DNA of 64,000 bases from contig NW_025408668.1 in assembly GCF_020360975.1 (NCBI RefSeq), positions 7,502,001 through 7,566,000 of the forward strand. The letters are read 5' to 3'. A model generated the notes under the pieces. It did no database searches, was not told the origin of the DNA, and worked only from the letters and a program-made list of their open reading frames with translations. This stretch comes from Hirsutella rhossiliensis (lineage: Eukaryota; Ascomycota; Sordariomycetes; Hypocreales; Ophiocordycipitaceae). Made by a program: the position numbers and the translations under genes. Each line of letters starts with the position of its first letter. The first letter of the stretch is position 1. Shown here one piece after another: positions 1 through 64,000 of this stretch.

Positions 1-3000
1 TAGGTAAGCCTACGCCTCCTAGTTAACCCTCTTAGGCCCTCCGTCGGTCTATAGGTAATATACTATACTAAGTAGCTACGTAATCTAAAGTAGCTAGTAT
101 AGGTGCTACTAAAAACGGCTAGTCTAATTCGATCCCCTATCGCTTATAATAGAGGCTAGCTAGCTATACGAGCGGGCCTAGCACTATAGGAAGCGCTCTA
201 CGTAGGACTCCGTATCTATAGACGGCATCGGCTCTAATACTATAGACTTACTAAGTCGGTCCTGTCCGTTATAAAGTCTATCTATATATACGTATAGAAC
301 CGGTTAGGCACCGGAAGCTACTTAAGTAGCCCCTTAAGCTACGCCCTCTAAATCTTAGTGCGGCCGTAGATATCGTAGTTACGGAGGAAGCAGCGAACGT
401 AGTGCTATAGGAGGGGCTAGTAGAAATCCCTCGCGAGGCCTACTACTATGCCCTGCCTACCCGGGTGGCCTACGATACTAAAGTTATAGACGAGCTAGAC
501 TAGCTTCCCTCGGAGCTCGTTCCGTTCGTCTAGCTCCGGCGGTCTATCCTTCTCCCTAGCTTCTATAGTATACGGCGCGCCCGGCACCTATAGTCTCCCC
601 CGCTAATATAGGTGCCCCCGTAGGTTAATATAATAGTCGGCTACTTATACCTTTAGCTTTAGCTTCGGATCGAGGCGTCGAGCGCTAGACTTAACGGCGC
701 GGCGCACGCTCTCGTAGGTGCGGTCTAGAGACGACATCCTATCCTATAAGCGCTAGAGGACCTTATCTTAGAACACCCGCGCCGCACGCGCCCCTAGGCC
801 GGTCTATCCCTCCTCGCCGGGCCGAGGCGAAGGTACGGGGGAAGGCTTATCCGTTAGCGCCGCGCCTTCCTCTACTAAGGAAGCTCCTATATAAGTCCGT
901 AGCGCTTCTTACGGGATAAGCTATAGATCCCGGGCCTCGATGTCCGCTCCCGTTAGCCGGTCCTAATCCCTCCGGGAAAGCGTATCTAGGACTACGGAGT
1001 CCTGCCTTAGCCGGTACTTAATCGAGAAGTTAAAGCGTAAGAGATACTCCGCCTAGCGGGCTTGCCGCTCCGAGAGGTGCTAGCGGGTTATAAAGTACTC
1101 GAGGTTCTTATAGTCTATAAGAACCTCGAAGCTCTTATAGCTCCGGAGCTCCGCTTACTATTGCTCGAGGCAGCTAATAATCGCTAGTATCTCCTTATCG
1201 TAAATAGTATAATTCCGCTCTACTAAGGTTAGCTTACGGGAGTAGAACGCTACCGGTTACTTCCGCCCGTCTACCTCCTAGGAGAGCGTTCCTCTGAGTG
1301 CCTAGCCGCTATAGTCCGCTTTAACTAACGTAGACCGGTTAAAGTCCTACTAGAGCAGCACCGGGGCTTAAGAGAATAGGTCCTTAAGCGTACGGAACGC
1401 TCCTTCCTATACGGGCCCCTAGTAAAAGGCGGTCCGCTTCCTAGTAATCTTATTTAGGGGCATTATAATATGGGAGAAGCCCTTAATAAATATCCTATAG
1501 TAGTTCGCGAACCTAAGGAAGCTCCGTACGCCTATCTATATAGTTAGGGTAGCCTAGTCCCGAATCGCCTAGATCTTTATAGGATCCGCCTATATACCTA
1601 CGCCGGCGTAGATAATAAAGCCTAGGTACTTAACCCTCTTAACCCCGAATTCGCACTTATCTAGGTCGAGGTAGAGCCTATAAAGTTAGAGGCGCTCTAG
1701 GACCCTCCGTACCTTCTATATATAGTCCTTGTAGGAGCCGCTCGTATAGATAAGGATATTATCTACGTATACGGAGGCGAACTTATCGAGGAAGTCCTAA
1801 AGTATATTATTAATATAACGCTAGAAGGTAGCGGGCGCTCTTAAGAGGCCGAAGGGCGTTATAAGCTACTTAAATAAGCTATAGCGTATATAGAACGCCG
1901 TCTTTTATTCGTTACCCTCCGAGATCCGTACCTTATAGAACGCCTATTTTATATCTAGCTTCGTAAACTACTTCGCCTTCGAAAGGTTATAGAGCGTATC
2001 CGAGATTAGGGGCAAGGGGTAGCGGTCCGGCCTCGTAATTGCGTTTAGAGCCCTATAGTCGTAATAGAACTATATCCCGCCCCTTAGTTTACGTATAAAT
2101 AGGACCGGCGCTCCTACTTTAGAGCTGCTTACTTAAATAAAACCCTTATCTAGGAGGTCCCTTAGCGTCTTCTTTAGCACTAGTAGTTCTAGGTGTAATA
2201 TACTATATAGCGGTCCGAATAGTGCGGGCAGTTCCTACCCCTTCTTATCGGTGCGGAGTACGATCTTATAGTCTACCCCCGGCTTATACGGGTTAAGCTT
2301 ATCCGCTTCCTAGGACTCGAATAGCGGTAGGAGGTCGTAAAAGCGCTCTAGTATCTACTACCGTAGCTGAGAGGGCGACTTCGGCTTCTTCGCCTAGAGG
2401 GCCTTATCGATGTCCGCTAGGCTAACTACGTAGACCGCTACGTTAGCCGCTGCCCGGCCTTCCTCCCGCTCTAACCGTCGCATGGTTCCTATAAAGATAG
2501 AGGCAAGGACTTCTTATGCCGAGTATAAAGCTCGCACGCCTAGTCCTACGCCTACGGAACCGTCGTCGTAGCGGACCTACCGTTGCGTAGGCCTAAACTA
2601 TAGCTTCTTCTAGTACGGAACTAAGTATAACTCTATATATAATAACTAGGGTTTCCTAAGGATTAGGGGAAACTCTAGTTAGGGGATTATATAGGCCACG
2701 ATAAGCTTATAGTAACCGTCGACCTCTATAGCTAGCTATGTAATGCCCCTAATTACCGCACCCTCTATCGCGCCTAAGGCGCCCTTTACTCGCCTTAGGG
2801 CGATCTTTTCTACCGGCACTTATATCTCTCGTATAAGCGCCTTGTTAACTACGGCGTAGTACTAGCAGCCCTCGTCTATAAGGGCGGCGACGGGTAAGGA
2901 GTTATTAACTATAACCTATATTAAAGTAGGCTCCTCTTCTATACGGGCGGATAATTCCTCCTTCTCCTTTACTAGTGCTAGCAATTAGGGCTCTAGAGCC

Positions 3001-4140
3001 CGTCTTTACTTCGGAGCTACTCTTTTTCCTCTAGGCCTAAGGGAGCGGAGTCCTCTTCGTCGTCTAAGGCAAGGAGCGGTTCTATCTTCGCTACTCGAAC
3101 TACTATAGGCCGCTTAGCTAAAAGGAAGGGTCATTTTAATATAAAGTATATAGACGCGCCGTAACGTAGGCAGCGGCCGTTAGCCTTCCTTTTCGATTTC
3201 CTCGCTCGTTACCTACTTCGCGCTACTTAGAGGCGGGATAGTCAGGATATTCGAAGACGACTTCCTACCGCGTTTAGCTCGGTCCGTGCGGGTAGCCGAT
3301 ATTAGGGTGTCTCCGTTAGTGTCGATAGTCGGCTATTCCTCTTATAGAGGGGCGGTGATCCCGTTACCGCTATACGGCGTGCGCTTACGAAGCTTCTAGA
3401 AACGCGGCGTCTGCTCGTAGCCCTATGCTACCTTTATTAACCGGCTTACGTACTCGCCGTAGTTAGTAGGCATAATTACGGGGATAAGTAGCTCCCGTAG
3501 GGCCGGCGTAATTAAGTTCCGTAACTATATAAGCTTCGCGCTGTCTTCCTATACCGTGGTTCCCGCTGCTCGTAAGAGCGTCTCTTCGAAGTCGGGGAGG
3601 AATTCGCTAAAGGTCTGCCCGTCCCTCTACTTAAGGGTCCGTAGCCTATCCTACGCCTTCTCCCGCTCCTATACGTTGCCGAACGTATATATAAGGTATT
3701 AGAAGAAGTCCTATAGGTCGCGTTTGCTTCTAGGGCCGCCCTTGTCCTAGAATCCGGAGATCCGCCGTATCTAGGGCTCCGGTAGCGTATAGAGGAGCGA
3801 ATACCACGCTATATTACGATAGCCGTTTAGGCCCTATTTCTTATCTATTATAAACTTCGTCTATAGCCGGCTAAGGAAGAAGTAGAAGGACTTAGGCTTG
3901 CCGTCCTAAGTCGGCTAGGGAAGCGGCTTCTATATCGGTGGTGCCGCCGCTGTAACCGGTGTTGCTAAGGTCGTAGGGGTTAACGCTAGTCTTATAGACG
4001 GCTCCCTTAGTATAGCGAGAACCTCGTTCTTCTCGCTAGCCGTCGCGCTTCTAATCGCTTCTAGGATAGCTATAATACTTCCTATCCGCCTAGGGGGTAG
4101 CGGGGTGCTCCCTTAGGGAAGCGGCACCCTTTTTAGGGAG
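1..4140 (-). pseudogene. gag-pol of chromovirus A, RIP-inactivated
   Basis: Minus-strand translation, allowing TAG/TAA at former Gln and Trp codons, gives a retrotransposon gag (about 4130-3000), a CCHC-type knuckle region near 3130-3180, an aspartic-protease-like region, and a Ty3/gypsy reverse transcriptase. The catalytic box reads Y-V-D-N at 1758-1769, so the second Asp of YVDD is lost. RNase H follows towards position 1000, and the tract from there to the edge continues pol. Homology to copy F is continuous with only C-to-T and G-to-A type differences plus small indels. No open frame longer than a few dozen codons survives. A functional product is excluded. Confidence 0.88.
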
Positions 4141-4174
4141 ATATCTATTAGATCTATTAGTTAATAGCTTATAC

Positions 4175-4360
4175 TATTACGGAGTAGGTAGAGGCGTATG
4201 CGTAGGTGCCGTCCGTAGGATAATGTTAATAAGCTATATAGAGCTCTTCTATGCGCGGCTGGCCCGCCCCTATACTTATGGGATCCGGCCCTCCGTACGT
4301 AACTACACGGCTTAGGCCGCGGCCTAAGCCTATCACCTATAATAGTTAAAGACTCTTATA
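4175..4360 (-). repeat. 5' LTR of chromovirus A (186 bp)
   Basis: It has the same 186-bp length as both LTRs of copy F and the LTR of copy B. In coding direction it starts TATAAGAGTC (ancestrally TGTAAGAGTC) and ends CCGTAATA. It contains a perfect 22-bp palindrome at 4309-4330 whose half is GGCTTAGGCCG. Confidence 0.92.
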
Positions 4361-6110
4361 CTACGGACTTATATAGGAGCTTCCCTAGTAAGGGAAGGCG
4401 TAGCGCTAACGGATAAGCCTTCCCCTATACCTTTACCTCGGCCTAGTAAGGAGGGATAGACCGGCCTAGGGGCGCGTACGGCGTAGGTATTCTAAGATAA
4501 GGTCCTCTAGCGCTTATAGGATAGGATATCGTCTCTAGACTATACCTATAAGAGCGTGCGCCGCGCTATTAAGTCCGGCGCTTAATACCTCGATCTAAAG
4601 CTAAAGCTAAAGGTATAAGTAGCCGACTATTATATCGACCTATAAGGGCACCTACGTTAGTAAGGGAGACTATAGGTGCTAGGCGCGCCGTATACTATAG
4701 AAGCTAAGGAGAAGGATAGACCGCTAGAGCTAGATAAATAGAACGAGCTTTAAGGGAAGCTAGTCTAGCTCGTCTATAACTTTAGTATTATAGGCTACCT
4801 AGGTAGGTAGGGCATAGTAGTAGGCCTTATAAGGGATTTCTACTAGCCCCTCCTATAGTACTACGTTCGCTACTTCCTTTATAACTATAATATCTATAGC
4901 CGTACTAAGATTTAAAGGGCATAGCTTAAAAGGCTACTTAAGTAGCTTCTAGTACCCGACTAGTTCTATATATATATATAGATAGACTTTATAACGGACC
5001 TCCTACTTATAGAGGGCGGCAACTACTATATATAGGTAATTAAGGACCGACTTAGTAAGTCTATAGTATTAAAGCTAATACTATCTATAGATATAGAGTC
5101 TTATATAAAGCGCTTCTTATAGTACTAGGCCTACTTATATAGCTAGCTAGCCTTTATTATAAGCGATAGGGGATCGAATTAAACTAGCCGCTTTTAGTAG
5201 TACCTATACTAGCTACTTTAAATTACGTAGCTACTTAGTATAGTATATTACCTATAGACTAATAGAGGGCCTAAGAGGGTTAACTAAGAAGTATAGGCTT
5301 ACTTATAGGCCGTTATAGCCCGTAACTAAGTAGACTAAGACTATTAGCTCCTTACGGCCTAACTTATATTAAATAGTAAACTATATACCTCTATTAGGAT
5401 AGCCCTTTTTTTTATAATATATAGCTTTAAACTACCCTTATTAGTTCCCTTTACCGTAGATATAGTAGCGGAGTAGTATAGTAATTTATTACTAGAGGGC
5501 CGCGCCTCTACGTTTATATAAAAGCTATAAAAGACTATAGATTATTACTAATCCGCGATAGCCGCCGCGGCGTAAGATTAAGAGCGGCACGCTAATAAGA
5601 CTAAGGCCCTAGTAGATAGGTTTATAGTAAGAGATAAGGTATAGCTAGACCTCCGTAACTATAGGTCGGTATAGCTAAAGAAGAAGCTTAACTAGCTATA
5701 TATAAAGTTTATAGTATAGAGGGTTATTAGCCCGTAGGTTATAGAGCTCGATAGTCTCTTAATAGGGGTCTATAATAAGATTAATATAGACCTCTTTTAT
5801 AGAGCCTCCTTTAACCCGCTGCCTAAATAAGAAGTAGCGGACGCTTAACCGCCTATAATTAAGGTAAAAGGAGAGGACGAGTTCGAGGTTAAAGAGATAT
5901 AAGCCGCGCGCTAGAAAAAGGTTAGTAAAGGGAAACGCTAAGAGGTCCTCGTTAAGTAGTATAGGTATCTTAACCTTATATAGGAACCTATATATAAGTT
6001 TATAGGAACTATAGCCCTCGATAAGTTTAAAGCCTTATTTAAAATAGTAGATAAGAACGACGGACTAGCGGACTATTAATAGTAGCCTAGGCTAAGACTA
6101 TAAAGTAAGT
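4361..6110 (+). pseudogene. pol C-terminal part of B: integrase and chromodomain
   Basis: The plus-strand frame, with only TAG/TAA stops, covers the end of pol: a linker, an integrase core, and after it at about 5879-6020 a chromodomain whose key segment aligns with the clearer F copy (K-W-R-G-Y and T-W-E-P positions, read as K-Q/*-R-Y and I-Q/*-E-P here). A C-terminal chromodomain places the family among the chromoviruses, in which this module is thought to bind heterochromatin histone marks. It is inactive through many RIP stops. Confidence 0.82.
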
Positions 6111-6216
6111 ATAATAAAGGGGGCAGTTATAGTAATATAGGTAATATAAGCGTAATAGTATAAGTAAAGATAAAAATAGTATTTATTATAAAGTAGAGCT
6201 CTTAAACTACCTAGGC

Positions 6217-7247
6217 CTATTCCTTATTATTATTATTATTATTATTATCTTCGTTATCGTTATCCTCGTCGGCCTCCTCTTTCTTATTAGCGGCGGCGGC
6301 GGTCTTTAGGGCGCTAAGGCGGCCCTCTAAGCCTATAAGCTAGTTAGCGGCGGCGGCGGCTCTAGGGGTAAAGGGGCGGCGGCTAGCGGCGGCGGTAGGG
6401 GCAGCGGCGGTAGTAGAGGCGGGCACGGCTAAGGGGCCCGCCGATAGGGCAATAGAGGTAGTATCCTTAGCGCCGGGTATATTAAAAGCGGAAATAAGGG
6501 AGTAGAGGAGTAAGACTTACTTAGGTATAAGGCCCTATCGCGCGAGGGCGCGGAGGTTACGGTAGGCGGCGGCAGCGGCGGTAAGGCGCTTCTTAGTAGC
6601 CCCCCGCGCCTACCTATACGAGCCGGCCTTTTAAGCTAACGCCGTAGCGAGTAAGATAGGAGGCGCCGCCTTATAGGCACGGCTAGCTCGCGCGCACTAG
6701 TAGCAGCTGCCGCTATAGCGGCGCCCGGCTTAGTCGGAGTAGTCGAGCTCTTACGACGTATAACGTATATAAGGGGCCGAGTAGGCGGCGCCGGCCTATA
6801 CTTAGCGCTTATACTATAAGAGGTTAGCGGATAACGTCTATTACGCTTACCTAACTATAGACTTACGGGGGTAACGGAGACGGAGGCGGGGGCCGAGGGG
6901 CCGGGCGTTATAGGTAGCGGCGGGGACGGCGTCGTTACCCTAAGGGGCGACGTAAGAGCGAATAGCGTAGTAGAGGCGGCGGCGGCGGCGGTAGGAGCGG
7001 TAGTAACGGCGCGGGCAAGAGCGGCGGTAGCGGCGGAGTCGTCGTCGGCCGCGGCTAGCGCAGCGTCGACGAATAACTCCGTACGCTCCGAGAAGGAGGA
7101 GGTAGGAGAGGGAGAGGCGGATATATCTATCGCGGAAGTTAGCACGATAAAAAGCGGCCTCCCGCTCTATAGGGCGCGGAACTTATTAATTAGAGTTATT
7201 ATTATTATTAGGGCTATTATTACTACTACCGCTACTACTATAAGTAT
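6217..7247 (-). pseudogene. Antisense accessory gene in B (RIP-damaged copy of the F gene)
   Basis: This gene lies between pol and the 3' LTR, on the strand opposite to pol, and is homologous to the better copy at 56296-57323. The start codon is lost (ATG reads ATA at 7247-7245). The Ala/Ser/Pro-rich part of exon 1 is still open for 96 codons at 7145-6855 and is very similar to copy F. The Asn/Asp/Glu-rich C-terminal tail and its TAG stop are at about 6290-6217. A TATA-type box (7386-7378) and a purine block on the plus strand (7331-7370, that is CT-rich on the coding strand) are conserved in the same relative place as in F. I do not recognise the protein. Confidence 0.7.
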
Positions 7248-7689
7248 ACGTTAATAGAACGGCCTATATAGCTAGGAATAGACTAACGCCTTAGGTAAAG
7301 CGGAACTTACCTATTAATACTACTACTATAGTTAAAGAAGGGAGAGAAGGAAGGGAAGGGGGAAAAGGGGGATACCGCTTTATATACCTCTTAGTAAAGG
7401 ATATTGCCTAAGGTAAAGGGAACGGGCAACCTAAGGCTTACGTAGGTCCGGACTAGCCGCCGGCTACTTAGAGGCGTATATAATAGGTTACGCCCTTATT
7501 TAAATAACTAGCTAGCCGATAAGTATAGAGCTAGGTCCCGGCTACCTAGGCTAACGGGCGCGGGGATAATAAGGCTAGTAGGGCCGGCCCTATTAACGGG
7601 AAAGGGTAGGGAAGAGCCCGCTATATAGGCCTAATTATATAGGAGCCGTTAATAGGGTAGCGCTATACCGCGCTTAAGGGAGGGCATTA

Positions 7690-7875
7690 TATAAGAGTCT
7701 TTAACTATTATAGGTAATAGGCTTAGGCCGCGGCCTAAGCTATATAGTTACGTATAGAGGGCCGGATCCTATAAGTATAAGGGCGGGCTAGCTACGTATA
7801 AAAGAGCTCTATATAGCTTATTAATATTATCCTATAGACGGCACCTATATATATACCTTTACCTACTCTATAATA
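7690..7875 (+). repeat. 3' LTR of chromovirus B (186 bp)
   Basis: It starts TATAAGAGTC, is preceded by the purine tract AAGGGAGGGCATTA (polypurine tract), and ends CTATAATA. It shares the palindrome at 7720-7741 with one RIP change in the last base. It is 186 bp long, like the other family members. Confidence 0.92.
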
Positions 7876-10800
7876 CTAGGAAGATATATAAAATAAAAAT
7901 TAATAATAATAATAAGCAGCCTATAAATAATATAATAAAGAAGATATAAATATAGCCTTTATACTTATAAAACTTAAATAATAACCTAAAGAGGGATAAT
8001 AAAGTATCGACGATATAAGCTCTAAAGAATAAGAAATACCTAGAGAAACGGAAGATAAGAACGAACTTATACTACTACCTTTATTACTAAGAGAAAATAC
8101 TATAATTAGAGAATACGCTTTATACTTTAAAGAATTTAAAGAAATACTTAAAATTAGAACCTAATAAATACCTTAAATTCTTATAGAAAACTAATAAGCT
8201 ATATTAATTTAATATTAACCGGTACTATATAAAGGAGACTACGCTATAGCTATCGCTATAGTTAATACCTTTATAGCTCTATAATAAGAATAGTAACTAT
8301 AAGGAGAATTTAAAGACGATCTATAAATACTACTTACTTATAAGTACTATAAGTATATTTTATAGATATTATACGTCTACCTAGATTATATAATATACTT
8401 TTAGATAAAAGTATAATACGATGCTTTCTTAGTTAGGTTTAAAGGATAAGTACTTTTAAAACCCTACCTAAGTATAGAACTAGACTACTAGAAAATCGAT
8501 TAACGCTACCTAAACGACTAAGTTATATTAATAAAACCTAATTATAGTATACTACTTAAATACCGCGATAATTATAGTTTACTAATAAAATACCTTTTAG
8601 AGATATATAAAATTTATAAATACGCTAAAATAAAGGAATAGTATAGCGCTACTCGCTTTAAGGTATCTAAACCCTTAATCTTTTAAAGACTTATATAATA
8701 AGTTAAATATAATAAAGAAGATTATAATAAATATATATACTAGAACTATAAAGTTTATAAATATAAAAAGGTATAAGTATAGTATAAACGATATAACGGT
8801 ATACTAAAAGATTATTAGTAATATATATAAAGGCTATAAGCTATATTCGACTAAGGAAGAATCGATATAAAAATACTATACGAAAAATAAAAAGACGCCG
8901 AATAAAAACTTAACCTTTAGTACGAAAATAAATAGAATTATAAAGTATAGTACGTAATTAACTATAAAGTAGTATAATATAAACGATATAGCGTTAAGAA
9001 ATAAGAAATCTTTAATTAGCTATAAGAAATTAGTCTCTTAAGCCCTAATATAATACTACGCGATAAAAATATAAAGAAACGATATTAATAATAAATTAAA
9101 GAAGAATACCTAAATAAAATAAATAAGGACTAAGTAAAAAATAAGGTATACTATTTATAAAAGGGCTATAAACTAGTACGATATAATAAGATCTAAGGAC
9201 CCTATATATAGTAACGGTAAGCTATAGCGACTAAATAGTATTAGATATCTAAATCGCGGGATATTATATATATATACTTTTAGACTATAGCGCGATAGGT
9301 AATTACGTTTTACTTAAAGTCGTTAATCGTTACTAACTTATATAAAGATATAAGAAAGATCTATATAAACTTATAAATATTAAAAGAGAGGCCTTTAACT
9401 ATAATAACGGAATTATTAATATAAAGATTAATTACCTTAATATTAATATCTAGGGCTATAACGAATAAGTTAACTTTAATATTATAAGTATTAAAGAATA
9501 TAACCTTATATTAAGGCTTCTATAGCTATAGGAGAGCAACCTAATAATTAATTAGAAAACTAGCTAGCTATATTAAAACGAAGATATAAGTTTCTAGGAC
9601 TAGTAGATTTAAAAGAAAGTAAAATTTTATAATAATTTAGCTACTAAATAAGATAAAAAGGATAACTATTTAAGTAAATTATTATAGGCTTTAGTAATAT
9701 AAACGAAAATAGTAACCGAACTAGTAGATATAATAAAATCGACTAATAAGATTTACGTACTAACTAATACGGCTATATAACCTAGTATCTAATATAAATA
9801 GAATAAAGGATATAATATAAAGATTTAAAGAGTTATTGCTACTTTAAGGAAAGACCTTAAATAAATTAATAAAGAGCTTAAGTTAAGAGAAACTAGCTCT
9901 TAAAAGAAAGAATAAAGCTTATAAGATAGAATAAAGAATATCCCTTAAGAATACCGGAAATATAATAAACTCTTTAAGGAAAAACTTAAGATAGGGTTAC
10001 CTAAATATAGTTAATAGGACTACGAAATTTATCTTAAGGATAGAATAACGCCGACGTTCTATAAAATCTATAATATAAATAAAAAGTAACTATAAACGCT
10101 ATACGACTACCTTAACGAGAATCTATAAAAGGGATATATATAAACGTTAATATCTAAAGTAAGCTACCTAGTTATATTTATTCTAAAGAAAAACAGTAAG
10201 CTATAACTAGTTATTAACTATAGACGCTTAAATAATATTATAATAAAGGACCGAATACTATTACCGCTTATATTAGAACTATAAGATCGACTATATAGTA
10301 AAAAATAGTTTATAGCCTTTAATCTTAAAGGCGCCTATAACTTAATATATATAAAAAAGGGATATAAATAGATAATAGCTTTTAAAACGAAATTTAGACT
10401 ATTTTAATATCTAGTAATACTATTTAGACTTATAAATATACTAGCTACCTTTTAATAGATAATTAATAATATCCTACGCGAATACTTAGATATCTTTATA
10501 GTAGTATACTTAGATAATATCCTAATCTTCTTAGATACCTTAGAAGAATATAAGGAATACGTTTATAAGGTACTCTATATACTTTAAAATATAAAGTTAC
10601 TAGTTAAACTAAAGAAAAGTAAGTTTTATATATAGGAAGTAGACTTCCTTAGATATATAATCTTACTAAGAGAGATATAAATATAATAAAATAAGATTAA
10701 CTTAGTTAAAGAATAGCTAATACTAAAGAATATTAAGGATATATAAAGCTTCCTAGGATTTATAAATTACTACCGACGATTTATTAAAGATTTCGGAAAG

Positions 10801-12157
10801 ATTATAGTACTACTATATAACTTAATAAAAAAGGAAAAAGAATTTATATAGAAAGATAAAGCTAACGAAGCTTTCGAATATATTAAAACTACGATTATAT
10901 AAGAACTAGTCTTAACTACCTTTAATCTAAAACGATAAATCGAACTTAAAACTAATATATTAGACTTTACTTTAAGAGTATAAATCGGATAGAAGGACGA
11001 TAAAGGAAGACTACGACTAATTATATTCTACTTAAAAAAGCTATATAGCGTAGAACTTAATTACCCTATCTACGATAAAGAATTCCTTATAATTATTTAA
11101 GCTTTTAAAGAATTTCGATACTACCTTCTTAAAAGTAAGTATAAAGTTAAAGTCTATATAGATTATAAGAATATCTTATACTTTATAATAATATAATAGT
11201 TAAACGGATAATAGATCCGATAGGCCGAATATTTATTAGAATTCGACTACGAAATAATCTATAGAAAAGGAATAGAAAACGGTCGAGCTAATACCTTTAG
11301 TTAACGAAGTAACTACGATATAAGAGCACTTATAGCGAAAGAATAGCTCCTAGAAATTAACGAAAACGGAAACTACTAGTAATAATAGCTAAATATAATA
11401 TTTAAAGTATAACTTAACGACTCGATATACTAAAAGATCTTAAAATAAATAAAAGAATATAAAGTATTAAAGGGATATAATATAAAATATTTAGAAGTTC
11501 TAATATATAAAAATAAAATCTAGATACTACTAGCGTTATAAGATAAAGTTATATAAGATATATATAAATATCTAATATATAGATACTAAGGAATCTAAAG
11601 AATAATAAAATAGATTAAACGGTAATATAACTTCCTATAGCTTAAGGAAGTAGTACGATAAGTTATTAAAAAATATAAACTTTACGTATAAAGTAAAGCT
11701 AAACGATATAAGCTATATAAAGAATTATAACCGCTACTAATACTAGAGAAGCTATAGGATTCGATAGCTTTTAATTATATTATAAAGCTACTACTATTAA
11801 AAGAACCTATAACTAACGTTAAGTATAATAGTATATTTATTATTACCGACCGATTAATAAAATATAGATACTTCTTACTATATAAAGAAGTAAGTAATAT
11901 AGAAGAGCTAGTATATATATTCCTATAAATAATTATTAGTAATTATAAACTACTAAACGAGATTATCTTTAATAGAAGAAGTATATTTATAGCTAAGTTT
12001 TAGCAAGCCCTTATAGTATAATTAAGGACGAAATATAAGCTTAGTATAGCTTATTACCTATAAATAAATAGATAAATAAAACGACTTAACTAAACGCTTA
12101 AATAATATTTACGATACTATATTAGCTACGAATAAAACGATTAAGTTAAATAGCTAC
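7876..12157 (+). mobile_element. Gypsy element C, left part (gag-pol), heavily RIPed
   Basis: This is a plus-strand Ty3/gypsy element of a type common in fungi, cut on the left by B and on the right by D. Its frame resumes exactly at 24714 after D. There is no 5' LTR at 7876; the beginning of gag and the LTR must lie left of the window beyond B. Its single LTR in the window is the 3' one at 26121-26583. Confidence 0.88.
7876..12157 (+). pseudogene. gag-pol of element C up to mid-integrase
   Basis: The translation is punctuated only by TAA/TAG. It shows a gag-like N-terminal part (about 7900-9200), a protease region (about 9240-9800), and reverse transcriptase with the box Y-L-D-N-I-L-I-F at 10507-10530 (ancestral YLDD). 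RNase H (about 10960-11300) has the typical Y-D-K-E-F stretch. The integrase zinc and catalytic domains start near 11560 and break at 12157 in the segment reading V-K-(W)-L. The reading frame continues at 24714. Almost every Gln and Trp codon is a stop and many Cys and His are Tyr, so the gene is dead. Confidence 0.88.
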
Positions 12158-12532
12158 TTTAACGGGTAAGATTATACCCCTATAGACATTAGCCCGTTAG
12201 AGGGATAAGACCCCTAGCACCCCCTCTAACTTTCTTCTAAGTATACTTAAAGGCGTTATAAAGACCTCGATTATCTAATTAAGCAGCATCCTTAATTATA
12301 GTTAATTTAAATTTTTTGTTTTTCCCCTTTAAAGTAGATACCGTTAGTTACGCGACTCTAGTAGAAACAAAGAGGCATAGAGTAAAGAAATCTCTAAGAC
12401 TCGTATTTATAACCTAAAGCCTATAGAGCTATATATAGACTAAGTAATTAGATAATTGCGTAGTTAATTGCTCTGCTAATCCTTTACTACGTGCTGCGCG
12501 TGCTTTAGGTATATGCCCTCGTCCCCGTTAAA
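12158..12532 (+). repeat. 5' LTR of element D
   Basis: It is 375 bp and nearly identical in layout to 24349-24713 and to the solo LTR at 42621-42995. Compared with the solo copy it shows CpA to TpA changes (for example GGGTAAGATTATAC against GGGCAAGATCATAC), direct pairwise evidence of RIP. Confidence 0.93.
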
Positions 12533-12739
12533 ACTAGTCTCTAGGGCGTGAACTCGTTGTTCTATTCTATTTACACGGCGACGAGTAGCTTTACGAAGCC
12601 GAGAATACCTAGAGGACGACGGTACTATTTAGAAAAAATAAAATCTAGGGATTTAATAATTAAAGTAGCAACTACCTTAATAGCTAGAGTTAGGGACCTA
12701 ATAAGGCGATAGACTTACCGGGAAACAAATAATTAGATA

Positions 12740-15700
12740 ATGCTTTCGCTAGTAGTAAAGGAAAAGCAATAAGCTAATACTAAAAAACCCCGAGCTCCTA
12801 TTATTAGCCCTATGACCCCTAATACTAGCGACTCGGTTAAGAAACTACGATCCTTATATAATACTTTAAAAGATATAAATAACGATGATAGCGTAATCTA
12901 GACCGTTCTAGAACCCTACTAAGACCTCTTACTTATATACGCACTAATAATACTAATATAGGTACTAACGAGGGACACCTTAATAACCTTAACCTTAGCT
13001 CTCCTCTACGTAGTAGCTTATAGAGAACGTCTACCTCCCGCTAATAGATAAGAAAGTAAGCAATAAGATAGTTATAATAAGATATCCTCTAACTCCGAAA
13101 ACTCTAACTCTAAATTTCGCAACCTCGTAATCTACGGGCATACTATATCTAGAAATACTAGCCGTTAAGAAGGATTATTTAATCCTACTACTAGCGATAT
13201 AAAGAAAATTAAGGTAGATATTAATAAGATTGCTAATAAACTTAGGGATATACTCGCTAGAAGCTAAGATAACCTCGTAGGAAGACTCCGCTAACTACGA
13301 CTCCTACCTATTAGAAAATTTAACGGTAAAAATATAACTAAATTCCTTAAGAAGTTCGAATAGGAGATACGCGTTAACCGTATCTACGATAAGGATAAAA
13401 TAGACTAGCTCGAAGTCTATATCTCCTCTATATAAGCCCCTACTATTAAAATTCTTATAGATAGACTTACCTAGGAAGAAGCGAAGAAGAGACTCCTTTA
13501 ATACTACTACGTATATAATATTAAATAACTAGAAACTACTAACGACCGCTTAGACTATTATAATACTAAAAAGCCTAAGACTATTACGGAAGTTATAGAA
13601 TAGCTTAGTCTCTACTCGTACCTATAGTATAAGGCATAACCTAACGGCTAGGAAGAATCTATAGTCTAGTTATACTTTATCTACTATATAATACCGAAGG
13701 AGCTTATTATTAACGTTATAGAGAGAAATAGGAAGATATCTAAAGTTATCTCGAAACTCTTATATAAAAGCCTTGTTTATATAATTAATAATTATTTAGC
13801 ACCTCGCTAGGACATTAAGCGATAAGATATAGTATCTAAAGTCTATAATTAGAAGCTTAAGAACCTAAAGAAAGACTAGCTCTTTAGGGAAATTAACGAA
13901 GTAATAGAGGAAGCCGAATCCGATAAGGGCAAAGAAAAACTTCCTAAAGAGCTAAAGAAAATAGATAAGAAACCTAGACAGCCCGTAAAGGAGATCTTAA
14001 ACCTAATAAAAGCCTTTAAAGATATAAAGATTAACCTTACTCGCTAGTAAGAGTAGATGTTTAACTAGCTTAATAGGGAATAGAGACGTATTAGTAGTAG
14101 AGGCTACTCTTTAAGTTATAGATAAGGAGGTAGCGTAAATACTATTAGATTTTACTACCTATTTAATTAATATACGTAGCTTTAGGTTAATGCTTTTAAC
14201 CGGCCTAGGAGATACTTCTATTATAGTAAAGAAGGATACTACCCTAATAAGTATAAGGTATACTCTTAGGACTACGAGATCGGATTTATAATATATAAAG
14301 TAGTAAATAGGACTCTTTACCTTAGAAGAAAAAACAACGGAAGCGCAATTCCCTTAGTACTTACTAATAGGTTTTCTTAAATAGGTATATATATTCGAAG
14401 GCTTATCGTATACTAGGTAGATATATAGCTAGACTTCTTTATATTACTACTTATAAAATAGGTTAAAGCTACGGTTATACTATCTTACCCGAATTAGGCT
14501 ACTAGTAAAAGAGAATCCGGTTTCCTAGACTAGTTCTAGAGATATAGAAGCCTATATAAGTAGAAGCTAAGGAATCTAGAAGTAAGCGATATAAGAAAAG
14601 AAGTAGGAAGGATATCGGTTATTATAATTATAGATAATATATAATAAAGCGATATATATAATTAGATAATCTATGCGACTACGATAGGGATTAATGCCTA
14701 TAAGGGGAAAAGATAAAGAGTTAAAGAGGACGTAGAGGAAATCGAGATAACGAGAATAGTAAAAACTAGCTTAAAGATTATCCCTATATACTATAGATAT
14801 AGAGTAGATCTAGATAAGAAGTTCGATAGACTTATAGATAAAATCGTCGGAGAAATTATATATAAAAGAATCCTAATCCCTCTAAATTACCTAATTGACT
14901 TTATTCCCTAACTAGGCGAGAGACTTAGTACGAGATGCGTAGATATAGCCTAAGGTATAGAAAACACTAAATTCTAGACCCTAGAGAAAGCAAAGAGCAA
15001 TATAAGACCTTATAGAGCTACGATAACGGTTATAAAAGCAGCCGAAAATAATATAGAGAGTAGTTTACTCCTACTTAAATATCTATAAGGAAAACTCGCG
15101 GTAGCTTTAGTATAAGTCGAAGAATAAGACAAAGAATACTAGGTTAAACCGATTAAGCTTACTTACCCTACTTATAAAGAATCGGATTATAAGTACCTTA
15201 AAGTTTAATAAGCACTAAAGGAAGTTAGGTTTATAACTAATATAATTAGCGCAACGTAACTAGCCTAAGGACTATCTAATTAATAAACTCTAGAGGTAAT
15301 AAGACCGGAGAAAGATAAATTTATTATATAGGAAGTAGTACTCTCGATAAGATACTAGGAGATAACTCTAGAGGACCTTATAGCAATTCCTATAATACGT
15401 ATAAATATAGTCCTTATACCTTTCCGCTCGCTTAAGTATATATAAGACCTACCCCGCATTTAAGTATAGCTCGGTAGCTAGAAAGCTAAAGTTCTAAGCG
15501 CCTTAATCGATACCGGGTCTAAAGGAAACCTTATTACTAAAAAATATATAAACGTATACGGGCTTAAAATCCTACCGATAAGAGCATTAATAACGGCGTA
15601 TACCGGGTCCCCTATAGATATAGTTAGGGAGGTAGAGACTAATCTCTATCTAAGAACGGCCTAGATACTAATCCGTCTTTATATTACGCTAGACGGAGTC

Positions 15701-16100
15701 TTAGTCCCCTTTATCCTAGGCATACTATTTATTAAAGCCGCGCGTATATTATTTAATTATTCCTTAAGGAACGGGGATATATAGGTTAAATATTAGATCG
15801 GTACTATCTAGGTAGTTACGCTAGCGGTAGGAGCTATTAGATAGGAGCTTCCGGATAAGGTCGATATAGTAAAATCCTTTTAGGCTACGACCTTAATAGT
15901 TAATAAAGACGTATACGAAAGACTAAAGCTTAAGGAGGCTATATAGGAAATAGCTACCTAGCTCCTAAGAATTTTTTTTAAGCTTCGGTAATAGAAGTTA
16001 AAGAAGATAACCTAGGAGCTACCTAATAATTACGGAGAGAAACCCTTACGGACACTTAGACGGCCGAGATTCTCTTACTAGGAGGTAAGATCCTTAGTTA
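12740..16100 (+). pseudogene. gag-protease of element D
   Basis: One plus-strand frame (codons aligned with 14213) carries a gag with a long Lys/Glu-rich capsid-like region. At 14213-14254 it has a nucleocapsid knuckle in which all four zinc ligands of CX2CX4HX4C read Tyr (Y-FY-Y-SKEG-Y-YPNK-Y), exactly what TGY to TAY and CAY to TAY changes produce. In the same frame, at 15500-15530, lies the aspartic protease signature A-L-I-D-T-G-S-K-G-N. The pol frame begins about 16110 in another frame, so gag-protease and RT are in different frames. That could be a programmed shift or an indel after insertion; I cannot tell. Confidence 0.83.
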
Positions 16101-16109
16101 TAGAGGGGG

Positions 16110-19100
16110 TGCTAACTAAGTCCTTAACTTAGCCCACGCTAGCGTAAACGAGCCCTTAATAGCACTAGTATAATAATAATTAATTATAGACGAAGGAGAT
16201 AAGGCGATTCTAGCTATCGGATCTAAGATAGTAGAAGATATTATTAAAGTTATAGTTATAGAGGCTATAGGAGAATTTAAGAAAAACATTATTAAAGCTA
16301 GAAAGAAGTTCCGAAAGATCTAGAAAGTTAAAGTTAAGATAGGGAGGAAACGACCTATTAGATTATATAATCTAAGAGTTAATACTCTCTTTAAAGGAAA
16401 AGCAGATAAGATTAACCCTATTAATAATGCTCTATTAGACGGCTCGACGCTAGAAGGGGACCCTAACTAGAAGAAGACTAAATAGAACACCGTTAAAGAT
16501 AAGATATAGCCTAGACCCTACCTAGAACACTTAATAGGAAAATTCTTAAGTATATAGAAAGGAAAGCGGCTAACGTAAGAAAGACTTAAAGCAATCTATA
16601 AATAATTTAAGGGCTTTCTTATAGAGGTAGAAATCCGGATCTTTAATAGTATTCAATTTAATAGGGAAGCAGCGTTATCCTAGGACTTTATAGAAAGAGG
16701 TAGAGTCGACCTAGCTATAGCCCTACTATAGGTTATTAAGATAATAGAATATAAGGTATAGTAAGTAGCTTTAATCCCGATCCTAAAAGCGATAGAGCAG
16801 AAAGTTATTAATATCCTTAAAATTAGACTAGAAATAGGAGTCCTTAAAGAAGGGCATGGGCCTTATAGGAACCCCTTTTTCCTAGTAGTAAAGAAAGATA
16901 GAGGACTACGCTTAATTAATTCCGCTACGCGTATAAATACCGTTATAATAAGAGATACGAACCTACCGCTAAATATAAACGAGTTTAGCGACTACTTCTC
17001 GATATATAAGATCCTTTCCCTCCTAGACCTTTTTTTAGGCTATAATTAAATCCCTCTTAATATTAAAAGCCGTAACTTAACGATATTCGCGATACCTATT
17101 AGCCTCTTACGTATATATATACTCCCTTAAAGGGCTACGAACTTAGTCGGCTAATTTATAAGGATAATATAAAGAATCTTATAAGACCTTATACCGAATA
17201 TTTATAGGAATTTCCTCGATAATATAGGTATTAAGGGGCCCGATACGACGTATAATAATAAAGAGGTAGCGCTAGGAGTAAGGAGATTTATCTTCGAACA
17301 CCTTATTAACCTTAATAAAGTCCTAGTTAACGTCGAACTCTTTAGTTATACGATTACGGGGGCTAAATCGAAATTCTATTAGTAAGCGACCGAAGTTATC
17401 GGTTATATCTATAGAATAAATAAAAGGTGCCCCGTAAAAGCTAAAGTTATTAAAATTAAGGAATAGATAAGATACTTTAATATAACGTATATTAGAGCTT
17501 TCCTTAGTATTATAGGATACTATCGAATTTAGATTAGATAGTTCGCTATTTTAGTAAAACCCCTTATAGACCTACTAAAGAAAGAAGTCTATTAGGAATA
17601 AGGAGACGAATAAGTAAAAGCGATAGCTGCCCTTAAGGAAGCTATTACTAATCTAGTCTTTTTAGTATCCCTCGACGTCGGCCTAGGAAGAGGAGATATT
17701 ATTCTAATATATAATACTAGTCTGCTCGGCTAGGGGGCAGTCCTAATATAAATCGTCGACGGAAAGAGGCGCCTTATAAGGTTCGAAAGTAGAATATAGT
17801 TACTAGTAGAAACTAAATACGATACGATAAAGAGGGAGTATAGGGCTATATTAAGTGCGCTTAGGAGACTAAGAATATACCTATATAGCGTATATTTTAT
17901 CCTAGAAACTAATATATAGGTCTTAGTTAATTAACTAAAAGGTGCCCTTAAAGACGTCCTTAGAGCTATAGTAACTCGCTAGATAAGCTATATTTTCCTC
18001 TTCGACTTTACTATATAATACGTTAAAGGCAAGAAGAATAGCGTGGCCGATAGACTCTTAAGAAAGCTTAAAGGACCTTCTAACGTATTAGATAGGGAAA
18101 TAGAAGGCGATATTAAAGAATTTATAGACTTTTACTTAAACGTAGTATAAGGGACTAAGCTATAAGGGGACTACTTAAAGGAATCGAGGATAATTGCGAA
18201 CTTCCTTTAAACGTTAAAACGGCCGGAGGGCCTTTTTAAATAAGACTATAAGAAGCTATGTCTAAAGAGTCTAAGTTTCTACGTTAAAGATTAAAAGCTT
18301 TAGCGACTCCCTAGGAAGGAAAAAAGGGGACCTATACTAGTCGTAGACGACCTAAAAGAACGGAAAAGGATTATCGTAAAGTACTACGCGTAAATAAGGT
18401 ATAAAGGACGATAAGTTATATATACGTTTATAAAAGATAGGTATTAGTAGGCTAGCCTTTAGAACGATATTTATAGCGCAATCTCTTCCTATAAAGAATG
18501 CTAATACTTTACGACTAAGAGACCCCGGGAAGTTATAACCGCGACCGCGCCTAGCTACCCTATAAGTAAGATTTACTTCGATAGCTAGTATATACTATCT
18601 AATTATAGGTATTCGTACCTTATAGAAGTACGAGACGACCTTACTAGATAGGTAGAAGTAACCCTAGTTAAAGAAATTACTATAGGAGCTATAACTAAAT
18701 TTATACTCTCTATTATTTATAAGTACGGCGTAATACTATACGCTATAATCGATAGAGGGCCCGAAATAAAGAAAGACTTTAAGTATATCCTAGAGGATAT
18801 AGGCGTTAAAGTTATCTAAACTTCGGTATATAATCTAAAGGCGAACGCGGTAGTAGAATAAGGGTACTAGAGGTTAATAATAGCGCTTATAAAAATAGCG
18901 GAGAAAAAGGGTAAGTAGATTAGATACCTTAACTAGGCAATCCTTATAGACCGAATAGTAGTTAAAGAGTCTTATAGAATATTAGCTTTCTACCTACTAT
19001 ATAGATAGGAACCGGTACTACCTCTTAAGGTAGAATACCTAACTTAGCGACTAATTAACTAGGATAAAGTAAAGATAAAAGAAGAATTATTTAAAGCACG

Positions 19101-20135
19101 AGTGCGAGTTTTAGAAAGGAAAGAGAAAGATATAGAAGAAGCTAAGAAAAGAGTAATAAGATATCGGAATCGATTAATAGAGAGGATAAATAAAGCTAAT
19201 AAGCATATAATAAGGAAAGAAAGCCTATAACTTAGAGACCTTATCTTACTATTCGACGTAAGACGATTAAATAATCTAGGGAGGTAAGCTAAGTATTAAA
19301 TAAGGTAGAACGGTCCCTTTCGAGTAATATCGCGCTCGGAGTAGTCTAGGGCGTATAGGATTAAGACTCTAGATAGAATCGTGCTTAATAAGATAATCCT
19401 AGGAGAGCATTTAAAGAAGTTTAAAAAGGATAAGGAAGGTTAGTAGTGCTCTACTAAGGACGACTAGTTACTCTAGGATAAGATTACTCTCGATAAGAGG
19501 AGGAAGGAAGAAATAATAGACGAAGTAGATAATTTACTACTCCTACTAAGTAGAGAAGCCTTAGATTAGATAATACTATAGTCGTAACGACTCCTTAACG
19601 AACCTTAGAAGGATTAAAGCTAGGAAGAGGAAGAAGAGCGACTATAGATACCTAAGAAAGGCCTAAGGCATACGATCGAGGTTTAGCTACTATAACTTAG
19701 TAAAGTAAAAAAGGATCTCTATGCTAAAGCCCTAAAGACGCTAATTTAATAAGAAAAAGAGGAGGCAAAAAGGGCTAGGGAGGAAAAGGCAGTAAAGATA
19801 AAAATCTACGACTATTATAAGAAGCATACTAAAACCTAACTAGTAACTAAGACACCGTCTAACTATCTAATTAAAGGACGACTATAGTAGCCGAGATATT
19901 TATAAGTACCCTACCTACTACCTTATCGTTTTAAATTTTCTACCTAAGGCTCCCTAAGTAGATAAAGATAATACTTCCTACCCTTCCCTAATAATAGCCT
20001 ACCCTTTACTACCTTAAAGAAGGCGAATAAAGACATAATTAAATAATAGAATAAGAAAACGAATATTCTTACTACCTACCTTCCTTAAGAATAGGAGTTT
20101 TTACTTTATAAATAAGGACGTCTATTCTTTATTAT
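16110..20135 (+). pseudogene. pol of element D (RT, RNase H, integrase)
   Basis: The frame is aligned with 16852. The RT begins with G-H-G-P-Y-R-N-P-F-F-L-V-V-K-K-D, and its catalytic box is F-L-D-N at 17212-17223 (ancestral FLDD). An RNase H region follows (about 17640-18080). The integrase has D-D-L-T-R-W near 18640 and I-D-R-G-P-E at about 18748-18765, plus a C-terminal N-G-P-F-R-V segment near 19310 (GPY/F-type module). Pol appears to extend to about 20130, where a purine-rich AGAGGGGGAGA lies. Stops are TAA/TAG only, as expected from RIP of Gln and Trp codons. Confidence 0.85.
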
Positions 20136-20289
20136 AGAGGGGGAGACCCGCCGTAGCGAAAATAAACGCGCTTATAAGATAAATTTTAATATATTTTTAA
20201 CTTACCGAATTAAACGCGTATTACCTTAAGAGAAAAACTTTTACTACTAAAGATAGCGACTAAATAAGGCCACCTACTCCTAGTAAACC

Positions 20290-21060
20290 TACTATAGACT
20301 ACTATAAAGCGAACTTAAAGACTATCTAATTATTACTCGAGAGAGAGCTCGTTAAACCTATATAATCTCTTTCCGGGTAAGATAGGCGTAAGGTTAATTT
20401 CCTCCCCTTCCTCTAAATCCTTAGTAAGACTAAAGGGATTAGGGATATTACAAAGAAAATAAGGGGCGGTCTCGTTACTAATATACTCGTCGTAAAACTT
20501 ATTAGTCTTAAGGTCGGTGCGGAAATTACAACTATATATACGGTTAGCGAATCTATTAAGGTCGTAAGTAGCCCTACGGTATTTAAGGAAGTACCGCTAT
20601 TCGTAAACGGGCGCCTTAGTTAAATCCTAGATATAGTTAGCGTAAGAACCGCTAGCAGTGCCTAAAAGAGAGATATACTCATAAAAAGGAAATATAACGT
20701 ACTTATAAGCGGAAGTTATAGTTATCTAATAAGTTCGAATATACCCTTAATAAAGGCAAGGATTGCGAGTTCTATATAAAGTAATTAAGACTACTTAAGA
20801 GTATTCTTACCGCCCTAAACTAAGCTAAGAAAAGAAATATCCGCGCGGATAAGCGATTTCTATAGGGATATAGGTTACTAGCCGACGTCTATAATAAAGG
20901 GCATAGAAGACGATTTAATTATACCGACCTAGCGTGCTCTCGAGAAAGTAAGAGAAAAGGGAGCGACCGCGCGCTTTAACCCTAACGATATCGGGAGCTT
21001 CTAATAGAACCCGTAACTAAAAGGCGATTTCTATATAAATTAAAAACCCTTAGTAACCGA
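20290..21060 (-). pseudogene. Decayed antisense frame downstream of pol in D
   Basis: On the minus strand, two stretches in adjacent frames read with only RIP-type stops. About 21060-20930 includes S-P-F-S-Y-G-F-Y and K-L-P-I-S-L-G-L-K-R-A-V-A-P-F-S. About 20740-20330 runs roughly 120 codons with two TAG stops and includes D-L-N-R-F-A-N-R-I-Y-S-C-N-F-R-T-D. All plus-strand frames here are densely interrupted. The frame change near 20,700 could be an indel or a lost intron. The frame may extend up to 21498, but that part is low-complexity and also open on the plus strand. I recognise no domain. Confidence 0.5.
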
Positions 21061-21689
21061 TATTATTTCTATTATAGACCTAGGTCTTAAAGTAACTATA
21101 GATCTATAAAAGAAGACGGTTAGAATAAGCTAAGCGAGATTAAATAAGTTAGATAGTCGTTACTCGAAAGTACTTTATATAAAGAGGAAAGACCTTAGTA
21201 TAATAATTCTAAGTAAGAAGAGTAGTAGTAACGAGGGAAGGTTATAGAAGAGTAGTTAAAGAGAGGTTAACGATATCTAGTAGCTTTTTAGTTTTAAGTT
21301 TAGCGGTCTTACGAGATATAATAAGGAAGAAGAGGCAATCGTAAAAGGAGAAGATAAAAGGTAGCGGTCTAGAGAAATAAAGAAGATAGAGGAGAGAAGA
21401 GGGAGAAGAGGAATAGAGAGAGTAAAGAGGAAAAGAAAAAGGCGGGGATTAAATAGCTCCCTAATCGATAACCGGTAAAAGAAGCTATTTAGGCGCAACC
21501 GCTAAATATACCTAAGACTTTACCGCTATAGAGGCCGGCTAAAGCAACTAATAACCGCGCGCTCTAACGACTATTTATTCCTCTCGCTATACCCTCCTTC
21601 TTCCTTCCTTCTTCTTCCTTCTATATATATATATATATATATATACTCCGTACGCTTCCTTACTTATAACGATCCCCTCTACTAATATA

Positions 21690-21810
21690 ACTCCTATATA
21701 TATATATAATACCCTCTTAGCCTCTTAGCGTTATAACTTAAAACTACTTACCTTAACTATCTAATCTTAGCTTCTCTCTCTCTTTCGCTTACTCTACCCT
21801 TTCCTAAGAT
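21690..21810 (+). promoter_or_regulatory. Promoter-like TATA and CT block upstream of the D sense accessory frame
   Basis: A TATATATATATAAT run at about 21695-21710 is followed by a pyrimidine block at 21773-21790 (CTCTCTCTCTTTCGC) and then the inferred start codon at 21811. TATA then CT block then start is a common filamentous-fungal promoter layout. A longer TA microsatellite lies at 21625-21652. Inference only. Confidence 0.4.
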
Positions 21811-24375
21811 ATAGCGGCGAACCTAAATAGTATCCTAGGCCCGGCTATAGACCTCCCTAAGGATACCGCTATCTTCTTTAGCGTACTACTATTTAGGAGT
21901 AGGAGCTTTATTTTGCCTACTTACTACGGCGAAGTTAAAGTAGAAGGCAGCGAAGGGCGCTTCTACACTAAAGACAAGGAAAGGTTCGTAGACTAAGACC
22001 GACGAGACGTTTATAGGCAAAAGCAACCTCCTTAGTACGTCTATAGAGATCGTTAGCACCCGATACTAACGGGCCCTATTAGGCGGCGGGATATTACCCT
22101 CGAAGACGCTCGGATAATATATAAGGGCGTTAAAAAGATAAACGGATTCGCTAGGAATAAGGCCCGCTAGGAAGAGCATATTATCGACGTATATAACTTT
22201 CTCTATAGAGCTATCGATAAACGATAGGCTACGAGCTTCGGCCTTAGCGTAATAATTAAAATCTTAATAAGAGGTATCGAGAACGCGGTATGCCCCTTAC
22301 CTTACCCGCTATCGGTTTATACCGACTACTAAGGGGAACCTATCGAAGATATAGAAGATAGATATAAGAAGTACTATAAATACCTAAATAATAAGGAGCA
22401 TCTAATTAAGTTTACCGCTCTTACCTTTAACCTTAGTTACTTCGCGTATAAACGAAGGTATATGACTAAAGTTATTAACTTTTCGGTAGGTATAAACGAA
22501 GGGGGACTCTATTAAAGGGCGTTCTTCTAGGACTATAGAGAAGGAAACCTAGTCGTTTTTAATGCTTAGAAAGAGGGACGATACGCTAGACTCTATACGT
22601 TCTTATAAGTATAGCGGTAGTTTCTTTATATCCTCTAAGTTCCTTATAACTTTACCTATATACTAGTCCCTTATACCGCCTAGTAAGAAGGGTAGGAATA
22701 CGGCTACTTAGCCTTAATAATAATCTAATACTAGGTTAGAGGCATAGTCGGGCTACGCCTTAAGATAATTAAATAGCGATGCTTAAAAGTTAAAGTAATT
22801 CTAGAGTAAAGGTATAGAGTAATATAAGAAGCCCCGTAGATAGACGAGATCTTATACCGAGACTAGTATTTCTTTAAGCCGGACGAGAGGATAAGTATAA
22901 AAGGCTACGTCGATAGGCTAATATATAGAATCTAAGCTATCGCGGCGAACGAGCTTAATTATATATAAGCGATATTATAGGGCGGTAGAGTTTCCTAGTA
23001 GTTTAATAGCGGGGTTAAACGACTATAAAGGATACTATTTAATTAAGGTCTAACGACTTTCGGCGGAGTCTTTCCTATAAGGATTCCTAGGAGCGAGCGG
23101 ATTTACCGATATAACCGTATTATCTTAGGAGACTAGGAAGAATAAGACCTCTAGGAAGTCCCGGAGGTAGTTAACCTCTTAGATAGGCCTACTAGATAGA
23201 AACTACCGCTCTAAAGAGACGTAGAACTAGCTTATACGGTAAGGAAAGCGAGAAAGGAGCTATCTATGCTAGCTGCCCTTACGGAGCAACCTAACCTAAT
23301 TACTTAAGCTACGCGCGGTTTCTTTACGAAACTTCTCCTTAAAAAGACCCCTAACTATCTAATTACGCTAACGGGAATCGAGAATAGACCTAGTCCTTTA
23401 TTACCTTAAGCGTTAACCGAATCGAGCTCCTTATCTAAACTAAGTAGCCTTTCCCTAAGTAACCTCGAGATAGGATCCCCGCCCTAGAGCCTATAAAGGA
23501 GAGAGCTAAGCGCCCCTACTAGTCCCTTTATCTACGTAGAAACGACGCCTTTATTCTCCCCCTTTAATATATAGCTAATTAGGCCTACTCCTCGCCTACT
23601 ACTAACGGCTCCTCTAAATATATAAAGGAGCGAAAAACTTATAACCGCTCCCCCGCCGATAACCCGATAAGGAGCTAGTAGGGAAGAAAGGCAGATAGCC
23701 CGGCTACTTACTCGCCCTAGGACCCCGAAATTACTAGGCGCTCGGTTAATTACCCTAAGGCCGAAGACTCTAGTAACGCCTACGGCACGCCTTATTACTC
23801 CCTAGAAACGAAGTATAGTAATAGCTTCTCCGGCTATAGTCCCTATAAGGTTTATACCGGGCTTTAAACCCTCCTAGGTCGAAGGAGTTAAAAACCTAGG
23901 AATATATTAGAACCACCGCTAGGATATTAACGACTATAATTCTATATATTTACGTAGGACTACTAGTAACGCGATAACGATTAGCCTATAAGACTTTATA
24001 GCTTATCTAATCTAGCCGTACCTAAAGCTATAGACTAGTAAAGACGCTAACTACTTCGTTTCCCTAACGCCCCTAGGAATAATAAGCGCGAATACTTAAG
24101 AGCGTATACGGGGGGTAGTAGATAATTATCTAAAAAAGGAAGTACGCGAGCAAAGATAGGAAAGAGCTAAATAAGTAGCTTATAGGCAAAGGGAGGAATA
24201 AAGGACGCGAAGGGAAAGGATTATAGTAAAGGAGAAAAGTTCCGTCGATAGTTTATTTACTTACTTACGTGCTTAGGAAGAGAGCCTTGCCCGTTATTAT
24301 CGCGCCCTTTCCGTTAGTATCTTAGGTCGGAAAGTCGCTAGGGAGGAGTTTAATAGGTAAGATTACACCCTATGA
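21811..24375 (+). pseudogene. Large sense accessory frame (855 codons) in element D
   Basis: A single frame runs from 21811 to a TGA at 24373-24375 with no frameshift; interruptions are only TAG/TAA, as left by RIP of CAG, CAA and TGG. The presumed start reads ATA (from ATG) followed by A-A-N-L-N-S-I-L-G. Recognisable stretches are F-T-A-L-T-F-N-L-S-Y-F-A-Y near 22415-22450 and a charged C-terminal coiled-coil-like region near 24120-24240 (many Arg, Glu and Gln-derived stops). The true stop lies inside the 3' LTR, because the polypurine tract and the first LTR bases are coding. I recognise no family; it is not an obvious envelope (no clear signal or transmembrane pair). Confidence 0.65.
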
Positions 24376-24713
24376 CATTAGCAGTTAGAGGATAAGACCC
24401 TAGCACCCCTCTAACTTTCTTCTAAGTATACTTAAAGGCGTTATAAAGACCTCGATTATCTAATTAAGCAGCATCCTTAATTATAGTTAATTTAAATTTT
24501 TGTTTTTCCTTTAAAGTAGATACCGTTAGTTACGCGACTCTAGTAGAAACAAAGAGCATAGAGTAAAGAAATCTCTAAGACTCGTATTTATAACCTAAAG
24601 CCTATAGAGCTATATATAGACTAAGTAATTAGATAATTGCGTAGTTAATTGCTCTGCTAATCCTTTACTACGTGCTGCGCGTGCTTTAGGTATATGCCCT
24701 TATCCCCGTTAAA
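24349..24713 (+). repeat. 3' LTR of element D
   Basis: It is 365 bp, starts TTTAATAGG (RIPed TTTAACGGG), and ends CCCGTTAAA followed by the CTAC target duplication. The purine tract GGGAGGAG lies immediately upstream. Confidence 0.93.
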
Positions 24714-25330
24714 CTACTAATAGCGTAACTAGCTTATAATAGCTTAGTTATAGAAATAACTAAGCTCTTACTAGTATACGCTAATTATAGATATAACCTA
24801 GAAGTATTTAAGGTTACTCGATAAGGACTATAAGTAGAACGAGCGATACTATAAATAGATTAGCTATAAAAATTATATAAAGAAATATAATAAGAACTTT
24901 AATTTATTAAAGAATAAATATCTACTTACTATAATAGGAAAAGATTATAGGGACTAATCTTTTAAGAGGGAGATATAGTTTACCTTATATAATAAAATAT
25001 TAAAATAAAACGACTAAGTAATAAATTAGATTTTAAGAAACTTAGACTATTTAAGGTTAAGAAAACTATTTTAAAAGTTAACTACGAACTTTCGCTACTA
25101 ATAATAATATAAATATACCTAATATTTTATATCTTATTATTAAAACTAGCACTATAAAACGCTAAACTATAGGAAAAAATCGAAGTTAATAATAATTAAG
25201 AATATAAAATAGAATAAATACTAGATATAAGAAAATAAGGTTAGTAATAAGAATACCTTATTAAGTAAAGGGATATAGACTAGAGGAAAATACCTAGGAA
25301 CTACTTAAGTACTTAACCTACTATAGCTCT
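24714..25330 (+). pseudogene. Element C integrase C-terminus (resumes after D)
   Basis: The first codons join the frame broken at 12157: L-L-I-A-*-L-A-Y-N corresponds to the integrase segment usually reading P-L-A-Q-L-A-Y-N. The text continues through Y-Y-N-R-K-R-L near 24930, F-K-K-L-R-L-F-K near 25035, and ends in a Lys/Glu-rich tail near 25270. This matches the usual C-terminus of this gypsy type. RIP stops throughout. Confidence 0.87.
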
Positions 25331-26120
25331 CTACTTTAATAATTTTACTAAAAGGTTTAAGAGGGATTAAAGGACTAAGATCTATAAACTCCTTACTAAT
25401 ACTAAATAAGGACTAATTCGCCTTATTAAGAACGCCTAACGATTATAAGTTATTTACTACCTAATACTTATATATATCGAGCGTAGGTAAAACGCTATCC
25501 TTAGTATCTACTTCTTAAATACTACGACGAAATAACTTAGAACTCTTTTCCTTTATATAATTCCGAATTTTCTAGATATAAGCTAAACGATTAACGGCGA
25601 TAGATATTTACGACTAAAGGTTTATAAGCTATACCTAAAGCTCTAATAAGGCTTCCCTAGCTTCCTCCTCTTTAAAATATAGCCTATACTACTTTACTAA
25701 TAATTTAATTACTAGAAGAAATACGTTAGCTACTACGTATAAAAAGAATTAAAAGATACCTATAAAAAGAGGCTACTAAAACACTATTATAATAGGGACG
25801 ACTACTAGCAATATAATTATTATAGCGCGAAGAATTTTCGGCTATCTAATAATTTATCTTCTTTACCTTAAAGTATTAAGTATATAGTATATTAGTAAGA
25901 TCTCTACTTAAGTTAATATATTTAGTAAGAGTAGCGCGCTTAGAGGCTTTTTAAGAACGATTTTTTAGTATATAACTAAATATACTATTAGTAGTATATC
26001 CTAAAAGGATAAAGAAATAAGGAACGATATACTTACGTATAACGCGATAAGGGTATATTTATATACGGCGGCTAAGGTAGCTATAGTAAGTCTTACGGAT
26101 AAGACTAAAAGGAGGGGAGA
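25331..26120 (+). other. 3' untranslated region of element C
   Basis: RIPed, AT-rich sequence between the end of pol and the 3' LTR. Its only clear landmark is the polypurine tract AAAAGGAGGGGAGA at 26107-26120. No gene is visible in it. Confidence 0.6.
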
Positions 26121-26583
26121 TATCGTATTACGACTACGGCTACTAGGCCGCTAACGGTCGACCGCGTTAAGCACGTAATACGGTCTAACGGATAAATAGT
26201 TAGTACGACTATCTAATAGATATAGGATTAAGGAGATCGTAGAGATCTAAGCGATCTAGGATTAATAAGATTACTACGCTCTATACGATCTAACGTTAGG
26301 GATTATAGCTAGGCCTATAATCTAAGGATAGTCTCTATAGGTATATATAGCTACTTACTTTTACTCCTTTAGATAGATAGCTCGATAGCTTTTAATATAT
26401 TATAGATCTTTATTACGATTCTATCTCTAATTCTAATTACCTAGTTATAGTCTATAGTCTATAACCTCCGACTTATTACTAACGTAATATACTTATTATT
26501 ACTTAAACCACGCCCGATTATATCTACTAATATAAACCCCTCGATAGGTTTATCCCTTAGGAATAACGCCGGTCGTTATAATA
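26121..26583 (+). repeat. 3' LTR of element C (about 463 bp)
   Basis: It begins TATCGTATTACGAC directly after the polypurine tract and ends CGGTCGTTATAATA (ancestrally TG...CA). The end coincides with an abrupt return of CpA/TpG-containing DNA at 26584 (TTAGG may be the target duplication). The partner LTR is outside the window. Confidence 0.78.
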
Positions 26584-28650
26584 TTAGGTGATGCGTTAGA
26601 GGTTCGTGCGTAGAGGCGCGCAATTGCCGTAGTATTAACATCAGCCTTGTTTCCTTTATATAAGGTGGCGCGAGCCTATGTGCCGTCCGCTTCGCTTATA
26701 GCTATGCTTCCGCTTTCGCCGCTAGGCATCCCCGTTTGACCTAGGGGACTTCCGCTAGCGTTCGACTCGGTAGGCTGCGACTCTTCGTTAATTCTTCGTA
26801 TCTTATAAGCTTCCTAGTATCCTACTCGACTCTAGAAGTTAAACTATAGGCGGCGCTTTATAGCGTTAAAGATAAAGGCGGTAAGGAGGGCCGAAAGAAT
26901 ACTTATTAAGTGAGACTAAGCGCGAAGAGATATATAGGAACTCTAAAAAGAGAATCTAACGGGAGTAAACTAGCTAGCCGTTAGGCACGGGTTTACGATC
27001 TAAACTATTATCTACTACTAGTTAGTATAATATAATAATAGGTGCGACTTATAACGTAAAATAGGCCTAAATTTTACTTTCTAGCGATGCCGCTTAAGGC
27101 TAATACGCCGTAAGTTAATGTATAAGAAGCGACTAAGACAAAGTTAAGATAACAACTTCTATCCTCTAACTATCGGGCTATTTAGCTATTTGCGACCAAC
27201 GCATCGAGGGCAGCTATGTATCTAATACGGTTTATACTAAGGCGAGAGGCAGGTCCCGCTACGGATAGGGGGGTCCCGTCTAAGTCGGCAGGTCGTTAAC
27301 TCTTAGCTATAGACATAACTAGACTCTAAGATATAGTATCTAATCTCTAAATGGTGGTGCTGCGCTAAATACTAAGGAAGGGTGCATTTAATGCGAGGAT
27401 AGCATAAGAGGACTGCCCCTCCGGGAAGGACTTCTAGTAGTAACGTTATAGGCACTAACTCGTTCCTTTGCTTTAGGTATACCTTGCCCGAAAACTCTTA
27501 ACGACGCTACGGTACTATAATAGTATAAGTGTTCTATGGCACCACTATATATCACGGTATAGAAGAGTAAGCATAAGTGGCCCGAAATGGCCGCTAGCTA
27601 CTACGCTCTACCCTCTAATGCGTATTATATAAACCAGGCGTGCTAGCGATAGGTAATACACCTAGGCAGTCGCTGAGCTTTAGACCGACCAACCGTTATT
27701 ATAGCTTCTATACGGGAAATATACTTCGTATACGAAAGGTGCAACCTATTATCCTTTAAAACCTACTATACACGGCCGTATCTTCTACTTCGCTTACTGC
27801 ACTAGCTCAATCGTGTCTTTACCTATACAGCCACTATTTATAACATCTACACGCGATGTAGCGTAGGCGGAGATCTAACTTATACGTATTTCACGGGCAA
27901 TACTACTACTTTTATAAAGCGGATTACTTACCACCGCTATTATACTGCGCAGAATTACCTGCTAACCCTATTTTAAGACCCGATACTAGGTAATAACGCG
28001 CCCTTTTCCACGGAAAGTAAGTTAGATAGCACGGTTTATTGTCGGGTGCAAAGGCATAAACTAGACGAATATATAGGGAACTAAGTCCTAATAAGTCCGT
28101 AAGGGTCGGAGCGCCGGAAGGGCTAACCTTACGAATAAATAGAAGAACCGCTAATAAAACGTCGCTAGTAGTTCACGAGTCCGCAAGGCTTACACTATAG
28201 GTACTAGAATAGTTCCTTCGCTATGCCACCTAGAAAATAAATATATATTTTAAGTTTATTAGCAGATATGATATGGGCGAGCCTAGTTTCCGGACCTACT
28301 ACTATAGCTGGGCTTACGGTAAGGAGTAATAAATAGCACGGGGCCCCGAAGGTGACTATATTGATCTCTGAGGAGCTATCTTCCGCACTTACTACGAATT
28401 CGGCCCCTATAAAACCCCTAAAGACGTTTAACGGCGGCACGGTAAAACAATATACCGGCGCCATGTCTAGGTGCATGGCCACCACGATAGGCGCATGACA
28501 GCTAGGGCACTGGTTATGGAGGACTTTATAGCATACTTCGGCAGGGTAGTTGATTAAGATGCCGAGCACAACCTTCCGACGCAGGAAGAATAAGAACGGA
28601 GGCCAAATAGGCAGATAAACATTAAAGGAGACTAGAGAGGGTGTGCTAGC
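26584..28650. other. Partly RIPed DNA without a recognisable gene
   Basis: CpA and TpG are present but reduced, so mutation is intermediate between the stack on the left and the genes on the right. I see several short open stretches but no family. The longest is on the minus strand at 28569-28204 (121 codons from a GTG, no ATG near the beginning, with a C-P-S-C motif); another lies on the plus strand around 27840-28100 with few stops. On the plus strand 28660-28890 a 76-codon frame with an Arg/Glu-rich, helix-like end is also unassigned. These may be remains of a decayed gene or a single old transposon. Confidence 0.4.
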
Positions 28651-30262
28651 CAGATAACGTTGAGTACGGCTACTAGGCGAAGAGAAAACTATAGCGAACT
28701 ATTTAGAATAGATATTAATAAAGCGGTTGCGACGTTGTCGATGGTCTCTTCGTTCTTATGTGTACTTGCTCGTGAGGAAAAGGCAACGGTAGATATTATT
28801 ATCGACACTGACAAGACCCGACACGAGGCTGAGAGGAGGCTGAGAAGATGTAGACAGGAGATAATGGACGTTTTGAGAACGTTCCTTTGATGTCCGAGGC
28901 TAGGATCAGAGCAATAGGGCCTGGTGTCATACGATGTCACGTGCCTCAGGGCCCTGCTTCTTCTGTAAAAGGAACACACGAGACTAGTGGGGTCAAGTCC
29001 GAGAGAACACAGGTTAATGATAGAAAGCGCTGTCGGGCCCACCGAATCGGGTGGGACGTGCCGCCGCCTTTGGTGGGCTCGACAGTGAGCGGCAGGGGCT
29101 GCCCCGAAGTACAGTCTACCTGGCTGGGGTCCGGTTACGTAGCTGTCAGCAACCCAGCCAGGGGGTGGGGCAGTCCACACGGCTGACCAGTTGGCTCGCT
29201 GCCATTCAGCCGACTTTAGTGCGCACCCGCTTCCTTCATATTCCGTCGTGAACCCGAAGGCAAGAGTCCGTTTCTTGACATCACCAAAATGGACGTCAGT
29301 GGGGTCCATGGACGTAGTATACTGGCGTTAAAAGCCAGCTACTCCGCTCGTCCTGTCCAACAGTCTCGGTCAAGCTCCTCTTCCCATCGCTCTTACCAAT
29401 CACCAACTCCCACGCTCTGCCAAGTCCACGGTAGAGCCGACCATGGCGCCAACCGTCGGTGTCAAACAACGAAATAGCAGGCATGGCGCACATCATGCCG
29501 ACTTCCTCCGACGATTTGCTCAACGCGAGAAAGAGAGACGGACGATCACGAAACCAGGCGCTCTCGACGCCAGACAGCGCGCCGCCCTTCGTGAACAGCT
29601 GAAGGATATGCGCTTTCTCAAGCCGGATTACGCCGACGGAACCAAGATCAACATCGCCCGGATATTGAGGAAATAGAAGATGTGCGTTTCCCTCAGCGAA
29701 ATGCAGGAATTTATCTGCTGACGAGCACTCAGATACTGCAGTGCTACCGAAAGTGGTCCTTGGATGGACGTGATCAAAAGACTCGATCGGCCGATGGCGA
29801 TGGACTTCCTCGACCATCTTTGTGAACGATAGAAGATTACGTCCGAAGGTATATCGTGGGAATATTAGCGTCGTACAAGCAGCTGTACAGCAGCGTGACG
29901 GGTCGATATTTCGACAGGAACGATAATAGGGAGGTCCAAAAGGTACGTTCGCTTCGTGTTCCCTTCGCCATTGGCGGGGTCTAACCAGAACGGTGTTCCT
30001 ATAGTGGCACGATACCGTTCTGGTTTCTAAGTGGAAACTCCGACCCCCGAATATTGATGGGAAGCCAGTCCTTGGCACCGATGACCTTTTAGTTCTGCAG
30101 ACCTTCAACATCGCGTACGACGAAGGCGTCTTTCCTTCTGAGCGACATCGCATTTACCTCTCGGGCTGTTATCTGCTCCTTGCGTTTACTGGAGCTCGAC
30201 CCGGTGAGATTGTGGATAACGAGAAGAGGAGGCCGAACGATGGGACGTATGAGGACCTGTAT

Positions 30263-32995
30263 CAGTGATCGGAATGGTCTGGTCTGGTCTGGTCTGACCC
30301 CCCAGACCAGACCAGACCAAGTCACTTTGGTCGGACCGGTTGGTCGGACCGGTCCGACCACCAGACCAACAAGGATGGGGCTATGCAAGGCAAGAGTCAA
30401 AGCAACAACTTATACAAGAAATCACCGACTGTTCTTAAAAGCTGCCTCAATCGTATATATCTAATAATCGCCGTCGCTGTCATCTCCTACACTCGGCTCT
30501 CCAATCTAAGCCCGGACACACTCGCATGCCTCGATAATATCAGCCTTTAGCCTGCCCCTGCGGTCAACCACGGTGAGATTGGCGCTACTGAACAGGCGTT
30601 CACACTCATCCGACATAGGTGAGATGGCAAAAAGGTCGAGAGCAAAGCGGGCGAGATCTCTTTGGGAGTCATAGCGGGAAAGCCAGTACGCAATGGCATC
30701 GTCGTGTCCTGCCTTATCGTTATAAAGTCGGTCAGTGGCGATATATTGCTCGTATAAGTCCGTTGCAGAAACTGGGCCGTTAATTCGGATGCGTTTATGC
30801 TCCCGCTGACGATCAAACGCAGGATCCGGGTCTCTCTCTGCAGGCTTTAAAGGGAGAACCATCTTAACGGGATATCTTCCCTTATACTCCGTTTCCCAAA
30901 GCTCTTTCACGGCTAGCTACGCGCTATCGAACTACCTCCTCTTCTCCTTATTACCCGGAAGTACCTATTCTTATCTAAACTAGGCCCATTTCCTATACGG
31001 ATTAAGCACTTGAGCTACGAAGTATGTAGGCGGAAGGTCGGTATCTTCGGGGAAGCGATTTCTCTAGTTTAACTGCTGATTGTTATAGTACTCGGCGCAT
31101 TTAGACTAGGCGGCGTCCGCGCAGTCCTGTAGGTACTCCCACGTGAAATTGTTGTTATCGTTCGCATAGATGTTAAAGTAGTGATCCTTCGTCTCGCTTA
31201 TTTCTCGAAGCAGGCAATCTAAGGTTGAGAACCAGTTAGCAAGCGACGTTTTCTTGCCTTCGGTGAGCAATGTAGCGGCATAGAAGTCCTTGAGAGCCAG
31301 TTCGATCTGCTCGAGTTTAAACTAGTGCTATCCGTCCAACTTAAAGTTTGCAATCCCATGAGAGCCTTTTGCAGGGACGTGACGGGCTGAGAAGAGTTCC
31401 AGACGTTCTCGAACGTTCAATGCGCGAGTGATGGAGTGAAACCAGGAATTCCACCGCGTCGAATTATTCTGGATCAATTCGAGTCCATCAAATGCGGAGA
31501 GGTCACCACCGACCACGATTGTGGCAAACTCCTCGCGACGCTGCGGGGTGAGCCTGATGTACCGCACTAGATTGTGAACCCAGACATCCAAACTTTTTCC
31601 ACAGCTCCTCTACCTTTGCGTAGTCTCCTCGTAAGTGATGCTTTTCAAGCTTTGCAAGATACTTGTCACAGTTCCGACCCATCAGGAATGCCTGACAACA
31701 GAGATTGATGATATGGCCCAGGCAGCGTACTAAGTCGACGACGGCGGCGCTGTTTAGAGTTCATCCACGGGCAGAGCTGCTTGAGTATAAACTCAACAGC
31801 GGTGTCGTTTAACGAGGCGTTATCTAGCATGAAATACCCAATCGAGTCTCCGTCGATCTTGTATTCTTGAAGTACCTTAACAACGAGTGATCCGACATTT
31901 TCGCCAGTGTGTTCGCCGTAAACACGTCGCATGCCTAGAACGGTGGACCTTCGTTTACCAGTGGCATCAATCCACATAGCGACGACGCCTAAGATAGCGT
32001 AAGGGTTCGGCGACGTCTATAGATCGAATGATATGGAAACTCTGCTGCGCGCTTGATGGAGTTCTTCCGTGAGCTGTTGCTTCTTCGACTCGAACGCAGT
32101 CATTACCCAGCTCCGAATGGTCCGCGCTGCCTTAGGTAGGTGGTTCATCAGCGCAGGGCTTAAGAAGAAGAGCAGTGCACGAAAATGTCGATTCTCCAAT
32201 TAAAGAAAGCGATATGGCAGCATACGATCCAACGGATCAGCAATTCTTTGAACTTCTCTATGGATTCCTTCCAGAAAAAGGCACTGGAAGCCGCGCATCC
32301 TTTTATTGATCAAGCACCGACTTCTGTGCAGAACCTCCTCTCTTTACTCTAGTCTGGCAATCAATCTGATGCTTCTATTTAAGGTGATTCCCGGCTCGAG
32401 AGGTCCCGTTAATGACAAATAGCTCCTGCTTGTATTTTCCGGCTACACATTCATGACAGTAGTATACTTCCTTCTTGTCACTACACCGGATGTACTGGAG
32501 ACCGTACTTCCAGATGTGTGAGGAACCGGGGCGACAGCCTTTGTTTGCGACTGCATCGCGCTTGATGTATGTGATGCGATCCTGCACAAACTCATCTGGG
32601 GCCGTGGAATATTGAGCAGAGAAAGTGTACCGGGTAAGGCTGCTTGACGGTGTCGAGACGGGCGATGTAGGAGTTGGTGAAGGGGTGGCGACAGGAGACG
32701 TTGTGAAGGCCGCCGACATCACCGCCGACTAGTCAACAGAACTTACGTCTGCCGAGTAACAACGTATAAATCTTTTGTTGCAAGAAGGACCGCAGGTTGA
32801 TTACCCCTTTTCCCGTAATAGTGAGACGGCAAGAAAAAGGAAAACTTCTTTCTAAATTACCTGCTTCGTCTCTCAGCTTGATCTATTAATAGCAGTTCTT
32901 GGTCACCATGGTCTCGAGAAATCATTAAACCAGACCAAGTCTTGGCGGTCTAGACCAGACCAAGACCAAAGCAGACCAGACCATTCCGATCACTG
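30263..32995 (-). mobile_element. hAT transposon with 8-bp target duplication
   Basis: The 24-bp terminal inverted repeats are perfect: they begin CAGTGATCGGAATGGTCTGG at 30263-30286 and are mirrored at 32972-32995. The target duplication ACCTGTAT is at 30255-30262 and 32996-33003. Subterminal GGTCTG/CAGACC and GGTCGGACC repeats are dense at both ends (30277-30365, 32930-32985). Size is 2733 bp. It sits inside the DUF3435 recombinase gene in antisense orientation. Confidence 0.95.
30506..32722 (-). pseudogene. hAT transposase, frameshifted
   Basis: In order from 32722 there is a Ser/Thr/Pro-rich N-terminus and a BED-type finger (C-H-E-C about 32460, later H-L-K). Then come a segment with S-I-S-F-D-L (usually followed by W) near 32025 and L-G-M-R-R-V-Y-G-E-H-T-G-E-N near 31930. 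The hAT C-terminal dimerisation domain, with S-P-M-S-D-E-C-E-R-L-F-S-S-A-N and V-V-D-R-R-G-R-L-K-A-D, is at 30640-30530. The frame is broken by TAG/TGA stops near 32375, 32200 and 32017 and by a frameshift near 31740, so no full protein can be made. Domain order and length fit a single-exon transposase of about 700 residues. Confidence 0.87.
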
Positions 32996-34394
32996 ACCTG
33001 TATGGTCCCCAAGGCGTCAGAGTTGATGACTCAGACGAGGATATGGATCAACCTGTCGACGAAGACTCTCGTTTGCTCGAGAACATGCTCTACCAGGAGA
33101 CTATATCGCGCGGACGACCAAAAGCACTGTGCTATGAAGACATATGCCTGTCGGTGGTGCGCCATCCGGAAACAGGTATTGACGTTTTAACTATGGCAAT
33201 TAAATTTTCTTATCACAAAGGAGTAGACAGGAAGCCCAAGCCGTGTGTTACCCGCTTCTCTTAATGCTCTCAAAAATTGCTAATACTTTATAGGACTATC
33301 TTCTTCTTCACCGGTATAAGAAGACTTATGTTTTGCATTATCACAGTCATTATTAGCCTTGCGATCAGCGACCAAGCCTTTGACGCGCCAAGCTTGACTA
33401 CTACAACGAGTGTCTTTCGACTCCGAAACCGTAGATTAAGCATTTGCACGCCGCTTCGGTGGAAAGAGGAGTGGCTGAAGCGACCCGTATTTCGCAGATT
33501 CGATGGCTCCCCAGTTTCCCAGGAGAGACCTCTGCCATACCACAAATTGAACGACGACATGGAGCGACAGACTCTTGACGCCGGGTTTGAGAAAGCGCTG
33601 GGACCGAAGACATTTCGCAGAGGAGCCGCGAACGCTGCCAATGGTACGTTCCCGCGTCTGCCATGGGCTGCATATGTATTAATGCAAAAGCCGCCGACTA
33701 TAGGCAACGCATCCGACGCCGTGCGCGACCAGATGATGCGCCACGACCCGAGATGGGCCACTTTTAATGGCGCATACATTAACGAGAAGGTCCAATTTCA
33801 CCTCGAGAGAGTCGTCGCCGGCGAGCCGATAGACGATTGTCTAATTGATCTGTTCACGCACATGAGCTTAACGCGTGATCCACAAGCGAGGCGAGACATG
33901 GTGCCCGACGAGGTGTGGCGAGATATGGGAGCCGATCCTGAGATATTGGACCTAGAGGCCTAGAGGGACAAGTTGAAGAATGGACGGTATCGCATCCGAG
34001 GCAGCAACATGAAGGCAAGGTACGAGAGCTCACGAAGACGATTCGAACAAAGAGAGCGCAGCGCGAGAAGAACCTTCGACAATATTACCGGCAGTACTAC
34101 TTCTATCATCGCCCCACGTGGGAGATTGAGCGGCAGCTTGCCGAGGGTGGTCTCGATGATCACGACGATGCGTACTCAGCGCCAGCGATCGACCTTCACA
34201 TACCAGAGCGCGCGCGACTTGCAGAACTGCTATGCCAGCAAACAGACAATTTGGACTTCGATGACTTCTTGCGTCTGCGCGTCGAGGTCGCTGAGCTCAT
34301 GGTTTCTCTCATAGGCAAGCGAGAAACGGCAAAACGGAGGTGCATTGCCAACATGACACAAAACAACCCCCCCTGCCGCTTGGAGGAAGAATCA

Positions 34395-37088
34395 TTAAAG
34401 CCCGACAAATTCCCGCTCCTCATGAGGGAGACACAGTGTCCGCGTTGCATCGGCGATGGAGCCATGTCTGCTGAGGAGAGAACTTTTTCCTATTGCCGAC
34501 CAGCCGTGATGAATGATCACTTCGACCGTGAGCACCTGGCTAGGCATGGACGCTTCCAGTCTCTTCAGCTTCAGCTCACAGATATCGGTCCGTAGCGACT
34601 CTGTCATGACGGCTAGACAGCGATGCGCCAATTCGAGGTGCCCATGTTCTTCGTCAATCCAAAAGGGGTTTTTGTCCCGCTTGTCGGGGTCGCTGAGGAA
34701 GTCGCGGAAAGAAAGGTGCAGAAGCCTCACCGGCGCCGAGGCTTCTCGAGGAACCCGTAGGACCGAATGAAGCCTGCGCAGCTGGTTGTCAATGGTTTTT
34801 TGAGCCATGGATAAAAGCCGTGATAGGGCGATTGTCGACAGCGGACTCGCGAGGATGATGATGGAGCCGACAATCTGTCGAAACCGCCCAAGAGCCTTGT
34901 CTCTATCTTCGCAAGACAGGTCGACAAGCAGCCGGTCCAAGACGGGTCGGTACGTGGCCTCCATTCGAGATCGTTGAGTTTTGGTCGAGTAGCGCAGCAC
35001 CTCCTGGAGTCTCTCGTCGGGGTTTCCGCATACGTCATCCTCGAGGAAGCGGCATACAGTGGCGGCAAAGATGAAGAGCGGAACCGCCATGTTTACGAGA
35101 CACAGCGTCGTGGCTATTCCGGGCCAGTCTAGGGGCAGTTCCCCCCCAAGCTGGGCGAGGACATTGTGCTCATCTCGGATCCGCTTCGTCTCGTGGTCGA
35201 GAAAAAGACGGATATCGTGCTCTATTGCCGATTCGGCGATTTGATGCAGAGCAATGTCCTGGTAGTCACCTTCAATCGACTTGAACCCGAGGTAGATGGG
35301 CAGTTCTGGCCGGCTGGTGATCATGACTTTTAGCCCCATGCTTTGGCTGAGACTAAAGAGATTGATGATCATTTGAGCCTTTGCTTTGAGCTTGCTCGCG
35401 TCAGTCTCACACTCGTCTAAGGCGTCGATGATGACAACGAGTGACTCGGATCCGTGACTGGTTTCCTGCGCAACCTTTGATAGGGGCTCTCGCAGAAGCT
35501 TGTCGAACTGTACCAGAAGCCCCTTGGTGCAGATGCTAGAGTCGGCATCGATGGCTTCCTTGATACGAGGGGCAATGGCCGGCCTTCTCGACGCCAGCTG
35601 AGTCGCAATCGTCGTAAAGAGCTTGGACGAGCTCCCCCGATCCAACTCTCCTCTCTTGAAGAAGAAACTGGCGCCTAAAATGCCCTTTTCGTCCAAGCAT
35701 CGGGCGACGGAACGAGATATAGTCGACTTGCCGGTTCCCGCCATGCCGTTTAGCCAGAATATCGACTTCATGCTGGCGTCCGAGTGCTGAGCCCAGCTGA
35801 TGACCTGCTCGAGGATGTCGACTCGCGTGCCTGGGAAGCACCTAGGCTGGACTTCTTCATCGGTCGAGTCAAACGAGGCGTTGGAGGCGGGCAGGCGATC
35901 AAGCACCGCTCTCTGGTCGGCATTGAGCACGGCCTCACTACAAGCAAGGGATTAGAGGGTGCATTTTACCCGAATGTCGGCGCTACGAGTCTCACCGCAA
36001 GTTGCCCACCTCGACCTTGGTGCTGCTTGTCACCGTCTTCATGTTGCCGACGTCGGCACCAACTGGTCACACAAGCGAGTCTGTGTTAACAATTGGACAT
36101 TGGATCAACAAGTCTCCCTGAGCGTAAACTAACTTTGGCCGAGCAGCTGGGCGATGCTCTTCTCGGCCGCCAGCTGGCTCGGTACAACCATGCCCAGGAG
36201 GTCTTTTGCAACGGCCGCCGCCGCCATGGCGGCGTAGCCTCGCCACTCGGTGACGTGCCAGCGGGCGTCGGCGTAGTCACAGATGCCGCGGATGACCATG
36301 CAGGGAAAGGTGTTCATCAAGCCAGCCGCCTCCATCTCGAAGCACAGCACGTCGAGCTCCTCGGCAAGCTCATCTCGAACTCGGGCGTTTTCCATGAAGC
36401 TCTCTGCAGAGGCAATCAGGCCCTCGTGAACTGCCGGGTTGTCGTCGTCGTCGCCGCGTTCGGGCCGATCGACGAGGCTCCTGTCCCGGCTCGAGTACAG
36501 CTTGTCGGTGCTTTGATCCGGCCGGCCGTACTTTTTACGCAGCCTCGGGCTTGCCTTGATTATCTCCCCAATACTTGCTTCGATATTGTTTCCCTTGCGT
36601 TCGTATCTTGTCTGCAGCGCGTTCAGAGCGGTAAGGAGAGCGGTTGGGGGTCGGTTTAAGTAGTGTGTGCTTTGGAAGCACCTTGCCTCAATCGTCTTGC
36701 CGTAGTCGTACTGAACTACTCCGCCGTGGTTACCGCTAGGCTCGTGGTAGGACGGGGCACTAACGACGACATCCCCTAGCCGTATGTCGTGTCTATCGCT
36801 CGGCATGCCGCCGCCGATGCCGACCATTAGACAGACCCTGACGTTGCTAAAGGTGTGCTTCAAGTCCTTTGCCACCATTGTCGCGGCCGCAATTCCGTTG
36901 TCACCTGTAGGCAGCACGGCCATGACAACGTTGTGCTTGCCGATGCTGCCCAACGTGTAATGGTTGCCATCGTCGGGATGCTGCCACTCTATGGCTTTGT
37001 GCTCTTCGTCCAAGAATTCCTGTGCAGCAACCGACTCGAGTCTAAGGGCGCTGATCCAGCCGATGGTGTAAATGCTTGCATCGGACAT
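34395..37088 (-). CDS. PNP-NACHT NLR-type receptor (854 aa, three exons)
   Basis: Exons 37088-36134, 36062-35996 and 35937-34395, with introns of 71 and 58 bp (GTTAGT...CAG and GTGAGA...TAG), join in phase to 855 codons. Residues about 1-300 form a purine-nucleoside-phosphorylase-like domain (Y-T-I-G-W-I-S-A-L, V-G-I-G-G-G-M-P at 89-96, F-E-M-E-A-A-G-L-M-N). A linker follows, then a NACHT NTPase with Walker A G-M-A-G-T-G-K-S-T at about 405-413 and Walker B V-V-I-I-D-A-L-D-E-C at about 508-517. Fungal proteins of this build act in non-self recognition and regulated cell death. No WD40, ankyrin or TPR repeats are present: the last 60 or so codons read antisense through the recombinase finger region, so the C-terminus is probably truncated. 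Base use is normal, not RIPed. Confidence 0.9.
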
Positions 37089-37853
37089 GTTGCTTTATCG
37101 ACTGGGGGTTTTGAAGTGCAGCCTGCCTGGATGACAGTCCAACGACGACTTGTGAAAACTTGACTTTGAGAGCAAGAGGCGAGCCGCGGCTTATGTCTCT
37201 CTTCGAGCAAGCTATCCACATGCAGTCAGCCGGGGAGCCTTCAGCCCCAATATCCAGCTACAAGTGCGGAGGGCGACATGCTCTGTACATGCGTCTACCG
37301 TCCGTGAGCCTTATTTGGCCCCCATTTGATGTATTGGCGTCGTAAACGGGAGCCTCGATTCGTCCTAACGGTAATAACGCCCCAAGGCCCCGAGGCTGCC
37401 CGCCAACGTGTATAACGCTTATTGGCCTCAGCTGTGACACAGAGTACAGGCGGGCACGAGGAGACCCCGCCAAAACAACAAACAGTACCTTTTTGTAGGC
37501 CTGTGCGTATATGAGCCGCGGCTTGATCAAGATAAATAACAGATTAGTGATAAATAGCGCTATACAAAGTATCGGGGACTTATTGGTCCATCTCTTCGAG
37601 GCGGCGAGTCGCCCTTATGTAAGTGTCGGCAGTTCTGTCTCGCCGCTTAGGCTCTTGAGAGTTGGATATTTCATTATATATAAGAAAGGTATATGAATAA
37701 ATAAAAGGTGTTTGAGTCTTGCCAGGCTTCAAGAAAGATATTAACGGGCATGGAGGTAAGTAGAAGGGCTCCACGTATAGGAATCAGTTGTGGTCCTTGA
37801 TAATTGAGAACATCGTCGACCTGACCCCCCCTTCACCTGACCAATGCCCTACC
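37089..37853. other. Intergenic region upstream of the NLR gene
   Basis: No coding frame stands out. It should hold the NLR promoter on the minus strand (37089-37400) and the 3' end of the hypothetical gene near 37850. Base composition is ordinary. Confidence 0.5.
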
Positions 37854-38534
37854 CTACTCTTTCTCTATACTACAAAAATAAAAGGACTGATGGTAATACT
37901 GTGGAGAAGTAAAGAGCGCAGTGGCTGACACATTGCAGGCAAGTGCTGGCAATTGAGGAGCTAGGTAATGACCAGGGGCAGAGAACCAACCACCTTGATA
38001 CCTGTCAAGACGCGACGGTAATATCTCGAGACGCCCGAGGTCAGGGCGGCCTTCAACAATAGTCAAGCGAAAAGCGACATCGGATTTAGGAATTGGGGGG
38101 TGATCCCGCCCGAGCCGCTTACAAAGGGTATGAAGGAGGCCAGAGCTGCTGACGCCAGCAGCAGTGACGAAAGTTGTATTCTGGCCATACACAGCGCGGA
38201 TCGCTTCGGGGTAGCAAGAGTTCAAAGGAGCCAAAGCAGGGCCGACAGATGGTAGAAGCTTGTCGGGGAGCGGGAAGCAGGGTGAAGACAAGGCTAGAGA
38301 AAAGAAATGGACAAGAAATACGAAGTGCCACCAGGCCAACCTGTCGACTCGCAGTCGGCACGATACACTAATGCTCTGAGTACATGGCAGGCAAGCTGCG
38401 AGATGAGGGGTGGAATACCTATCTAGGCTGTAACCCTGCTTAGAGAGTTCGGTATTAACGGAGGCGAGACGTTGAGCAGCATACTCGGCTTGATTTCGAT
38501 CTGTATCCCTGCGCGCAATGAAAAAAGAAGCCAT
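37854..38534 (-). CDS. Hypothetical protein (226 aa)
   Basis: The frame is open from an ATG at 38534 (context AAGTATGGC) to a stop at 37854; it is also open for 17 codons upstream but without an ATG. The N-terminal part is charged (A-R-R-D-T-D-R-N-Q-A-E-Y), the middle is hydrophobic (W-W-H-F-V-F-L-V-H-F-F-S-L-A-L), and the C-terminal half contains L-P-S-R-L-D-R-Y-Q-G-G-W-F-S. A possible intron (GTTGGC...CTCTAG) would remove the hydrophobic stretch. A pyrimidine-rich tract precedes the start at about 38600-38640. I recognise no family; it may be a real small gene or the relic of one. Confidence 0.5.
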   Translation of the reverse strand: MASFFIARRDTDRNQAEYAAQRLASVNTELSKQGYSLDRYSTPHLAACLPCTQSISVSCRLRVDRLAWWHFVFLVHFFSLALSSPCFPLPDKLLPSVGPALAPLNSCYPEAIRAVYGQNTTFVTAAGVSSSGLLHTLCKRLGRDHPPIPKSDVAFRLTIVEGRPDLGRLEILPSRLDRYQGGWFSAPGHYLAPQLPALACNVSATALFTSPQYYHQSFYFCSIEKE

Positions 38535-38946
38535 ACTTGAGGCTTTACAGCAGCATCTAGCTGCATAAAAGAAACAAGGGAGCAAGAGTAATATGTAGGT
38601 TGCTCAGATAAGCTTGATATTGAAGGTAAAAGAGAGATGGAAAAGCTGGATTCAAGTCGGCCTTTTATAGACGACTACTTTACGACTAAAAAATACGTTG
38701 AGAACCAGAAAATTTTAAAGTAGCGCATGAACGACTTAAAATTAAAGCACGCAAGTTATAACTAAACCTGTTGGAATACTAACCTGCTGAGTAACCCGTG
38801 CATCGGTAGCGATACCATCACGGTTCATGCACGACTCCCACGTGACACCCTACCCCGCGATCAGGGCACGCAGCCCCGGCTGCATGTCCCCATTACCGGG
38901 TGCACATTCCGTTTCTTGTAAATAGCTTCCTCTTCCCTAGTTAGTT
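38535..38946. other. Non-coding stretch with a probable split LTR
   Basis: 38640-38768 is AT-rich. From 38769 (TGTTGGAATACTAACC) the DNA may be the left half of the 5' LTR of the gypsy element whose gag starts at 46881, with the copia element inserted between the two halves. This is inference from position and TG...CA ends. Confidence 0.4.
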
Positions 38947-39234
38947 ACTCTCAAGCAGTGGCTTGAGAGCACAGTAGAAGAAATAGGGGCACAGAAAGGT
39001 AAATTTAGTGATGCATGTCCTGGTCTATCTATTGGGACAAGGGAGGGGCTTATATAGGTATAGTGACTATATATAGCTAGCTAAAAGAGGGCATTAGGAT
39101 GTTCCTATACCTAAGTTAGGCCTATATAATATCCTTAGGCTAGGGGAGTTATGTTAGTTAGGCAGGCTTCCTTATGCATAACTATTAGGTCTACTAAGCA
39201 TAACTATGGCCTCTTATGCCTACTCTCCTCAACA
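38947..39234 (-). repeat. 3' LTR of the copia element (288 bp)
   Basis: It is less RIPed than the right LTR over its first 60 bp and more RIPed at its far end (GCATAACTATTAGG against GCATGACTATTGGG on the right), so the two LTRs took different RIP hits. Confidence 0.88.
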
Positions 39235-39329
39235 CACCCCCTTGCCACCCTAGCTTCTAGATGGTGGGGCAATAGGTAGAGGAGGGTTCGGTCTAATAAA
39301 TATAAGGCTATTCCGATGTTAAATTCGGC

Positions 39330-39428
39330 TGCTTTGCTGTCTATTTAAGGAGGTTGTCTAAAAATAGGGGAGGCTCCTAATTATTGCTTTGCTGTCTATT
39401 TAAGGAGGTTGTCTAAAAATAGGGGAGG
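39330..39428. repeat. 44-bp direct duplication in the copia 3' region
   Basis: Units 39330-39373 and 39385-39428 are identical over 44 bp (starting TGCTTTGCTGTC) and are separated by 11 bp. They are unmutated although the neighbouring interior is RIPed. Confidence 0.9.
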
Positions 39429-39544
39429 TAAATGCAGTAAAAGGCAAAAGCCGGGACCCGAGAGGATAGGATATAAGGAGAACCCTCCTCTATATATCCT
39501 ATCTCCTCGGGCCCCTAAGTTCGTTAACCACGCCCCCCCTAGGG

Positions 39545-39630
39545 TATAGTTATATAACCTACTCTTTCGCCCTAAGGGGAGTCGAACTTACGATTAATAG
39601 GGTTATATAACCTACTCTTACCGTTTAACT
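39545..39630 (-). other. tRNA-like relic in the copia 3' region
   Basis: On the minus strand a D-arm-like string (TAGTTAAACGGTAAGAGTA), a GGTTATATAACC hairpin in the anticodon position, and a T-loop-like AGTTCGACTCC occur in the correct order and spacing. The hairpin and its GAGTAGG lead-in are repeated at 39550-39580. I cannot pair a full acceptor stem, so this is not called as a tRNA gene. Confidence 0.3.
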
Positions 39631-42620
39631 AGTAGTTATAAGTTATATTTATAACCTTCCTTATAAGGAGGGGCATAGTAGGGTATCCCTTTAAGTGGCC
39701 TAGGTACTATAGTACCTTTACTAGCGACGTTATTATTTAGGATAAAAGTAATCTTAAAAGTAGGCTTTTTAATAATATATTCCTTATATTAATTAGTCTT
39801 AATTTAGTAAAGCTATTATAATTATCATAAGTTTAAGCGCTATAGTATTATACTAATTAAGGGGTAGTCTAATAATAGCTTTACTTCTTAGTAGTAAATA
39901 GGGCTAACTTCTACCCCTTAGATCTTTATAGTTTCTTAACTAAATTAAGATCTAACTACGCTATTAAAATCCCCTAATCTTAGTATATATAGTAGTGCTC
40001 TTATTATTAGGATCTAGCGATTATCGAGTTCGCTATAGTAAGGAGATATTACTCCTTAATATAGTAGTTAGGTATATTATCTCTTAATATATCTTCCGGC
40101 TATATTACTAGTCCTAGTTACTTAATAAAGCTCTAATACTTTTAGTATATAAGCGCCTTTATTATACTATTAGCTAGGTTATCTACTAATACGATCTAGC
40201 TAACTTATATCTAATCTTACTATACCTCCTAACGAAGCTAGTATCTATAAACGTTAACGTACTTAAGGTTCCTCTTAAGCTTCGCGCTTAATTTAGTTAG
40301 AAGCCTAATAGTCTAAAAGTTATTATACTAGAGCTCTATAGTCCCTTTAATACTAATACTAAGCTCCTTAATTAGTCGGCTAAATACTACCTATTCCTTA
40401 ACTATCTATAAGAGTGCTAATAATTTAGCTTTTATAGAGGACGTTATTATAGTAGCTTACTTAGTAGCTTTCTAGTTAATTAGCCTACTAAGGAGTAGGA
40501 ATATATATCCTTATAAGGACTTCCTAGTCTCTAGGTTATCGGCGTATAAGGAGTCGGATATATATATTAGCCGCCTTATTAAGTTTATCGCCGTAAAGTA
40601 GATATAGCGGTTTCTTATATAATAGAGGTAAGCTAGGCACTTATATGCTTCGTGCCTATAGCGCGGCCTAGGGTTATAATTATATTAGGCTAGCTTTCTA
40701 GCTATAAATGCGATATCTAGCCTAGTATAAATTACTAGATAAATATAAGAAGGTATAAGTAATAAGCGTAGAATCGGGTAATCGATAACGTAAGCGGAAA
40801 GATCGGTCGAAGGAGTATAGGGTAGGATTTTGTCCGGAATTTATAACGAGTATATAAGGAGCCGAATAATATATTAAAAGAATAGCGTTGCAAAAGATAC
40901 TTGCTTATTCTATCTACTACTCCTAGGGAAATCCTTCGTCTTTTATAGACTATTGCTCGCCCACTAGTAGACCAATTAGTTAGCTTTCTAGCACATTCTA
41001 TAGTGCTTGAAAAGCTCTATCTATAGTATATCTTCCTAACTTAGTAGGTGGTCTGATTATAGCGTGATAGTTAACGTAAGACTATGGGTTCTAGCATAAG
41101 TAGTGGATTTAACTAGAATGTTCTATGCCCTACCTATTCTCGTATCGCGGATATCTTCGGAACCGCTAGGCCAAAATAGGCAATAGGGTATCCGTTCTGC
41201 TCGTAATTGACTTATGCATTTTATGCATATTTTTGTTTGTAAGGATAGGCTTATCCTAACCCGCCTTTCCTAGAGGAAGGTATAGATGTCTAGTAGAGGT
41301 CTTTGTCTTTTAAGGGTTATTCCCTTAGACTGTATTATAGAGCCTCTTTTTACTAGCTTATTCTATAAAGCCTCCCTATGCCTATTATTTCTTTATAACA
41401 GTAAAATAGGAATATAAGGGTATATTCTTATAATAAATAAGCGACCTAATTAAAGAGATATATTTATATATCTCTTCCTTTAAGGCCTACTTTTTATAGC
41501 GGACGAGCTCTTCTATTATTAGCGAGATCTTAGGCTTATAAAGGATATTATTATTAAGGATATAATATTTCTTTATAGTCTTAGAGATATAGGAAGCTTA
41601 CGAGAGCTATATCTTCTTAAGATCCTTATCCTTAATAATCTTAATACTAAGGAACTAGCATAGCTCTCCTATATATATAACGGTGTATTTCTTTATAATA
41701 GCCTTATATAGCTCTTCTTAATCTTATTTTTACCTTTTTAGATATATTATAACGATATTATCCACGAAGATAAAGATAATAACGCCCTTATAAACTAGTA
41801 CGTAGGCGTCTTTTACTAGCTACTAAGCTCCTAGTTTAGTAAAGAAACTAGATATCTCTTTAAACTATAGCTTTAGAGAGATATAGAGCCCGTATAGTAC
41901 TTTTAATAGCTTTAGGCATAGCCTAGGTATTAAGAATCCCGGTAGAGGCTAGTAATAGACTTCTTAATATAGGATTGCGTATAGAAATACTGTTTTTATA
42001 TTATATTATTTTGTCTCGAAGTCTTTAAGGTAGTAGAAGGCTATTAGTAGTCGAAATATTCGTGCTTATAGGGTAGCTATATATATATCCTTGTTACCTT
42101 CGGGTTATAGGTCTCTATAAACTATAATACGTACTTTAAAGCATATAATATACCCTTATTTATCGGTCTTATATATAAAGACCTAATATAAGGGGATTAG
42201 GAAGTAACCTTTCTATTTAATAATAGCTTTTAGGATAGTCTTCTACGTGCCCCTTACTAGGTTTTCCTCTATTTTGCGGTCTATAGCTTCCTTCTACTTG
42301 TATGCGAATTCTAAAGCTATTGCCGCGTTAAAAGAGGTAGGGGGAGGCGGTATATCTTTAACGTAAAGCTTATACTTACTTACCTTTACGATAATATTAT
42401 TAATAAGGGATTTCTTAGGCCTATAAGCCCGTTTTCCTTTAATAACGTTGCTTAGGTTAATCCCTTATAATATATCCTTTCGTCTACGTTATTCTTATAT
42501 TTATAATATCCTTAAGCCGGCCCTACTAACCGCTAGGTTAAGGGTATAGGGTTCGGACTAAGGGTTATCTTCTTAAACCTATACTATAATCGTTCCTTTA
42601 CCCCCTAAGTTAAGAGGTAT

Positions 42621-42995
42621 TTTAACGGGCAAGATCATACCCCTATAGACATCAGCCCGTTAGAGGGATAAGACCCCTAGCACCCCCTCTAACTTTCTTC
42701 TAAGTGTACTTAAAGGCGTTATAAAGACCTCGATTATCTAATTAGGCAGCATCCTTAATCATAGTTAATTTAAATTTTTTGTTTTTCCCCTTTAAAGTAG
42801 ATGCCGCTAGTTGCGCGACTCTAGCAGAAACGAAGAGGCATAGAGTAAAGAAATCTCTAAGACTCGCATTTATAACCTAAAGCCCATAGAGCTATATGCA
42901 GACCAAGTAATTAGATGATTGCGCAGTCAATTGCTCTGCTAATCCTTTGCCACGTGCTGCGCGTGCTTTAGGTGTGTGCCCTCGTCCCCGTTAAA
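42621..42995 (+). repeat. Solo LTR of family D, inserted in copia pol
   Basis: It is 375 bp with the same TTTAACGGG/CCCGTTAAA ends as element D and a 4-bp target duplication GTAT (42617-42620, 42996-42999). It keeps many CpA and TpG sites lost in the other two copies, so it is either younger or escaped RIP. Confidence 0.93.
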
Positions 42996-45900
42996 GTATA
43001 TTATTGCGTTCGTCTTAAGGAGATAAGTCGATTAATATAGGTATTATATCTTTAAGCTATCTCCTTAACGAGATATAGGAGGGGTTGCTAGCTATAGTAT
43101 CTATTATAGGCGTAGGAGGTATAGAGCTTAGTAACTTCGTATTAAATATAGTATTAAGTAGAAGGGGTAATATTAAAATCTCTATCCCTAGGCCTACTAT
43201 TTCCGGAGGGGAAAGATATATATATCTATATAATCCCTATAAGGGCGTCTTTAATCCCTAATCTTCTAGAGTATATAAGGGTAATAGGTCCTATAGGAGG
43301 GTAATTACTTCTTCCGGCGTCTAACCGTTATCTATATTATTATCGGATAAACTTAGTACCCTAAAGGTTTTAGGTTCCCCGCTATTTATAACGTCGGTTA
43401 CGGCTATATCTTTAAGGATATCGTAGCTATATATTTAGACTAGCTAAGCTTACTCTTCTCTTTTTATATTATAGCTTATAAACTCGTTAAACTATATATT
43501 AGCTAATACTATTAGTTTATTCTATTTAATTAACGGTATCTATACGACGTATTATTAAGTAGACCTATAGCCTACTAGGTAGCCGATATAAGCTCTCTAC
43601 TTAAAGGGTAATTGCGTCTTATATAACTTAATATATTTTAATACTATAATTATTATTAGGAACGCTATATAGCTAAAGACCCTTAAATATATAATATCTA
43701 GTTTAATATCTTTAATATAGTAATATAGTAGATTATTTTCTTTTATCTAGGTCTACTAACGCTTGTATAGGCTTTGCTAGCTATAATTATATAATTCGAA
43801 GGGTATTATATTAAGTAGGTATACCGCTATACGGTATATCTCTAGCTATAGCTCTTCTAGAAGCTTTAAGTTAAGCCTTATAACCCTTACTTTTTCCTTT
43901 ACTATTGCCCTTAATCTCTTTATATAACCGTTTTACGTAGGCGTTAAAGGGGCTAACTATATAACTCGTATCCCTCTATTAGTTATATAATCTATTTATT
44001 CTATTATTAAAAGAGCCCTTTCCCCGTTAGTAACTAATATAGTTATTTTAACTCTATACTAGGTCTTAAGTAACGCTATAAAGTTATTAAAGATATCCTT
44101 AATACCCGTTTTTCTTTCTATTAGGTAATAGAACCTTATAGATATATCGATATAGGTAAATAGGGCGAAGTTCTTTTCCCTATTATATACTATTATAGGG
44201 CTAGGGTAAAGGTTAAAGCTAACTTATACCCCTAGACCTTTAGGCCTTAGAAATAGTATTTTTCTCGAGACTTCCCTCTTAGCTTTCCTTATTACGTATA
44301 TCTAATAGCTATATATTATAGGGCCTTAAAGCTTAGTGCCTAGGCAGGCTTCTAATAGCTTCTCTAGTAATTTTAGACTAGGATGCCTAAGGCGGCGATA
44401 CTATAGGTTACCTACCCCCCTAGTTAGCGGCTTAGGCGCTTATATAACTACGAATACCCGCTTATACTATAAGAGTGTTCCTATTACGAATTAACCTTCG
44501 AAGTCGGTTAGTTTAATACGAACCTCCTTTATAGGTTCTAAATAAAGGTATCCTAGGAGCTAGTTCTAGAATATCCCTACCGTTATCCCTAGCCTAGCTA
44601 AGAAGACACTTATCGGTATTTCTAAGATAAAGTAAGCATTTAGTAAGGTTATCTTTCTACTATTAATTATAGGGATAACTACTATTCCTATTCCTTATAC
44701 CCTAAAGGCTTAGTCTCTAACCTAGACTTCGTTATTAGAACCCTACTTAAAGATTCCTTCCTAGAACTAACCTAGGTTATTAAAGAGGTTAATATCGGCC
44801 CCTAAGTTATATATTAATTTATCGGTAAGTAACGGCGTTCCCTTAATAGCCGTGTTTACCCTAGATAGAGTAACCGTGTTAATAGTCTTTCCTAGCCTAT
44901 TATTACTAATAATAGTATCTACTAGTTCTCTTCCTTTAGGGTAGGAGTTAGGGGTCTAGGCTATATATTTTACTTTCTCGTCTAGATAGTCCTTTAGCCG
45001 TTTTTCGATATTCTATTTAGCTAGATTACTATATTTCTAGCCTAACGGGGGCTTCTTATTATATATTACCTATAGTAAGTAGCAATTTTCCTACTAGCTT
45101 ATTAAGCTATTAACGTGCTGCTTATAGCTAGCGTATTTAGCTTAGGTGTCTAATTTCCTAGAGATTTAATTAGCGCTTCCCCTTTTTATAGGTAGTTACG
45201 ACTTCTTCTTATAGGTATATTCTTATTTAAAGTTAGCGATTAGGTTCCTTAGGGGAAGTTAATCTTTACCGTGTCTTTTATTATAAAGGTCGAGAGCCCT
45301 TATTATTATAGACTAATATAGGTCCTACTCGTCTACCGCTATAAGAAAATCCTATTTAATTCTTATATCGTTAAGTATATTAACCTTAAGGTCTCGTAAA
45401 TCTATAATAATTTAGTCGAGCTATTCTACCTATGCTTTCTAGTCTCGCGTGCCTCTTTTATTAATAGAGGTCGTATATCTCTCGTAAATTAGCTTTTTCT
45501 CCTCTACCCTTAAAGGCAGGGCTTGCTTCTTTAATTTCCTGATTTTCTCTCTTAGGCTATTATATATTAGGGTTATCCTATAAAGCCCTTTATTAATCGT
45601 TTTCTTAATTAATTCTCTAAGTGCGATTAGGGCTTTCTACTAGACCTTATAGCAATCGAATTATAGCTAGAACCTTTTCTCGAGGTTACGAAAGGAGTCC
45701 TTTATATCCTAGTATCGTTCGTTATAGCCTATTCGCCTCGCTAGGAATATAGCCTCGGTTTTATCTTCTTATTAGGAAGGTCTCCCTCTAAGGTTAATAA
45801 TAAATTGCTCCTAGTCTAGCTATTAGGGTTATTTAAGCTCCTTTATACCGTCTAGGTTAGTATATTCCTAAATCTTATAAGTCTAGGCCTACGATTTAAT

Positions 45901-46208
45901 CCCCCTAATCTATAGGGTCTAATCGAGGCTTTCCTTTAGTCTTACGATATAATTATCCCCTCTTACTTCCTTTAACGTTATCTTAGGAAAATAAGGGGTT
46001 CTAGCTTAATAAGTAATATCCTTCTTTAAGGGATACGTAATTATAATTTATATAATTCGTGTATTTCTAGTAGTGCCCCTTAGTATAGCTAGGTTCCTTG
46101 CCTTAATACCACGATTTAAGCGTTATAACGGCGTTAATAGCTCGTAAATAGCTTTAAAGGTAATATCGGCGGGCAAAAGATAATCTAGCCGTGCAGGCCG
46201 GGCTTATA

Positions 46209-46496
46209 ACTCTTAAGCAGTGGCTTAAGAGCATAGTAGAAGAAATAGGGGCATAGAAAGGTAAATTTAGTAATATATATCCTAGTCTATCTATTAGGAC
46301 AAGGGAGGGGCTTATATAGGTATAGTGACCACACATAGCTAGCTAAAAGAGGGCATTAGGATGTTCCTATACCTAAGTTAGGCCTACATAATGTCCTTAG
46401 GCTAGGGGAGTTATATTGGTCAGGCAGGCTTCCTTATGCATGACTATTGGGTCCACTGGGCATGACTGTGGCCTCTTATGCCCACTCTCCTCAACA
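46209..46496 (-). repeat. 5' LTR of the copia element (288 bp)
   Basis: Same length as the left LTR; on the coding strand it begins TGTTGAGGAGAG at 46496. Its end lies next to CTTATAAGCC, after which gag begins within about 20 bp. Confidence 0.88.
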
Positions 46497-46880
46497 GCTA
46501 CAATTGAAGTCATCACAGGTTACCCCTACCTCGAAGTGACTGTGACTCAGCCTACAGCTTGTGCGCATGCGTATCTGTAGGCACATAGGTGCCTACCATC
46601 ACTGATCAGTGGTTCCAGGTCCCGAAGGAGCCATAGAGCAGCAAGGTAGACGAAGAGTCACCGATCTAATCCGCCTGCAATTCACCGTGCCGTTCGGAGA
46701 AAGTGATACTTTTCCTCCACGGGTAGAAGAGGCAAACTTCCTAATTCGTTCCGCCGAGCAACTCACCGACCGTTCGAAGGAAAGGAAAAGACATAGCTTA
46801 GCTGCGTCAGCAACGCATTCCGACTCCCTCGCGATTGTGCTTTAATCAGTACAATTGATTACTACAATTCACCTCCGACA
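46497..46880 (+). other. Right part of a split gypsy 5' LTR and leader
   Basis: The right half of a possible LTR would end at GATCA (46608), one base before TGGTTCCAGGTCCCG, a plausible tRNA-type primer-binding site starting with TGG. The leader then runs to the gag ATG at 46881. An open 78-codon frame (46609-46845) in it is probably not a gene. Inference. Confidence 0.4.
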
Positions 46881-47890
46881 CTATGTCTGCAGGACCTAGC
46901 AGCAGTGCCCCGGGAGGCAGTAGTAATACCCCCGTCCCTACTATCTCTATTACTCGCGATCCCCCAAGCCAGGAGAGAGTGCAAGGATAGCTAGATAAAT
47001 ACACTAGCATACCGATCGACATATTAGACATTGACCTATCCCTCTAGCATACCCCTGTGAACCTAGAGGAAGACCCCTCACCACGCCACTTAATTACACA
47101 GCTCGCCCGTGCGTAGACCGACTATAAGAGAGCCAATGTAGGAAGAATCGACACTCTTATTATATTCTAAGAGCACTTCGAAGGATGGAATAGTGCACTC
47201 TTTAGAAGGATTAAGCCAACGATTCGAGCTGCATTCGTTAACTATCTTCGTACGAAGGAAGTGATCACTGGCCCCTTAGGAAGAAGCCGACATGACTATC
47301 TTCTCGCTTCCCTCGTCACCGAAGAATATTGGGAAACCCAGGATACCCCAGTCACCTCCATCGACGAAGGAGCACAACCCACGCCCGCAGCGATCCCTTT
47401 GCCCCTCTCACCACCTATCAACCGCCTATACAACCTGTCTAGCAGGCCACTTAATCCGTCACCCCAACCACTTTTACAAACGCTCCGACGAGCTACACCT
47501 TCCCTCACCGCACAAGGATAGCTCCCCAGGTAACACCAGCCCCCCCTATTACCTACCCCAATTCAGTGGCGATTCCCCCAAGAGCCAAGTCAGATCCGCC
47601 ACAATACACCCCATACCGCACATTGCCACCACGAGACGTGCCGAACACTCCGACCAATGCCCAGACTCTCGCCCTCTTCGTCAAGATTTAGAATAAGGAA
47701 GATACCTACTTAGGTCAACCTTATAATCTCCTTAACGATAAGATTAGGAACTTCCTAACCACCTACCGTTCGGTTGAAGTCCCCGAGAGTCAGCTACACG
47801 CCTTTCTCCCCCGCGCCCTTATAGGTCGAGCAAAGACCTACTATAACCTTTATCTTAACCTAGACCTCACGTTCGCCGTGTTGAGACATA
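46881..47890 (+). pseudogene. gypsy gag fragment G
   Basis: The start ATG lies in CACTATGTCTGC and is followed by S-A-G-P-S-S-S-A-P-G-G. The frame reads through TAG stops at former Gln codons (46987, 47053 and others). It shows the gag-typical stretches W-N-S-A-L-F-R-R-I-K-P near 47190 and L-L-N-D-K-I-R-N-F-L-T-T-Y-R-S near 47740, ending with Y-Y-N-L-Y-L-N-L-D-L-T-F near 47870. A short frameshift lies near 47525. The sequence ends abruptly at about 47890 before any zinc knuckle or protease, so the element is truncated. Confidence 0.75.
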
Positions 47891-48130
47891 GACCAAGATA
47901 TATTTAGGCAGCACCTATAAGTGGTGAGTCACTGGATAGTGGCACGGACGTGCCGCTATGTATATATGTATGTTGAGAGCTGTCAGATAGAATAGAATAG
48001 AAGTAAGTTCAATCGCAACAGTCCTGAAGCGGAAGTTCAACCTAACGGACTTTTGGGGTCGGTACGAGTGGCAGGGCAGGGGTTCCAGTCACCACCATAG
48101 CCTATATTGGCTAAGTGGCCACCTAGACTT
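47891..48130. other. Junction DNA between gag fragment and helicase fragment
   Basis: No gene. It contains a short palindrome (GGCACGGACGTGCC, 47941-47954) and an imperfect GAATA repeat near 47995. Could be an LTR remnant; no partner is in the window. Confidence 0.35.
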
Positions 48131-49575
48131 AGATCCTGACAATGATCGGTCTGGATAGCGATTCGCCCGTATCTAGGGATATTATATATCTGCTATTAAC
48201 CCGGAGCCTCGGCGCATACAGGCACCCGGAGAAGGAAACCCTCTGATTATTAATCTATTGCAACACCCCCTTACCGTTCAATTCCTATCGATAATAGTTA
48301 ACCGCGTGCAACGCTACTACTATAACAACTACTATATGCACCTCAGCAAGCATACTAAGCAGATAGAGTGCCGCTTTAGATTTCCTCACGGCCAGCGCCT
48401 ACTAGCCTCCCTTAACAAGGCTCCTCACTCTAAGCACTAGAGCTTTAGGGGCGCGCGGAACGATAGCTAGATTAACCACTATAACCGCTTGCTTACCGTT
48501 GCGTGGCTAGCCAATATAGATATCTCGCCCTGCACGAGTCTATAGCAGGTGATCGACTACGCAGCAAAATACTGCTCTAAGTTAGAAAAGAAGAGCGATT
48601 CTTTTGCCTAGATTGGGAAGGCCCTAATGCCCCGGGTTAAGGACCACAACCCCCTGATTTCCTTTACGTCAAAGCTACTAAATTAGCTAGTTTCTGAGCG
48701 GGATTACTCGAAGTAGGAGGTTTGCCACTTGCTCCTCGGCCTGCCGTTATAGGAGGGTTCACGAACCTGCCTATACGTTGACTGCCGTAATTCTAATAGG
48801 CATTCCCGCTACCTCCGCATTGACGGCGATGAGGTTGATGAGGCACCCAACGTCTACGAGAAGTACAGTCAACGCCTAGAAGCTCTAACGGACCTCACTT
48901 ACGTCTCCTTCCTTAAATTCTAGAATTTCCGCTCTAGAGACCCTTCTAAGTGGAAGCAATAGCAGCCAGGCAATGTCAACGGCAGGCCCCGTGTGTTGGT
49001 TTACTTTCCTCGCTATCAGGCTGATCTAGAAGGCCAGCAGTAAGTGGCCAGACTACTGCCGTGTAAAGCTGACTTTAAATCACCTACATCGCCGGCTCGA
49101 TGAGCTCCTCACTTTCGACGGCCAGCTTTTTGATTCCCACGTTCAGGCCTTCTCCTATTATTGGCAGCATCACAGTCACGATGATGACCATTACGGCCAG
49201 CCAAGTGAGGCTCGATTATAGCCTCAAGAGGATCAATACGAGGCTCTGCCTATGGAGGAAGATTTGATGACGAAGACTGGATTCGCCTGGCTGCCCTTTT
49301 ACCTAACCACCCCCTTACCTAGGAAGACCTTGATATACTTGGCCACCGCGATATCGACGTCAATTACGACTGGTCCCGGCATATGGGTACTTATCCGGAG
49401 CTTCGAGATGGCTACTGGAAAGACCTTATCGCTAGCCACCCCGTAGCCAACAATGTGGAGGTCCTTGGCCCTCACTGGCGTGATGAGCTGAACCTACAAC
49501 AACGGCTCGTGTACGACACATTCATAGGTCACTTCCAGGCGCAAAATCCTACTCAAATCCTTCTTCACGTCACCC
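48130..49575 (+). pseudogene. Helitron-type PIF1 helicase, N-terminal fragment
   Basis: The plus-strand frame, interrupted only by TAG, reads the region upstream of the helicase core: R-L-L-T-V-A-W-L-A-N-I-D-I-S-P-C near 48490, Y-A-A-K-Y-C-S-K-L near 48562 and S-E-R-D-Y-S-K near 48695. After a frame change near 49030 come D-I-D-V-N-Y-D-W-S-R near 49360 and L-Q-Q-R-L-V-Y-D-T-F near 49495. These are typical of fungal Helitron RepHel/PIF1 proteins. The match ends at I-L-L-H-V, just before where Walker A should start, so the ATPase core is missing. Confidence 0.8.
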
Positions 49576-49649
49576 TGACGTCTGCTATGAACGGTTCTCC
49601 GTCCATTTTTGCTTTTCCGCTCACATCCCATTCTCTCACAGCCGCCGCG

Positions 49650-50905
49650 TGTCCCTAGTCTGAATCTTTATCGCTATGAGACGAAGCTTCGTCTTCGGCG
49701 ATCTCGGCATTAGTGACCGCTGGTCGTGTGGGAGCCACGGCATTGACCTAAGTGCGACGGGTCGCGTTTGCGGGTCGGATAGGCGCAGCCAATAGGCAGC
49801 GCTCGATCCTACAGTTGTCTCTTCCACAACGAAGGCAACGCCCTTCACGGTAACGGGCGTCTATCTCGGTCTAATCGACCCACTTTGCACGCTTGCCTAA
49901 CAGCGCTTGGTCTTCTGGTCGGTTAGATTAGTGACTATATGTGTTCTTATCACTGCGGGTGCACGCAGCGTTCACTTTCGCGGATGCTTATAGAGTTAGT
50001 TCCCATTCTATTATATCCTCTCGTCTAACTTTAGTTTTCTGGCTAGACTGTTTCTAGGTAGCCTGGCCTCCATGATTCTGGTGGTTGTTATAGTTGTCCG
50101 AACTCTTTATGTTGCCTCGGGGCCTTTTCCACTAACCCAACAGTTCTATCTAGCTGCTCAGCGAATCGCATCTCCTCGCCGGCCCAACGTAGCTGCTGAT
50201 GGCAGAGGGGTTAGAGCCTATAAGGGCTGCTTTTATTTTATTGTTTAGTGCCTCCTGGAGGTAGGAAATCTTGCTGTCGTCTGGCCAATACTCGGCGTTG
50301 GCATTAGCGATCTTCCTCTTAAAGCGGGGGTAAAAGGACGTAAATAGTTTATTCTCCCCTTACTTAATCGAATATAAGTTACGTGTAGCTCTCTGCTTGC
50401 GATCCCTCTCCCCGTACAACACCTCGAGGCGGTTAAGTAGTTTAGCAACATTAAACGTTCTCTTCTCGGTTTACATCTCTATAAATATAGTCACGTTGTC
50501 TTTAGCCTTGCCTTCTAGGCTTATAAAGATATATATAAAGTGGCCCTCTATATCTCTAAGGGCTTCTTTATCGACTCGTAGTTTTCCTTCGGTTTCTAGT
50601 TTCTAGCTTCGCTACTAGGCCTTATCGCCGCCGAATTTCGGGATATCTCGTAATTTAGGGCGCTTGGTTAGATAAGGGCTGTGAGTGGCGACTACATGGA
50701 TGTCCTCGATAGGGACAGCCGGGGTGACAGATGGCGTCGGCTCTAGGAGTTTAGACGAACGGGATTGCTGGTGTTGCTGGAGTTCCAGGGCAATAAACCG
50801 TTCTTTAAACTGGTTATTTCTTCGGGAATTCTCTTCTCTCAAACTTCGTATCTCGGCAACCAGGGCGCTAAGGACGTCCGGCTGCATGTTGTTATCTTCG
50901 GCCAT
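49650..50905 (-). pseudogene. gag of element I with a CCCC knuckle
   Basis: It starts at the ATG 50905 (M-A-E-D-N-N-M-Q-P-D) with a coiled-coil-like R-S-L-R-E-E-N-S-R-R-N. The capsid region begins L-R-D-I-P-K-F-G-G-D-K and continues after stops at about 50612 through F-T-S-F-Y-P-R-F near 50345 and S-K-I-S-Y-L-Q-E-A-L-N-N near 50260. Near 49835-49795 the knuckle reads C-L-R-C-G-R-D-N-C-R-I-E-R-C, CX2CX4CX4C instead of CX2CX4HX4C. Several TAG/TAA stops make it non-functional. Confidence 0.75.
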
Positions 50906-50952
50906 CGCGACTTCGCTGAACGTTAATAGTTCCGACGGGACTCAGTTACTTT

Positions 50953-50988
50953 AGTGTCTTCAGTGTCTTCAGTGTCTTCAGTGTCTTC
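50953..50988. repeat. Tandem repeat, 4 x 9 bp (AGTGTCTTC)
   Basis: Four perfect units lie between the 5' LTR and gag of element I, next to the expected primer-binding region. Confidence 0.95.
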
Positions 50989-51004
50989 AGTGATCTTAAT
51001 AGTA

Positions 51005-51194
51005 TGTGAAAGGCCTCTAGTGAGTTGATATAACTAACTAGTCCCTATGCTGCTTACTATTAAGATATAGAAGAAAGTAAGAAAGAAAGAGAATCTACTA
51101 CATAAGAGCATAACGGCATTTTATAGCTTCGAGCCAATAGAAGGTTCTAGAAGGTAGGCGGCGCAGCCGCCGTTAAAGGGGCTTGCCCGTTACA
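51005..51194 (-). repeat. 5' LTR of element I (190 bp)
   Basis: On the minus strand it begins TGTAACGGGCAAGCC and ends CCTTTCACA. It matches 51575-51764 in inverted orientation. It includes a CTTTCTTT pyrimidine run. Confidence 0.93.
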
Positions 51195-51574
51195 GTCAGG
51201 CCCTGCCAAGAGATATCTCCGAGACCTGCGAAATCCAGCCACGCTTCGCGACAACTAAAGCCTTCCTCCACCTGTCGACGGCACTGTGGCTAAATGTCCC
51301 GAGTGCCACTCTTGGAAACCACATACAGACTGCCGATTGGCATCTGCACGGACCCCGGCAGACGCCGGTCACTTGGGTCCTGGGAGCTTCATGCCACGAT
51401 GTCCACCGAGCAATCCTGCATCATAGCTCTTGTTACGCTCTAGGTCTAGTCCATTAGTAGGAACTGGAGCTGGCCTCTAAGCTGCCATTCGACATCATCC
51501 AATGCGATGGAACCTCTTCCTTTAAACCCTGCGTGTTGAAGCTCTTCGTCCCAACGTGCCACGGGGACAAGATG
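51195..51574. other. Unassigned, non-RIPed DNA between inverted LTRs
   Basis: Ordinary base composition. One plus-strand frame is open for about 80 codons from 51196, and it continues plausibly after removal of the solo LTR at 51575. I do not recognise it; it may be a host gene fragment. Confidence 0.35.
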
Positions 51575-51764
51575 TGTAACGGGCAAGCCGCTTTAACGGC
51601 GGCTGCGCCGCCTACCTTCTAGAACCTTCCATTGGCTCGAAGCTATAAAATGCTATTGTGCTCTCATGTAGTAGATTCTCTTTCTTTCTTTCTTTCTTCT
51701 CTATCTTGATAGTGAACAGCATAGGGACTAGTTAGTTGTATCAACTCACTAGAGGCCTTTCACA
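51575..51764 (+). repeat. Solo LTR of family I with AGATG target duplication
   Basis: 190 bp, TG...CA ends, flanked by AGATG at 51570-51574 and 51765-51769. It is in inverted orientation to the element-I LTR 380 bp away. It is likely the product of LTR-LTR recombination. Confidence 0.95.
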
Positions 51765-51852
51765 AGATGCACTGATGTCGTAGCCGGAGCCCTAACTGTT
51801 TTTACCGCCTTAAGTCCGTTCTATTTAATCCGTCTCATTTTACATTGTTCCT

Positions 51853-52877
51853 CTAACTACGAACTCTGTCTAGCGCCTCAAACGCAGTTTGATTATCGAA
51901 GCCAGCAGAACGCATATGACTCTTGACATTATCCCAGGGAATGGGTACGGTCGACCGAAGTGCTGCAATGATATCCTATCGATTCTCATTAGACCTGCCT
52001 ATCCAGCGTCGGGTAAGGCTTACCGCTTCGGATTGTAGCTTGGCGCCACCACCATCGGGAGTTTGTAAGAGGTCGTCGGCTTGTAGTGACAACGCCGCGA
52101 AACTCAATACCGAACCAACGTCTGCCGCCCACGCTCGAGGTGTCCAGCCAAGGTGCCGTGGAATTCTCTCGTCCTCAAAAATGGAACGAACAAATGTAAT
52201 GTTTACGCTCTCCCCAGGCGCGGCGAGAACGTGAAATAACATACCCGCCTCCGTAACACCGCGAGCGGCAGCATTAAGGTCATATTGAGTATTCGGATTT
52301 TTTTGGCGTTGGGCTTTGATTCGTGCGGCTTTTGCACGGCCAAAACAAATTTCGTCGACTACTTCACAATCCTCAAGTTGGTCGAGAGTAATACTCCAGC
52401 AATCTTCGTCGAAACTAGCGAAATTGCCTAGTGCGCGATCCTCACGCGAGAAGCTGCAATCGTGCTCTATACCCCATGATTGTTGTTGGACTTCTTCTAA
52501 GTCAAAAGGAAAATCGAGAGAGTGTTGACTTTGCGTTAAACCAGTAGCCGTAACTATACTGCTTGTCTCTGGGGAGATCCCGAAAGCCAGAAAGCATGCA
52601 AGTATTACATCGCGAAATGTAATGCCTCTCCCCGAAAAATCCAAAAAGCCATGGTTAGCAAGCGAATTGAGTCCTGGGCAGGCACAGCGAGCTATTGATG
52701 TTAATAACGGCTAATAAGTCTAACACGATACGTATACAACCTACATGCGTCTGGTCCGGGACTCTGGAAGTTAAGAAAACGAGCATCATCCGGGTTTAGG
52801 AAGGGTGATGTTTTGGCTGGTTGGAAATAAGACGTTAAAATAGCAAACAGAAATATAGAGAAAGTATAGAGTACCAT
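51853..52877 (-). pseudogene. Secreted heme-thiolate peroxidase (Peroxidase family 2), one internal stop
   Basis: Exon 1 is 52877-52745 and exon 2 is 52691-51853; the 53-bp intron (GTAGGT...CAATAG) joins in phase. The N-terminus M-V-L-Y-T-F-S-I-F-L-F-A-I-L-T-S is a signal peptide. The heme-thiolate motif A-C-P-G-L-N-S-L-A-N-H-G supplies the Cys ligand; I-E-H-D-C-S-F-S-R-E-D holds the conserved E-H-D with the distal acid region. The typical F-E-D-E-R-I-P-R-H-L-G-W-T-P-R is near the end. The family performs H2O2-dependent halogenation or oxygenation outside the cell. A TAG at 51978-51976 (codon 283, likely CAG) cuts the last 40 codons, after the main domain, so a shortened enzyme might still be made. 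Confidence 0.85.
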
Positions 52878-54055
52878 ATTTCGATCAAAGACAGGAGCTA
52901 ACTTTTAAGTCGCTAGTCGGGATCTTTTAAAGTATGATAGGAAATTAAATGCTTTGGGTAAGCAGTTAACTATTAAAAGCACTTAAGTCGTCTCCCTACC
53001 CTAGGGATATATTAGCCTACTATATATAGTTATTTATATATGCTAAATAGAGCCCGTAGTACACTATTTATTAACAGCATAAGTACGCTACTAGCTATAC
53101 CTGCGAGAGCTTACATTTACCCGTAAAATATCTCCCGTTGGTTATAGTAAAGTAAGCTATCTTAGATAGTTTGGCTAGCTATATAATAGGCATGTTATGT
53201 TTTAGGCTCCTAAGCATATAGGTGTCGAGCTCATTCCTAAGTCTGCTTTAGGCTAGCAGCTAAACTATTAACCGTTGGACTCTCGCTATATATTAAAAAG
53301 AAAAATATAAGAAATCTTAACTTCCTCGGTGGCTTAAGATTCTAGTAAAATTAGATATAGTTTAAATTCTCTAATCAGCTATAAGTTGTATACTTTTTGT
53401 CTTATAGTTCTGACTTATAGCTTGATTCTAGAGCTGAGTCTATTTCACCGAAACGAGAGGCTGGTCAGCTACCGAATCGTGCTGAAAGTTAGCTAGCTAA
53501 TAGCGTCACGTCTACTATAAAGGCGGGCAATGTCAGAGGCATTGTGGCTGAAATTAGGGGCTGAAATTAGGGGGGTGCGAACGGACTGAGGGTTCTGTCG
53601 GAAAACGCGGTTGTTAGTCATATGTGTCAATTGCAGCGCACCTGTCGGAGCGCGCGTTCCACTTTTGCCTGCGTGGCGCAATGGTCTTCACGACAGGTTC
53701 AGTGCGTACGAATAGAGTCTCTCACTTTAATAGTTGTCGTTGTTTTTTTCCCCCTTGAACAGTGTATTGAAGCCAGCGTCATTTCAGTTTAGTGTGTCAT
53801 GTCCCAATTTCGATTGGCCCCAGAGATCAGTTAGTCGAAACTTCTGCAAGACACTGCGGTTCTAGCTGGCCACCCCCTCACGCCCGATAGGCTACCTTGC
53901 CTGTGGCTTGTAGCAGTGTAAGGCCGAAACTATATAATTGGCTGCTCACATTCCCCGCGCCTTTGCTCGAGATACAGCGAGAGCCGCCCGCACTAAATGC
54001 ATACAAGAAATGTACACTGCATTGCAAGGCCGGGTGGCCGATTAGCCGGTGGGGC
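52878..54055. other. Intergenic, native-looking DNA
   Basis: No gene is recognised. It should contain the peroxidase promoter (52878-53100). A 15-bp tandem duplication (GGCTGAAATTAGGGG) is at about 53544-53575. Confidence 0.5.
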
Positions 54056-54640
54056 AATGTAGATAGGGTCTTTTAAAATGTTCTTCTATATAGAGTTGTC
54101 GATTAGGACAAAAGCGGAATATAAACCGCGATTAATAGATAGCTTAAATAGTTATATAGTACGTATAGATATATATTATATACTATATAATAGAGATAGG
54201 GGCGTTTAAAAGAGGTTATTATTAGATATATAGCTAGTATCTGCCGCCCTTAATAGCGGAAACACTATAGCTAAATGATTTACTACGATGTATCTTTGCC
54301 TCTTTATAGAATATAAAATTATAATTGGAATTTTATATTGCTCTTAGATTCGTCCGGAACGTCCTTTGTATCCTTTTTAAAATATGCTGACACCCTTACC
54401 GGAGGTGGGAAGGGTGTAATACAGTCCGAAGGATGTGTCTCTATAACGTGATAATAACACGGTGATATTTCGTACTACTAACTCTGGCTATACGCTGCTG
54501 CACTACGGGGCGATATATGAATAACTATAACTTATTTTAGCCGCCTCCGTACACTATAGCGACGTCACTAAGAAAAACGAGTTTAGAATAGTGGTTGGCA
54601 AAGTTGCTGTTGCTTACGCCGATTCTCGTCGCGGACTTTT
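54056..54640. other. RIPed non-coding 3' flank of the helicase gene
   Basis: TpA-rich sequence starts sharply near 54056, suggesting the end of a repeated (Helitron) unit. A perfect 8-bp-stem hairpin (ACACCCTT/AAGGGTGT) lies at 54390-54417. I could not place a CTRR Helitron terminus with confidence. Confidence 0.4.
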
Positions 54641-55667
54641 ATTAGAAAACCTACTAATTTATTAGGGCTTATAGGACCTTAAGCATAAATAATATAATAG
54701 AGCTTTACTTGCTATTAGGTAGCTTCTTATAGTAGAGAGATGCCCGTTTAAATAGCGTGTCGATTATTAGGCCCTCTAATATCTTAACCCTAGAGACCGC
54801 AATATAGCTAAGCCTAGTCTAGAAGTTACGTTTAGATAGATCGGTTACTATTTTATCTACTATAATGCTCTGTGACTTATAAACCGTAATAGCATATAAT
54901 GCTATAAGTAGGAATTGCGTTCGGGTACGGGCGGACGCCCTAAGAAAGAAATCTCGCTTTACTAGGAGTATAGGTACTACCTCGCGCCTATTATCCGTAG
55001 TTAGATACGATGGCCCGGTATACTTATCTATTACTATTATAATAATAGACGGCGGGTTATAGTGCGTATTAGCGCTAGAGGCCTAACCGATGTTATATAC
55101 TATCCCTTAGGCGCTATTAACTATGCCTATTAGATGCTAGATGTTCTAGGTTAGCATAAGACGAGCACTAATGCATACCGCAAACTAGCTAGCTAGGTTG
55201 CCGGCTTATTCCGATATTGCCCTATTAGCACCGTTACTAATGTTCTTCGCTATAACTTAGATTGCTAGACGCTTAAGGCGGACGAGATACTTATAGTTAT
55301 ACTTATTTATACGTGCTTTCTTACTATAGATATGAAGAGCAGCATTAAACGCATCTACCTCGCGCTGGCCTAGCTTAGCCTATACACGCTAGCTTAGAAG
55401 TTTCCATAACTCGACGGATAGCTTTAGACCACGTAATTCGTTAAGCGTAAGCCGAAAACTAGCCTAGTTATCGCCCTATTGCCGCTAGGCTTTTTTTAAG
55501 GAGACGGTATAGATAAACGCTATATATACGCTCTAGCTAGAGACCTTATATAGGTCTTTAAGCGGTCGATTAAAGTAGAGGGGTTTATTCGTAATCGGCG
55601 GGAGCTAGAAGAAGTCACTAACGAGGATAATACTTATGCCGCTAAAGAATTCGGTTGCTCTAGCAGG

Positions 55668-55853
55668 TGTCACGGAGTAGGCAGAGGCGTGTGCGTAGGT
55701 GCCGTCCGTAGGATAATGTTAATAAGCTATATAGAGCTCTTCTATGCGCGGCTGGCCCGCCCTTATACTTACGGGATCCGGCCCTCCGCACGTAACTACA
55801 CGGCTTAGGCCGCGGCCTAAGCCCATCACCTATAATAGTTAAAGACTCTTATA
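55668..55853 (-). repeat. 3' LTR of chromovirus F
   Basis: On the plus strand it begins TGTCACGGAGTAGG, so its coding-strand end ...CCGTGACA still has the canonical CA. A perfect 22-bp palindrome lies at 55802-55823. Confidence 0.96.
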
Positions 55854-56156
55854 CAATGCCCTCCCTCGAGCGCGGCGTAGCGCTGCCCTATTAATAGCTC
55901 CCGTATAATTAGGCCCGTGCCGCGGGCTCTTCCCTGCCCTTTCCCGTTAATAGGGCCGGCCCTACTAGCCCTATTATCCCCGCGCCCGTTAGCCCGGGTA
56001 GCCGGGACCCGGCTCTATACTCGTCGGCCGGCTAGCCGTTTAAATAAGGGCGTAACCTATTATATACGCCCCTAGGTGGCCGGCGGCTAGTCCGGACCTA
56101 CGTAAGCCTTAGGTTGCCCGTCCCCTCTACCTTAGGCAGTATCCTCTACTAAGGGG

Positions 56157-56209
56157 TATATAAGGCGGCATCCCCCCCTTCCCCCTTCCCTTCCTTCTCT
56201 CCCTTCTTT
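56157..56209 (+). promoter_or_regulatory. Promoter of the antisense gene in F
   Basis: A TATA box (TATATAAGG, 56157-56165) is followed by a 39-bp almost pure C/T block (56171-56209), then the start codon at 56296. The same TATA and CT block occur in copy B at 7386-7378 and 7370-7331 in the equivalent place. This is a typical layout for fungal core promoters; activity is inferred. Confidence 0.6.
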
Positions 56210-56295
56210 AACCGCAGCAGCAGCATTAATAGGTAAGTTCCGCTCTACCTAGGGCGTTAGTCCGTTCCTAGCTATACGGGCCGCTCTATTAACGT

Positions 56296-57323
56296 ATGCT
56301 CGCAGTAGTAGCGGCAGCAGCAATAATAGCCCTAACAATAATAATAACTCTAACTAGTAAGTTCCGCGCCTTATAGAGCGGGAGGCCGCATTCCGTCGTG
56401 CTAACTTCCGCGATAGATATATCCGCTTCTCCCTCTCCTACCTCCTCCTTCTTAGAGCGTGCGGAGTCGTTCGTCGACGCCGTGCTAGCCGCGGCCGACG
56501 ACGACTCCGCCGCTGCCGCCGCTCTTACCCGCGCCGCTGCCACCGCTCCTACCGCCGCCGCCGCCGCCTCTACTACGCTATTCGCTCTTACGTCGCCCCT
56601 TAGGGTAACGACGCCGTCCCCGCCGCTACCCGTGACGCCTGGCCCCTCGGCCCCCGCCTCCGTCTCCGCTACCCCCGTAAGTCCGTAGTTAGGTAAGCGT
56701 AATAGACGTTGTCCGCTAACCTCTTATAGCATAAGCGCTAAGTGCAGGCCGGCGCCGCCCGCTTAGCCCCTTATATACGTTATGCGTCGTAGGAGCTCGA
56801 CTGCTCCGACTAGGCCGGGCGCCGCCGCGGCGGCAGCTGCTACTAGTGCGCGCGAGCCGGCCGCGCCTATAAGGCGGCGCCTCCCGTCCTACTCGCTACG
56901 GCGTCGGCTTAGAAGGCCGGCTCGTATAGGTAGGCGCGGGGGGCTGCTAAGAAGCGCCTTACCGCCGCCGCCGCCGCCTACCGTAACCTCCGCGCCCTCG
57001 AGCGATAGGGCCTTATACCTAAGTAAGTCCTACTCCTCCGCTCCCCTATTTCCGCCTCTAACGCACCCGGCGCTAGGGATACTACCTCCGTCGCCCTATC
57101 GGCGGTCCCCTTGGCCGTGCCCGCCTCCGCTACCGCCGCTGCCCCTGCCGCCGCCGCTAGCCGCCGCCCCTCTACCCCCGGAGCCGCCGCCGTAGCCGAC
57201 TAGCTTACGGGCTTAAAGGGCCGCCTTAGCGCCTTAGAGACCGCCGCCGCCGCTAATAAGAAGGAGGAGGCCGACGAGGACGACGATAACGAAGATAATA
57301 ATAATAATAACGATAAGGAATAG
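56296..57323 (+). pseudogene. Antisense spliced gene inside chromovirus F (about 300 aa)
   Basis: It is encoded on the strand opposite to pol. Exons 56296-56676, 56748-57022 and 57077-57323 total 903 nt (301 codons). Introns have GTAAGT donors and CAG or TAG acceptors; the second has CTCTAAC at 57056-57062. The phases match (0 and 2). Predicted protein: hydrophobic N-terminus (M-L-A-V-V-A-A-A-A-I-I-A-L-T), Ala/Ser/Pro-rich part, a C-Y-(x)-C-A-R-A-G-R-A segment in exon 2 with a likely C-x2-C-x6-C, an Ala/Arg helix (K-K-R-L-T-A-A-A-A-A-Y-R-N-L), a coiled-coil-like L-T-G-L-K-G-R-L-S-A-L-E, and an acidic Asn-rich tail. In-frame TAGs (56374-56376, 57006-57008 and others) are RIP-like. I know no family for it. 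Confidence 0.65.
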
Positions 57324-57439
57324 GCCTAGGTAGTCTAGGGGCTCCGCCCTATAATAAACGCTATTTTTATCTCCGCCCGTACTATTGCGCTTATATTGCC
57401 TATATTGCTATAACTGCCCCCTCCGCTATGCCTACTTCG

Positions 57440-60400
57440 TGGTCCTAGCCCGGGCTACTATCGGTAGTCCGCTAGTCCGTCGTTCTCGTCTACCGTTCCG
57501 AATAAGGCTTTGAACTTATCGAGGGCTACGGTTCCCGTAAACTTACGTGCGGGTTCCTACGTAAGGTCGAGATACCCGCGCTACTTAACGAGGACCTCCT
57601 AGCGTTTCCCCCTACTAACCTTTTTCTAGCGCGCGGCCCGTATCTCTTTGACCTCGAACTCGTCCTCTCCCTCTACCTCGATTACGGGCGGTTAAGCGTC
57701 CGCTGCTTCTTATCTAGGTAGCGGGTTAAAGGAGGCTCTACGAAGGAGGTCTACGTTAATCTTATTATAGACTCCCGTTAGGAGACTATCGAGCTCTATA
57801 ACCTACGGGCTAATAACCCTCTATACCGTAAACTTCGCGTATAGCTAGTTAAGCTTCTTCTTTAGCCGTGCCGACCTATAGTTATGGAGGTCTAGCTATA
57901 CCTTATCTCCTACTATAAACCTATTTACTAGGGCCCTAGTCTTATTAGCGTACCGCTCCTAATCTTACGCCGAGGCGGCTATCGCGGATTAGCAATAATC
58001 CGTGGTCTCCTATAGCTTTCGTACGAACGCGGAGGCGCGGCCCTCCGGTAACGAATTACTATGCTACTCCGCTGCTACGCCTACGGTAAAGGGAACTAGT
58101 AAGGGTGGTTCGAAGCTATATATTATAAAGAAAGGGGCTATCCTAATAGAGGTATATAGTCTACTATTTAATATAAGTTAGGCCGTAGGGAGCTAACGGT
58201 CTTAGTCTACTTAGTTGCGGGCTACGACGGCCCGTAGGTAAGCCTACGCCTCTTAGTTAACCCTCTTAGGCCCTCCGTCGGTCTATAGGTAATATGCCGT
58301 GCTAAGTAGCTATGTGATCTAAAGCAGCTAGCATAGGTGCTGCTAAAAACGGCTAGTCTAATTCGATCCCCTATCGCTTATAATAGAGGCTAGCTAGCTA
58401 TGCGAGCGGGCCTAGTACTATAGGAAGCGCTCTATATAGGACTCCGTATCTATAGACGGTATCGGCTCTAATACTATAGACTTACTAAGTCGGTCCTTAA
58501 TTACCTATATATAGCGGTTGCCGCCCTCTATAAGTAGGAGGTCCGTTATAAAGTCTATCTATATATACGTATAGAACCGGTCGGGTACCGGAAGCTACTT
58601 AAGCAGCCCCTTAAGCTACGCCCTTTAAATCTTAGTGCGGCCGTAGATATCGTAGTTACGGAGGAAGCGGCGAACGTAGTGCTATAGGAGGGGCTAGTAG
58701 AAATCCCTCGCGAGGCCTGCTGCTATGCCCTGCCTACCTAGGTGGCCCACGATACTAGAGTTATAGACAAGCTAGACTAGCTTCCCTCGGAGCTCGTTCC
58801 GTTCGTCTAGCTCCGGCGGTCTATCCTTCTCCCTAGCTTCTATAGTATACAGCGCGCCCGGCACCTATAGTCTCCCCCGCTAACGTAGGTGCCCCCGTAG
58901 GTCGATATAATAGTCGGCTACTTATACCTTTAGCTTTAGCTTCGGATCGAGGCGTCGAGCGCCGGACTTAACGGCGCGGCGCACGCTCTCGTAGGTGCGG
59001 TCTAGAGACGACATCCTATCCTATAAGCGCTAGAGGACCTCATCTTAGAATACCCGCGCCGCACGCGCCCCTAGGCCGGTCTATCCCTCCTCGCCGGGCC
59101 GAGGCGAAGGTATAGGGGAAGGCTCATCCGTTAGCGCCGCGCCTTCCTCTACTAGGGAAGCTCCTATATAAGTCCGTAGCGCTTCTTACGGGATAAGCTA
59201 TAGATCCCGGGCCTCGATGTCCGCTCCCGTCGGCCGGTCCTAATCCCTCCGGGAAAGCGTATCTAGGACTACGGAGTCCCGCCCTAGCCGGTACTTAATC
59301 GAGAAGTTAAAGCGTAAGAGATACTCCGCTTAGCGGGCTTACCGCTCCGAGAGGTACTAGCGGGTTATAAAGTACTCGAGGTTCCTATAGTCTATAAGAA
59401 CCTCGAAGCTCTTATAGCTCTAGAGCTCCGCTTACTATGGCTCGAGGTAGCTAATAATCGCTAGTATCTCCTTATCGTAAATAGTATAATTCCGCTCCGC
59501 TAGGGTTAGCTTACGGGAGTAGAACGCCACCGGTTGCTTCCGCCCGTCTACCTCCTAGGAGAGCGTTCCTCTGAGTGCCTAGCCGCTATAGTCCGCTTTA
59601 ACTAACGTAGACCGGTCGAAGTCCTACTAAAGTAGTACCGGGGCTTAAGAGAATAGGTCCTTAAGCGTGCGGAACGCTCCTTCCTATACGGGCCCTTAGC
59701 GAAAGGCGGTCCGCTTCCCGGTAATCTCGTTTAAGGGCATTATAATACGGGAGAAGCCCCTAATAAATATCCTATAGTAGTTCGCGAACCTAAGGAAGCT
59801 CCGTACGCCTATCTACGTGGTTAGGGCAGCCTAGTCCCGAATCGCCTAGATCTTTGCGGGATCCGCCTATATGCCTACGCCGGCGTAGATAATAAAGCCT
59901 AGGTACTTAACCCTCTTAACCCCGAATTCGTACTTATCCGGGTTAAGGTAGAGCCTATAAAGTTAGAGGCGCTCTAGGACCCTCCGCACCTTCTATATAT
60001 AGTCCTTATAGGAGCCGCTCGTATAGATAAGGATATTATCTACGTATATAGAGGCGAACTCGTCGAGGAAGTCCTAAAGCACGTTATTAATATAACGCTA
60101 GAAGGTAGCGGGCGCTCCTAAGAGGCCGAAGGGCGTTATAAGCTACTTAAATAAGCCGTAGCGTGTATAGAACGCCGTCTTCTACTCGTTACCCTCCGAG
60201 ATCCGCACCTTATAGAACGCCTATTTTATATCTAGCTTCGTAAACTACTTCGCCTTCGAAAGGTTATAGAGCGTATCCGAGATTAGGGGTAAGGGGTAGC
60301 GGTCCGGCCTTATAATTACGTTTAGAGCCCTATAGTCGTAATAGAACCGTATCCCGCCCCTTAGTTTACGCACGAATAGGACCGGCGCTCTTACTTCGGA

Positions 60401-61300
60401 GCTGCTTACTTAAATAAAACCCTTATCTAGGAGGTCCCTTAGCGTCTTCTTTAGCACTAGCAGTTCCGGGTATAATATACTATATAGCGGTCCGAACGGT
60501 GCGGGTAGTTCCTACCCCTTTTTATTAGTGCGGAGTACGATCTTATAGTCTACCCCCGGCTTATACGGGTTAAGCTTATCCGCTTCCTAGGACTTAAATA
60601 GCGGTAGGAGGTCGTAAAAGCGCTCCGGTATCTACTACCGTAGCTTAGAGGGCGACTTTAGCTTCTTTGCCCGGAGGGCCTTATCGATGTCCGCTAGGCT
60701 AACTACGCAGACTACTACGTTAGCCGCTGCCCGGCCTTCCTCCCGCTCTAACCGTCGCACGGTTCCTATAAAGATAGAGGTAAGGACTTCTTATACCGAG
60801 TATAAAGCTCGCACGCTTAGTCCTACGCCTACGGAACTATCGTCGTAGCGGACCTACCGTTGCGTAGGCCTAAACTATAGCTTCTTCTAGTGCGGAACCG
60901 AGTATAACTCCGTATATAATAACTAGGGTTTCCCGAGGATTAAGGGAAACTCTAGTTAGGGGATTATATAGGCTACGATAAGCTTATAGTAACCGTCGAC
61001 CTCTATAGCTAGCTATATAATGCCCCTAATTACCGTACCCTCTATCGCGCCTAAGGCGCCCTTTACTCGCCTTAGGGCGATCTTTTCTACCGGCACTTAT
61101 ATCTCTCGTGTAAGCGCCTCGTTAACTACGGCGTAGCACTAGCAGCCCTCGTCTATAAGGGCGGCGACGGGCAAGGAGTTATTAACTATAACCTATATTA
61201 AAGTAGGCTCCTTTTCTATATAGGCGGATAATTCCTCCTTCTCCTTTGCTAGTGCTAGCAATTAGGGCTCCGGAGCCCGTCTTTGCTCCGGAGCTACTCT
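57440..61300 (-). pseudogene. pol of chromovirus F (protease, RT, RNase H, integrase, chromodomain)
   Basis: A continuous frame with RIP stops. Near 61130 lies a protease-like L-I-D-E-G-C (family LIDTGC/S). RT has Y-V-D-N-I-L-I-Y at 60046-60035 onwards (YVDD lost its second Asp). RNase [10 protein letters not shown] follows near 59470, then the integrase. The C-terminus at about 57600-57530 reads V-L-V-K-(W)-R-G-Y-L-D-L-T-(W)-E-P-A-R-K-F, a chromodomain with its aromatic cage Trp codons turned to TAG. It is the best preserved pol of the family in the window but cannot be functional. Confidence 0.87.
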
Positions 61301-62420
61301 TTTTCCTCTAGGCCTAAGGGAGCGGAGTCCTCTTCGTCGTCTAAGGTAAGGAGCGGTTCTATCTTCGCTACTTAAACTACTATAGGCCGCTTAGCTAAAA
61401 AGAAAGGGCATTTTAATATAAAGTATATAGACGCGCCGCAATATAGGCAGCGGCCGTTAGCCTTCCTTTTCCCGATTTCCTCGCTCGTTACCTACTTCGC
61501 CCGCTGCTTAGAGAGCGGGATAGTCTAGGGGATATTCGAAGACGACTTCCTACCGCGTTTAGCTCGGTCCGTGCGGGTAGCCGACATTAGGGTGTCTCCG
61601 TTAGTGTCGATAGTCGGCTATTCCTCTTATAGAGGGGCGGTGATCCCGTCACCGCTATGCGGCGTGCGCTTACGAAGCTTCTAGAAACGCGGCGTCTGCT
61701 CGTAGCCCTATACTACCTTTATTAACCGGCTTACGTACTCGCCGTAGTTAGTAGGCATAATTATAGGGATAAGCAGCTCCCGTAGGGCCGGCGTAATCGA
61801 GTTCCGTAACTATATAAGCTTCGCGCTGTCTTCCTATACCGTAGTTCCCGCTGCTCGTAAGAGCGTCTCTTCGAAGTCGGGGAGGAATTCGCTAAAGGTC
61901 TACCCGTCCCTCTACTTAAGGGTCCGTAGCCTATCCTACGCCTTCTCCCGCTCCTATACGTTGCCGAACGTATATGTAAGGTGTTAGAAGAAGTCCTATG
62001 GGTCGCGTCTGCCTCTAGGGCCGCCCTTATCCTAGAATCCGGAGATCCGCCGTATCTAGGGCTCCGGCAGCGTATAGAGGAGCGAATACCACGCTATATT
62101 ACGACAGCCGTTTAGGCCCTATTTCTCGTCTATTATAAACTTCGTCTATAGCCGGCTAAGGAAGAAGTAGAAGGACTTAGGCTTACCGTCCTAAGTCGGC
62201 TAGGGAAGCGGCTTCCGTATCGGTGGTGCCGCCGCCGTAACCGGTGTTGCTAAGGTCGTAGGGGTTAACGCTGGTCTCGTAGACGGCTCCCCTAGTGCAG
62301 CGAGAACCTCGTTCTTCTCACTAGCCGTCGCGCTTCTAATCGCTTCTAGGATAGCTATAATACTTCCTATCCGCCCGGGGGGTAGCGGGGTGCTCCCTTA
62401 GGGAAGCGGCACCCTTTCTA
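61300..62420 (-). pseudogene. gag of chromovirus F
   Basis: It starts shortly after the 5' LTR. Landmarks: A-I-L-E-A-I-R-S-A-T-A-S near 62330, F-Y-F-F-L-S-R-L near 62170, a capsid-like region with F-S-E-F-L-P-D-F-E-E near 61880, and a zinc knuckle at about 61452-61405 reading C-L-Y-C-G-A-S-I-Y-F-I-L-K-C: the three Cys remain and the His is Tyr (CAC to TAC). Many Gln codons are TAG/TAA. Confidence 0.82.
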
Positions 62421-62459
62421 GGGAGATATCTATTAGATCTATTAGTTAATAGCTTATAC

Positions 62460-62645
62460 TATTACGGAGTAGGCAGAGGCGTGTGCGTAGGTGCCGTCCG
62501 TAGGATAATATTAATAAGCTATGCAGAGCTCTTCTATGCGCGGCTGGCCCGCCCCTATACTTACGGGATCTGGCCCTCCGCACGTGACTACACGGCTTAG
62601 GCCGCGGCCTAAGCCTATTACCTATAATAGTCAAAGACTCTTATA
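62460..62645 (-). repeat. 5' LTR of chromovirus F
   Basis: 186 bp, starts TATAAGAGTC on the coding strand and ends CCGTAATA; palindrome at 62594-62615. Differences from the 3' LTR (TGTCACGG against TATTACGG at the end) are RIP-type. Confidence 0.96.
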
Positions 62646-64000
62646 GCAGGAAAGACTTAACGGAGGCGTTTATCGATCTACGAAAGTTAACGTAGACCTA
62701 GCATGCTTTTCTTATTAATTATAAGATACCTAACGCCCCGTAGCTTCTTCTAAAGAGTATTAGCATCTGCTAGGGAGAGCTCCGAAAAAGCCCTATTAAT
62801 AGGTAGCCGGAGTAAAGAGTATAATATTATTCCTATTATCTAGTTGCTTGCAACACCCGTAGGTATAGCTCTCTAGATTAGACTAGGCGGGTTACCGGCA
62901 AGCCCCTAAAGATGCGAAGATAGGACTTTAATAAGGTAGGACTTACCTATACCGCTACCACCGTTAATATAGAGTAGAATCTACTCCTCGCTGCTATATT
63001 AGAAGTATCCAACGAATATATCGTATACGATCCGCTGCTCTAGGTTAAGCGTATCACGGACCTCGAAAGGAAGGTCTTTAATATCTATATAGAGAGGATT
63101 CTACGTAATACGCTAGCGCTAATAATCGCCCTAAACGATACCTAGATTAGCGTAGCGACCGACGTAGGGTATCTAATTATATTAGATATCGATATCCCGT
63201 CTACCTAGGAGATCTACTATCTCTTAGCTTAGTAGGTAGTCGGGAAGCTAGCGGGCAAGCTTAAGCTAGTCCTCCTCTAGAAGGTTAGGCTCGTAAAATT
63301 ATTCCTCGAACTTATCCGGATCCGGTCAACGGTCTTCGGCATTAAGTATGCTATAGTAATTATTAGGGTGCTAGTAGTTCGTAAAATAGAATTCGGCGGT
63401 AGATATATACGAGTTATACTCGATACCGTTAATCTTACGTAGTTTATTAGGATCGCGATAAGGGTAAGTAAGTATTAGCTTTACCCGATAAAAATCATCG
63501 TATTAGTAATACTACGGATTCGACTTATACCGCGGAAAGTAGTATAGTACTCGAGGCTTAGCTTAACGACTCTAACGTATCTACTTTCTCCTATCCCTCT
63601 TACTTATATTCTAGTTAGCTAGGAAGTTAAGGTAAGTAAGTTCTTTATAAAGGGAAGGGCGAGAAAGATACTTCTTATATATCCTAACGACCTTAGCGTC
63701 GTTATTATAATTACCTTAGAGGCGAAGCGACCGGCCCTATTACTCGTAGGGACGGCAATCAACGGCTCTTATAACACGGGTACCTTCCTAGAGCTCGTAG
63801 TTAAGTAATATATAGTAGATCTCTTAGCCCGAGAAGTCCCTTTTAGTAAGCAGCTTATTTATTAGACGCGAGGCAAAAGAAAGAAGTAGATTCTAGTAGG
63901 AGACGTAGGGTAAGATTTGCTGCCCTAGGCTTATATAACTATCGGTCTACTTCTCTATCTTACTATAATACTTAGCTACGTAATTAATAACGGCTTAAAG

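Follow-up and report, generated by a model that had tools for sequence, protein, structure and literature searches.

We have identified an intron-bearing gene in a Ty3/gypsy retrotransposon of the fungus Hirsutella rhossiliensis; it is located in the stretch that separates pol from the 3' LTR and runs opposite to gag-pol. The gene has four introns, its splice signals and its protein-level sequence are conserved among copies, and it is present at all 40 pol copies that were checked. On the signals and substitution patterns described below, the antisense frame is very likely a real protein-coding gene. In our view, this Ty3/gypsy lineage probably carries it as a standing third gene, which would encode an antisense accessory protein.

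The retrotransposon and the antisense gene

The window, that is, the whole stretch of 64,000 nucleotides that was analysed, belongs to the genome of H. rhossiliensis (Ophiocordycipitaceae; 81.8 Mb in 40 contigs), a species described as occurring on cyst nematodes (PMC4255773). Across large parts of the window, a TA/AT ratio above 1.4 and scarce CA and TG dinucleotides form the signature of repeat-induced point mutation (RIP), and RIP has been reported for the close relative H. minnesotensis. At 8001-12000, where the GC content is 23% and CA or TG occurs one to two times per kb, RIP is near-complete. A 158-base repeat is present in three direct copies at 12375, 24556, and 42838, which are 92-99% identical to the first, and inverted 190-base arms at 51005-51194 and 51575-51764, 94% complementary and 380 bases apart, lie in a little-mutated stretch.

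A complete, RIP-mutated LTR retrotransposon occupies positions 55668-62645, with gag-pol on the minus strand, a pair of LTRs, and a target-site duplication. In its pol, read with stops as X, Pfam recognised a reverse transcriptase (RVT_1, 9.1e-23) followed by RNase H (RT_RNaseH_2, 1.9e-19), the order that defines Ty3/gypsy elements. The Integrase_H2C2 match was weak (4.3e-4, under the Pfam cut-off); in pol of a second element family, described below, the same domain was over the cut-off, together with rve (3.2e-8). By eye, pol in the window ends in a chromodomain-like stretch, and Pfam returned no chromodomain at the pol end of either family (pieces with X at stops). Accordingly, the element is likely, yet unproven, to be a chromovirus. 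The window holds a further copy of the element in the same direction (1-4361), which is cut by the window start and whose antisense gene lies outside the window at G000:C2:7500499-7500792, and this copy is joined at the LTR to a truncated inverted copy at 4361-7868. The features of the complete element and of its antisense gene are as follows.

55663-55667, no strand: left target-site duplication GCAGG, 5 bp, matching 62646-62650
55668-55853, minus: 3' LTR, 186 bp, of which 182 bases align with the right LTR at 95% identity
55854-56155, plus: region from the 3' LTR to the TATA box, putative antisense promoter region (role inferred)
56156-56166, plus: TATA box GTATATAAGGC, 11 bases identical in 63 of 69 copies with data, TATATAA in 69 of 69
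56170-56232, plus: leader exon 1 with the CT-rich leader (approximate left border)
56233-56305, plus: intron 1, in the 5' leader; donor GTAAGT in 68 of 69 copies, YAG acceptor in 67 of 69
56306-56356, plus: leader exon 2
56357-56416, plus: intron 2, in the 5' leader; donor GTAAGT in 59 of 69, TAG acceptor in 68 of 69
56419-56676, plus: coding exon 3, with the start codon position at 56419-56421 and a third-position substitution excess
56677-56729, plus: intron 3; donor GTAAGT in 53 of 70, acceptor TAG in 51 of 70 and AAG in 18 of 70
56730-57022, plus: coding exon 4, which holds the conserved AAAAAYRNLRxLER segment as well as the cysteine motif
57023-57076, plus: intron 4; donor GTAAGT in 63 of 71
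57077-57323, plus: coding exon 5, with the WLxGLEGRxxALE segment, the acidic tail, and the stop
57458-62400, minus: gag-pol with many stops (approximate borders); reverse transcriptase and RNase H matches, weak integrase match
62460-62645, minus: 5' LTR, 186 bp
62646-62650, no strand: right target-site duplication GCAGG, matching the left duplication

The earlier note had placed a gene between pol and the 3' LTR on the strand opposite to these two reading frames, and its position on the plus strand was borne out, as were the TATA box, whose conservation is listed above, and the CT block that follows it. The gene and pol are convergent, and 134 bases separate its end from the first stop of the pol frame (57458-57460). 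In 56157-57323, the plus strand contains the word GTAAGT four times, in each case at a predicted donor, and the minus strand does not contain it; 1000 dinucleotide shuffles of the same stretch contained it 0.24 times on average and three times at most, so that none reached four. The rest of the element has no GTAAGT on the plus strand and four on the minus strand. Most copies retain a branch-like (C/T)T(A/G)AC together with an acceptor of the form YAG, the exception being the acceptor of intron 3, where 18 of the 20 copies of a subfamily (subfamily 2, below) read AAG. An in-frame CAG 18 bases downstream offers an alternative acceptor for this intron.

The structure of the gene differs from the first proposal in its 5' part. 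An ATG had been placed directly before intron 1, but ATG is found there in none of the 69 copies. On the other hand, a literal ATG stands at 56419-56421, just after intron 2, in three of the 69 copies (L030, L079, and L081; the window copy is without one), and the second family has an ATG at the corresponding place, which indicates that introns 1 and 2 belong to the 5' leader. The hydrophobic start once ascribed to the protein is thus the leader read as protein, since the start codon sits past intron 2. The GTAAGT donors and the matching phases of the introns stood, whereas their number rose from two to four, and the two-intron model with its frame of 301 codons, or about 300 residues, was dropped. 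In the four-intron model, the coding exons 56419-56676, 56730-57022, and 57077-57323 join without a phase break into 798 bases, or 266 codons including the stop.

Copies, stops and coding constraint

Searching the genome with the DNA of 56157-57323 gave 703 candidates, and the 40 that were scored are 92-100% identical; a 98-residue piece of exon 4 gave 687 candidates, and all 150 that were scored carry at least three stops. The alignment comprised 71 gene copies, namely two in the window, 43 others (39 of them drawn from the list of 703), and 26 that were picked from the protein list for their divergence. They split into a main group of 51 and subfamily 2 with 20 copies, the latter at 80-85% identity to the window copy. 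The 5' part is missing in two of the 71, and some copies have private frameshifts.

The end of pol was searched in the same genome (835 candidates, 150 scored), and the presence of the gene was checked for the best 40 matches, the window copy included. The antisense gene adjoins pol in all 40 of these best matches among the 150 scored. For 32 of them, a match from the gene search sits, by eye, where the gene would be expected. The other eight were not listed in the gene search and were considered as pol copies without the gene; this was rejected, as 294-base pieces from each of the eight align to the gene. At three of the eight, a different part of the gene lies at the expected distance, and these copies probably carry deletions. 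In these best 40 of 150 scored matches, the element has the gene as a standing part rather than as an insertion in a single copy, and the position and retention of the gene agree with those of the antisense accessory ORFs termed aORF-3R, which lie between pol and the 3' LTR and are kept in most copies.

The earlier note had suggested looking for un-RIPed copies, and all 71 contain stops (3 to 11 per copy, with a median of 8). Eleven internal codons are stops in at least three copies, and at ten of these one or more copies have a sense codon, a pattern as expected from RIP. Codon 147 (56910-56912) is a stop in all 71 family-1 copies, with a conserved frame beyond it, and the matching codon of the second family is a stop in 21 of 21 copies (20 TAG and one TAA). 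This stop may be a RIP hot spot, a fixed stop of the source elements, or a site of read-through or recoding. A fifth intron that would remove it was considered and not adopted: by eye, GTGCGC is the sole donor-like word common to both families, and no branch motif was seen. The NCBI model P0003 uses this word, and the models P0001, P0003, P0004, and P0005 each avoid the stop in a different way, which we read as model artefacts. A further Hirsutella gene model, P0002, has the domains PF12550 and PF16787, and its last part is derived from coding exon 3 of the antisense gene; it is probably a fusion created by gene prediction.

The proposed check of the dN/dS type between copies came out in favour of the spliced frame. 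With RIP-type changes and stop codons masked, pN/pS was 0.32-0.53 in this frame, compared with 1.02-1.49 and 1.60-2.22 in the shifted frames, over 30 non-independent pairs formed by six main-group and five subfamily-2 copies, all lightly mutated. Exons 3 and 4 each show a third-position excess in their own, different genomic frame (three pairs), and together they gave chi-square p values of 0.0003 and 0.003 (two pairs). Exon 5 alone had a pN/pS of 0.55-0.80 with no clear third-position excess (three pairs). A cruder count of transversion-type differences by codon position was weakly periodic: in exon 4, fixed differences fell 5/1/6 and shared ones 1/0/6 on positions 1/2/3, and around exon 5 they were nearly flat.

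In the coding exons, all eight indels common to at least three copies are multiples of three, against three of seven found in two copies and 17 of 34 found in one; several of the shared ones sit in trinucleotide repeats, which favour multiples of three without selection and thus temper this evidence. The sole intronic indel common to at least three copies is a +1, aligned at 57030 in intron 4, present in 22 of the 71 copies and in 19 of the 20 of subfamily 2.

A profile search of proteins, in which the 7996 candidates sharing the most words were scored, returned three matches, all from H. rhossiliensis. One of these, HRG_004121 (P0003), comes from the second element family, which has 709 candidates in the genome. 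In a lightly mutated copy of this family, L095, TATATAAGG lies 250 bp before a literal ATG (the equivalent distance in the window is 262 bp), the leader has one intron by eye, introns 3 and 4 are at the family-1 positions with intron 4 also in the same phase, and the 3' end of pol lies behind the gene on the opposite strand. The second family thus keeps the TATA box, the ATG, the coding-region introns, the cysteine motif, and the tail. Its antisense protein is 46-52% identical to those of five family-1 copies, and nucleotide identity between the two families is 0.60-0.69, 0.67-0.70, and 0.50-0.53 at codon positions 1, 2, and 3. At the DNA level, L095 and family 1 are 67.7% identical in pol and 65.8% identical in the gene over the alignable stretch. 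The NCBI model of HRG_004121 independently uses introns 3 and 4, and it also treats as intron the internal stop that matches codon 147 and, with it, half of the cysteine motif. Positions 8-469 of the L095 flank are 76.6% identical, inverted, to 48035-48496 of the window.

The predicted protein, its possible role and competing readings

The predicted product has about 265 residues. An alanine- and proline-rich start is followed, in this order, by PCxxCx6C, CxxCx6C, AAAAAYRNLRxLER, WLxGLEGRxxALE, and an acidic tail. Accordingly, the Cys motif and the acidic tail of the first proposal were recovered, in coding exon 4 and at the end of the frame (57323), respectively; the family-2 protein ends in a basic KKKARRA. 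Segments of the protein may be helix-prone, which we state with low confidence, as the predicted structure of P0003 from a four-row alignment had a mean pLDDT of 43. Pfam gave no match for the family-1 antisense protein and two sub-threshold, chance-level rows for P0003. Protein searches at E up to 10 found no relatives outside H. rhossiliensis; these searches need shared five-residue words and cover predicted proteins only, so that RIP-mutated relatives elsewhere would escape them.

In family 1, cysteine is seen at five of the six motif positions, at one of them in 2 of 70 copies and at the others in 23, 30, 44, and 52 of 71, and the sixth position is never cysteine but tyrosine in all 71. 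In the 21 copies of family 2, each of the six positions is cysteine in some copy, and no copy has all six (by eye). The spacing read across second-family copies, CX2CX6C-X10-CX2CX6C, resembles that of Zn2Cys6 (GAL4-type) clusters, whose canonical form is CX2CX6C-X5-12-CX2CX6-8C, whereas the basic residues of the canonical loop are missing here. The Pfam search of both motif pieces returned no family, Zn2Cys6 included, at E up to 10. As Pfam gave no match, we call the motif zinc-cluster-like only.

On its signals, transcription of the gene would start at a separate TATA promoter next to the 3' LTR and run towards pol, with which the gene is convergent, and the antisense transcript would be spliced four times to give the mRNA. 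The sense genomic RNA, which has no GTAAGT in the gene stretch, would not be spliced there. Since the splice signals are antisense to this RNA, the introns would be retained through every cycle of retrotransposition, and their unharmed passage through reverse transcription would explain how an intron-bearing gene persists in a retrotransposon. The product could bind zinc, and its most likely role is that of a nuclear regulator of the element that would bind nucleic acids and act on the DNA or RNA of the element itself, as the motif and the analogy with antisense accessory proteins of the brtn, Grande gene23, or HBZ type suggest; we put a nuclear regulator at slightly under an even chance. The earlier note had similarly suggested that the gene could regulate the element or the host response. 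More tentatively, a fungal gypsy lineage may have kept, in at least two families, an antisense gene with several introns and a separate promoter, and the zinc-cluster protein that it encodes may be a nuclear regulator of the element, as a fungal counterpart of HBZ. If so, antisense introns would be immune to loss by retrotransposition. Cassettes with an antisense intron are used for detecting retrotransposition, and the introns described here would be a natural version of them.

It is unlikely, but conceivable, that the antisense transcript and not the protein matters, as a source of dsRNA or small RNA that silences or tunes the element. The position and the promoter signals of the gene would suit this role, which has been proposed for antisense ORFs (PMC7264820), but it needs neither the protein constraint, nor the in-frame indels, nor diverged relatives with kept intron phases. 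The transcript and the protein may also both have a role. An improbable origin of the gene is a fungal host gene that was captured once and carried as a passenger: its introns and host-type promoter would be accounted for, but the word-based search of predicted proteins found no host homologue, and the gene is kept under constraint in two families that are about one third apart in pol bases.

It is very improbable that an env-like frame on the sense strand is coding and merely mirrored by the antisense frame. The minus strand does have an open stretch of 144 residues (56289-56723), and in exons 3 and 4 one frame of this strand shows a mirrored substitution signal with a similar pN/pS, so that the strand has to be decided by the splice signals. 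These lie on the plus strand, with four GTAAGT in the gene against none on the minus strand; moreover, some copies have a literal ATG, the plus-strand frame ends in a stop, and the second family reads the same strand. Finally, a chance frame born of GC-rich repeats and RIP bias is scarcely credible, since, for all the alanine- and proline-rich low complexity and the patterned way in which RIP makes and removes codons, the donors and other splice signals, the phases, the masked substitution test, and the diverged family agree in speaking against chance, as the earlier note had argued from phases and promoter elements.

Comparison with known antisense genes

Antisense accessory genes are already known from a few LTR retrotransposons. 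In plants, gene23 of the maize element Grande is antisense, lies between pol and the 3' LTR, and has its own promoter and a nuclear product, and related antisense ORFs are found at the same place in rice RIRE2 (PMC7264820). The Hirsutella gene shares their position and orientation and differs in belonging to a fungal element. Retand elements have lineage-wide antisense ORFs with a TRP28 domain and probable DNA binding (PMC11963269). The likeness again lies in the place and in the presence throughout a lineage, whereas Retand is a plant, non-chromovirus lineage, and its TRP28 (PF04195) is not among the Pfam matches of the Hirsutella antisense protein. HBZ of HTLV-1 is a nuclear antisense accessory protein of a retroelement (PMC11963269); as it comes from another virus group, its likeness is one of analogy only.

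According to a 2020 review, the functions of antisense genes are unknown, and a search for antisense and spliced transcripts is called for; the word "intron" is absent from its passages searched here (PMC7264820). Likewise, "antisense" is absent from the passages searched of the survey "LTR Retrotransposons in Fungi" (PMC3248453). Among the titles and abstract openings that we searched, none described a fungal gypsy element with a spliced antisense gene, or any gene of this type in Hirsutella. Within this range, the four-intron antisense gene with its conserved promoter and splice signals appears to be new, as does the cysteine-rich, zinc-cluster-like protein without found relatives, which is constrained across two families. 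Strand and coding frame are fixed by the conserved introns on sequence alone, and with protein constraint in two families the gene offers a tractable case for asking whether antisense genes regulate transposition.

The earlier note knew of no described fungal gypsy family with such a gene; however, a precedent exists in the Boty-like elements of Botrytis cinerea, in which brtn is encoded in antisense (Zhao et al. 2011, as cited in PMC8365987, PMC7264820, PMC5987419, and PMC4227169). As described there, brtn is an antisense gene between pol and the 3' LTR of a fungal Ty3/gypsy element, and a gag-pol with a CHROMO domain has been reported for Boty-like elements. On the other hand, our protein searches (E up to 10) returned only Hirsutella proteins; BRTN enters this comparison by its description in the citing papers. 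If brtn were intron-bearing and related, the Hirsutella gene would be a further member of the brtn kind.
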